A DNA stretch of 36,485 nt from an uncultured Clostridia bacterium (GTDB lineage: Bacteria > Bacillota > Clostridia > UMGS1883). The stretch lies in the NCBI GenBank assembly GCA_947630975.1, contig CANRJP010000018.1:1-36485 (forward strand). Reading direction: 5' to 3'. Numbering within the stretch: the stretch's first letter is position 1; each line of letters begins with the position of its first letter. The notes under the pieces were generated by a model. The model was not told the origin of the DNA. It did not search any database and was given only the letters and a program-made list of their open reading frames with translations. Shown here piece by piece: positions 1 through 36,485 of this stretch. Both the position numbers and the translations under genes were made by a program.

Positions 1-543
1 CTGGCGGAAAACCGGGTGCAGGAGATGAACGCCAAGTTTGACCTGCTGCCCGGCGCCCGCTGGCACATAATCGGCCATCTCCAGACCAACAAGGTCAAGT
101 ACGCCGTGGGACGGGCCGAGCTGATACACTCGGTGGACAGCCTGAGGCTGCTGGAGGAAATAGACCGTCAGGCGAAAAAACTGAATATTGTTCAGGAAAT
201 TTTGCTCGAACTGAACATTTCCGGCGAGGAAAGCAAATTTGGTTTGACAAATGATGAATTTAGTTATATAATAAATAAGTTGGGGGATTATCCGTCGGTT
301 CGTCTGCGCGGCCTGATGGCGATGGCCCCGAATTATGAGGACAAGGAGCTCTGCCGGCCCATATTCCGACGGGCGAGGGAGCTTTTCGATGGCATACCCG
401 GCGCGGACATTCTGTCCATGGGCATGAGCGGCGATTTTGAGATCGCCGTGGCCGAGGGCGCCACTCACGTGAGGATAGGAAGCGCCATTTTCAAAGAAAA
501 CAATAAAGAAAACGATAAAGAAAACAATAAAGAAAACAATTAA
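1..543 (+). CDS. yggS: YggS/PLPBP-family pyridoxal-phosphate homeostasis protein (5' truncated)
   Basis: This family binds PLP without known catalysis and helps balance PLP and amino/keto-acid pools in the cytoplasm. The frame is open from base 1 and already carries the family motif ENRVQE, then WHIIGHLQTNKVKY and later GMSGDFEIAVAEGATHVRIGSAIF, which is the classic C-terminal PLP-phosphate-binding segment. The N-terminal part with the PLP lysine lies left of the window, so the ORF-track start at 16 is only the first internal ATG. The protein ends in an unusual low-complexity tail (four K-E-N-N/D units) encoded by a 12-bp tandem repeat; family members normally stop near the GSAIFG segment. 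It lies 34 bp upstream of sepF, as in the Bacillus ylmE-sepF order. Identity is secure; the tail is the odd part. Confidence 0.93.
   Translation: MAENRVQEMNAKFDLLPGARWHIIGHLQTNKVKYAVGRAELIHSVDSLRLLEEIDRQAKKLNIVQEILLELNISGEESKFGLTNDEFSYIINKLGDYPSVRLRGLMAMAPNYEDKELCRPIFRRARELFDGIPGADILSMGMSGDFEIAVAEGATHVRIGSAIFKENNKENDKENNKENN
493..540 (+). repeat. 4 x 12-bp in-frame tandem repeat at the 3' end of yggS
   Basis: Four head-to-tail copies of AAAGAAAACAAT (one copy has a single A-to-G change) fill exactly 48 bp and run into the TAA stop. Each unit adds K-E-N-N (or K-E-N-D). Because the unit is a multiple of three, copy-number changes would lengthen or shorten the tail without a frameshift. Confidence 0.9.
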
Positions 544-577
544 ATTCACATATAAACGAAAGGAAGGGCTTAAAGAG

Positions 578-1051
578 ATGAAAAAGAATTTCTTTAACCG
601 CATGGCCGACATGGTTTTCGGCGACGCATCTGATGAGGACGATTTTGAGGAAGTGAACTTTTCCGAGGAGGAGCCCGCTCCCGTGAGAAAGGCCCAGCCC
701 GCTCCCGCAAGCCGCAGAAGCGGCGGGGCGGTCAGTCAGCCGAAGGTTGTCAATTTTGCCGCCACCACACAGCTTAAGGTCGTGGTGCTGAAGCTTAACG
801 CCTTTGACGACACCTGCCGTCAGGTGGTGGACAACTTTAACAACAACAAGCCCGTAATTATCAACATTGAAGATATGGAGAGGGATCAGGCCCGCCGCAC
901 CATCGACTTCTTCAGCGGAGCAGCCTACGCCCGCCGGGGCAACCTTCAAAAGGTCAGCGCCGGAATTCTCCTGCTCACTCCCTCCAACGTGGACGTGACT
1001 CCCGCCGTCAAGAGTGAGCTTGAAAGCGGAAGGCTGTTCCCGTGGGATTAA
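578..1051 (+). CDS. sepF: Cell division protein SepF
   Basis: SepF is a cytoplasmic membrane-associated partner of FtsZ that helps tether and bundle FtsZ at the septum. The 157-residue product has the family layout: a short N-terminal amphipathic stretch (MKKNFFNRMADMVF), an acidic and Pro/Ala-rich linker (about residues 20-60), and the compact C-terminal DUF552 domain with VVVLKLNAFDD, NNNKPVIINIEDM and FFSGAAYA motifs (about 64-150). Length matches the family. An AAAGGAAGG Shine-Dalgarno lies about 11 bp upstream of the ATG. The 3' end overlaps ylmH by 10 bp, indicating coupled expression. The ylmG (YggT-family) gene that often separates sepF and ylmH is absent. Confidence 0.95.
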   Translation: MKKNFFNRMADMVFGDASDEDDFEEVNFSEEEPAPVRKAQPAPASRRSGGAVSQPKVVNFAATTQLKVVVLKLNAFDDTCRQVVDNFNNNKPVIINIEDMERDQARRTIDFFSGAAYARRGNLQKVSAGILLLTPSNVDVTPAVKSELESGRLFPWD

Positions 1052-1812
1052 GTGACAAGAGCCGGTTCCTCGGCGGTCTTGAGGAGCCCGAAAAGACCCT
1101 CTTTGCCAAGCTTTACGACCGGGCGGCGAAGGCCGCGAAATTTGGCGGAGCCGCCTTCGGCGATTTTTTGTCCATGGACGGGCTGACCCTTTTCCGTGAA
1201 CGGAGCCGTTATCTGCCGGACTGCGAAATTGCGGAATTCGGCGGTTATCCCGACGCCGAGCGTAAAATGCCCGGCTTTAACGCCGAGGGGGAGGACTTTC
1301 CCATAACTCCGCTGAAGATCGGCGGAAAACGGCTGGACGCCCTGACCCATAGGGACTATCTGGGTGCTCTCATGGCCCTCGGCCTTGACCGCCACAAGAT
1401 AGGCGACATCGTTGTTTCTCCCGAGGGAGCGGTGGTGTTCGCCGCTTCCGACATCGCGGACTATATAGTGAACACCCTCGGCGAGGTGGGCCGGAGCGTA
1501 GTTCAAATCGAGGCCGCCGACCCCGCGTCCCTTGACCTTGGCCCTCGGGAATTTAAGGAAATACGGGGCACCGTGGCAACTCCCCGGCTGGACAGCGTTA
1601 CCGCCCTCATGACCGGCAAGGGCCGATCCGCCGCCTGCGACCTGATAAAGGCCGGACGCGTCTATGTCAACGGCTCCCCCGTACAGCAGACCGACCGTAA
1701 GGTGTCCGACGGCGATGTTATAACCGTCCGGGGCTTCGGCAAGGCCGCCGTGGAAATGGGCGGTCTCAGCAAAAAAGACAGAATATTTGTTACGCTGAAA
1801 AAGTATGCGTAA
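1042..1812 (+). CDS. ylmH: YlmH-family S4-domain RNA-binding protein
   Basis: The 256-residue product matches YlmH: an N-terminal YlmH-specific RNA-binding region (about 1-170, with HRDYLGALMALGLDRHKIGDIV) and a C-terminal S4 domain (about 180-240, LDSVTALMTGKGRSAACDLIKAG followed by GRVYVNG and the DGDVITVRGFGK loop). YlmH binds ribosomal RNA; work in Bacillus links it to ribosome-associated quality control. The start is a GTG overlapping the last codons of sepF, so translation is probably coupled. In Bacillus divIVA usually follows, but here ileS begins 18 bp after the stop. Identification rests on motif order and neighbourhood. Confidence 0.92.
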   Translation: MGLSDKSRFLGGLEEPEKTLFAKLYDRAAKAAKFGGAAFGDFLSMDGLTLFRERSRYLPDCEIAEFGGYPDAERKMPGFNAEGEDFPITPLKIGGKRLDALTHRDYLGALMALGLDRHKIGDIVVSPEGAVVFAASDIADYIVNTLGEVGRSVVQIEAADPASLDLGPREFKEIRGTVATPRLDSVTALMTGKGRSAACDLIKAGRVYVNGSPVQQTDRKVSDGDVITVRGFGKAAVEMGGLSKKDRIFVTLKKYA

Positions 1813-1830
1813 GTGAAAGGAAGATATAAA

Positions 1831-4611
1831 ATGGATTACTCTGGAACTCTCAATCTGCCCGTGACCGAATTCCCCATGCGGGCCGGTCTGCCCAAGCGGG
1901 AGCCCGAGACTCTCAAAAAGTGGCTGGACGAGGATCTCTACGGCAAGCTGATGGAGGCCAACGAGGGCAAGCCCCTCTTTATACTCCACGACGGCCCGCC
2001 CTACGCCAACGGCGATATGCACATGGGTCACACCCTCAACAAGACCCTGAAGGATATAATCACCCGCTTTAAGAATATGGACGGCTTCAAGGCCCCCTAC
2101 ATTCACGGCTGGGACACTCACGGCCTGCCCATCGAGCGTCAGGCCATAAAGAAGCTGGGCATCGACCGCCACAAGACCAATGTCACGGAGTTCCGCAACG
2201 TGTGCAAGGACTTCGCCCTGAGCTATGTGGAAAATCAGAAGAAGCAGATACAGCGTCTGGGCGTGCTGGGCGACTGGGACGACATATACGTTACCCTCGA
2301 CCCCGAGTTCGAGGCCAAGCAGATCGAGATCTTCGGCGAGATGGCGAAAAAGGGCTACATCTATAAGGGTCTCAAGCCCATTTACTGGTGCCCCGACTGC
2401 GAGACCGCCCTTGCCGAGGCGGAGATAGAGTATCAGGAGGACAAGACCGACTCCATCTACGTAAAGTTCAGAGTTAAGGACGACAAAGGTCTGTTCGCCA
2501 ACGTGGGCGAGCCTCTGGAAAACATCTATTTCGTTATCTGGACAACCACCACATGGACTCTGCCCGGCAACGTGGCGATTTCGCTGAACCCCGACTTCGA
2601 GTACAGTCTGGTAAAGGCCAACGGCGAGGTTTACGTCGTAGCCACGGAGCTGGTGGACTCCGCCATGGCCGCCGGTAAAATAACCGAGTATGAAACAATC
2701 GCCAAATTCAAGGGCGGCGAAATGGAGTATATGACCGTTCAGCACCCCTTCATCGACCGTGAAAGCCTCGTCATCGTGGGCGACCATGTGACGCTGGACG
2801 CCGGTACCGGCTGCGTACACACCGCTCCCGGCCACGGCGTGGAGGACTATGTGGTCTGCCAAAAGTACAAGGACATCCCCATCATCGTCCCCGTGGACGA
2901 TAAGGGCTATCTCAACGAGCTGGCCGGGGAGTTCGCCGGACTTTACTACGAAAAATCCAACGCAAAAATACTCGAAAAGCTTAAGGAGCTTAACGCTCTC
3001 TTTGCCGTCGAGCCTATCATTCACCAGTACCCCCACTGCTGGCGCTGCCACGAGCCCATCGTTTTCCGTGCCACCGAGCAGTGGTTCGCCTCCGTAGACG
3101 CCATCAAGGACAAGGCCGTGGAGGCCATCAAGGGCGTACAGTGGCTGCCCAAGTGGGGCGAGGACCGCATCACCGGCATGGTAATGGATCGCAGCGACTG
3201 GTGCATTTCTCGCCAGAGGACATGGGGCGTACCCCTGCCCATCTTCTACTGCAAGGACTGCGGCAAGGAGCTGCTCAACGAGGACACCATCGCCGCCACC
3301 GCAAAGCTTTTCCGTGAGCACGGCGGCAGCAACGCCTGGTACGAGACCGATGCCAAGGACATTCTTCCCGCAGGTACCAAGTGCGAGTGCGGCTGCACCG
3401 AGTTCACCAAGGAGAAGGACATCATGGACGTGTGGTTCGACAGCGGCAGCTCCCACAGCGGCGTGCTGGAGGTCAAAAAGAGCCTCCGTTTCCCCGCCGA
3501 CCTGTATCTCGAGGGCAACGACCAGTACCGCGGCTGGTTCCAGTCGTCGCTGCTGACCTCCATCGCCGCCAAGGGCGTGGCCCCCTATAAGATGGTAATC
3601 ACCCACGGCATGATAGTCGACCAGAACGGCGACAAATTCAGCAAGAGCAAGGGCAACGGCACCAGTCCCGAGGTGATAATCAACCAGTACGGCGCCGACG
3701 TGCTCCGTCTGTGGGTGGTAAGCGCCGATTACAAGACCGATATGCGCATCTCCGAGGAGATACTCAAGCAGCTCAGCGAGGCCTACCGCAAGATACGCAA
3801 CACCGCCCGCTACATCATGGGCAATATCCACGACTTCAACCCCGACACCGACTGCGTTCCCTTTGAGGAAATGTGCGAGATGGATCGCTGGAGCCTGACC
3901 CGCCTTAACGACATTGTGGGACGGGTGCTGGAGGCCTACCGAAGCTACGAGTTCCACATGATATACCACACTATCCACAACTTCTGCGTTGTGGACATGA
4001 GCAACTTCTATCTTGACGTTATAAAAGACAGGCTCTACACCTCAAAGAAGGACAGCAGGGAGCGCCGGGCCGCCCAGACCTGTATGTTCACCATTCTGGA
4101 CGCCATCGTGCGGCTCATCGCCCCCATACTCTGCTTCACCGCCGACGAGATATGGAGCTATATGCCCCACCGTTCTACCGACCGTCCCGAGGGCGCCATC
4201 TTCAATTCCATGCCCAAGGTTGAGGCCGCGTGGGAGGACAAAGAGCTTGAGGACAAGTGGGAGCGCGTCCTCGCCGTAAAGAGCGACGTCAGCAAGGCTC
4301 TTGAGCTGGCCCGTCAGGAAAAGGTGATAGGCAAATCCCTTGACGCGAAGGTGGAGATATTCGCCTCCGGCGAGCCCTATAAATTCCTTAACGAGATACC
4401 CGACCTTGCCACGGTGCTCATCGTTTCCGAGGCGGTTGTCACCGAGGGCGAGGGTGAGGGCGTCAAGGGCGAGAACGAGCCCGGCATCACCGTGAAGGTA
4501 AGTCCCGCCCGGGGCGAGAAGTGCGAGCGCTGCTGGATGATAACTCCCGACGTGGGCTGCGACCACGACCACCCCACTCTGTGCAAACGCTGCGCCGAGG
4601 TAATACAGTAA
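1831..4611 (+). CDS. ileS: Isoleucyl-tRNA synthetase (IleS, bacterial zinc-finger type)
   Basis: This class I synthetase charges tRNA-Ile with isoleucine in the cytoplasm. The HIGH signature appears as HMGH within PPYANGDMHMGH (about residue 65), the KMSKS loop as KFSKS within GDKFSKSKGN (about 600), the CP1 editing domain includes WTTTTWTLPGN and GTGCVHTAPGHG, and the C-terminal zinc finger is CERCW...CKRC. At about 926 residues it has full family length. The track start at 1813 (GTG) is rejected in favour of ATG 1831, which has AGGAAG about 7 bp upstream. KFSKS in place of KMSKS is a conservative variant. A Glu/Gly-rich insert (GEGEGVKGENE) precedes the zinc finger. No T-box leader is visible upstream, so the gene seems to be expressed from the operon promoter outside the window. 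Confidence 0.97.
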   Translation: MDYSGTLNLPVTEFPMRAGLPKREPETLKKWLDEDLYGKLMEANEGKPLFILHDGPPYANGDMHMGHTLNKTLKDIITRFKNMDGFKAPYIHGWDTHGLPIERQAIKKLGIDRHKTNVTEFRNVCKDFALSYVENQKKQIQRLGVLGDWDDIYVTLDPEFEAKQIEIFGEMAKKGYIYKGLKPIYWCPDCETALAEAEIEYQEDKTDSIYVKFRVKDDKGLFANVGEPLENIYFVIWTTTTWTLPGNVAISLNPDFEYSLVKANGEVYVVATELVDSAMAAGKITEYETIAKFKGGEMEYMTVQHPFIDRESLVIVGDHVTLDAGTGCVHTAPGHGVEDYVVCQKYKDIPIIVPVDDKGYLNELAGEFAGLYYEKSNAKILEKLKELNALFAVEPIIHQYPHCWRCHEPIVFRATEQWFASVDAIKDKAVEAIKGVQWLPKWGEDRITGMVMDRSDWCISRQRTWGVPLPIFYCKDCGKELLNEDTIAATAKLFREHGGSNAWYETDAKDILPAGTKCECGCTEFTKEKDIMDVWFDSGSSHSGVLEVKKSLRFPADLYLEGNDQYRGWFQSSLLTSIAAKGVAPYKMVITHGMIVDQNGDKFSKSKGNGTSPEVIINQYGADVLRLWVVSADYKTDMRISEEILKQLSEAYRKIRNTARYIMGNIHDFNPDTDCVPFEEMCEMDRWSLTRLNDIVGRVLEAYRSYEFHMIYHTIHNFCVVDMSNFYLDVIKDRLYTSKKDSRERRAAQTCMFTILDAIVRLIAPILCFTADEIWSYMPHRSTDRPEGAIFNSMPKVEAAWEDKELEDKWERVLAVKSDVSKALELARQEKVIGKSLDAKVEIFASGEPYKFLNEIPDLATVLIVSEAVVTEGEGEGVKGENEPGITVKVSPARGEKCERCWMITPDVGCDHDHPTLCKRCAEVIQ

Positions 4612-4623
4612 TGATAATTAAAA

Positions 4624-4654
4624 GTGAGGAGTTAGGAGCTTCCTAACTCCTCAC
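4624..4654. repeat. Perfect 14-bp inverted repeat (hairpin) between ileS and lspA
   Basis: GTGAGGAGTTAGGA and its exact reverse complement are separated by 3 bp. No T-run follows, so it is not a classical terminator. It may be an mRNA processing or stabilising hairpin, or a small dispersed palindromic repeat. Confidence 0.75.
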
Positions 4655-4686
4655 GGAATATATGTACAAAAAAGGGAGGGCTCGTT

Positions 4687-5178
4687 ATGTTCCTATATCT
4701 TATCCCCTTAATACTCATAATCGCCGCCGACCAGATAACAAAAGTTTTGACGGTGAAGAGCTTCGCCGTGGGCGAGGGCTTCACCCTTATACCCAATTTC
4801 GTCGACATAACCTTCGTGCGGAACGAGGGGGCGGCCTTCGGCATCTTTCAGGGGCGCAAGTGGCTGCTCATAGCCGTGTCGGTGCTGGTGTTCGCGGCCA
4901 TAGTTTTCTATGTAGTACGTTACAAGCCCCGCAGCAAGTGGCTCCTTTGGTCACTTACCCTCATAGTGGCCGGCGGACTGGGCAACCTCATCGACAGGGC
5001 GGCTCTGGGCTACGTTCGGGATATGATCGAGCTGACCTTCATGCGCTTTCCGGTGTTCAACATCGCCGACAGCGCCATAACCGTCGGGGCAATAATGCTG
5101 GCTCTTCGGGTGCTGATAAGGGGGGTTAAGGATGAGGCGGACTTTGACTTTGACGGCGACACGGGCTGCCCGCAGTGA
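4687..5178 (+). CDS. lspA: Lipoprotein signal peptidase II (LspA)
   Basis: LspA is the membrane aspartic protease that removes the signal peptide from diacylglyceryl-modified prolipoproteins. The 163-residue protein has four predicted membrane segments and the family motifs: AADQITK in helix 1, FVRNEGAAFGIF, then GGLGNLIDR and FNIADSAI, whose Asp residues form the catalytic pair. GGGAGG lies about 9 bp upstream of the ATG. A hydrophilic, acidic C-terminal tail (KDEADFDFDGD) extends past the last helix and is encoded by the 47 bp that overlap the next gene. Confidence 0.96.
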   Translation: MFLYLIPLILIIAADQITKVLTVKSFAVGEGFTLIPNFVDITFVRNEGAAFGIFQGRKWLLIAVSVLVFAAIVFYVVRYKPRSKWLLWSLTLIVAGGLGNLIDRAALGYVRDMIELTFMRFPVFNIADSAITVGAIMLALRVLIRGVKDEADFDFDGDTGCPQ

Positions 5179-6046
5179 CGTGTTTGTCAGCGAGGACGCC
5201 GATCTGACGCGCAGCTACGCGAAAAAGCTCTTTGACGGCGGACTTGTGAGGATTAACGGCTCCCCGGCCAAGGCCTCGGCAAAGCTGAAGCTCGGCGACG
5301 TTATTGAAATCGAGCTTCCCGAGGTGAGGGAGGCCGAGGCCGTCCCCCAGGACATACCCCTCGACGTGGTCTACGAGGACGGCGACGTCCTCATCGTCAA
5401 CAAGCCCCGGGGCATGGTGGTCCACCCCGCCGCCGGCAACGAGGACGGCACTCTTGTGAACGCCGTCATGTACCGCTGCGGCGGCAGCCTTTCCGCCATA
5501 GGCGGGGTGCTGCGGCCCGGCATAGTCCACCGGATAGACAAGGACACTACCGGCCTTTTGGCCGTGGCAAAAAACAACGCCGCCCACCTTTCACTGTCGG
5601 AGCAGCTCAAGGACCGCAGCCTGAGTCGAACCTATTACGCCCTTGTCCACGGCAATATAAAGGAGGAAGCCGGCACGGTGGACGCCCCCATCGGCCGAAG
5701 CTCCGCCGACCGTAAAAAAATGGCCGTGACGGCGGACGGCAGGGACGCGGTGACGGATTTTGAGGTGGTTGAGCGCTTCGGCAGATACACCCTTGTGCGC
5801 TGCAAGCTCCGCACCGGCCGCACCCATCAGATAAGAGTCCATATGCGCCACATCGGCCACCCCATAGTTGGGGACAAAACCTACGGGGTCAAAAACGAGG
5901 AGTTCAATCTGGAAGGCCAGCTTCTCCACGCCGGAGAAATAGGCTTTATCCACCCCTCCACCGGTGAACGGATGAGCTTTTCCGCCCCGCTGCCCCGTGA
6001 CTTCGCGCGGGTGCTCGAGCGGCTGCGGACGATGAACCGTGAATAG
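5132..6046 (+). CDS. rluD: RluA/RluD-family 23S rRNA pseudouridine synthase
   Basis: The enzyme isomerises specific rRNA uridines to pseudouridine. It has an N-terminal S4 domain (about 15-70, SYAKKLFDGGLVRINGSPAK) and a catalytic domain with the HRIDKDTTGLL motif carrying the essential Asp, plus the family sequences NKPRGMVVHP and RTGRTHQIRVHM. At 304 residues it is of usual size. The start ATG lies inside lspA, with a G-rich Shine-Dalgarno (AAGGGGGG) upstream, and overlaps lspA by 47 bp. The lspA-rluD order matches lspA-ylyB of Bacillus. The exact target uridine cannot be told from sequence alone. It is the last gene of the operon. Confidence 0.94.
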   Translation: MRRTLTLTATRAARSDVFVSEDADLTRSYAKKLFDGGLVRINGSPAKASAKLKLGDVIEIELPEVREAEAVPQDIPLDVVYEDGDVLIVNKPRGMVVHPAAGNEDGTLVNAVMYRCGGSLSAIGGVLRPGIVHRIDKDTTGLLAVAKNNAAHLSLSEQLKDRSLSRTYYALVHGNIKEEAGTVDAPIGRSSADRKKMAVTADGRDAVTDFEVVERFGRYTLVRCKLRTGRTHQIRVHMRHIGHPIVGDKTYGVKNEEFNLEGQLLHAGEIGFIHPSTGERMSFSAPLPRDFARVLERLRTMNRE

Positions 6047-6057
6047 AATATTTTGTT

Positions 6058-6093
6058 GAAAAACGACGGCGATACCTCGCGCCGTCGTTTTTC
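6058..6093 (+). terminator. Intrinsic terminator of the housekeeping operon
   Basis: A 13-bp stem (GAAAAACGACGGC / GCCGTCGTTTTTC) with a 10-nt loop ends in a T-run, 11 bp after the rluD stop. Confidence 0.92.
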
Positions 6094-6126
6094 GTGAAAA
6101 AATTTTCATAAATTTCGATTTATGGC

Positions 6127-6155
6127 TTGCATATTTGCCGACTTTATGATATACT
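6127..6155 (+). promoter_or_regulatory. Sigma-A-type promoter for the giant secreted protein
   Basis: TTGCAT, a 17-bp spacer and TATACT lie between the upstream terminator and the 2424-codon gene, about 70 bp before its start codon. No other candidate of similar quality is seen in the 181-bp gap. Confidence 0.75.
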
Positions 6156-6227
6156 TGTGTCGGCATAAACCGAAATTCATGTTGCGCCGGCCCGTGGCCG
6201 AAAAATAACACAATAAGGAGAATTGAC

Positions 6228-9200
6228 ATGAAAAAGAGAATTTTAGCGGCACTTGTGGCGCTGACCATGATCTGCGCCGTATTCCCGGCGACGGTTATGG
6301 CCGAGGACGCCGAGCTTATGGCGTCGGCCGTGACTGTCACGTCGCTGAACTACAAGGCCAATGGCTCTGTAAGTTCGTCGGGCTGCCCCGTAAAGCGGAA
6401 CAATGTTATGTGGGTCAGCTTTTGGAACGTCGGAACCTGGGGCAGGCTTCCCTATGACTCCGACGGAGTTATCGAGGTGATCGCCCCGAATGGCGAAAGA
6501 TCCTACCCGTCAAGAATAAAAGACGGCGGAGACAACTATTTCTGCTGGGAAATGTCTTCGGTCGAGACCGGCAGCTATAAAGTAAACTGGTACGCCAATC
6601 CCCAAAGGGATGAGGACGGCGGCCTCGCCGCAGATCAGGAACCCACCAATTCCCTGGAAAAGAAGATGTCCGCCGTTGAGCTGACCGTTGATCCAAAGGA
6701 CGGCAAGTTCGAGACCGAGGTCGCCAACCCCATCTATGCCTTCGAGAACGACTCCCTTGATATGCTGGGCCTCCCCAAGATTGTCTCTAACGATCCCAAT
6801 AATGGCATCAGAGGCTGGAAGGACGCGGAGGGTAAAACCGTCACCAGAGTCCCCGCCCTCGGCGCGGACGGCAGCATACCGAAGCTGACAGCCGTTGTCA
6901 GCGAGCTCCCCAGATATGACTACGATATAGTCTACGCCGACGGCGAACACAAAGGTGAGAGCATCTTTGTCAGCGACGCCGACGGAAGCCTTTCCGCCAG
7001 CATCGATCTGGGCGACGCCGTTATGGGCTATACGGCGGAGGATGTCAAGCCCGTCAATATTGAGTTTAAGAACACCGGCAATCAGAAGCTGACCATGTAC
7101 GGCAGTTTCAACTGTGCCGTCGGCAGCCTTAAGCTGGATAAGAACCCCATCGAGCCCGGCGAGACCGTAAATGGCCAAATCGCGGCAAAAACCGGTCTTA
7201 CCGCGGGTGTGCATACCGGTGTAATGCAGTTTTACTATAACTCATTCCGCATTATACGCAAAATTAACTTAAAGCTCACCGTAAATTCCAAGGGCATAAC
7301 CGTGAAGCCGGAGAGCCTTACCAAGGAATACGGCGAGACCCGTACCTCCACGGACGTAAAGTACGAGATACTTGCCGAAGATGTTGACGATTCATTCATC
7401 CGCAACGGCCTGACCTTCACCAGCGCCGGCTTCGAGGCCGCCGCCAAGGTCGGCAGCTACCCCTATACCGTCAGCGGTCAGGTGACGGGCTACAGCGTGA
7501 CGATCGACGAAAGCGACAAGCCAGTCGTCACCGTCACCCAGTCCGAACCAATGGTTGCGTCGGAGAGCACCTCCGGCATAGCCGTGGGTCAGAAGCTCTC
7601 CGAGTCCGTCATTACGGCGAAATTTGTCAACAAATATACGAACGAGCCCGTTCACGGAACCTTCAAGTGGAAGGACGGGGACAAAAAAATGAGCTCGGAG
7701 GGCACCTTTGTCGAGCCCTACATATTTACCCCCACGGACACACAAAACTACAAGACCGTTGAGGATGAGGTGACGGTGACAGTTTCCGGCGGCACCCCTA
7801 CTCTTGTCACGGTTGTTTCCGGACAAAAGCTGGATCCCATGTATGACGCAAAGCCCCACGGCGTGCGCTTCCAGGCCGATCGTGAGGGTGAGATCACCGT
7901 GCGCTACAGGCTCCACAGCTCCACGGAAGATTGGAGCACGGAGGAACCCATCGACGCCGGCAGCTATGACGTCATAGCGTATATCGAGAGCGAAGGGGGC
8001 TATGCCGAGGGTACAGGCGTGGCCAATCTGACCATCCGTCAGAGGGAGCTGACCCAGTTCCTGTGGAATCCCACCCCCGTTTCGCAGAAGGCATACAACG
8101 GCAGAACCAACGCCAACATCGCCGGTGTGCCCGTCGAGGTATATTACAGTTATTACAGGACGGTGGACGGCAAGAGCGTCGCGGACGACGTCAGGATAAA
8201 GCGGGCCAATGTGACCGCCGAATTCCTGCACCCCAACGTCGGCAAGCAGACCATCGAATTGACGCTCCACGCGGAGAACGCCCTCGAGGGCGCTCAGGCG
8301 GCAAACTATGTCATTCCTCACGACATGGTTCACCACGCCGAGGCGACCATCGTTCCTCTGCCCCTGACCTTTACCGTTCCGGACAAGGAAAAATTCTATG
8401 GCGAATACATAATTTTTGACCATGAGGACTTTGATATATCCGTGGGCCACCTTGTCGAAGGCGAAACCAAGGAGGACGTAAAGATGGTGCTCACCAGCGC
8501 CGGCGCCGCCGTTGACGCCGAGGTGGGCGAGTACGAAATAAAGGGCGACACCGCCCCCACCAGCAACTATGTGAGAAATGGCTTCCAGGGCGGGGCCGGC
8601 AAGGTCATCGTAAAACAGACCACTCCCGGACTGGTGAGGGATAACGTGGCCGTCACCGACGGCAAGGAGGGCAAGCCCCTTTCCACCGTTACGCTGAGCG
8701 CCACCTTTGAGAACCCCTACACCAAGAACGAGGTCAAGGGCGACCTCCACTGGAAGCAGCCCGAAACCGAAATAAAGCAGGGCGCCAATGTATACGAGTG
8801 GGAGTTCATTCCCGAAGACCGGCACAACTACACCGCCCGTGAGGGCAGCGTGACGGTTACCGGCGTGGCCAAGGAGCCCGCGTCGATCACCGTACAGCTC
8901 CCCGAAAATCGGGTATACGACGGCAAGCAAAAGGTCGTTACCGCAACGACGAACTCCGGCGGCGCCGTTACCGTACAGTACCAGAAGACCGACGCCGCGC
9001 CTCACGACGGGGGACAGGAGCAGCCTTCCTTCGAGGGCGGAGCCTCCGCTCCGGCAAGTGCGGACGGATGGACAGCCGACGCTCCCGTGGATGCGGGCAA
9101 CTACCTCGTTAAGATAGACGTTGCCGCGGATGGCGATTATGCCGCAAACTCCACCACCGCCGTGCTTAACATTTCCCCCGCCGAGCCAAAGGCCGCCGCA

Positions 9201-12200
9201 GGGGTTACGGCCGCCGGTGTCGAGACCGGCCAGACTCTGGATATGGCCTTGCTGAGCGGCACCTTCGTGGGCGTGGACGGAACTGCCGTTGACGGTAAGC
9301 TCGGCTGGATGCCTTATGGCGAAAGACAGCCCAATCAGGTAACCGTAAGACCCGATGTGGATTACACTTGGGTATTCCTGCCCACATCGGAAAACTACAG
9401 CAGCGTTACGGGAACCGCCAGAGTAAGCGTGACTCTCACCCGGGCGCCCAAGGACACCGTTGTTTACAACCTTCCCGGCGACGACGGCAACTACGCCTAT
9501 GTCAATATTGACGGCGAAAACCTGAAGGTCGGCGACGTTGTGGCCTTCTACAAATACAGTGTGAACGATCAGGGCGGTGTGACCGCCGCCGAACCCGACG
9601 ATCCCGTATGCCGCGAGGTACACATAACCCGCGATATGAACGGCAGGGTGAGAATAGCTCTCGATCCCGACGCGCTTGCCACCTCCGCCGGAGAAATATA
9701 TGTCCGCATCGAGGGCTCCACAAAGTGGGAGACCGTAAAGTATAAAAATGAGGTGGACTTCAGCGTCGACCCCGCCGAGATCACCGTCAAGCCTCAGGAA
9801 ACGACCGACGTGAAGCTGATAAGATCCGATAGCGAATACGAGATAGTCAGCTCGAAATGGATAGTTGACGAGGATTGTGTTTCCGTTGAGGGAAGCGGCG
9901 AAAGCGCCGTTGTCTCCGGCCTTGACTCCGGTCGGGCGACCCTTACGGTCGAAACCGTGTTTAAGCATCCCGATCCCGATTCTCCCGAAAAGACCGTTAC
10001 CGTGACCCGTACCGCTCCCGTGACCGTCAGTGACCGGGCGCCTACCACCGTCACCGTCTCTCTGCCGGAGCAGACCTATGACGGCAAGGCCAAGGCGGTA
10101 AGCGTCGAGGCGAACCGAGAGGGAGAAATAACCGTTGAATACGCCCCCGAGGGCACCGAAAACTGGAGCAAAGAGCCTCCCGTCAATGCCGGCGCTTACC
10201 GTGTAAAGGCCACTATCGCTCCGAATTCCGATTATTTGGGACACTCCACCGAGGCCAAGCTTGTCATCAATCCCCTTGAGGTCACTCTTGACAAGGGCAC
10301 TCTCGCCGCCGCGAATAAAACCTACGACGGCGCCAATACCGTCTCGCTCAGCGGCGAGATAGCCATAACCAATAAGGTGGAGGGCGATACCGTTTCAATT
10401 GACGGCGAAAAGATCACGGCTCTGTTCGTCGATGTAAACGCCGGACAAAACAAGACGGTCAATGTCACCGTGCCCGCCTACTCCCTCACGGGAGACGGCA
10501 GCGGCAACTACTCGATGCCGAAGGCCGCCGCGTTTACCCTGACAGCCAATATCGATCCCATGCCCGTGACGGTTACTCCCGTTGGCATGACCAAGTTCTA
10601 CGGCGAGACAAAGACCTCCGCCGATGTGAGCTTCACCAACGACAAGAATGTTCCCAACGGTGAATTGAAGATAACCTTTGGCAGCGAGGGCTTCGCTCCC
10701 GGCGCGGCGGTAAAGGACGGGGCATATCCCTATACCCTTGACGCTACCGCCAACAGCAACTACTCCGTGACTCTGGACGGCGAGGTCAACCCGGGCGTTA
10801 CCGTCGAAAAGACGGTCCCCGTCAAGGTTCAGGCTTACGCCGACGGTATAAAGACCGAAGTCGCCCTGTCGCGGTCAAAGATATCCGGCCACTACAAAAA
10901 CCCATATACCGAGGATCATGTGGATGGTGAATTTACCTGGGCCGAGCCCGACAAGTCATACAGTGAAAAGGGCAATTATCAGGCCGCTTACGTGTTCACT
11001 CCCGTCGATGAGGTCAATTACGAAAAGGTGACGGGCGATACCGTGAGCATAATAGTGTCCGACAAGACACCCACCAACTTCAATAAGCTCACCGATGAAG
11101 ATATGAAGTTCGTCTATGACGGACGGCCCAAGCGGATAAGGTTCACCGCCGACAGAGACGGTGAGATAACCGTAAAATACGCCCCCGTCGGCACTGAGGA
11201 CTGGGTCGCCGACGAGCCCGTCGATGCCGGTGCTTACAGTGTGCGGGCCTATATCGCGGCCACCGACGAGTTCGCGTCCGGCCTTGTGTTCACCACCCTC
11301 AACATTCTTCCGTTGGCCGTTGAACCCGATTACAGCGGCATAGCCGTTGCGCCCAAGACCTATGACGGCACGGCGGACGCTCTGCTCGGAGGCTCCGTTG
11401 CCGTGGGCAACCTTGTGGAGGGCGATGAGGTAAACATTCCCGCCTCCGCCGTGACAGCGGTTTATGAAAATGCCGCCGCCGGTACGGCCAAGAATGTTAC
11501 CGTTACCGTCGCCGCCGATTCTCTCACCGGCAGGGACGCCGCCAACTACACTCTGGCCGCCCACACCCATCATGTCGAAGGCGAGATAAACAGAAGAACG
11601 GTTAATTTGACCGCTTCCGCCGAAAAGGAGTACGGTCAGACTCTGACCCTCACCGACGGCGACTTTGAGGTTTCCCCGGATACTCCGCTGGTCGCCGGTG
11701 AGACCAAGGCCGACATCAAGGCCGGGCTTTCCAGCGAAGGCGCGGCTGAAACCGCCGCCGCCGGCAGCTATGCCATCACAGCCACCGCTTTGGCCGGCTC
11801 GAATTACGAGATAGGCACGGTGACCGGTGAAGTGACGGTAACAAAGGCCACTCCCGCCAAGGTCAGCGTCAGCGCGGGCAACGGCCTTGCGGGCAACACC
11901 CTCGCCACCGTTGACACCCTTGCCGGTACCTTTGAAAATCCCAACAACCATGCCGCCGTGGAAGGCGCCCTTACATGGGCACGACCCGAAACGGTTCTCA
12001 GCGCGGGCGTTTATAACTACGAGTGGGTATTCACCCCCGGCGACACAGATAACTACAATTCTCCCGTTACCGGACTTGTCTCTGTAACGGCCGGCAATAA
12101 GACTCCCGCCGCTCTGAAAATAACCGTGCCGGAAAGCCTTGTTTATGACGGCAAGGCCAAGACCGTCACCGCCGAAACCGACGCCAAGGCGGACGTGACT

Positions 12201-13502
12201 GTCGAGTACAGAACCCACAGCGTGGTCGTTCAGGCGGATGAGGCGATGATAATGGCTGTTGTCAGCGAACCCGCGGCCGCCGACGGCTGGTCGAAGGAGG
12301 CTCCCGTGAACGCCGGAAGCTATGATTACCGGGTAAGCGTACCCGAGACGGAGGCTTTGGCCGGCAACACAGTAACCGGAACCATGATCGTCGAACAGGC
12401 GGCTCCCGCCGGCGAGGTCAGCGCCTCCGATGTGGAGGAGGGCTCCTTCCTGGCCGAGTCCGCGCTTACCCACAGCTTCACCGATGTGAACGGCGGCGCT
12501 CTGAACGGCGCACTCACATGGGACAATGTGGGAGAGCTGGCACCCGAGCAGATAGTGGCCGAGTCCGAAACCGATTACGGCTGGACCTTCGTTCCCGCTG
12601 ACCCCAACTACAAGACGGTCGGCGGAACCGTGAAAGTCAAACTCACTCCCAACGTTCGTGAGGCAAAGGCCGTTATCTATAACCTTCCCGAAGCGGATTA
12701 CGCCTATGTTGACGTGGACGGCGTCAACCTTCAGGAATACGACACGGTAACATTCTATTCCGACATGGAAATGACCGATCCCGTCAGCGAGAGCGTCGTT
12801 ATTCCCGCCGGAACCTCCGGTCAGTTCAGAATCATGCTTGACGGCGACGCCCTGACCGCGCAGGCCGGTACGGTCTACGTGAGCATCGGTTCCTCCAGAG
12901 CCGTCAAGGCCGTGGATTACAAGGCGCAGCTGGGCTTCACTCTTGAACCCGCCGGCATAATTGCCGGTATCGGCGATACCGTGGAAATAACCGTGGCGCC
13001 CGCCGACGGCTCATATGTTGTCGAGAAGGCCGACTGGATGAGCGGCGATGCGAAAGTAGCCGACGTAACCGCCGGAGCCTCGGTCGGCACCGCCGACGTA
13101 AAGGCGTTGGCCGCCGGCAGCACGAGGATCACCGTTTCCGTCACCTTCAGCCATCCCGATCCCGCCGTTGATGAAAAGATAACCATGAGCGGCGAGGCAG
13201 AGGTCAACGTTATAAATAACGATGTCGAGGCGACCGTGACCGGTGCGGCATATGCCGATGGCGCGGTAAACTTCGTCCTCAACAACGCTCAGGATTACGT
13301 CGAGGTCGACGCTTATGCCGCCGAGTATAAGGACGAAAAGCTTCTGAATGTGAAGTCCAGGAAGGTTTCCGTAAATTCCGCGGCGCAGCATATAAGCGTT
13401 GACTTTACGCCCGCGGCGTCCGACTCCGAGATAAGGGTCTATGTCTGGATGGTGGATAAGACCGTTCCCGTGACCAAGGCCGAAAACGTGATAAGAAAAT
13501 AA
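6228..13502 (+). CDS. Giant secreted multi-module MBG/YDG/Ig-like repeat protein (2424 aa)
   Basis: A signal peptide (MKKRILAALVALTMICAVFPA..., cleavage near residue 25) is followed by an unclassified N-terminal region (about 30-355, with a CARDB/NEW3-like stretch near 270-355) and then about 20 beta-rich modules of 70-150 residues. By eye they fall into five types: MBG-like with K-E/F-YGE, 'FENPYT...W' modules, YDGK modules with PVDAGSY, YDG modules with KTYDG...GNY, and long 'YNLP...YAYV' modules ending in HPDP. Their order is BCAD-BCACE, then AD, then BCAD-BCACE, so a nine-module block has been duplicated. The last 90 residues form a small domain ending IRVYVWMVDK. No LPXTG, SLH, dockerin or membrane anchor is visible, so it is probably released or held non-covalently. 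AAGGAG precedes the ATG. An extracellular adhesin or matrix role is inferred only; no catalytic domain is seen. Confidence 0.9.
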   Translation: MKKRILAALVALTMICAVFPATVMAEDAELMASAVTVTSLNYKANGSVSSSGCPVKRNNVMWVSFWNVGTWGRLPYDSDGVIEVIAPNGERSYPSRIKDGGDNYFCWEMSSVETGSYKVNWYANPQRDEDGGLAADQEPTNSLEKKMSAVELTVDPKDGKFETEVANPIYAFENDSLDMLGLPKIVSNDPNNGIRGWKDAEGKTVTRVPALGADGSIPKLTAVVSELPRYDYDIVYADGEHKGESIFVSDADGSLSASIDLGDAVMGYTAEDVKPVNIEFKNTGNQKLTMYGSFNCAVGSLKLDKNPIEPGETVNGQIAAKTGLTAGVHTGVMQFYYNSFRIIRKINLKLTVNSKGITVKPESLTKEYGETRTSTDVKYEILAEDVDDSFIRNGLTFTSAGFEAAAKVGSYPYTVSGQVTGYSVTIDESDKPVVTVTQSEPMVASESTSGIAVGQKLSESVITAKFVNKYTNEPVHGTFKWKDGDKKMSSEGTFVEPYIFTPTDTQNYKTVEDEVTVTVSGGTPTLVTVVSGQKLDPMYDAKPHGVRFQADREGEITVRYRLHSSTEDWSTEEPIDAGSYDVIAYIESEGGYAEGTGVANLTIRQRELTQFLWNPTPVSQKAYNGRTNANIAGVPVEVYYSYYRTVDGKSVADDVRIKRANVTAEFLHPNVGKQTIELTLHAENALEGAQAANYVIPHDMVHHAEATIVPLPLTFTVPDKEKFYGEYIIFDHEDFDISVGHLVEGETKEDVKMVLTSAGAAVDAEVGEYEIKGDTAPTSNYVRNGFQGGAGKVIVKQTTPGLVRDNVAVTDGKEGKPLSTVTLSATFENPYTKNEVKGDLHWKQPETEIKQGANVYEWEFIPEDRHNYTAREGSVTVTGVAKEPASITVQLPENRVYDGKQKVVTATTNSGGAVTVQYQKTDAAPHDGGQEQPSFEGGASAPASADGWTADAPVDAGNYLVKIDVAADGDYAANSTTAVLNISPAEPKAAAGVTAAGVETGQTLDMALLSGTFVGVDGTAVDGKLGWMPYGERQPNQVTVRPDVDYTWVFLPTSENYSSVTGTARVSVTLTRAPKDTVVYNLPGDDGNYAYVNIDGENLKVGDVVAFYKYSVNDQGGVTAAEPDDPVCREVHITRDMNGRVRIALDPDALATSAGEIYVRIEGSTKWETVKYKNEVDFSVDPAEITVKPQETTDVKLIRSDSEYEIVSSKWIVDEDCVSVEGSGESAVVSGLDSGRATLTVETVFKHPDPDSPEKTVTVTRTAPVTVSDRAPTTVTVSLPEQTYDGKAKAVSVEANREGEITVEYAPEGTENWSKEPPVNAGAYRVKATIAPNSDYLGHSTEAKLVINPLEVTLDKGTLAAANKTYDGANTVSLSGEIAITNKVEGDTVSIDGEKITALFVDVNAGQNKTVNVTVPAYSLTGDGSGNYSMPKAAAFTLTANIDPMPVTVTPVGMTKFYGETKTSADVSFTNDKNVPNGELKITFGSEGFAPGAAVKDGAYPYTLDATANSNYSVTLDGEVNPGVTVEKTVPVKVQAYADGIKTEVALSRSKISGHYKNPYTEDHVDGEFTWAEPDKSYSEKGNYQAAYVFTPVDEVNYEKVTGDTVSIIVSDKTPTNFNKLTDEDMKFVYDGRPKRIRFTADRDGEITVKYAPVGTEDWVADEPVDAGAYSVRAYIAATDEFASGLVFTTLNILPLAVEPDYSGIAVAPKTYDGTADALLGGSVAVGNLVEGDEVNIPASAVTAVYENAAAGTAKNVTVTVAADSLTGRDAANYTLAAHTHHVEGEINRRTVNLTASAEKEYGQTLTLTDGDFEVSPDTPLVAGETKADIKAGLSSEGAAETAAAGSYAITATALAGSNYEIGTVTGEVTVTKATPAKVSVSAGNGLAGNTLATVDTLAGTFENPNNHAAVEGALTWARPETVLSAGVYNYEWVFTPGDTDNYNSPVTGLVSVTAGNKTPAALKITVPESLVYDGKAKTVTAETDAKADVTVEYRTHSVVVQADEAMIMAVVSEPAAADGWSKEAPVNAGSYDYRVSVPETEALAGNTVTGTMIVEQAAPAGEVSASDVEEGSFLAESALTHSFTDVNGGALNGALTWDNVGELAPEQIVAESETDYGWTFVPADPNYKTVGGTVKVKLTPNVREAKAVIYNLPEADYAYVDVDGVNLQEYDTVTFYSDMEMTDPVSESVVIPAGTSGQFRIMLDGDALTAQAGTVYVSIGSSRAVKAVDYKAQLGFTLEPAGIIAGIGDTVEITVAPADGSYVVEKADWMSGDAKVADVTAGASVGTADVKALAAGSTRITVSVTFSHPDPAVDEKITMSGEAEVNVINNDVEATVTGAAYADGAVNFVLNNAQDYVEVDAYAAEYKDEKLLNVKSRKVSVNSAAQHISVDFTPAASDSEIRVYVWMVDKTVPVTKAENVIRK
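7297..10035 (+). repeat. First nine-module block (BCAD-BCACE) inside the giant gene
   Basis: Residues about 357-1269. Module landmarks in order are KEYGE (B), NKYTNEPVHG (C), MYDAKPHG (A), KAYNGRTN (D), KFYGEYI (B), ENPYTKNEVKG (C), VYDGKQK (A), VDGKLGW (C) and YNLPGDDGNYAYV...HPDPDSPEK (E). The copies are well diverged, so this is protein-level homology and not a recent DNA duplication. Boundaries are approximate. Confidence 0.7.
10561..13220 (+). repeat. Second nine-module block (BCAD-BCACE) inside the giant gene
   Basis: Residues about 1445-2331. Landmarks repeat the first block in the same order: KFYGETK (B), KNPYTEDHVDG (C), VYDGRPK (A), KTYDGTAD (D), KEYGQTL (B), ENPNNHAAVEG (C), VYDGKAK (A), LNGALTW (C), YNLPEADYAYV...HPDPAVDEK (E). 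An A and a D module (10036-10560) separate the two blocks. Confidence 0.7.
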
Positions 13503-13529
13503 CTTACAAACACAATTCATGCTGAACGC

Positions 13530-13562
13530 AAGGGGGCGCGGAATTTCCGCGCCCCTTATTGT
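13530..13562 (+). terminator. Intrinsic terminator after the giant gene
   Basis: GGGGCGCGGAA and TTCCGCGCCCC form an 11-bp GC-rich stem, followed by TTATTGT, about 30 bp after the stop codon. The T-run is short but the stem is very strong. Confidence 0.82.
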
Positions 13563-13760
13563 ACAGATTATTATATATTGTCAAGCAATGGAGAATTGAA
13601 CCCAATACGGACAGGGCCGGTAACAGTCGCAATAACTCACTCTGTCATATTTCTAAAACTTCGTAAACGCCTGCGGCGTATTGCCTTAATGTGTTTGTGG
13701 GTATTTTAATGATTTTTGTCCGGAAAAATGGAACGAAAAATGACAAAATGTAAATCATTA
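13563..13760. other. Intergenic stretch with one repeat end and no gene
   Basis: I see no gene here. It holds a small palindrome (ACGCC-TGC-GGCGT, 13667-13679) fused to the motif GTATTGCCTTAAT (13678-13690). That motif recurs at 14299-14311 and 22370-22383, so this is likely one end of a dispersed repeat family. The rest is featureless and becomes AT-rich towards the next promoter. Confidence 0.5.
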
Positions 13761-13789
13761 TTGATTTTTACTGTGAATTTTTGTATAAT
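13761..13789 (+). promoter_or_regulatory. Promoter of the MerR/AbrB-like regulator gene
   Basis: TTGATT, a 17-bp spacer and a perfect TATAAT lie 36 bp upstream of the ATG, in an AT-rich stretch. Confidence 0.8.
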
Positions 13790-13824
13790 ATAAGATATAA
13801 GTACTGCATCAGAGGGGATAGACA

Positions 13825-14205
13825 ATGGGGGAGAAGAACTTTAAGGTTTCAAGGATCTCGGCAAAAGAATTGGCCGATTTCATGGGGATATCCACAAGGA
13901 CTCTGACCCGCCTTGACGAAAGCGGGGTCTTGCCCGCATACCGCAGCGCCGGCGGCAACCGTATATATACGACGGATCACTTGAAAAAAGCGTTGGAGAT
14001 CATGACCGACTCGAGGGCAAGGAAGGTGGACGTGGCATTTTTAAAAAAGGGCACGGCTCTGCTCCGGGGCAGAGTAGAGGTCCCTCGCCGCTGGCTGGAA
14101 AAGATCGGAATAACCAAGGATTCGCCCACGGCCAAGGTCAGCTTTGACGGCGAAAGGATTATTATCACAAGGGACGAGCCGTTATACGAAGATGACAGCG
14201 AATAA
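13825..14205 (+). CDS. Small fusion regulator: MerR-type HTH plus AbrB-like swapped-hairpin domain
   Basis: The 126-residue protein joins two DNA-binding folds. Residues about 9-55 (SAKELADFMGISTRTLTRLDESG then GNRIYTTDHL) read as a MerR-type winged helix. Residues about 75-118 (GRVEVPRRWLEKIGI...AKVSFDGERIIITRDE) match the AbrB/MazE-like pattern of an R-V-x-V/I-P strand, a short helix and a DG-x-x-I-I-I strand. There is no coiled-coil dimer helix or effector domain as in normal MerR proteins. GAGGGG lies 7 bp upstream of the ATG and a strong promoter precedes it. No toxin-like gene is adjacent; the next gene has its own promoter. It is probably a transcription factor, perhaps autoregulatory. 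Targets are unknown. Confidence 0.75.
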   Translation: MGEKNFKVSRISAKELADFMGISTRTLTRLDESGVLPAYRSAGGNRIYTTDHLKKALEIMTDSRARKVDVAFLKKGTALLRGRVEVPRRWLEKIGITKDSPTAKVSFDGERIIITRDEPLYEDDSE

Positions 14206-14222
14206 ATGCCAAAAATCAATAG

Positions 14223-14251
14223 TTGACATTTGACAGATAATGTGATATAAT
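14223..14251 (+). promoter_or_regulatory. Consensus promoter for the exonuclease gene
   Basis: A perfect TTGACA, a 17-bp spacer and a perfect TATAAT, 18 bp after the preceding stop codon. The expected transcription start falls within the left arm of the following inverted repeat. Confidence 0.88.
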
Positions 14252-14311
14252 TTAAGGTAGTACCGCACAGAGTTCCTCAGCGGTCTTTGTGCGTGCGCGG
14301 TACTGCCTTAA
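14252..14311. repeat. 60-bp element with 15-bp terminal inverted repeats in the exonuclease 5' leader
   Basis: TTAAGGTAGTACCGC and GCGGTACTGCCTTAA pair with a single T/C difference. Inside, CACAGAG and CTTTGTG form a second imperfect stem. It abuts the -10 box, so the mRNA would begin with this hairpin. An A-tract, not a U-tract, follows on the plus strand, so it is not a terminator. The right end matches motifs at 13678-13690 and 22368-22382, which suggests a dispersed MITE- or REP-like family. Confidence 0.78.
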
Positions 14312-14337
14312 AAAAATTTACGAGAGGGATCAGGCCC

Positions 14338-15330
14338 GTGAATTATGTTATTTTGGATATGGAGTGGAACCAATCTTATCCTAAAACTGACAGCGAGGGG
14401 AAGAAAAAGACCTCGCCCATGAATGAAATTATTGAAATCGGCGCCATCAAACTCAATGAAAAACTGGAATTCATGGACGCGTTCAAGTGCCTTGTGCGCC
14501 CGTGCTACATAAAGAAGCTGAACAGCCATGTGAAGAAGCTGACCGGCATCACGTCGGAAATGCTCCGCCGGGGCATATGGTTCCCCGAGGCGGTGGTGGA
14601 TTTTCGGGATTGGTGCGGCGAGGATAGGGTAATTCTCACATGGGGCTACGATGACGTCCCCATGCTTGAGTCGTGCCTCAAGCTCTACGGCTTGGAGACC
14701 GGCTGGATAGGCCGGTGGTACAATCTTCAGGTAATTTTCAACGCCCAGACCGACGGCGGAAAAAATCAGCGTTCGCTTAAGTCCGCCGTTGAATATTTCA
14801 ATTTGACCGTAGATGAGGAGGGCCATCCCCAACACGACGCACTCAACGACGCGGGCTATACCGCCATGGTTTGCCGCTGTCTCGATTTGGAGAGGGGTAT
14901 AGCGGAGTACGGACACAGCACAAAATCCATGTCTCCGTCCGTTATCGCCTTTGGCGATCTCAAGGTGGAATCCCGCCGTCAGTTCCCCTGCGCCGTCATC
15001 AACGGCCGCAGCCAGTGCCCCGAGGCCTTTTCCGTCAACCCCTGTCCCAGGTGCGGCGCACCCATGGTACGCGGCAAATGGGTTCGTCAGGGCCGGGGCA
15101 AGATGATAGCCATAGGCGAGTGCCGTGAGCACGGACGGTTTTTCATGCAGAATTCCATCGTCAGGAACGGAGGGGAGAGGACGGTGCGCAAGACCGTCTA
15201 CAAGAGCGCTCCCTCCGCCGAGGAGTTTTACGCCGAACGCCTGTCCGTCGAGGAACAAAAGGCCGAGCGCAGAGCCGCCAACCGCGCCGCCCGCCGCGCC
15301 GAAAACGAAATGGAGGCCGAGGAGGCCTGA
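14338..15330 (+). CDS. DEDDh 3'-5' exonuclease with C-terminal Cys-rich segment
   Basis: The N-terminal domain (about 1-190) carries the DnaQ-like exonuclease motifs: Exo I LDMEWN (Asp and Glu), a central WGYDDVPMLE segment with the Exo II Asp, and Exo III HDALNDAGYTA with the His and Asp of the DEDDh class. It resembles ERI-1/KapD-type exonucleases and not Pol III epsilon. Residues about 235-280 hold CPRCGAP...GECREHG, a possible zinc ribbon, and the C-terminus is a charged helix rich in E, K and R. The track start at 14287 (TTG) lies inside the leader hairpin. The better start is GTG 14338 (MNYVILDMEWN) with GAGAGGG about 9 bp upstream, giving 330 residues. A role in RNA or DNA 3'-end trimming is inferred; the substrate is unknown. 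Confidence 0.85.
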   Translation: MNYVILDMEWNQSYPKTDSEGKKKTSPMNEIIEIGAIKLNEKLEFMDAFKCLVRPCYIKKLNSHVKKLTGITSEMLRRGIWFPEAVVDFRDWCGEDRVILTWGYDDVPMLESCLKLYGLETGWIGRWYNLQVIFNAQTDGGKNQRSLKSAVEYFNLTVDEEGHPQHDALNDAGYTAMVCRCLDLERGIAEYGHSTKSMSPSVIAFGDLKVESRRQFPCAVINGRSQCPEAFSVNPCPRCGAPMVRGKWVRQGRGKMIAIGECREHGRFFMQNSIVRNGGERTVRKTVYKSAPSAEEFYAERLSVEEQKAERRAANRAARRAENEMEAEEA

Positions 15331-15398
15331 CAGTTATGGCCGTGGAAAAATCGCGCGGAACGGCGCCGTCGCAAGCGATGCGAGGCTGCTCTCCTTTT

Positions 15399-15429
15399 CT
15401 CCGCAAACAACTTCGCCGTTTGCGGGGAG
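15399..15429. other. Hairpin between the exonuclease and YbaK genes
   Basis: CTCCGCAAAC and GTTTGCGGGGAG form a stem with a two-base bulge and a 9-nt loop. There is no following T-run. It may aid 3'-end formation of the exonuclease transcript together with the hairpin at 15455. Confidence 0.5.
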
Positions 15430-15454
15430 TGGTGATTTTCGTTCATAGTTAAAA

Positions 15455-15492
15455 GAAAAACCGTCTTTTCGTAAGAAAAAGGCGGCTTTTTC
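15455..15492 (+). terminator. Probable terminator of the exonuclease gene
   Basis: CCGTCTTTT and AAAAGGCGG pair (one G-T wobble) and the right arm runs into CTTTTTC. Flanking A- and T-runs mean it could also work for the convergent ybaK-side transcript. Confidence 0.75.
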
Positions 15493-15578
15493 AATTCATA
15501 CTGATACTTGATTAAAACCGGACATTTGCGCCGACATTTTTCGCGCCGGTCAAGGAAGGCGGCAATTTGGGATCGGTA

Positions 15579-16049
15579 TTAATTCCATCCTTTGCAGACA
15601 TCGATCCACGAGGTAAATCCGGAATACTTTTCAAGCTCGGCTACTGTCAGTTCGATTGCGCTGTTACTGCTTCCGCACGCCGGAAACACGGTTTGAAATC
15701 TTTTCAGCGATACGTCGAGATATACCGCGACTCCGTCGTTGACCGCGAATGGGCAAACTCCGCCGACAGCATGACCTACCATTGCCCGTACTTCATCCGA
15801 CGTCAGCATTTTCGCCTTTGTGCCAAACCGCGCCTTGTATTTGGGATTATCAATTTTTGCGTCACCGGCGGCAACGATCAATATGGGGCCTCCGCCTGCC
15901 ATGAATGAAAGCGTTTTTGCGATCCTGCAAGGCTCGCAATGTAAAGCTTCGGCGGCAAGCTCCACCGTAGCGCTTGATACCTCAAATTCTTGTACTCGGT
16001 TTTCCATTCCGTATTTCTTAAAATATTCTTTGACTTTTTCGACTGACAT
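15579..16049 (-). CDS. YbaK/ProX-type aminoacyl-tRNA deacylase family protein
   Basis: At 156 residues this is a free-standing YbaK-like editing domain, the family that hydrolyses mischarged tRNAs such as Ala- or Cys-tRNA-Pro. Family features visible are SSATVELAAEALHCEPCRIAKTL (with the conserved Lys), ILIVAAGDAKIDNPKYKARFG, and GHAVGGVCPFAV followed by VYLDVSLKRF. AGGGAGG lies about 8 bp upstream of the ATG. It sits 12 bp downstream of the MBL-fold gene, so the two form a small operon. The precise mischarged tRNA, or whether it acts on tRNA at all, cannot be decided from sequence. Confidence 0.87.
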   Translation of the reverse strand: MSVEKVKEYFKKYGMENRVQEFEVSSATVELAAEALHCEPCRIAKTLSFMAGGGPILIVAAGDAKIDNPKYKARFGTKAKMLTSDEVRAMVGHAVGGVCPFAVNDGVAVYLDVSLKRFQTVFPACGSSNSAIELTVAELEKYSGFTSWIDVCKGWN

Positions 16050-16061
16050 TTTTCCGCCTCC

Positions 16062-16940
16062 CTAAATCTGTTCCCATAGGAGCATATTGTTTTCAAATCG
16101 TGTGTTCAACTTGCCGGTATCCTTTAGCCATGCAAGATATGAGCGGACGGTGCTTCCGACCAAAACGTACTGCTCAAAATTCATTGTGAGAGAATAGCAG
16201 GTGAACAGCCGTTGCAGAATTGCCTCAAAGCAAAGCGGCTCTTTACAAAGTTCAATGATTTTCCCGGCGATCTCCCATACTTTTTCAATGTTGTACTGTG
16301 CCAATGAGGAAATATTGTCCGTTGCCTCCGCATGAGCCGGAATAAACATTTTGGCGTTCAGTGTCTTTACCGTTGCAAGTGTTTCCAGATAAGCGGCCAC
16401 ATCATATATAAATCCGATCCGGTATTTGTCCAGCGTTTGACGGCTCGATAGACAATCGGCGAGATAGACAACATTATCCGGTGTACGAAAACCCACCATG
16501 TCAAAGAAATGTCCCGGTAGATCGATGATCTCAAAGCCCTCCGGCAAGGTATCCTTTGTCAAACGGTCCGCATTACTCTCTTGCGCCAGTAAAAACTTGT
16601 GGCGCAGATCTTTGCACGGATAGCCGCCGTACAGGAAGGACGGCTCCAAAATGGGGTGCCTTGTGAAATCGCACTCTATCCCCGGCGCATAAATCTTACA
16701 TCCCGTTTGCCCCTGCAAATACCTGTTGCCGCCGATGTGGTCGGCGTTGGAATGAGTGTTGTATATAGCCGTCAGTTTCCAGTCGCTAGCGTCCAATATC
16801 TGTCGGATTTTTCGTCCCGCGTCTTTGTCGTTGCCGCTGTCGATCAGACAAACTTCTTTTTCATTCAGCTTTACAAGTCCTATTTTTGCGGGGCTTTGAA
16901 TATAATAGCTGCTGTCTGAAACCTGTATCAGTTCATACAT
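16062..16940 (-). CDS. MBL-fold metallo-hydrolase with HSNADH metal motif
   Basis: This 292-residue protein has the metallo-beta-lactamase fold pattern: LIDSGNDKDAG, then THSNADHIGG (where most relatives have HxHxDH), LPGHFFDMVGF, VVYLADCL and FIPAHAE, which supply the usual His and Asp metal ligands. The C-terminal 90 residues (EPLCFEAILQRLF...STVRSYLAWLKDTGKL) look like the small winged helix seen on many clostridial members. The long track ORF (start 17039) is rejected. ATG 16940 has AGGGGG 7 bp upstream, and the extra N-terminal codons look like a remnant of another gene. The substrate is unknown. Confidence 0.85.
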   Translation of the reverse strand: MYELIQVSDSSYYIQSPAKIGLVKLNEKEVCLIDSGNDKDAGRKIRQILDASDWKLTAIYNTHSNADHIGGNRYLQGQTGCKIYAPGIECDFTRHPILEPSFLYGGYPCKDLRHKFLLAQESNADRLTKDTLPEGFEIIDLPGHFFDMVGFRTPDNVVYLADCLSSRQTLDKYRIGFIYDVAAYLETLATVKTLNAKMFIPAHAEATDNISSLAQYNIEKVWEIAGKIIELCKEPLCFEAILQRLFTCYSLTMNFEQYVLVGSTVRSYLAWLKDTGKLNTRFENNMLLWEQI

Positions 16941-17075
16941 TATGTATCCCCCTTTATACTGCTCCTTGATAAAAACATCACATATAGTCTGTATCCGCCC
17001 GGTCAGAAAGGGCTGTACAAAGCCGATGACCGGAAACATGGCCGCAAGCGTAAAATTTTTTATTTGCTTTTTTAC
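16941..17075 (-). pseudogene. Possible N-terminal remnant of an ECF-transporter S component
   Basis: In frame with and directly upstream of the MBL gene lies VKKQIKNFTLAAMFPVIGFV followed by QPFLTGRIQ. This resembles the start of ECF transporter S components (KNLTLAALFIALGLVLPFLTGQI-type, from memory). AGGAAG stands 8 bp before a GTA where ATG or GTG would be expected. The similarity stops after about 30 codons. I read it as a truncated, start-codon-less relic now serving as the leader of the MBL operon. It could be chance similarity. Confidence 0.4.
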
Positions 17076-17122
17076 GGCAATTTCTTCCTGTATGTCGGCG
17101 GATTTTCACCTCCGGCGGTTAT

Positions 17123-17151
17123 ATTATACCACACTTTTTCCAAGAAGGCAA
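17123..17151 (-). promoter_or_regulatory. Promoter for the MBL-fold/YbaK operon
   Basis: On the minus strand TTGCCT, 17 bp and TATAAT. Transcription would start near 17116, giving a leader of about 175 nt that contains the ECF-like remnant. A GGAGGTGAAAATCC segment just after the start has no start codon in useful position. Confidence 0.7.
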
Positions 17152-17162
17152 GTACAAAAAGT

Positions 17163-17357
17163 TTACGCCTTTAATTCCTCAGTGCCTATGTGGCCGACGG
17201 GAAAATCAAGACCGAAATGTGCGCCGTGCGCGGGGAGAATAACAATGCCGGCGGTGATAGACACAAATATTCCCGTTTCGGCTTTGTGGCCGAGGGTCAG
17301 CGCTCCGGCGAGGATAAATCCGCGCCGTCGTTCAAAAAATATGTTTCCGACCGTCAT
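17163..17357 (-). pseudogene. Coding-like fragment of unknown origin
   Basis: A 64-codon frame on the minus strand ends in TAA and uses codons typical of the GC-rich neighbours. It has no Shine-Dalgarno and its frame is closed by TGA 7 codons upstream. Sequence such as GFILAGALTLGHKAETGIFV is hydrophobic and protein-like. I do not recognise it. It may be a gene relic, or a chance ORF. Confidence 0.25.
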
Positions 17358-17551
17358 CCCAAAAACGCTGTACGCTTCTCAAAGCGGGGATACCGAAAAG
17401 ACGGAGACATTACCAATCTTCCGCTATATCTCGCTCGAAAAACAAAAGAGCTTCTGTGAAATCCTAATGAGGCTGCGGCATGATCTCGAAGGAAGCATGG
17501 AATACAAAATAATTCACAGTAAAGGAAAGGGCCTCGGTCTTGAGGTTAGAG
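17358..17551. other. Intergenic stretch without a supportable gene
   Basis: Overlapping plus-strand ORFs (16942-17622 and 17190-17459) cross this stretch, but they lack ribosome binding sites and recognisable motifs and run antisense to the MBL gene or the fragment above. I see no gene here that I can support. Confidence 0.4.
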
Positions 17552-17586
17552 ATGGCTCTCCGCCCGTGCGGCGCGGAGAGCCATCC
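17552..17586. other. Strong 13-bp hairpin in intergenic DNA
   Basis: GATGGCTCTCCGC and its exact complement flank a 9-nt GC-rich loop. There is no T-run on either side, so it is not a normal terminator. It lies just left of the MITE-like element. Confidence 0.6.
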
Positions 17587-17602
17587 GCGCGTATCGATAC
17601 AA

Positions 17603-17722
17603 TTAATACTAATCCCCGATAAAAAGCAGCAAATCTTTTCGGTGTGATTTGCGCAGGACATTGTTGTCCTGCACAAATCATCCTCGAAAATCTATGTGAT
17701 GTTTTATCAGGGATTAGTATAA
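17603..17722. mobile_element. MITE-like 120-bp palindromic element
   Basis: About 20-bp imperfect terminal inverted repeats (TACTAATCCCCGATAAAA at left, TTTTATCAGGGATTAGTA at right) enclose a further long imperfect palindrome centred on GCAGGACA-TTG-TTGTCCTGC. The whole element could fold end to end. It has no coding capacity. A partial right end (GGGATTAGTATAA) occurs again at 22388-22400. It lies 7 bp past the LamG stop codon, so it would also form the 3' structure of that transcript. Confidence 0.65.
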
Positions 17723-17729
17723 CCGTAGT

Positions 17730-19694
17730 TTACTTCTGCCGCGTCACCGGCTTGAGCGAGTCAAGAGAATACCATACCAACAGCCGGTCGCCCTCCTTGG
17801 AGGGGTCGTCCGCTACCACATATGAGCCGGCGGGGACAGCCTCGGTCACGGCGTTGATGCCCGTAAGGGCGCCGTCATTGTAGCCCGCCGCCATAACGGT
17901 GACGTTCAGGTCGGCGTCGGTGGTGTTGGTGAGCTTAAGGCTGCCGCCGTAATCGGAATAGACCGCAACACCGCCGTATGCCGCCACAGCCAGCCTGTCT
18001 TTGATGACGCCCCGGCTCGGGTCGTAGGCCGCCAGCTCTACGTTGGAGATTTCCCCCTTCGGCAGGGCGAACACGGCGGTCAGATCGTCGCCGGAGACCT
18101 TTGAAGTCGTGGAATATGTAACATTTCCGCCGTTGTCAAAGAACACCGCCGAAACCATGCAGAAGCGGTTGAGGGAAACCGTCAGAGTGTTCCCGTCTAT
18201 CTCCGCGTCGGAGATCCAGCCCACTTCCTCCGGCTCGGAGTAATGCATATCCCTTATTTCTCCTTCGTCCAGCGCTCGGGGATAGATAGTGAATTCATAT
18301 ATCTCGCCCTTGAAATACGGGTCGTTGTATGGCGATTTTGCCAGCCAGTTGTCGGCGGTGTCACCCAGCTCGGAGGGTGAAAAGCCTAAGTTCCCGGCGG
18401 CAATGGGCACGCCGTCCTTGTACATTTTAGCCTCGGTACCGCTGACGGTTACGGCCAGGGCGGCGGTCTCGCCGTCCCTTAGACCGGGCAGAGATGCGAT
18501 GTTCTTCTCGCTATCAGAGCCGTTGTTGGTCAGGGCCAGGCGCAGGGTGTTGATGTCCGGGTTCGGTCGGGAGGTGTTGAGGAAGAAATACTCATTCGTA
18601 CCGTTGCCAAAACAGAAAGTGAACTGATGAGTTTGGACAATTCCGTTCTTAAGCCGCATAACTATGGTAAATTCGTCGAGATCGGCCAGCATACCCCGGG
18701 GCAGCTCCACATAATCGTTCACGCCGTCAAAGGCCGAGCCGGTCTTGCCGCCGAAAAGCTTGCCGTGGTTGCCGTTGCCGCTCCTGTCCTCCACCACATC
18801 CACGGTATTTTCGTCAAAAACGTAGGAAAGTACCATATTGTCGTTGGCCTTTTGGGCGGCCTTCAAAACGGTGAAGTCAAATGTCTTAACTATGTCCTCG
18901 CCCCAAGGCCCCATTTTCTTTGTGCCGGTGAGGGTTACGGCGGTATTTTCGGCGGGGCGGGTGACCTTGCCTTCTGCGGAAATCACCTCCGGATGGTCGG
19001 ATATCCAATTCACGCCCGCACCCGCGGCGTCAATGTCAATATCGTCTATCAATGTGGACGGGAAGCCGCCGAAATATTCAAATGTTCTGTTGATCACCGC
19101 AAGGTCGTCCACCGTGGCTGAAAGAGCGTCGGCGCTCCAGTAGGTAGAGCCAAGGTACAAATCGCCGCCGCCGGAGACTACCGCGCCGGATGCGGCCAAA
19201 ACGCCGTCAACGTAAAGCTCGGCGCTGCCCATATTTTCAACATATTTTATCTCAACGGTCTTGCCGACGCAGTTCTCGGCTTTAGTTTCAAGGGCGGCCC
19301 AACGGAAAGTGTCGCCGTCATGGCTCCACACGTTTGGGACGCCGTTTTGAAAAATGACGCCCAGCCATTTTTCAGAGCTGCTCGTGCCCATGTTTTTAAA
19401 AAACAGAGTGCTTGTGTCTCCGGAAGAGGCGAGCGTAACTTTCGCGCTGACCTCGTAATACGGCCCAACGGAGCCAAGCTTAAGGCCGTAAGTGCCGTCC
19501 AGCTTCAAAGCGCCGCCGTCGTAAACCGCCGCGCCGCCGCTGCCAAGAGTGCTGGACACGGTCGTGGCGGGAGTTGCGAGGCCCGCCCCCTCTTCGGAGG
19601 CGAGACTGTTATCAAAACGGTACAGGCCCTCGGCCCCGGCGGTTACCGTTAGGGCGGCAAAGGCCGTCATAAAGGCAAGAATAAACTTTTTCAT
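17730..19694 (-). CDS. Secreted two-LamG-domain protein with atrophied Ig module
   Basis: The 654-residue protein has a signal peptide (MKKFILAFMTAFAALTVTAGA) and five regions: a first concanavalin-like/LamG domain (about 22-205), a short bacterial Ig-like module of the atrophied type (about 212-285, WISDHPEVISAEGKV), a second LamG_3-type domain (about 290-480, DRSGNGNHGKLFG...AFDGVNDYVELP then FKGEIYEFTIYPRALDEGEI), and two small C-terminal beta domains, the last ending LLVWYSLDSLKPV. LamG domains typically bind carbohydrate. It overlaps the GH43 gene by 4 bp (ATGA) with GGGAGG upstream, so the two are co-translated and probably act on the same polysaccharide outside the cell. No catalytic residues or cell-wall anchor are recognised. 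Confidence 0.85.
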   Translation of the reverse strand: MKKFILAFMTAFAALTVTAGAEGLYRFDNSLASEEGAGLATPATTVSSTLGSGGAAVYDGGALKLDGTYGLKLGSVGPYYEVSAKVTLASSGDTSTLFFKNMGTSSSEKWLGVIFQNGVPNVWSHDGDTFRWAALETKAENCVGKTVEIKYVENMGSAELYVDGVLAASGAVVSGGGDLYLGSTYWSADALSATVDDLAVINRTFEYFGGFPSTLIDDIDIDAAGAGVNWISDHPEVISAEGKVTRPAENTAVTLTGTKKMGPWGEDIVKTFDFTVLKAAQKANDNMVLSYVFDENTVDVVEDRSGNGNHGKLFGGKTGSAFDGVNDYVELPRGMLADLDEFTIVMRLKNGIVQTHQFTFCFGNGTNEYFFLNTSRPNPDINTLRLALTNNGSDSEKNIASLPGLRDGETAALAVTVSGTEAKMYKDGVPIAAGNLGFSPSELGDTADNWLAKSPYNDPYFKGEIYEFTIYPRALDEGEIRDMHYSEPEEVGWISDAEIDGNTLTVSLNRFCMVSAVFFDNGGNVTYSTTSKVSGDDLTAVFALPKGEISNVELAAYDPSRGVIKDRLAVAAYGGVAVYSDYGGSLKLTNTTDADLNVTVMAAGYNDGALTGINAVTEAVPAGSYVVADDPSKEGDRLLVWYSLDSLKPVTRQK

Positions 19695-21337
19695 TCTCCA
19701 TCGCCTCCCACTGTGATTTCCGCCACTCTGCCTGAGGCGGTGATTTTGTATGTGCCGCTTACTTCGGGGACAAAGCCGTAAGCGAATTTGCCCTCGCCGT
19801 CCGCCTTGGAATAGACTATGTGTGTTCCGTCGGGGACGGAGATAACTATTATCAGCTCCGCGCTGGGCTCGTTTGTCCCGTTTATGGTGATTTCGCCGTT
19901 TTCAAGGGATACATTCAGGCTCTGCTCCGCGAGGGCGGTTGTTTCAAAATATGCCGGTTCGTCGGCGAGTATAATGTTGCCGTACCCGTCAGCGGCCAGG
20001 TATTTCCCGGGCAGGGACTTGCTCTCGTATGCCGTCAGACCGCCGTCCTCATGGGGGATAAACGTCCTCCCGTTGAGGGAAGCTGTGCTGTCGTCGTTAT
20101 CGTGGTGCAGCTTCGCCATGCCCCGGTACTCGGTCACGTAATAGCCCATCTTGTTCACCGACCGGATATACACTCCGCCGTTACCCTCGGTTATCTCCCA
20201 AAGGGAATCGTTGGGATAAAGTCCGTTTTCCCCCAGCTTCAGCGTGGTTCCGGCGGGGTAGGCCGAGGGGAGAAATGAATTGTCCATGTGTACCTGAGTG
20301 AGTTTTTGACCGTTCAGCGAAAGGCTCACGGCTTGACCGTCGAGGCCGACGCTGCTTTCCTCAAGCTGGGCCACTCCGCCGTTTTCGTCAAAGTACAGCC
20401 TGTCCACGCAGACGCTGCGCAGATGCCCGTTTCCCTTTGGTTGGGCGCCGGTGTGGTAAATTATGTAGGTTTGACCCTTGAAGTCAATTATGGACGGATG
20501 GTTGGTGTCACTGGAGGCCCCGACGCCCATGACAAGGCCGGCGTATTCATAGGGTCCCCAAATGTTGTCCGAGACCGCGTAGGACAGCTCCTCGTGCCAG
20601 TTGCTGGCGAAAAATACGTAGTAGCGGCTGTCGCCGGGGCGCCGGTATATCCACGGGGCCTCGGTGTACTGGCTGTTTTCCGGGATGCCGTTTATGGTCA
20701 GCTCCCTGATGCCGCCGCTGCCGTCTTTGAGATTTATCATGTCCTCGCTCAGCTCGGTCAGATAGAGGTTGCTGTTGCCCCACATTAGATAGCGGTGTTC
20801 CACGCCGTTTTCGTCATTTTCGACCCACACGGTGGGGTCAATGTCGTCCCAGCTCACCTTGCCGTGGGTGAAGTTCGGGTCGATAAGCTGAACGCCGTTC
20901 CGGGCGTCCGTGAACGGCCCCGTAGGGCTGTCGGCAACCGCCACCGATATACCGGAGCCGTTTTTGCAGTTGTAAAAATAGTACTTGCCATTGTACTTTA
21001 TCACTTGACCTGCCCAGGCGTCGTCGGCCTTGGGGCTGCCCCAGGAGAAGTCGCCGGCCCTCAGCGGAACGCCCTCGTACTTCCAGTTCACCATATCGGT
21101 TGTGGAATAGCAGAGGTAGTCGGGCATACTGTAATACCCGCCGTCGCCGGTGTCGTGGCCCACATAGAGGTAGACCATGTCGCCCTCTCCGTCGCCGTCG
21201 GTGTCCTCCACCAGCGCCGCCGGGTCGCCGCAGTAGACCCGCGTACCCGGCTCGGTTTCGGTTATTTCGGGGTTCGAAGCCAAGGCCGCGGAGCACAGCA
21301 GCGCCGTCCCGAGGCAGGCCGATAAAAGTTTTTTCAT
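19691..21337 (-). CDS. Secreted GH43-family glycoside hydrolase with AbfB-like carbohydrate-binding module
   Basis: After a signal peptide (KKLLSACLGTALLCSAALAS) comes a five-bladed propeller typical of GH43: YCGDPAAL supplies the catalytic base Asp, DDIDPTVW the pKa-modulating Asp, and YTEAPWIY the catalytic acid Glu. CYSTTDMVNW is another family hallmark. Residues about 385-470 (VNKMGYYVTEYRGMAKLHH...YLAADGYG) resemble an AbfB/CBM42 arabinose-binding trefoil, and a small Ig-like domain ends the protein. An arabinofuranosidase or arabinan/arabinoxylan-active role is likely; a xylosidase is possible. A DTDGDGEGD calcium-loop-like insert follows the first catalytic Asp. The start chosen is ATG 21337, preferred over the track GTG 21346, with AAAGG about 10 bp upstream. 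Its promoter diverges from that of the AraC-family gene. Confidence 0.88.
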   Translation of the reverse strand: MKKLLSACLGTALLCSAALASNPEITETEPGTRVYCGDPAALVEDTDGDGEGDMVYLYVGHDTGDGGYYSMPDYLCYSTTDMVNWKYEGVPLRAGDFSWGSPKADDAWAGQVIKYNGKYYFYNCKNGSGISVAVADSPTGPFTDARNGVQLIDPNFTHGKVSWDDIDPTVWVENDENGVEHRYLMWGNSNLYLTELSEDMINLKDGSGGIRELTINGIPENSQYTEAPWIYRRPGDSRYYVFFASNWHEELSYAVSDNIWGPYEYAGLVMGVGASSDTNHPSIIDFKGQTYIIYHTGAQPKGNGHLRSVCVDRLYFDENGGVAQLEESSVGLDGQAVSLSLNGQKLTQVHMDNSFLPSAYPAGTTLKLGENGLYPNDSLWEITEGNGGVYIRSVNKMGYYVTEYRGMAKLHHDNDDSTASLNGRTFIPHEDGGLTAYESKSLPGKYLAADGYGNIILADEPAYFETTALAEQSLNVSLENGEITINGTNEPSAELIIVISVPDGTHIVYSKADGEGKFAYGFVPEVSGTYKITASGRVAEITVGGDGE

Positions 21338-21361
21338 CTTCCTCACACCTTTCTTTTTTTC

Positions 21362-21390
21362 ATTATAGCATTACCTCACAAATAATTCAA
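21362..21390 (-). promoter_or_regulatory. Promoter of the GH43-LamG operon
   Basis: On the minus strand TTGAAT, 17 bp and TATAAT, giving a very short leader (about 18 nt) before ATG 21337. Confidence 0.75.
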
Positions 21391-21396
21391 TGTAAA

Positions 21397-21421
21397 CTTG
21401 TACTTTTTGCTTGTATTTTTG
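21397..21421. promoter_or_regulatory. Tandem direct repeat, candidate AraC-family operator
   Basis: CTTGTACTTTTTG is followed immediately by CTTGTATTTTTG. The pair lies just upstream of the GH43 -35 box and covers the -35 of the divergent araC-type gene. Direct repeats at this position suit a dimeric AraC-family activator; binding is inferred. Confidence 0.5.
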
Positions 21422-21439
21422 TACACCGTGTGATATACT
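21411..21439 (+). promoter_or_regulatory. Promoter of the AraC-family gene
   Basis: TTGTAT, 17 bp and TATACT on the plus strand. The -35 lies in the direct repeat and the -10 in a palindrome, so both promoters of this divergent pair could be controlled by one protein. Confidence 0.65.
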
Positions 21440-21460
21440 AAAGCCAAGGCTTTAGTATAT
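21433..21460. promoter_or_regulatory. Perfect 13-bp palindrome over the araC-type -10/+1 region
   Basis: ATATACTAAAGCC and GGCTTTAGTATAT are exact complements with a 2-bp spacer. The position over the -10 and start site suggests an operator, most simply for repression. The 2-bp spacer makes an RNA hairpin less likely as its main role. Confidence 0.6.
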
Positions 21461-21472
21461 TTTCGATTTTAT

Positions 21473-21555
21473 GCGCCGCCGAAATTTTCCTCGCCCAAAG
21501 GCTCGGAAACGGCGATGCGCAATTGCACATAAATTTTTACAAATTTATGTGCAAT
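21473..21555 (+). promoter_or_regulatory. Structured 5' leader (two stem-loops) of the AraC-family mRNA
   Basis: Stem-loop 1 (21473-21520) nests GCGC/GCGC, GCCG/CGGC, TTTCC/GGAAA and GCC-CAAA-GGC. Stem-loop 2 (21522-21555) is a perfect 15-bp inverted repeat ATTGCACATAAATTT with a TTAC loop, followed by an A-tract and then the ribosome binding site. I do not recognise it as a known riboswitch class. Confidence 0.55.
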
Positions 21556-21574
21556 AAAAAAAGAGGTGAGGAAA

Positions 21575-22351
21575 ATGGACGAGTTCAGATTTGTAAACGC
21601 GGGCTGCGACGTGTCGGAGCCAAAGGGGCTGTGGTTTAATCGGGCAATTCCCCAGCACGCCTTCTTCTATTTTCAGGGGCCGGCGACGGTCGGCGGGAAG
21701 CGCGTCGATTCCGGGGCCTGCATTTTGTATACCGGCGGCACCGCCCACGATTATGCTACCCTTGACGGTTTTGTAAACAGCTACATAGGCTTTTTTGTGC
21801 CGGACGACATCCTTACCGGCTTGGGCATAAAGACCAACAAAGTTATCTATCCGGCCAACTGCTCCGAGATAAACGACATTTTGCGGGAGATCTGCGACGA
21901 GAACGGCTCACGGCATCAGGGGTACGAAACGGCCATCCTGTCCCTTATTTTAAAAATGCTGGTGACCATAGCCCGCGGCACCGGCGTGAAAAGGGACAGC
22001 ACCGAATTTGACCGGCTGCGGGATAAGATGACGGCGCTGCGGGGGCGGTATTTGGCGAATGTGGCCGAGCCGCCGAAAATCGACGCCATAATCCGTGAAT
22101 CGGGCCTGTCGCGGACGTGGTTTTATCGAATGTATTCCTCGATTTTTCATATGTCGCCCAAGGAGGATCTCATATGGGCGCGGCTGAAACGGGCCCGTAA
22201 TTTGATTTTGGAAAATCCCGACCGCAAGCTCTACGATGTGGCTGTGGACTGCGGCTTTATAGATATGCCCCACTTTTCGCACATTTTCAAAAACCGCTAC
22301 GGATATACGCCCAAGGCATACGCCGAAGCGGTGAAAAACAGCCGCGCATAA
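21575..22351 (+). CDS. AraC-family transcriptional regulator
   Basis: The 258-residue protein has an N-terminal cupin-like sensing region (about 1-150; GPATVGGKRVDSGACILYTGG then FVNSYIGFFVP) and a C-terminal double HTH (about 165-250): KIDAIIRESGLSRTWFYRMYSSIFHMSP and LYDVAVDCGFIDMPHFSHIFK followed by NRYGYTPKAYAEA, the standard AraC/XylS signature. AGAGGTGAGG lies upstream of ATG 21575. The track start (GTG 21566) falls inside that site and is rejected. The gene is divergent from the GH43-LamG operon and shares a compact control region with it, so it very likely regulates it in response to a sugar. The inducer is unknown. Confidence 0.92.
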   Translation: MDEFRFVNAGCDVSEPKGLWFNRAIPQHAFFYFQGPATVGGKRVDSGACILYTGGTAHDYATLDGFVNSYIGFFVPDDILTGLGIKTNKVIYPANCSEINDILREICDENGSRHQGYETAILSLILKMLVTIARGTGVKRDSTEFDRLRDKMTALRGRYLANVAEPPKIDAIIRESGLSRTWFYRMYSSIFHMSPKEDLIWARLKRARNLILENPDRKLYDVAVDCGFIDMPHFSHIFKNRYGYTPKAYAEAVKNSRA

Positions 22352-22367
22352 AAGCGGCGGCGTTCGC

Positions 22368-22400
22368 GCGGTATTGCCTTAATTATTGGGATTAGTATAA
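22368..22400. repeat. Junction of two partial repeat ends
   Basis: GCGGTATTGCCTTAA (22368-22382) matches the right end of the 14252-14311 element with one change. GGGATTAGTATAA (22388-22400) matches the right end of the 17603-17722 element. Neither has its left partner nearby. The junction sits where the GC-rich part ends and overlaps the last codons of the following minus-strand gene. Confidence 0.55.
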
Positions 22401-23054
22401 GTGTTTAACTTCAAAAATTTCAGAGATCTTTTTCCATTCATTAACACTTTTTGTTCTGTATTTATTGGTATTATTCATTTGTACGGTTATTATTATTTCG
22501 TATAAAACAGATATGATGAAAAGGGAGAAAATCAGGATGTTTTTCCATGTCCAATCATAAAAATACGGAAGCATTTTTACAGTATACAATACCCAGCACG
22601 CAATGATTAGCATTAAAAACTCAAAATAACGGTTATATCTTATAATCGGCTTTATAAATTGTATAATTTTTTTGGGAAAATGCGACCTGTTCAATGAATC
22701 GTCAATTATAGCATTTTTAGAGATATTTTCAAAGTAGTTGTTGTATGTTTCCCATTGTAAACCGTTATATCGGGGTTCCAGAACGGCGATAATATATCCT
22801 CCAATTTCAACTATTTTTTTTCTATAATACAATACTCTTGTTGACACAGCGATAATCAGTGGAATGGGAAGAAAAAATAACGAATAGTTAGAGTTATCGT
22901 TAGAAATCAAATACCCTAAAAAAGCAAGCACAGATGTCAGTGTTAAAGATGTTAACGAATTATGTAATTTTATAAGGTCTGAAATGGATGATTTCAATAA
23001 TTTATACTCTAAAAGATAGCCATCATCTTTACCTTTTGTAATTTTTAATTTCAT
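22392..23054 (-). CDS. Integral membrane protein of unknown function
   Basis: The roughly 220-residue, Ile/Asn/Lys-rich product has a cytosolic N-terminal helix region (LLEYKLLKSSISDLIKLHNS), two closely spaced membrane segments (about 38-75), a central soluble part with IGGYIIAVLEPRYNGLQWE, and two more membrane segments (about 145-190), then a charged tail. The YI-x-x-LE-P-x-x-x-GLxWE pattern resembles a widespread family of small uncharacterised membrane proteins; I cannot name a function. ATG 23054 is preferred over GTG 23066, though the ribosome binding site (GGTGAT) is weak. It has its own promoter and is isolated between the AraC-type gene and the polysaccharide operon terminator. Its low GC compared with the genes to its left suggests acquisition by transfer. 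Confidence 0.7.
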   Translation of the reverse strand: MKLKITKGKDDGYLLEYKLLKSSISDLIKLHNSLTSLTLTSVLAFLGYLISNDNSNYSLFFLPIPLIIAVSTRVLYYRKKIVEIGGYIIAVLEPRYNGLQWETYNNYFENISKNAIIDDSLNRSHFPKKIIQFIKPIIRYNRYFEFLMLIIACWVLYTVKMLPYFYDWTWKNILIFSLFIISVLYEIIITVQMNNTNKYRTKSVNEWKKISEIFEVKHLY

Positions 23055-23072
23055 ATATATCACCACATATCG

Positions 23073-23101
23073 ATTATATCACACTTCTCGCGCAGAATCA
23101 A
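23073..23101 (-). promoter_or_regulatory. Promoter of the membrane protein gene
   Basis: On the minus strand TTGATT, 17 bp and TATAAT, ending about 18 bp before the start codon. Confidence 0.7.
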
Positions 23102-23191
23102 GCCCGAATTTCGCCGAACTTTGCGGGCTTACAATAGATGTGCTACACATGGCTCCGTCATATTTGTCGGGGTAAAAGATTAGTATTATAT

Positions 23192-23245
23192 CACAAAAAA
23201 CGACTGCAGTCTCTACTTTTTTTGAGATTGCAGTCGTTTTTTGTG
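23192..23245 (-). terminator. Terminator of the polysaccharide/phosphocholine operon
   Basis: A 22-bp stem (CACAAAAAACGACTGCAGTCTC with its complement, one wobble) with a 10-nt loop is flanked by A6 and T6 runs. It lies 43 bp after the BCCT gene stop and could work in both directions. Confidence 0.93.
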
Positions 23246-23288
23246 TGGGACTTTTTTACAGCCCTTTTTGGCTTTCAAGCTGTAAGAG

Positions 23289-24812
23289 TTATTTTTTCTC
23301 CTCAAGATAACGCTTCGCGTCCTTAATAAAGCTCCATATCATGATTATCATGATAATGCCTATCGGGAAGGCGCTTATGATGCTTACGCTCTGGATGTTG
23401 CTCATGCTGCTCTCCGAGAACACCAACCCTATCGGCAGAACAATGAGCAGCAAGCACCACAGCAGGGTTATCATTGCGTGAGGCTTTTCATTTTGTCCCA
23501 GATTTTTATAACTGTAGCAGGCCGCCGTGTACGCTATGGAGTCAAAGGACGTGGCGTAAAAGGCTATCATACAAACCAGCGTCAGCACAAGAATGAGAGT
23601 GGAGCATGGCATGGTATTGATTATGTTCATGATAAGCCCGTACAGATCGCCGCTCGCCTCGTACTGGGCGATGAAGTCTGCCGCTCCCTTTGCCTGAAGA
23701 CCGAGGCTGTAGTTGCCGAGGATTATAAAGCTGACAATAGTCGAGCCCACGCCGAAAACGTAACCGCCGAGTATAGTCTGCTTTATCGTCCTGCCGCGGC
23801 TTATGTTGCCGATAAAGAAGGGCGCCGCTATGCACCATACCATCCAGTAAGCCCAGTAATATATGGTCCAATCCTGCGGGAAGCTGTTCGCCCTTACCGG
23901 ATCGGTATAGGTGGACAGCTCGAAGAAATTCTGGAACATTTTGCCCAGCGACTGGAAGCCGTTTTCAATGATAAATCGCCCCTGCCCGCCAATGACAAGA
24001 ACCAGAATGAGCAGGCCGAAGAAAAGATATATGCAGAGCTTGGCGAGGAAGCCTATGCCTTTAAAGCCGTGCATAACCGCGTATGTGTACACGGCGCAGG
24101 TTATGAGCAGAATAATTATTGTTACAGTCGTGCGGCTGATGCTCAAGCCGAAAAGCTGTAATATTATGCTCGCCATAAGCGGAGTCGCCACCGAAAAGGT
24201 GGTTGCCGTTCCGGCAAGGAGGGCAAACAGCGCGAAAAGGTCGATTACCCTGCCGACAATGCCGTCGGATTTTTTGCCCAGCACAGGACGGCAGGCCTCC
24301 GAGTAACGTTGGCGGCCGCGTTTCCGCACATGGAGCATGAAGCCGAAGGCCACCGCCAGCACCAGATAAAAGGCCCATGGGATAAAGCTCCAGTGGAACA
24401 GGGGGAATACTCCCGCCCACTCGGTAACGCTGCCCATATCGGCGATATGGGGGTTTGTGGCGTACATGACCCACTCGGAGAAGGAATAAAACAGTATGTC
24501 GGCGGCGAGGCCGCAGGTGAACATCATGCTGCCCCAGGTAAAGAATGAGTACCTCGGCTTTTCGCCCGGCTCACCGAGGACTATATTGCCGTACTTTGAA
24601 AAAGACAGGAACACCGAAATGAGCAGAACTCCCAGCCCTATTATCAGATAATACAGTCCCACCGTGTCCCCGAAGAAGAACCGAACCCTGCTTATGACCT
24701 CGTTGGATTTCACCGGGAAAATAAACAGCAGGACCGCCAATCCAACGATCAGAATAAACGGCGCTAAGGTTATCAGCCAGTCAACCCGGCTTTTTTGTTT
24801 TTTAGTATTCAT
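23289..24812 (-). CDS. BCCT-family transporter (choline/betaine/carnitine type)
   Basis: The 507-residue protein has the roughly 12 membrane segments and signature of BCCT carriers, which import quaternary-ammonium compounds: DWTIYYWAYWMVWCIAAPFFIGNISRGR is the family core around TM8 with the aromatic substrate box, preceded by FLSFSKYGNIVLG and WAGVFPLFHW motifs. A perfect GGAGGT stands 8 bp upstream of the ATG, and the gene overlaps the LicC-like gene by 11 bp. Its place at the end of a lic-type operon argues that it supplies choline for surface decoration, as LicB does in other bacteria although LicB belongs to a different family. Import of betaine for osmoprotection or metabolism is an alternative. 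Confidence 0.88.
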   Translation of the reverse strand: MNTKKQKSRVDWLITLAPFILIVGLAVLLFIFPVKSNEVISRVRFFFGDTVGLYYLIIGLGVLLISVFLSFSKYGNIVLGEPGEKPRYSFFTWGSMMFTCGLAADILFYSFSEWVMYATNPHIADMGSVTEWAGVFPLFHWSFIPWAFYLVLAVAFGFMLHVRKRGRQRYSEACRPVLGKKSDGIVGRVIDLFALFALLAGTATTFSVATPLMASIILQLFGLSISRTTVTIIILLITCAVYTYAVMHGFKGIGFLAKLCIYLFFGLLILVLVIGGQGRFIIENGFQSLGKMFQNFFELSTYTDPVRANSFPQDWTIYYWAYWMVWCIAAPFFIGNISRGRTIKQTILGGYVFGVGSTIVSFIILGNYSLGLQAKGAADFIAQYEASGDLYGLIMNIINTMPCSTLILVLTLVCMIAFYATSFDSIAYTAACYSYKNLGQNEKPHAMITLLWCLLLIVLPIGLVFSESSMSNIQSVSIISAFPIGIIMIIMIWSFIKDAKRYLEEKK

Positions 24813-25686
24813 CTTTGCTTACCTCCTGAATTTTTTTATCATTATATTTATATATAAATTTTTTACCGTTACATATGAACGTAAAGCCTACCGCCAAATT
24901 GTCCTTTCCCTTAATGGCGGCAATATTTTGCAGCTTTGACTCCTTTACGTTTAACCCCGACGCTACGGCTTTCAGTATCTTTGACCGGGTATCATCTATA
25001 TATGATGAGTCAAAGGCTCTAAGCTCGTCCAAGGTATCAAATTCAAAAATCGCTTCATCGGGATATTTTCGTATCCGCATCGGCAATTCGCGTATGTGGT
25101 CGATGTATATAGCTTCCCATAGCTTATCTTTTGTTTCCGGCAAAAAATATTCCTTCTCTAAAATTGACAAAAAATGCGAAGAAAATTCCTCGTTCCAGAA
25201 AACATGGCCCAGCATATACCAAACATTTTCACCGCCAATTTTAACCGAGCGGATATATCCGTCCGGCCCCTCCTCGATGCACCACTCGTTTGTCGCCCCA
25301 TGTGCGTACAGGGCGGAATAATACGCGCCGTCCACCTCAGGCTCAAAAGGGTTGATTGTGAAATAGTTGTCGCCGGAACAGATATATGTATTCCTTATGA
25401 CGTCTTTGGCCGCCCAAACACTCCCGTTATTGTTGCGGGTAAGATATTCCGTATTATGTATAAGCTTTACTCCGAACTTTTCCTTAAGATATGAGAACCT
25501 TTCCGCCTTATATCCGGTCACGACATATATTTCGTCTACTCCGGCCTCTCTAAGCTGTCTGATTTGCCTTTCGATGAGGGACTCGCCCCTTATCTCTATC
25601 AGGGCTTTGGGGTTTTCATATGACAGCGGCGCAAATCGGGCGGATGTTCCCGCAGCCATAATGACCGCGTTGTCAACCTTGCTCAT
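24802..25686 (-). CDS. licC: LicC-like CTP:phosphocholine cytidylyltransferase with vestigial kinase N-lobe
   Basis: LicC converts CTP and phosphocholine to CDP-choline. Residues 1-230 are a complete nucleotidyltransferase domain: IMAAGTSARFAPLSYENPKALIEI is the nucleotide-binding loop, YICSGDNYF carries the metal-binding Asp (D106), and GGENVWYMLGHVFW and ELPMRIRKYPD match the canonical LicC-type core. Residues about 236-294 (LKAVASGLNVKESKLQNIAAIKG...FTFICNGKKFIYK) align with the first 50 residues of the kinase domain in the neighbouring fusion protein, then stop. The catalytic loop and DWE motif of a kinase are missing. The gene overlaps both neighbours (14 and 11 bp). The start ATG has GGGAGGAG rather far upstream (13 bp), so translation is probably coupled. 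Confidence 0.82.
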   Translation of the reverse strand: MSKVDNAVIMAAGTSARFAPLSYENPKALIEIRGESLIERQIRQLREAGVDEIYVVTGYKAERFSYLKEKFGVKLIHNTEYLTRNNNGSVWAAKDVIRNTYICSGDNYFTINPFEPEVDGAYYSALYAHGATNEWCIEEGPDGYIRSVKIGGENVWYMLGHVFWNEEFSSHFLSILEKEYFLPETKDKLWEAIYIDHIRELPMRIRKYPDEAIFEFDTLDELRAFDSSYIDDTRSKILKAVASGLNVKESKLQNIAAIKGKDNLAVGFTFICNGKKFIYKYNDKKIQEVSKDEY

Positions 25687-27430
25687 TGAGTTTTTTCATC
25701 TCCTCCCGCGCATATCTGTAGTACTCTTTGGCGTAACGGTACTGCCGCAAGGAATATTCGCCAAACTCAACGCCGAGATTGCGCTTGTATTCGCACCAAT
25801 TGCTCCATAGTAAACCGCAAGCCGCTATATAACAATAGATTTTCACCTTTGTTTCCGACGGACAGTTTCCGTCAAAATAAATGGATATGAGCCTGTCCAC
25901 CTGACGTTTGTTGTACATTGAATAGATACAGAACATGGCAATGTCCATATGTGGGTCCTGCATACCGGCGTATTCCCAATCCGTAAGCTGTATTTCATCC
26001 CCGTCGAACAGGAAATTGTCCGGAACGGCGTCAATATGCGTCAACACTTTCTTACCGGCATGGGACTCAATGTACCCCCGAAGAGACAGAACCTTTTCCT
26101 TTGTCTGTTGGTGGTCCCTGTATATGGACGGAGTTCCGTTCCAAAGAGATTCGTAAAAATCTATCATCCCGAAAATATCAAACTCATGCTCAACCGAAAG
26201 TTCCATTTCGTGAAAACTCCTGAGCCTCTTCATGCAGCTCCTGATGTCAGTCACGTCAAGAGGATCGCACGTCCGAACATTTTCTATGTACTTGGTTATC
26301 TTATAGCCATTGGTTGGGTCGATATATACCGGGTCGTCACAAAGTCCCTTGCCGGATATGGTACGGTAAACCGCCGCTTCTTTTTGCCGGTCGATAAGCA
26401 TATCCGTTCCCTCTCCCGGAACGCGCATTATATACCGCTGTCCATAGCAAGAAAAAATGAACGAACGGTTAGTCATGCCCTTTTTCAGGACTTCAATATC
26501 CGTGATTTCCTTTGTGTCAACGCCAAGGACTTTTGCGATGACGTTCAAGGCGTCGGAATTAAGCTGAGACGAGCTGCTGTCCAGTTCGCGGAGCTGTTCA
26601 TAGGTGTTTATCTCCACCACATCGGCGGCACGGATCACCTTGGCGCAAACTATCATTTTACCTCTTTCATAGAGAGCCTCCTCCCAGAACGAATTATCAA
26701 AGCGGCTGTCGGAGCAGAGGGCTTCCACTCGTTCACGTACCTCATTCGCCTGCTCCTGAAGAAGGTATGCTATGCCGACCATGGAATTGCCCCCGACGCC
26801 GTGATTGACCGTAACCAGCTCAGACTTGCGGTTCACTCTTACGGAACTGTCATCGTCCACAAGATCGCTTACCATATACCACGAATACAGTTCCCGCGTA
26901 CTGAACGGGTTACTGTCACACCAAATGTCGCCGGGAATAATGTATGTGTTTGAGATATGTCCAACAGCCAGCTTTAAAGAGTGGAGATTATTTTTCGTTC
27001 CATAGTCCGGATTGACTATCAGTTCAACGCCATACTCATCGATCAGGTATTCAAACTGCTCCTTCATAAAGCCGACAACAACATATATTTCTCTTATGCC
27101 AACCTCGTGGAGTTGACGAATTGTCCGCTCAATAAGTGGTTCGCCGTTTACCTCCAACAGAGCTTTCGGCGCGGAGGTGTTGATAGGAGCCATCCTCATG
27201 CCGGCGCCGGCGGCAAGGATCACCGCGTTTTTTGGGGACTTGCTCCTGATTTCATTCTGCGCTTTTTCCGTTGGACGTATATCGTCGCTCAAGTATCCGT
27301 CTTTGATTAACGACTTGACGGATCGATTGACCGTTCCGAGAGAGTGACCGCAAAGCTCGGCCAATATGCGCTGATTTATATACGGCTCCAACATCAATGC
27401 GTTCAAGACATCGCATTCTTGTTTGTTCAT
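25673..27430 (-). CDS. Triple fusion: winged HTH + LicC-like cytidylyltransferase + LicA-like choline kinase
   Basis: The 585-residue protein joins three domains. Residues 1-60 form a winged HTH (NQRILAELCGHSLGTVNRSVKSLIKDGYL). Residues 67-290 form a nucleotidyltransferase (VILAAGAGMRMAPINTSAPKALLEV; YIIPGDIW with D168). Residues 293-585 form a choline/aminoglycoside-type kinase with the catalytic loop VLTHIDAVPDNFLF (H465, D467, N472) and LTDWEYAGMQDPHMDIAMF (metal Asp 484). It could both phosphorylate an amino-alcohol and activate it with CTP. The nucleotidyltransferase core differs from the canonical LicC core of the next gene and lacks its GGENVWYMLGHV stretch, so the substrate may differ. 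The track start (TTG 27496) is replaced by ATG 27430, which has a perfect AAAGGAGG 8 bp upstream. The HTH could allow choline-pathway feedback on transcription. Confidence 0.82.
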   Translation of the reverse strand: MNKQECDVLNALMLEPYINQRILAELCGHSLGTVNRSVKSLIKDGYLSDDIRPTEKAQNEIRSKSPKNAVILAAGAGMRMAPINTSAPKALLEVNGEPLIERTIRQLHEVGIREIYVVVGFMKEQFEYLIDEYGVELIVNPDYGTKNNLHSLKLAVGHISNTYIIPGDIWCDSNPFSTRELYSWYMVSDLVDDDSSVRVNRKSELVTVNHGVGGNSMVGIAYLLQEQANEVRERVEALCSDSRFDNSFWEEALYERGKMIVCAKVIRAADVVEINTYEQLRELDSSSSQLNSDALNVIAKVLGVDTKEITDIEVLKKGMTNRSFIFSCYGQRYIMRVPGEGTDMLIDRQKEAAVYRTISGKGLCDDPVYIDPTNGYKITKYIENVRTCDPLDVTDIRSCMKRLRSFHEMELSVEHEFDIFGMIDFYESLWNGTPSIYRDHQQTKEKVLSLRGYIESHAGKKVLTHIDAVPDNFLFDGDEIQLTDWEYAGMQDPHMDIAMFCIYSMYNKRQVDRLISIYFDGNCPSETKVKIYCYIAACGLLWSNWCEYKRNLGVEFGEYSLRQYRYAKEYYRYAREEMKKLNEQG

Positions 27431-27473
27431 GTACGTTTCCTCCTTTTGTTTTGTGAACATGGGGGCATTTTTC

Positions 27474-27489
27474 GGGGCCGGTTGGCCCC
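27474..27489 (-). other. GC-rich intercistronic hairpin
   Basis: GGGGCC and GGCCCC flank a 4-nt loop, just after the stop of the nucleotidyltransferase gene and before the fusion gene. No T-run follows, so it is more likely an mRNA stability or pausing element than a full terminator. Confidence 0.45.
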
Positions 27490-27492
27490 AAA

Positions 27493-28722
27493 TCAAAGTA
27501 TTTTGTATTTTTTCAGCAGTTCCGTCCGTCTGTGACTTATTTTCATACCCTCAAGGGCAAGATTTTTGTTTTCGCCTTTGCTGAGCCTGATGAACTTTAT
27601 CCAGCGCCCCACCCATACCTTCGGCAGTAGCCAAGGCTTGTCCTCGAGCTCCGGATGTTGGTTGAGCATCTGGGCCTTGTCGGGGAAGATAACATTGAAA
27701 AGGGCCTTTGCTCCGTTTGAATGTTTGGCCTTTCCTCTTGAAGAAAATGCCGCCCGTGTTAATTCGTGGGCCGAGCGCTGGGCCTCGGTACCGTTGCCGA
27801 AAGCTCCGTTACTCATCAGGTCGTCGAGCAGCTCATCCGGGCAGTTGGGCGGACAGAGAGACTCAAGCTTGAAGCCAAGATATGTATTACCAATGTAGAT
27901 CAAGTCGGACAAAAACAGTTCGGCCTCAAAATCTTTGGTCGTGGATTTTATGTAGTCCCAGTCAATTTCACCACCGTATTTTTCGGCATAGAGCAGTATA
28001 TCCAGTACTTGGCGGATACCGAAGCCCCCGGAAATAAGGTGCCGAAAAGCGTGAAACACCAAATAGAGAAAATGGTCGGTATGGTTCATTGTGCGAACCG
28101 GCACGCCGTCAGCGTCAAACTCACGGTAGTTGGCAAATACATCTTTGAAGCATTCGTTCATTCTGCTGCACAGGGGATTACCGTGTCCGGTGGGATTGAG
28201 GTGCAGTTCGATATACAGCCCATCCTCGCCGGAGCCATAGAAGCTAATCTCCTGAAGCTCATCTATTTGTCCCTTGGTTATGTCATCACGCTCGATTTTG
28301 TAGCCTTGTCTTTCGAGAATACCCTTGGCCTTTTCAAAGTCTTTCTTTTCTATCAGAATATCCTCGTCCCCCGATGGCCGGTGGTCGGCCAACTCGCCGT
28401 AAAGCTGACGGCAGACAAGCCCCTTCATCACAATAGGGTGTAAATCCTCCGCCAAAAACGCACGGTAAAGATTCAAAAATGCTTCCGTGTGCCGAGCCTG
28501 ACGCATTATCCACTGCATGGAGATGGTCATGTAGGTCTGATAATTGGGCGAATTAATGAAGTCATCATATTCCGACGCCGCCTCGAATATCAGCGGCAGG
28601 ACGTTGTGGTTTTTGGCGAGGGTGAATACGGCGGGCCAATTTATCGGCGGCAATGGTTTTGCGAACGAGTTATGTACAGATTTATTTAGCAAAGAAAGGA
28701 ATGCGCTTGCGTCACTATCCAT
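27493..28722 (-). CDS. NTP_transf_5-type nucleotidyltransferase-fold protein, candidate LicD-like transferase
   Basis: The 409-residue protein has an N-terminal helical region (WPAVFTLAKNHNVLPLIFEA) and then VMKGLVCRQLYG followed by HRPSGDEDILI (D119, D121), the pattern of the uncharacterised nucleotidyltransferase family NTP_transf_5 (motif K-G...R-x-x-x-D-x-D-x-L-V/I). The next part (FYLVFHAFRHLISGGFGIRQVLDILLY, near residue 225) is also typical. Such proteins are frequent in capsule and teichoic-acid clusters but their reaction is not established. No LicD (phosphocholine transferase) is present in this otherwise complete lic set, and LicD too has a nucleotidyltransferase-like fold, so this protein is the best local candidate for the transfer step; that is inference. 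CGAGGGAG precedes the ATG, 14 bp after the upstream gene. Confidence 0.72.
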   Translation of the reverse strand: MDSDASAFLSLLNKSVHNSFAKPLPPINWPAVFTLAKNHNVLPLIFEAASEYDDFINSPNYQTYMTISMQWIMRQARHTEAFLNLYRAFLAEDLHPIVMKGLVCRQLYGELADHRPSGDEDILIEKKDFEKAKGILERQGYKIERDDITKGQIDELQEISFYGSGEDGLYIELHLNPTGHGNPLCSRMNECFKDVFANYREFDADGVPVRTMNHTDHFLYLVFHAFRHLISGGFGIRQVLDILLYAEKYGGEIDWDYIKSTTKDFEAELFLSDLIYIGNTYLGFKLESLCPPNCPDELLDDLMSNGAFGNGTEAQRSAHELTRAAFSSRGKAKHSNGAKALFNVIFPDKAQMLNQHPELEDKPWLLPKVWVGRWIKFIRLSKGENKNLALEGMKISHRRTELLKKYKIL

Positions 28723-28736
28723 TTTACTCCCTCGTT

Positions 28737-29747
28737 TTATTCCGGAAAATTATAAATGTATTCCTTAAGGTTTTCTTCTATATATTGTATGTCCTTGGCG
28801 TATTGCGGATATTTCTTTTTGAGGTTTGTATTTTTAACAGATATGGCCGGGTCAAGATGTGATTTGGGAGACGTGTGGTCTTTAGGGTCTAAGCCCACAA
28901 ATTTAATTAGCTTTGCCGTAGTTTCATCGTATTTATAAATTAAATCTTCAAACCGGATCAGACGCACTCTGTCTTTATCGTATTCCTCTCTTTTGCGATG
29001 ACGGCGGGTTATTTCATACCACTTGCAAAAATCCTTAACGCTTTTATGCGGCGTTACTTTCCCGTGCCACACCTCATTTTCAAGGAGATATATGTCGCGG
29101 GGATCTCTTTCCACCACTACAACGCGAATATCGTCATCGAAATAATTTAAATATCCATTCAGATTTGACGGCGGCAGCAATTGATCGACCATGACATAAT
29201 CTGACTGTTTTTTGTTGAGGGTCTTCACAACATTTTTTATATAATTTTTTGTTAACCTATAAAATGTCTCTTTGTCTATGGCGGAAAAATATCCTTTTTC
29301 GTCAGTCAAGTTTAATAATGAAAAGCCTTCATTTTTGAACAATCCGTATCCGACTTTACTGATAATTGTGTCAATAAAATAAAATAAATGTCCCTTTTCT
29401 ATACGGTCATAATGCCACCATGAATTACATTGCAGTTCAGTTATGCTTTTTATATATTCATCGGTATACCGCATGAAATCGCCGTCCATATACCTTTTGT
29501 ATCCCTTCCTGATAAAACTGCCGTTGAGCTGCTTTGCGAATTTTATATATCTTTTTATAGCATTGCTGGTGTTGTGCCGATTATTATTTTCGATAAGGTT
29601 ATATTCCAAATCGCGTATACCGTCAGGATCATGAATAAATCTATATTCATATCCTCCCACAGAACTGCAGCTGCTAAATTCGGAAAACAAATCTGTGACC
29701 GCGCTGGATCCGGTGCCGTAATAACTGGCGCAAGTTATAATTCGCAT
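28737..29747 (-). CDS. Sulfotransferase-superfamily protein
   Basis: Sulfotransferases move sulfate from PAPS to sugars or other acceptors. In this 336-residue protein ASYYGTGSSAVTDLF (7-21) looks like the 5'-phosphosulfate-binding loop, and VVVVERDPRDIYLLE (209-223) matches the 3'-phosphate-binding strand-loop-helix with the conserved R-D-P-R-D pattern. A PAPS-type fold is therefore likely, although related P-loop kinases share these features. AAGGAGG starts right behind the flippase stop codon, 6 bp before the ATG. In this operon it would modify the repeat unit or the linked amino-alcohol. The acceptor cannot be predicted. Confidence 0.65.
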   Translation of the reverse strand: MRIITCASYYGTGSSAVTDLFSEFSSCSSVGGYEYRFIHDPDGIRDLEYNLIENNNRHNTSNAIKRYIKFAKQLNGSFIRKGYKRYMDGDFMRYTDEYIKSITELQCNSWWHYDRIEKGHLFYFIDTIISKVGYGLFKNEGFSLLNLTDEKGYFSAIDKETFYRLTKNYIKNVVKTLNKKQSDYVMVDQLLPPSNLNGYLNYFDDDIRVVVVERDPRDIYLLENEVWHGKVTPHKSVKDFCKWYEITRRHRKREEYDKDRVRLIRFEDLIYKYDETTAKLIKFVGLDPKDHTSPKSHLDPAISVKNTNLKKKYPQYAKDIQYIEENLKEYIYNFPE

Positions 29748-29762
29748 TAAACGACCTCCTTC

Positions 29763-31238
29763 TTAGGATTTGCGTATGGCCTTTATTTTTTCGATAAAAT
29801 AATTACGTTTAATAATCATTACAATGCAAATTGCCGCTATAATCGCATATCTTACGATGATCATGTCATAAACAAATACAACGCTCAAAGCGAACATTAC
29901 CAGCGCCGCAGAAATCAGTACAATGAATTTCATATCATACACTCTGACCCCGTCAGTCATTTTATTCAGCACCTTTATGTGGAATAAATAATGGCTTACG
30001 GAAAATAAAATATAGCAGAACAGCGTCGTGTATCCCGCGGCAATGTAGCCAAATATGGGTATGAAAATATAATTAAGAATAATATTTACAATCGCGCCAA
30101 ATACCGAGGCGATCATTATGAACTTATTTGCCTCGTAGTAGAACTCCACATTGCCAAACAATGTGTACAAAAAGGTAAAATACACAGATAGAGCCACCGG
30201 CGGAATTATCCAGCGTGCCTCATAATATGCGGGTGAGGCAAAAATGCGTATTATTTCCGGGCCAAAGCATATTATAATTACAAGCATACAGGCCCACATT
30301 AAAAGCAAAACATTTGCGTTTTTCCCTATATCCTTATATTTTTTATTTTTCATTGCCTTATACGAATATGGAATAAACGAGCTGTTTACGGCTGTGGTTA
30401 ACAAATTCATCATTTGGGATATATTATATGCGAGGCCGTATATGGCCGCCTGAGACAGGCCTACCATTTTTCCTATCATTATTCTGTCGGCCTGACCTAA
30501 AACCGACATCGACAAATAGTGCGGTATGAGCGGAATGTTGAACCAGAGGGCGTATTTCCAAAATGATTTTACGTAGAAGCTTTTGCCTTTGTAAAAATTC
30601 ACCGCGCAAAGGACAATACCTATACACACCTGAACACCAACATAAGACAGTACCCTCGCCTCGGCCTTGTGCGAGGAAATCAACACGGCTCCCACGCCAA
30701 TGACAGGGCTTAAGACAGACATTATCAAAGTAATCGCCACAAGCCCACGGTAACGGTAGTCAAACCGCTGGCGTGCGCTCCACAGTGAAAAGGCCGGTGA
30801 AAACATAAGTTCAACAAACATGGCGACAACAAGTAATGTCGGAAGTCCCAAAAGCTCATTGAAAAGTTTGTATCTAAGCAAGTAAATCGCAAACAAAATT
30901 GCGGTTACAGTCATCGACAGTCCGTTAAGCGCCGAAGTATATCTGTTCCGCTCATTTTCAAACTTTATCATGCCATTGTTGAAAACGCCGGCGGCTAAAT
31001 TGAGTGTGGCAAAAATATATATCAAGTTGTACCATGATTGGTAAATCGTGTATACACCATACTGCTCCGTGGTCAAAAGCCGGGTAAAAATGGGTATAGT
31101 GAGTATATTTATGCCTTTTTGCATGAAGTTGCAAAGAGCGAACCAAACTGAAGCCTTTACGGCGACAGGCATGGATATATAATGTTTATACATTTTTTTC
31201 ACAAAATTCACAAACGGCATTCCTTCCCGTAAATACAT
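29763..31238 (-). CDS. Wzx-like polysaccharide flippase (MATE/MOP superfamily)
   Basis: This protein of about 491 residues has 12-14 hydrophobic segments and the family start: SVWFALCNFMQKGINILTIPIFTRLLTTEQYGVY, the sequence at the N-terminus of O-antigen/teichuronic-acid type flippases. It would move lipid-linked repeat units across the membrane. The track start (TTG 31289) has no ribosome binding site, while ATG 31238 has AAAGGA about 7 bp upstream and is chosen. A 115-bp AT-rich gap separates it from the cytidylyltransferase gene upstream, the largest gap inside the operon. I see no convincing promoter or terminator in that gap. Confidence 0.86.
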   Translation of the reverse strand: MYLREGMPFVNFVKKMYKHYISMPVAVKASVWFALCNFMQKGINILTIPIFTRLLTTEQYGVYTIYQSWYNLIYIFATLNLAAGVFNNGMIKFENERNRYTSALNGLSMTVTAILFAIYLLRYKLFNELLGLPTLLVVAMFVELMFSPAFSLWSARQRFDYRYRGLVAITLIMSVLSPVIGVGAVLISSHKAEARVLSYVGVQVCIGIVLCAVNFYKGKSFYVKSFWKYALWFNIPLIPHYLSMSVLGQADRIMIGKMVGLSQAAIYGLAYNISQMMNLLTTAVNSSFIPYSYKAMKNKKYKDIGKNANVLLLMWACMLVIIICFGPEIIRIFASPAYYEARWIIPPVALSVYFTFLYTLFGNVEFYYEANKFIMIASVFGAIVNIILNYIFIPIFGYIAAGYTTLFCYILFSVSHYLFHIKVLNKMTDGVRVYDMKFIVLISAALVMFALSVVFVYDMIIVRYAIIAAICIVMIIKRNYFIEKIKAIRKS

Positions 31239-31353
31239 TGAAATATCCTTTGATATAAAATTCTCAAAATATACGTTTGTTAAAAACAAAAGTGCTATTC
31301 ATGTATTGGAACAAATCTAAAATTCATTAATTACTATTAACGAGTCAGTATCC

Positions 31354-32067
31354 TCAATCTGTATAATATTTTTTTATCCATTCCTTGGCGATATATAAAT
31401 CAATTTCCTTATGTATATCTATAGACTCGTCTATTTTAAACGGAATTATTTTATTGCCCATAAAGCCCCACGGTTGTTGACCTTCTTTGCCGGAAAGCAC
31501 AAACTCCGTATTCAGCACCCAAAAATTGTGAGAAAGGAACAGGCACTCCGGTAAATCCTGACGGTTGGTCGACACCTTGCCTGTTACGCCCTTTTCATAC
31601 ATTGCAAGGGTTCCGTCCGGCTTTAATGTCTTTGCCCTCAACGGATGATGATCGTTGTCCTCATACACCGGCACCACGGCGGTTACGGACATATCGTTTT
31701 TCATAATCTCAACACATTTTTCTATCCATTCCGCCTTTACTGTAACATTGTTGGCCAGAACCACGACCAAAATATCCGGCGCATTGCCTTCTTTCTTCAT
31801 AACGTCAAGAGCGTGAAGTATGCAGTCAATATGCTGTGCTGATGGCAGTGCCAGTTCAGCGGGACGGATAATAGATTTATATCCCAACTCAGCCGAAACA
31901 TTAAGAATATTTTCATCGTCGCTGCTGCAATAATAATTATCAATATTTTTAGCCTTTGCCGCAGCGTTCGCGGGGTAGTAGAGTACAGGCTTGCCCAAAA
32001 TATCAAGTATGTTTTTATCTTTTAGAGTATTGTTACCTCTGCCGGTCAGTAGCGCTGTAACTTTCAC
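31354..32067 (-). CDS. CMP-sugar synthetase-like cytidylyltransferase (NeuA/KdsB superfamily)
   Basis: This protein of about 237 residues has an altered NeuA-type nucleotide loop, VTALLTGRGNNTLKDKNILDILGKP (NeuA usually has PARGGSKGIPxKN), and further family features: YYCSSDDENILNVSAELG, RPAELALPSAQHIDCILHAL, VVVLANNVTVKAEWIEKCVE and a C-terminal IDESIDIHKEIDLYIAK segment (the conserved DI/D region). It should join CMP to an acidic sugar or related molecule. No neuB- or neuC-type biosynthesis gene is in the window. The start is GTG 32067, with AAAGGAGAG 7 bp upstream, not the track ATG 32097. It overlaps the DUF115 gene by 35 bp, which argues that the two work together. Confidence 0.8.
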   Translation of the reverse strand: MKVTALLTGRGNNTLKDKNILDILGKPVLYYPANAAAKAKNIDNYYCSSDDENILNVSAELGYKSIIRPAELALPSAQHIDCILHALDVMKKEGNAPDILVVVLANNVTVKAEWIEKCVEIMKNDMSVTAVVPVYEDNDHHPLRAKTLKPDGTLAMYEKGVTGKVSTNRQDLPECLFLSHNFWVLNTEFVLSGKEGQQPWGFMGNKIIPFKIDESIDIHKEIDLYIAKEWIKKYYTD

Positions 32068-32884
32068 GATATTTCTCTCCTTTAAATAATGTATCAAAAT
32101 CTACCCGTTCAAATACTTCAAGCTTGCCGCCGCGTGTGGCGTTATAAATTTTTATGCCGTGAGCGTCAGCGTACTGTCTGGCGGCTTCGTAGGCAAGTGT
32201 AGATTTATATAGTTGTGGAACATTGGTAATTCTATCATTCTCAGAAAAATGATCTTGTAAATTCTGTTTGGATAAAGAGCCATCCGGATTAAGTGTGACA
32301 GAATAATTGTGGTCAATCCCTAACAAATAAATAGATTTAAATCCCATATATGCCGCGATTTGTATAGCCATATAGGTCACAGTCCAACCGCCATAAAACA
32401 TTTCCGATATATCTTCAGAAAACAAAGGTAATTCAGGATAAAATTTTTTATTATTTATCTTTACATAGTGTGCATCTTTTATATATGGATACATCGTATA
32501 TTCAGATGATGCAATAAATTTTTCACTGTCAACTTTATAAGAAATATTGTTTTTTTGCTTCTTTATTAACTTATAATCTTGTGCACAATAATAGGTAGGA
32601 CGCCAATCTGTCTTATCGAATATTTCAAAAATACAATGTGAACCAAAACATATTTCTTTTTTTAATTTACTTAGATCTTCCAGTTTTAAACTTGGTCCAT
32701 TGCCTATAATAAAACAACGTTTCCCATAATGAGCATTTTTAAGAGTCGTTATATATTCATAACTTTGCTTCATCTTCTTTTCATGGGATGGTTTACAAAT
32801 CATTTTACATATGGGCGTATAAATCTTGTGGTAATAAAACCTATAGTAGGGACGAAACATATCTTTTATTTGATTTTTTATCAT
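32033..32884 (-). CDS. DUF115/GT42-like protein, candidate CMP-sugar transferase
   Basis: The 283-residue protein contains CFIIGNGPSLKLEDLSKLKKE near residue 57 and GGWTVTYMAIQIAAYMGFKSIYLLGIDHNY near 165. These match the GNGPSL and GIDxx motifs of DUF115 proteins and of GT42 sialyltransferases such as Campylobacter Cst-II, as I recall them. The N-terminal 45 residues are basic and may contact the membrane. It overlaps the cytidylyltransferase gene, consistent with an activate-and-transfer pair. Some DUF115 members are MptE-type pterin pyrophosphokinases, but the operon context favours glycosyl transfer. AGAGG lies 8 bp before the ATG. Confidence 0.68.
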   Translation of the reverse strand: MIKNQIKDMFRPYYRFYYHKIYTPICKMICKPSHEKKMKQSYEYITTLKNAHYGKRCFIIGNGPSLKLEDLSKLKKEICFGSHCIFEIFDKTDWRPTYYCAQDYKLIKKQKNNISYKVDSEKFIASSEYTMYPYIKDAHYVKINNKKFYPELPLFSEDISEMFYGGWTVTYMAIQIAAYMGFKSIYLLGIDHNYSVTLNPDGSLSKQNLQDHFSENDRITNVPQLYKSTLAYEAARQYADAHGIKIYNATRGGKLEVFERVDFDTLFKGEKYRESYSATDRQR

Positions 32885-32896
32885 TTTGCCAACCTC

Positions 32897-33931
32897 TCAA
32901 TTATATTTGATTTTAAATATTAATTTAAGGGGAAAATAAAAACCATGCAATGCAAAAAATAGAACAATGCGCTTATTTAAGGGGTACTTTTTCAAAAGGT
33001 TTTCTTCCTTTGATTGTCTATAAAAGCTTATATATTTTGCAAATATTTGTTTCATTCTTCTCTTCTTCGAATCTTTTTCCTCTGTGTTTTCTTTATGAAA
33101 AAAATCATATTTAAGATATAAAATAATGTCATTTAAACGATAGAATCCATGATAAATTTCATATTCGGGGTGCGTTTTCAACCATGGCGTTATGGCATTA
33201 ATATATGTATCAACTATCTCTTGAAAATCAGGTTTATATCGGTTCGTGATAGACGCCGGATTATAATAATAAAGATATATGGTCATTGGAATATAATTAA
33301 CGGAACTGATGTGCGAAAGGTATTTCAACATGAAAAGCATATCAGTACCTATTTTTACGCCTTCATCAAAGTACACCCCATAATCGTCAATAATCCTTTT
33401 GCGTACCAAAGTACCTACGGGTCCGCGATAGGAACAATATCCGTCTCCTTTGCAATACGCTTCACCCAAAAAACAGCTTTTTATCATAGAAGAACAATCA
33501 TTCAGCATAATTGGTTCATGCGCACTTTTATTCAATTCATCAATGCTATCAGAATCACTCAATTTATACGCATTAAACAATAACCATTCGGCCTTATCTT
33601 CCCAGTACTTTGAAATAATTTTATAAAATTGAGGCACCAATGCATCATCGGCATCAACAAATAGTATCCATTCGCCGGAACTATTCTTTATTCCGGTATT
33701 TCGAGCAGCACCCTCTCCACCGTTTTCGCGGTTTACAACCTTAATACACAAATATTTATTTCCGTATTCATCGCATATTTTTCCACTTCCATCTGTTGAT
33801 CCGTCGTTTACCAAAATCACTTCAGTTCTATCATCTATCTGATGAATAAAGCTTTCGATACATCTGCGAAGAAATTTTTCAGCGTTGTAAATAGGAACTA
33901 TGATGCTCAAACGAATTTTATCTTTACACAT
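32897..33931 (-). CDS. Family 2 glycosyltransferase
   Basis: Residues about 5-220 form a GT-A domain: LSIIVPIYNAEKFLRRCIESFIHQ (nucleotide-binding start), VILVNDGSTDGSGKICDEY, NGGEGAARNTGI and the metal-binding FVDADD. The C-terminal third is basic and hydrophobic and probably binds the membrane. It would add one sugar to the lipid-linked repeat unit on the cytoplasmic face. The track start (33982) is replaced by ATG 33931, with AAGGAG about 8 bp upstream, giving 344 residues. It follows the polymerase gene by 25 bp. Donor and acceptor are unknown. Confidence 0.9.
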   Translation of the reverse strand: MCKDKIRLSIIVPIYNAEKFLRRCIESFIHQIDDRTEVILVNDGSTDGSGKICDEYGNKYLCIKVVNRENGGEGAARNTGIKNSSGEWILFVDADDALVPQFYKIISKYWEDKAEWLLFNAYKLSDSDSIDELNKSAHEPIMLNDCSSMIKSCFLGEAYCKGDGYCSYRGPVGTLVRKRIIDDYGVYFDEGVKIGTDMLFMLKYLSHISSVNYIPMTIYLYYYNPASITNRYKPDFQEIVDTYINAITPWLKTHPEYEIYHGFYRLNDIILYLKYDFFHKENTEEKDSKKRRMKQIFAKYISFYRQSKEENLLKKYPLNKRIVLFFALHGFYFPLKLIFKIKYN

Positions 33932-33956
33932 ACATCTTTCTCCTTCCTTTAAAAAT

Positions 33957-35216
33957 TTAAATGATTTTTTTTGCATTAACACTGTATGTTAATGCAAATA
34001 TATGCATTGCATTCCAAAAGCATGAAAAATCAATGTCCGGGATACCAATAAACATCGCAACTATGGTTGAGATAAGAAAAAGCCCGCAAGATATATTATT
34101 TTGATTGCTCTTTTTTAAGCTCGAAAACAAAAGAGAGAAACTCATAAAAAACCACGGAATTGCTCCAAAAATACCAATTTGTGCCAACAGCGAAGGCAAA
34201 AATTGCGCACCTCGCACATTTTTATACCCAGCACCAAATTTAGGAAACAACTTAAACTGCTCTAACGCATTAATATCCCAATTTTGACGAGTGTGAAATG
34301 ACCCTGTTGAATCTTTTTCAAATATTACTTGATTAAGCACATCCATTAATCCACCAGAAAATAAGGCTAAAAAACAAGCAAGTAGAGCAATAGGGACAAG
34401 ATATTTTAACGCTTTTTTATCCTTGCTGACAAATAGATATATTACTCCTACTATAGCCAATGTCCCATATGCCGTGGATGAAAAAGTCAGGATTATTTCA
34501 ATTGCAAGGGCAATCGAAAGCAATATTTTTTGTCTGGTCAATTTACGGGAAATGACATAATAAAATGCCCCCACCAAAAACGCTCCGCAATAACTCGGTT
34601 CCATAAATGTTGAAAAGAGTCGTTTATATGCACTGTGATCCCAATAATATGCCGACCTGGTATCAGAAGTATAGATAAAAGTTGTCCATAAAAAATTTCT
34701 CGGTAAAATATTGATCGTGGTCAAAAATTGTAATGCACCTATCACGACAACAAATGTTATTGCCCTAATTATTATTTTTTCAAGCTCCTTTTTCTCGATT
34801 GTTTTTGCCAAAATCCAGCATGAAAAGTAGCAAAAAATATAAATAATAATCATAAGTAACCACAAAATAAACTGATTTTGACTTATGCTATAATTTTTTC
34901 TATTAATTAGATATGATATTACCATAGATATAATAAGAACCAAAGAAGCAGCCATAGATATATTTGGGGCTTTTATTTTAGAGAGATGAATTTTTCCAAA
35001 GCTTCCTGTACGCATTGAGAAAATGACAGTATAAAGCACCGCAACTCCTGAAGTTATAACCTGCGGGCCAATGCCATCATCGCCCAACATGATTACCGAG
35101 GCTGACTGAAAAACCATCGCCAGCAATATTGTGGAGATCATGTATTTGGGATTGTTGTTAAAAAATGAAAAAATTAAAACAGCAATCCATATAAATCCAA
35201 AAATCGTAATACTCAT
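33957..35216 (-). CDS. Wzy-like O-antigen/capsule polymerase
   Basis: The 419-residue protein is almost entirely hydrophobic with about 10-12 membrane segments and a large extracytoplasmic loop near residues 280-325 (QVIFEKDSTGSFHTRQNWDINALEQFKLFPKFGAGY), the usual place of Wzy active-site residues. Sequence conservation among Wzy proteins is low, so the call rests on topology, the LFSTFMEPSYCGAFLVGAF segment typical of Wzy/O-antigen ligase proteins, and neighbours. TTG 35228 overlaps the preceding stop codon without a proper ribosome binding site; ATG 35216 is preferred. It would polymerise repeat units delivered by the flippase. Confidence 0.8.
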   Translation of the reverse strand: MSITIFGFIWIAVLIFSFFNNNPKYMISTILLAMVFQSASVIMLGDDGIGPQVITSGVAVLYTVIFSMRTGSFGKIHLSKIKAPNISMAASLVLIISMVISYLINRKNYSISQNQFILWLLMIIIYIFCYFSCWILAKTIEKKELEKIIIRAITFVVVIGALQFLTTINILPRNFLWTTFIYTSDTRSAYYWDHSAYKRLFSTFMEPSYCGAFLVGAFYYVISRKLTRQKILLSIALAIEIILTFSSTAYGTLAIVGVIYLFVSKDKKALKYLVPIALLACFLALFSGGLMDVLNQVIFEKDSTGSFHTRQNWDINALEQFKLFPKFGAGYKNVRGAQFLPSLLAQIGIFGAIPWFFMSFSLLFSSLKKSNQNNISCGLFLISTIVAMFIGIPDIDFSCFWNAMHIFALTYSVNAKKII

Positions 35217-35224
35217 TATTTTTC

Positions 35225-36316
35225 TCAACCTTTTATTTCCATGTATATCTGCCTAAGCTTTTCACATTCACAACTTATGTCATATCCCTGTTTCTCTATT
35301 GTTTTGCATGATAAAGTCGAATTGCCTTTTCTGTCCATAATGGCAGAACATTTCATAATTTCCCTTGCCCAATATTCAGGTGATTGTTCTAAACTTATAT
35401 ATTCGATATTATCTGAAACTTTTGTCGCATCCGGCGCAGCTTCCGAAGCGTAACATGGCAAACCATTAGCCTGTGCCTCTATAAGTACCAAACCAAGTCC
35501 TTCCCATTTTGATGGAAAAACAAATACATCCATACCGCAATACATTCGTTCTATGTCATTCCAACAACCAGCAAAAATCACAAAATTTATTAAATCTTTA
35601 TCAATAACTTTTTCATAAATTTTTCCTTTCAGTTCGCCATCTCCCACCAAAAGTAACTTCGACTTAGAATTTAATTTGTGATATTCCTCAAAAATGTCTA
35701 ATAAAAACTCATGATTTTTCTGTTCAGCAAAATTTCCTATATGTCCAATAACGAATTCATCTCCAACGATTCCAAATTCCTTACGTACATTATCACGAGT
35801 ACAGCTGTTAAAATGAAACCGATCTACATCTATGGCATTATTTAAAACAATATAATTATCATTTTTATACAACCAATTTCCTGCTACATTAGAACAAGCG
35901 AGAAAATCCGTTGCCAAGAATTTCATTATTGGGCGCAAAACTGAATTTATAACAGGATATTTACATTCTGTGTTATGTGCATGAACAATTATTTTTTTTA
36001 CGTGATTTCTTCTTGCGACAAACGCCTCCAAAGCCATCGTACTGCTGTTGCCGTGAATATGTACGACATTATAATGTTCTTTTTTTATCAATCCGTTAAG
36101 GTTTGCGGTATATTTGAAAACATTTTTTTTGGGACCAATATTAAATATTCTTGATCTGTTACCTTCCAATTCTGCTCTATATTCATCACATATTTCATTC
36201 ACTACCGCAAAATCAATTTGTATCCCTTCTTTGTCCATTTGACGATAATAGTTCATTATAACCGATGTTATGCCATTAAGCCGAAAACGCACGGTATTTA
36301 TAATTAAGACCTTCAT
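35225..36316 (-). CDS. Family 4 (GT-B) glycosyltransferase
   Basis: The 363-residue protein begins with MKVLIINTVRFRLNGITSVIMNYY (GT-B N-terminal donor-side loop), has VVHIHGNSSTMALEAFVAR and VHAHNTE in the first domain, and GHIGNFAEQKNHEFLLD plus FPSKWEGLGLVLIEAQANGLP in the second. The latter is the E-x7-E motif of GT4 retaining transferases. GCGAGGTTGG lies about 8 bp before the ATG. It starts the completely visible part of the polysaccharide operon. Sugar specificity cannot be read from sequence. Confidence 0.92.
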   Translation of the reverse strand: MKVLIINTVRFRLNGITSVIMNYYRQMDKEGIQIDFAVVNEICDEYRAELEGNRSRIFNIGPKKNVFKYTANLNGLIKKEHYNVVHIHGNSSTMALEAFVARRNHVKKIIVHAHNTECKYPVINSVLRPIMKFLATDFLACSNVAGNWLYKNDNYIVLNNAIDVDRFHFNSCTRDNVRKEFGIVGDEFVIGHIGNFAEQKNHEFLLDIFEEYHKLNSKSKLLLVGDGELKGKIYEKVIDKDLINFVIFAGCWNDIERMYCGMDVFVFPSKWEGLGLVLIEAQANGLPCYASEAAPDATKVSDNIEYISLEQSPEYWAREIMKCSAIMDRKGNSTLSCKTIEKQGYDISCECEKLRQIYMEIKG

Positions 36317-36363
36317 GTAGCCAACCTCGCACCATTCATATTTTGCTTATCATTCACGCTTTA

Positions 36364-36483
36364 TCATTCAATACGACCGACGGCTATCCTATATCCCCCC
36401 CCCCGAATAATTTTCAGTTTAACAAGCATCAACTTTACGCACTGACGCATAAACCTTTTGGGAAGCATACGAACAACTAATTT
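36364..36483 (-). CDS. 3' end of an unidentified upstream gene (truncated by the window edge)
   Basis: One minus-strand frame is open from the window edge to a TGA at 36364-36366, while the other two frames stop within the first few codons of the window edge. The 39 visible residues are basic and hydrophobic (LPKRFMRQCVKLMLVKLKII) and contain three glycines encoded by a G10 tract. The stop lies 47 bp before the GT4 start codon, normal spacing for this operon. I do not recognise the family. Coding status is likely but not proven from so short a piece. Confidence 0.5.
   Translation of the reverse strand, partial: KLVVRMLPKRFMRQCVKLMLVKLKIIRGGGYRIAVGRIE
36395..36404. repeat. C10/G10 homopolymer tract at the operon's upstream end
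   Basis: Ten consecutive C on the plus strand (G on the coding strand) stand out in AT-rich surroundings. In the open frame they encode R-G-G-G-Y. Gain or loss of one G would bring a TAG stop within a few codons. Confidence 0.9.
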
Positions 36484-36485
36484 AT

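Follow-up and report, generated by a model that had tools for sequence, protein, structure and literature searches.

The window analysed here is a 36,485-nucleotide stretch of DNA from an uncultured Clostridia bacterium (contig CANRJP010000018.1). In it, a gene for an AraC-family regulator and an operon headed by a GH43 glycoside hydrolase gene diverge from a compact control region (Table 1). The initial annotation had described divergent promoters with a tandem repeat between them, and both were found as claimed. The repeat, of 11-13 bp, has a period of 13, and its second copy includes the -35 hexamer of the AraC promoter; judged by sequence, it may be an operator. The closest ortholog of the AraC protein (91% identical over 255 amino acids), encoded in genome G007, has the same divergent promoter region and ribosome binding site (RBS). 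The compact arrangement was likewise confirmed as conserved, since 86 of 96 positions upstream of the insertion described below are identical in G007. Elsewhere in the window, positions 23289-27496 of the minus strand hold a BCCT-type transporter and two nucleotidyltransferase genes, one of them fused to winged-helix and choline-kinase-like domains; this is a lic-like choline/phosphocholine locus.

Table 1 Features of the divergent AraC/GH43 control region, in window coordinates
Feature	Position	Strand	Remarks
GH43 glycoside hydrolase, first gene of divergent operon	19691..21337	-	
GH43 operon promoter	21362..21390	-	-35 TTGAAT, 17-bp spacer, -10 TATAAT; host sequence, conserved in G007
Tandem direct repeat CTTGTACTTTT/CTTGTATTTTT	21397-21407 and 21410-21420	+	Period 13; host sequence, mostly kept in G007
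AraC-type gene promoter	21411..21439	+	-35 TTGTAT (21411-21416), 17-bp spacer, extended -10 TGATATACT with hexamer TATACT (21434-21439)
Hairpin 1	21433..21460	+	5' arm is the host -10; 3' arm is an inverted, guide-like copy of that -10
Inserted element (proposed mobile element), about 116 bp	21440..21555	+	Ends uncertain by a few bases
Conserved core with covarying bulged hairpin (21473-21520)	21465..21522	+	Recovered class-wide by covariance model R1
Hairpin 3, perfect 15-bp arms	21522..21555	+	Six bases before the Shine-Dalgarno sequence AGAGGTGAGG
RBS AGAGGTGAGG of AraC-type gene	21562..21571	+	Host sequence
AraC-family regulator, 258 aa (HTH_18, HTH_AraC)	21575..22351	+	

A dispersed element inserted behind the AraC promoter

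The initial annotation had also noted three structures, namely a 13-bp palindrome covering the regulator's -10, a nested stem-loop and, by the RBS, a perfect 15-bp hairpin. All three exceed chance and were correctly described; what had been missed is that they form one repeated unit. Hairpin 1 is the palindrome ATATACTAAAGCC-AA-GGCTTTAGTATAT (arms 13/13) and spans the -10 TATACT. The 3' arm of hairpin 3 terminates in a -10-like sequence, ATGTGCAAT in the window and ATGGTATAAT in most copies. In the window copy, hairpins 1 and 3 have diverged from each other (TATACT versus TGCAAT), yet each is perfectly paired. None of 200 dinucleotide shuffles folded as stably as the leader (z = -4.24).

Palindrome, stem-loop and hairpin together (21433-21555) are one copy of a dispersed element of ~115 bp. 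Querying the window's own genome with positions 21350-21580 gave three other copies at 86-89% identity, four in all, and these three span the palindrome, the nested stem-loop and the hairpin but not the upstream promoter. Within the family, 11 of 21 genomes carry copies, up to 14 per genome, with none in G007, and the copies have the three hairpins in common. The AraC-type promoter is the insertion target; its G007 counterpart reads TGATAGAAT. The empty site in G007 is TGTGATAGAATAACAGAGAGGTGAGG, where the sequence TGTGATAGAATAACAGAGAGGTGAGGAAAATG is continuous and the window has about 115 extra bases. The stems, whose conservation at orthologous loci the initial annotation had made its test, are wholly absent there. 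This comparison is compatible with a short target duplication or none, and the exact ends of the element are uncertain because -10-like sequence is present at both. Further empty sites were found for three insertions, at RNase J, Asp23 and SpoIVA genes; for a copy before a LysR gene (L004), none of the relatives examined had the downstream gene at the corresponding place. We conclude that the divergent AraC/GH43 promoter region is otherwise conventional and that 21440-21555 was inserted into it. The insertion may affect expression of the AraC regulator, through the longer leader or the right-end -10.

The leader stems had been thought to match no riboswitch, and a search of the window against Rfam indeed returned no match at the gathering score, with only chance-level matches in the region at permissive thresholds. 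The core of the other copies had no Rfam match either, and the core pattern had none in viral contigs. Literature searches yielded related small repeats but no description of this element family, which is absent from Rfam.

Position of the copies and concordance of arms and flanks

In the genus copies, the left end of the element falls on a promoter -10, usually an extended -10 (TRTGNTATAAT); the -35 of that promoter is part of the host sequence. Hairpin 1 thus has promoter DNA as its 5' arm, which should therefore be absent from the transcript. Nearly all of the ~60 copies followed downstream lie directly 5' of a gene and in its orientation. By the names read from their translations, these genes are unrelated: AraC, LysR and TetR regulators, RNase J, YchF, SpoIVA, PheS, YicC and transporters. 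A leader dedicated to this AraC regulator, as first envisaged, is not supported, given its absence at the G007 ortholog, the unrelated genes behind other copies and the DNA-like covariation described below.

Concordance was tested in 30 hand-curated copies with both outer hairpins, which are not phylogenetically independent. In 26 of these, the left-flank -10 hexamer and the inner left arm were inverses of each other (13.8 expected from shuffled copies); the same held for the right end and the inner right arm in 27 (13.9 expected), and the left and right outer -10 hexamers were identical in 22 (13.5 expected). All three concordances had p < 1e-4 under global shuffling and 0.0003-0.0006 under shuffling within genomes (0.0004 for the outer pair), and the other arm pairs were likewise concordant. 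TATAAT, TAAAAT, TACAAT or GAATAAT tends to recur in all four arms of one copy, as does TAAAAT in L004 and L056, TACAAT in L045 and GAATAAT in the SpoIVA copy, where element-free relatives read TTTATGGAATAA (host GGAATAA). At the RNase J promoter of genome G001, an insertion with empty sites in six relatives, the inverted inner arm tracks host-specific sequence over 17 bases; this copy has 38 nt of host sequence on both sides, with inverted copies of it inside. An automatic hairpin finder favours a copy's own arms by construction and chose host palindromes in a few promoter copies; its promoter result was left out, and the promoter-copy concordance is that of the hand-curated test.

Covariation of the stems

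Stem covariation is usually taken to prove a functional RNA, and selection on a sense RNA would favour G-U pairs. The covariance analysis proposed in the initial annotation did reveal strong covariation, but among copies at unrelated genes and of a DNA-like kind. The arms of hairpins 1 and 3 comprised 771 Watson-Crick cells, 13 G-U and 15 A-C. In the core, compared class-wide over 87 distinct copies, 14 of 17 pairs had changes on both sides and covariation was 0.346 versus 0.091 after shuffling, values inflated in pairing as the alignment was fitted to the model. The same pairs held 15 G-U versus 30 A-C cells, whereas the bias from fitting should favour G-U, not A-C. Since there is no G-U excess and the 5' arm of hairpin 1 lies upstream of the expected transcript, we read the covarying stems as DNA-level structure, not selected RNA. 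The A-C excess in the core, if real, would indicate the opposite strand; because the copies are related, we treat it as a lead only.

One core with three sets of flanks

Covariance model R1 of the core matched 19 of 28 genomes of the order and 42 of 391 sampled genomes of the class; in a 399-genome sample of the phylum, only one genome beyond the window's own had matches, and these were weak. The core occurs in three contexts: behind a -10, as in the window (set P), at Shine-Dalgarno (SD) and start sites (set R), and behind intrinsic terminators (set T).

Set R copies (L181, L179, L184, L185, L188-L192, L054, L062, L100-L102, L105, L110) lie behind an SD, with an inner arm GCCTCC able to pair with host GGAGG and a GTG/TTG start next. 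The SD and GTG/TTG start fall within hairpin 1, with a short frame VKVPFTL.., and the right end bears GGAATGGAG together with the next gene's ATG. For the distal arms of set R copies, pairing with the copy's own host flank is better than with other flanks (132 versus 91 of 216), a figure somewhat favoured by the selection of hairpins by pairing. The conserved 3' part, AATAATCTCTTATCATTCCTTGCCCTG..GATAAGAGA..GCAGGGCGGCGGAATGGAGATTATT-ATG, allows two competing pairings, one of which masks the SD of the next gene, and resembles a translational attenuator. Set T copies (L143, L144, L145, L155, L162, L169, L176) lie directly behind the tail of an intrinsic terminator; their inner arms follow that tail (TTTTTTTAC/GTAAAAAA, TTTGTTAC/GTAACAAA) and their right end is terminator-like. 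One of them stands behind a T-box leader, confirmed with Rfam.

Several further arrangements were seen among the copies. Tandem or chained copies, in which the right end of one is the target of the next, occur in L178, L192, L184, L083 and L063. In L084/L202 and L204-L210, the genus right end TTTTTACAAATTTATGGTATAAT is nearly the RNase J promoter of genomes that are element-free there, and the right arm of the family may derive from that promoter. A second, unrelated palindromic repeat, TATAATATTTATAGATTTGCTTCGCAAA..TTTTTGCTCATGGTATAATA, is found at the same -10 sites, in L203 (the RNase J promoter of G002, with three in tandem) and in the flanks of L089, L003 and L091. L003 and L046 have long perfect inverted repeats in the host flank, just upstream of or over the -35, for example ACTGAATAAAAGTC-ATT-GACTTTTATTCAGT.

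Discussion

The observed repeat, empty site, position, arm concordance and DNA-type covariation lead us to propose, with a probability of about 0.85, that the structured leader is a non-autonomous mobile element inserted behind the AraC -10. A three-hairpin element of ~116 bp would have landed just behind this -10 after the lineage split from G007, keeping the host -35, -10 and RBS in place and lengthening the 5' leader by about 115 nt. Its central hairpin would be the conserved recognition unit. Hairpin 1 joins the host -10 to an inverted copy within the element, and hairpin 3 joins a second inverted copy to the -10-like right end. By analogy with IS200/IS605, we take it as the most likely route, at a little under even odds, that the inner arms are DNA guides which select the target by base pairing. 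The element would thus settle beside a promoter signal and regenerate one at its other end, and template-switch repair within the hairpins would then keep the arms perfect or extend the match. Any effect on AraC expression would be a by-product unless shown otherwise. No mobilising enzyme was identified for the element. Of 28 genomes of the order, 16 encode PF01797 (Y1 transposase); it was not detected in G001 (13 copies) or G013 (3 copies), all incomplete drafts. The Y1 transposase was rejected as an obligate partner, as its presence does not track the copies in these drafts.

A target duplication is not expected of plain IS200/IS605 insertion, and the host sequence of 38 nt on either side of the G001 RNase J copy counts against that reading. 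Among members of this family, IS608 and ISDra2, along with their non-autonomous derivatives, resemble our element in inserting behind a short target kept as left flank, in one orientation, and in the order target-guide-hairpin-guide-hairpin-right site (PMC5934647). Each of the IS608 hairpins has a guide on its 5' side; these guides base-pair with the target and with the right site, and altering them leads to retargeting (PMC5934647). Here, the retained left target is complementary to an internal guide-like arm 5' of a hairpin (26/30 copies), and the right end to a second such arm 5' of the second hairpin (27/30). The element differs in pairing 6-9 or more bases, compared with 4 in IS200/IS605, in its targets (promoter -10, SD/start or terminator tail), in having no transposase found with it, and in some copies with host sequence on both sides. 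REP sequences (REPtrons, with TnpA_REP) are small dispersed imperfect palindromes with a conserved stem bulge (PMC8266576), which recalls the imperfect palindrome with AAAT and AT bulges conserved in our 87 distinct copies. However, the foot consensus of the element is GATTTTAT, without a GTAG/GGAG-type tetranucleotide at the 5' foot, and the element comprises two more hairpins and is located at expression signals; in the absence of the foot tetranucleotide, classification as a REP sequence was rejected. BOX, RUP and SPRITE of Streptococcus pneumoniae are small structured interspersed repeats considered parasitic, SPRITE being terminator-like (PMC3049150); compared by description, they differ in that no single core with flanks of three kinds and arms matching the target is reported for them. 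Correia elements are classical MITEs, short, non-autonomous and able to bring promoters (PMC2229807). Our element shares these traits but has target-complementary inner arms and no terminal inverted repeats.

Other explanations fit parts of these data. The stable fold (z = -4.24), the hairpin adjoining the RBS, the covariation of the core across Clostridia and the near confinement of copies to 5' regions would suit a dedicated cis-regulatory RNA leader of the AraC-type gene, riboswitch-like or protein-bound. We consider this highly improbable, as the structure is missing at the G007 ortholog, copies precede unrelated genes, there is neither a G-U excess nor an Rfam match, and hairpin 1 has a 5' arm of promoter DNA, upstream of where transcription is expected to start; given the empty site and the unrelated downstream genes, a riboswitch or AraC-specific leader was rejected. 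A MITE of the cut-and-paste type, bounded by terminal inverted repeats and duplicating 8-9 bp of target (GGTATAATA), would explain the -10 at both ends of most copies and agrees with an empty site compatible with a short duplication. It is nonetheless quite improbable, because AAAGCCAAGGC... and ...GCAAATTTAT, the presumed ends, do not form inverted repeats of each other; on this ground a DDE-type MITE is disfavoured.

The arms might instead have been copied from the target at insertion, through a long-stagger cut of the target after which each single-stranded 3' end folds back and serves as its own template; the product would be H - H' - core - H' - H, with the core alone inherited. This would account for the G001 RNase J copy, with TTTTTACAAATTTATGATATAATAACATCATGATTAAA on both sides and inverted beside the core and with its six element-free relatives, for GAATAAT in the four arms of the SpoIVA copy at host GGAATAA, and for the first hairpins of 16-20 bp in L051 and L084. 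However, AAAGCC and AAATTTATG outside the core are common to most copies, so those outer parts are inherited, and beyond the -10 the right flanks mostly do not repeat the left flank; we judge target copying unlikely and retain it because of the G001 RNase J copy. Alternatively, an ordinary insertion near a TATAAT-like sequence could have been followed by template switching (quasipalindrome correction), which alone matched the arms to the host, with no guide. Template switching is documented in bacteria and able to create and maintain perfect stems (PMC8794818, PMC7202029). A tandem pair in L083, with identical cores and a one-base arm difference that matches the partner in one copy and not in the other, speaks for it, as does the absence of a G-U bias. 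Against it, the left and right outer -10s agree above expectation despite ~115 bp of separation, and the occurrence of each flank type at one kind of signal stays unexplained. Template switching as the sole cause appears somewhat unlikely.

Returning to guide-like arms, the three sets of flanks raise the tentative idea, which we hold with less than even confidence, that mobile DNA elements guided by base pairing form a natural family, defined by one conserved bulged-hairpin core with interchangeable flanks. Equally tentatively, the inner arms would then aim at one of three universal expression signals, a promoter -10, an SD/start or a terminator tail, and the right end would rebuild a signal of the same kind, so that insertions would be tolerated beside almost any gene.

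The element is a previously undescribed dispersed DNA element of Clostridia that lies beside gene-expression signals. Its strongly covarying stems are those of dispersed DNA, with one arm outside the expected transcript; counts of G-U versus A-C cells and checks for empty sites are therefore needed before a leader is called an RNA. It is also a clean test case for template switching that keeps palindromes perfect. If the inner arms do act as guides, natural elements already target promoters, ribosome binding sites and terminators through DNA base pairing, which would aid the understanding of promoter evolution and the design of targeted insertion tools.

Follow-up and report, generated by a model that had tools for sequence, protein, structure and literature searches.

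We think it fairly probable that the right-hand part of this contig holds a horizontally assembled capsule or exopolysaccharide operon that carries a choline cassette, with an enzyme in the cassette that regulates its own gene. The window, meaning the whole stretch of DNA analyzed (36,485 nucleotides), is the entire contig C18, part of a 2.9-Mb draft genome of an uncultured Clostridia bacterium. The cassette, a conserved one, sits at the 3' end of the operon; under the proposed mechanism, choline would be imported by a BCCT carrier, phosphorylated by a LicA kinase domain, and converted to CDP-choline by a separate cytidylyltransferase (LicC2), with or without a LicC domain that is fused to the kinase. 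Phosphocholine would then be placed on a surface glycan by a transferase encoded elsewhere, most likely a LicD acting in trans from contig C65. The fused enzyme (HTH-LicCA) starts with a winged helix, which is predicted to bind a 36-bp inverted repeat at the start of its own gene (and, in one relative, at a transporter gene), probably repressing transcription according to the level of choline, phosphocholine or CDP-choline. Judged from its sequence, HTH-LicCA is probably an autoregulating enzyme. An earlier note on this DNA missed this regulatory feature, which is the more interesting part.

From about 22 kb rightwards, the GC content of the window falls from about 56% to 33%, and a row of minus-strand genes runs from there to the end of the contig, with the operon reaching to within 170 bp of that end. 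Profile searches found all of the genes that the earlier note had named, in place and on the minus strand. The row opens with a leader (36338..36485, minus strand, as are all features that follow) that is 93-95% identical to C7:1-147. It contains a tract of ten Gs, unbroken here; the copy on contig C7 (L133) reads GGGTGGGGGG. Then come a GT4 glycosyltransferase (35225..36316, NCBIfam GT4 models), a weakly matched Wzy-type polymerase (33957..35228; PF04932, E 7.5e-6, below cut-off), a GT2 glycosyltransferase (32897..33982, from sequence and homology), an MptE/WaaZ-like protein (32033..32884; PF01973, E 4e-17, with a weak match to the WaaZ Kdo transferase), a PseF/NeuA-like CMP-sugar synthetase (31354..32097; PF02348, and TIGR03584 PseF at E 5e-17, below cut-off), and a Wzx-type flippase (29763..31289; PF01943, E 1e-19). 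The true start of the synthetase is probably near 32067. A strong PF01943 match, a PF04932 match below cut-off, and both glycosyltransferases are together in one operon, which fits the Wzx/Wzy type. The remaining genes encode a sulfotransferase-superfamily protein (28737..29747; PF13469 in relatives, and fold search), a PF14907 protein with a nucleotidyltransferase fold (27493..28722; E 1.2e-45), the HTH-LicC-LicA fusion (25673..27430), LicC2, a separate CTP:phosphocholine cytidylyltransferase (24802..25686), and a BCCT-family choline/betaine/carnitine carrier (23289..24812; PF02028, E 1.2e-121). No known RNA elements and no tRNA were found at the island. Elsewhere in the window, positions 6228-13502 encode a probable surface adhesin of 2424 amino acids, which has repeat domains of the YDG and MBG types.

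A sibling capsule operon on C7 has this leader at its front as well (95% identity over 139 bp), and contigs C7 and C18 break at the same base, the first base of that common leader. Because the sibling starts in this way, the operon probably begins with the GT4 gene and lacks little of its sequence. Given the common leader and two contigs broken at one base, several capsule operons probably exist in the genome, each behind a copy of this leader; these leaders are possibly switchable capsule promoters. No initiating sugar-phosphate transferase is found in the window operon; one is present on C65, and the place of the operon's own could be upstream of the shared leader.

A second CMP-sugar pair, on contig C86, is related to the one in the window (89% identical for the synthetase, 59% for its partner). 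The MptE-like gene thus has a CMP synthetase as its partner on C86, and it adjoins KdsB in L023; its product is a probable CMP-sugar-dependent transferase. The sulfotransferase-like protein itself falls just below the Pfam cut-off, while Sulfotransfer_3 (PF13469) is matched by 9 of 14 family members; its top fold-search matches, from a model of moderate confidence (pLDDT 65), are PAPS sulfotransferases. The idea that it is a phosphocholine transferase in disguise, recurring beside LicCA, was rejected: only 2 of 10 homologs in an unbiased draw lie beside LicCA, the closest homologs (57-60%) have no LicCA nearby, and the fold is that of sulfotransferases. The sulfate, acidic sugar and choline of the glycan are predictions, and we can only infer that it would be of mixed charge (choline and sulfate).

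The fusion protein begins later than its listed reading frame (25673-27496), which is too long. Homologs align from residue 23, the ATG at 27430, and since the predicted operator sits there as well, this ATG is most likely the start. The 585-amino acid protein that results matches PF13412, PF12804 and PF01633. Its winged helix is N-terminal, with Q20, R21, G32 and N35 invariant (51 homologs). The rest resembles LicC and LicA both by sequence and by predicted fold, with 1jyk (LicC, E 1e-27) and 4r77 (LicA, E 1.5e-30) as solved relatives. Where the earlier note spoke of a fused kinase and cytidylyltransferase, both domains are there, and the winged helix in front of them had been left out. The best solved match of LicC2 is the pneumococcal LicC (1jyk, E 9e-41). 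Its homology to the fusion reaches fusion residue 359, inside the kinase N-lobe; the tail of LicC2 is a remnant of that lobe.

The window kinase has the motifs of LicA, the Brenner motif HIDAVPDN and DWEY. In LicA numbering (PMC4364537), T29, D176, N181, D194, E196, Y197, W251, W254 and Y268 are kept in the window and in 49/49 relatives. E213, which contacts the quaternary amine in LicA, is Tyr in all 49 fusions.

The two LicC copies tell different stories. The positions W136, Y190, D107 and D218 are active-site positions in the LicC structure. Positions D105, R129, D192 and E216 are from PMC6697681. The window LicC2 keeps W136, D107, E216 and D218, with Ser replacing D105 and Leu replacing Y190. 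In separate LicC2 enzymes generally, the Trp is kept in 37/43, D107 in 43/43, and E216 and D218 in 39/43. In the fused C domains of two-LicC cassettes, by contrast, D105 is Pro in 42/49, W136 is missing in 42/49, and D218 is Asn in 41/49. A neighboring strand of the fused C domain carries an invariant Trp that may rebuild the choline box, and for this reason we call the pocket remodeled, not lost. Seven fused C domains have the old pocket, the same number as the divergent fusions that lack a separate LicC. On the tree, fused C domains from two-LicC cassettes make one group, on a long branch and with full support. Seven cassettes have no visible intact LicC2 next to them; a genome-wide check found a LicC2-type enzyme in every one of their genomes. 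All of this fits a division of labor in which LicC2 makes CDP-choline. One may go further, and suppose that in two-LicC cassettes the fused C domain became a ligand sensor while LicC2 does the chemistry, with trifunctional HTH-LicCA governing choline decoration of the cell surface, in gut Firmicutes and in one or more actinobacteria, through TGTTCA-N24-TGAACA at its own promoter or start codon. We hold this larger proposal to be a good deal less likely than the operon reading with which we began, and rather doubtful as a whole.

The regulatory part of the reading comes from the DNA before the fusion genes. Upstream of their starts, one common word stands out from otherwise unrelated sequence. 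In two-LicC cassettes, TGTTCACGAAAA at -29/-30 combines with a start codon in the context ATGAACA to give TGTTCA-N24/25-TGAACA. In the window, the predicted operator (TGTTCA-N24-TGAACA, 36 bp, 27424..27459, minus strand) lies at the start of the fusion gene, its second half-site within the start codon stretch ATGAACA; it is the sole exact match in the window, where 0.01 is expected. With up to two mismatches, the first element is found, mostly at -29/-30, in 43/44 cassette loci, against 61 of 889 control regions; as controls, the upstream regions of the remaining genes in these loci were used, with no fixed position required of a match.

The complete repeat is similarly concentrated. In 93 loci (1.43 Mb) it has 36 exact copies, 35 of them at HTH-LicC(A) starts; the one that remains is 19 bp before a BCCT gene, in one locus only. 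Allowing one mismatch gives 70 sites, 63 beside lic genes, and the other seven are about the number expected by chance. Of 68 loci that have a fusion start, 57 carry the repeat; near-duplicates among these loci keep the counts from being fully independent, and the homologs span 26 to 100% identity. Five loci from two phyla, taken later from named records, were used as a hold-out set, and gave three exact sites, one with one mismatch and one with two: exact in Lacticaseibacillus paracasei, exact with a second site in Collinsella aerofaciens, exact and with one mismatch in two contigs of a phage collection, and with two mismatches in [Eubacterium] eligens. The second codon, for Asn, is AAC rather than AAT by 36:4, whereas the rest of the genes favor AAT (843:508; p 1.5e-11). 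This bias against the preference of the genes means that the DNA is constrained here, not only the protein.

In L115 (3461-3548), two copies of the operator stand before a BCCT gene that is 6 kb away from the fusion and may be a second member of the regulon. The window has a single-mismatch copy at 16171-16207, and the fetched contigs of its own genome contain no exact copy besides 27424-27459.

What the repeat does could, of course, be read differently. It could be the stem of a hairpin in the mRNA by which the ribosome-binding site is masked, or it could belong to another, unrelated regulator. RNA from the cassette loci could pair through its half-sites, with the ribosome-binding site between them, and several variants keep G-U pairs. 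However, the stem would be only 6 bp long with a loop of 24 nt, and AGTTCA-type variants (seven loci) are uncompensated. In divergent fusions the repeat begins exactly where a TATAAT -10 box ends, and this overlap of the first half-site with the box puts it at or before the start of the transcript; it is also the position that would be expected of a repressor site. Further, the site follows the HTH-bearing fusions and one transporter gene. We therefore consider the alternative improbable, and prefer the repeat as the predicted operator of HTH-LicCA itself. No good promoter was seen before the window site, which may therefore act inside the operon, as an internal roadblock or at a weak promoter.

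A second doubt concerns the substrate. Given the replacement of E213 by Tyr in every fused kinase, and the remodeled pocket of the fused C domain, the sequences make it possible that a different amino alcohol (ethanolamine or a methylated one) is activated and that the glycan has no choline. Against this, all of the aromatic residues of the choline box are kept, LicC2 resembles LicC, the carrier is from a family that moves quaternary amines, and proteins with choline-binding repeats are encoded beside two cassettes. A substrate other than choline is accordingly unlikely. Those two proteins lie directly upstream of HTH-LicCA (L099:1345-3360 and L104:11129-12814), one with a CAP domain; the genome of the window has no Choline_bind_3 protein.

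With choline as the presumed substrate, where is it used? Across Firmicutes loci, an order recurs in which HTH-LicCA is joined by LicC2 and BCCT, or by LicA and an EamA/LicB-like carrier. In 27/43 cassette loci there are polysaccharide genes no more than 10 kb away, a raw count that has no random-locus baseline. The association seen in the earlier note is thus found in relatives too, where its absence would, by that note, have spoken against its reading. On the same terms, again with no random-locus baseline, LicD lies within 10 kb in 7/43 loci and teichoic-type polymerases in 5/43; LicD adjoins the cassette in several relatives. LicD and the sulfotransferase (4/43) never share a cassette locus, and the numbers are too small for this to have meaning. 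In 16/43 cassettes no labeled polysaccharide gene is within 10 kb, some of these being on short contigs.

The cassette has probably traveled. A homolog of the fusion is in 83 of 397 genomes of a single family, to which the Lachnospiraceae genome with locus L020 belongs, and in none of 27 other genomes of the window's own order. The fusion's relatives at 57-70% identity come from Lachnospiraceae, Streptococcus porci, Trichococcus and others, and the window BCCT is 79-90% identical to those of the same cassette elsewhere. In one genome of the Lachnospiraceae family, the BCCT is 90% identical while the fusion is only 63% identical; this, in turn, means that the cassette itself is mosaic.

The earlier note had it that LicD is absent. 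This holds for the window locus; genome-wide, there is one, at C65:484-1131, in a different exopolysaccharide cluster with its own initiating transferase. The possibility that the window operon continues on C65 was rejected, as the ends do not overlap and C65 is a separate cluster. The C65 LicD shares only 21-27% identity with the LicDs of LicCA loci, which makes its substrate uncertain, and 6 of 19 other fusion-bearing genomes lack a LicD match, so that transferases other than LicD may exist. In the same C65 cluster, L010:7265-9466 appears by eye to encode a Wzz-like membrane protein fused to an EAL-type c-di-GMP domain.

The obvious local substitute for LicD is the PF14907 protein, whose gene is directly upstream of the fusion and which might be the operon's own phosphocholine transferase, acting in cis. 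Its GD.D motif, of the nucleotidyltransferase type, was aligned to the DDD motif of LicD by hhalign, with only 4% probability. Yet the genome has seven copies of PF14907, two of which, 87-90% identical, belong to capsule loci that have no lic genes; none of the 43 other LicCA loci has one beside LicCA. It is a weak candidate, with little chance of being the transferase; the LicD of C65 remains the preferred one. The PF14907 genes are in two near-identical sets (C7/C18/C95 and C23/C77/C86/C163; L011-L016), spread over seven mostly capsule-like loci as if traded between them. One of these loci, on C77 (L014:5503-9657), has genes assigned by eye to an aminotransferase, a TagD-like cytidylyltransferase and a CDP-alcohol transferase, which may provide another route to a phospho-substituent.

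Least likely of all is that the CDP-choline feeds phosphatidylcholine rather than a glycan, as in the route published for Treponema denticola (review PMC7368946), for although the 16 cassettes without a labeled polysaccharide gene would suit it, the window operon has no phosphatidyltransferase and relatives' cassettes adjoin LicD, teichoic-type polymerases or choline-binding proteins.

When bacteria display phosphocholine on their surfaces, it mediates host mimicry, and antibodies are known to target it. If the operator prediction is true, the sensing and the activation of choline are joined in one protein, and genes for choline decoration can be recognized across genomes by a simple DNA word, making the trait predictable from sequence.

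How much of this is new is seen by comparison with known systems. The Lic-1 system of Haemophilus and Streptococcus (LicA, LicB, LicC, LicD) likewise imports choline and uses a homologous LicA kinase and a LicC cytidylyltransferase. Here, however, LicA is the last domain of a fusion, after a winged helix and LicC; there is a second LicC, BCCT replaces LicB, LicD is absent from the locus, and self-regulation is predicted. The earlier note read this as a rearrangement of lic parts; the fusion, the BCCT and the two LicCs are, in fact, the usual arrangement of a standing Firmicutes cassette, and the new point is the winged helix with its predicted operator. Nor is a CDP-choline module inside a Wzx/Wzy operon, a reading of the window that is supported, without precedent. 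The O18 antigen cluster of Proteus mirabilis has licABCD inside a Wzx/Wzy cluster (PMC8027243), although with separate enzymes, a LicB transporter, LicD beside wzx, and a Gram-negative O antigen as the product. Closer is plasmid pE1-2 of L. paracasei (NZ_CP110216), where HTH-LicCA, LicC2 and BCCT come in the same order in an exopolysaccharide cluster with flippase and polymerase, with an exact operator; it differs in its adjacent LicD and its rhamnose genes, and neither a sulfotransferase nor a CMP-sugar pair is annotated within 9 kb. The PntC cytidylyltransferases for AEP (PMC6697681) also use LicC-related nucleotidyl activation for surface tailoring, whereas the window operon has no phosphonate genes and its kinase is fused.

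For the regulator, no report of an HTH-LicC-LicA protein was found in the literature searched (subscription papers were outside its scope). The nearest parallel is trifunctional NadR of Enterobacterales, where HTH, nucleotidyltransferase and kinase make one protein that is both repressor and salvage enzyme (PMC12421817). HTH-LicCA has the same layout in one chain, and a conserved predicted operator at its own gene and, in one locus, at BCCT. It is not, however, a member of the NadR family: its domains are LicC and LicA, not NMN adenylyltransferase and ribosylnicotinamide kinase, its pathway is unrelated, its enzyme families are different, and its binding of DNA is a prediction.
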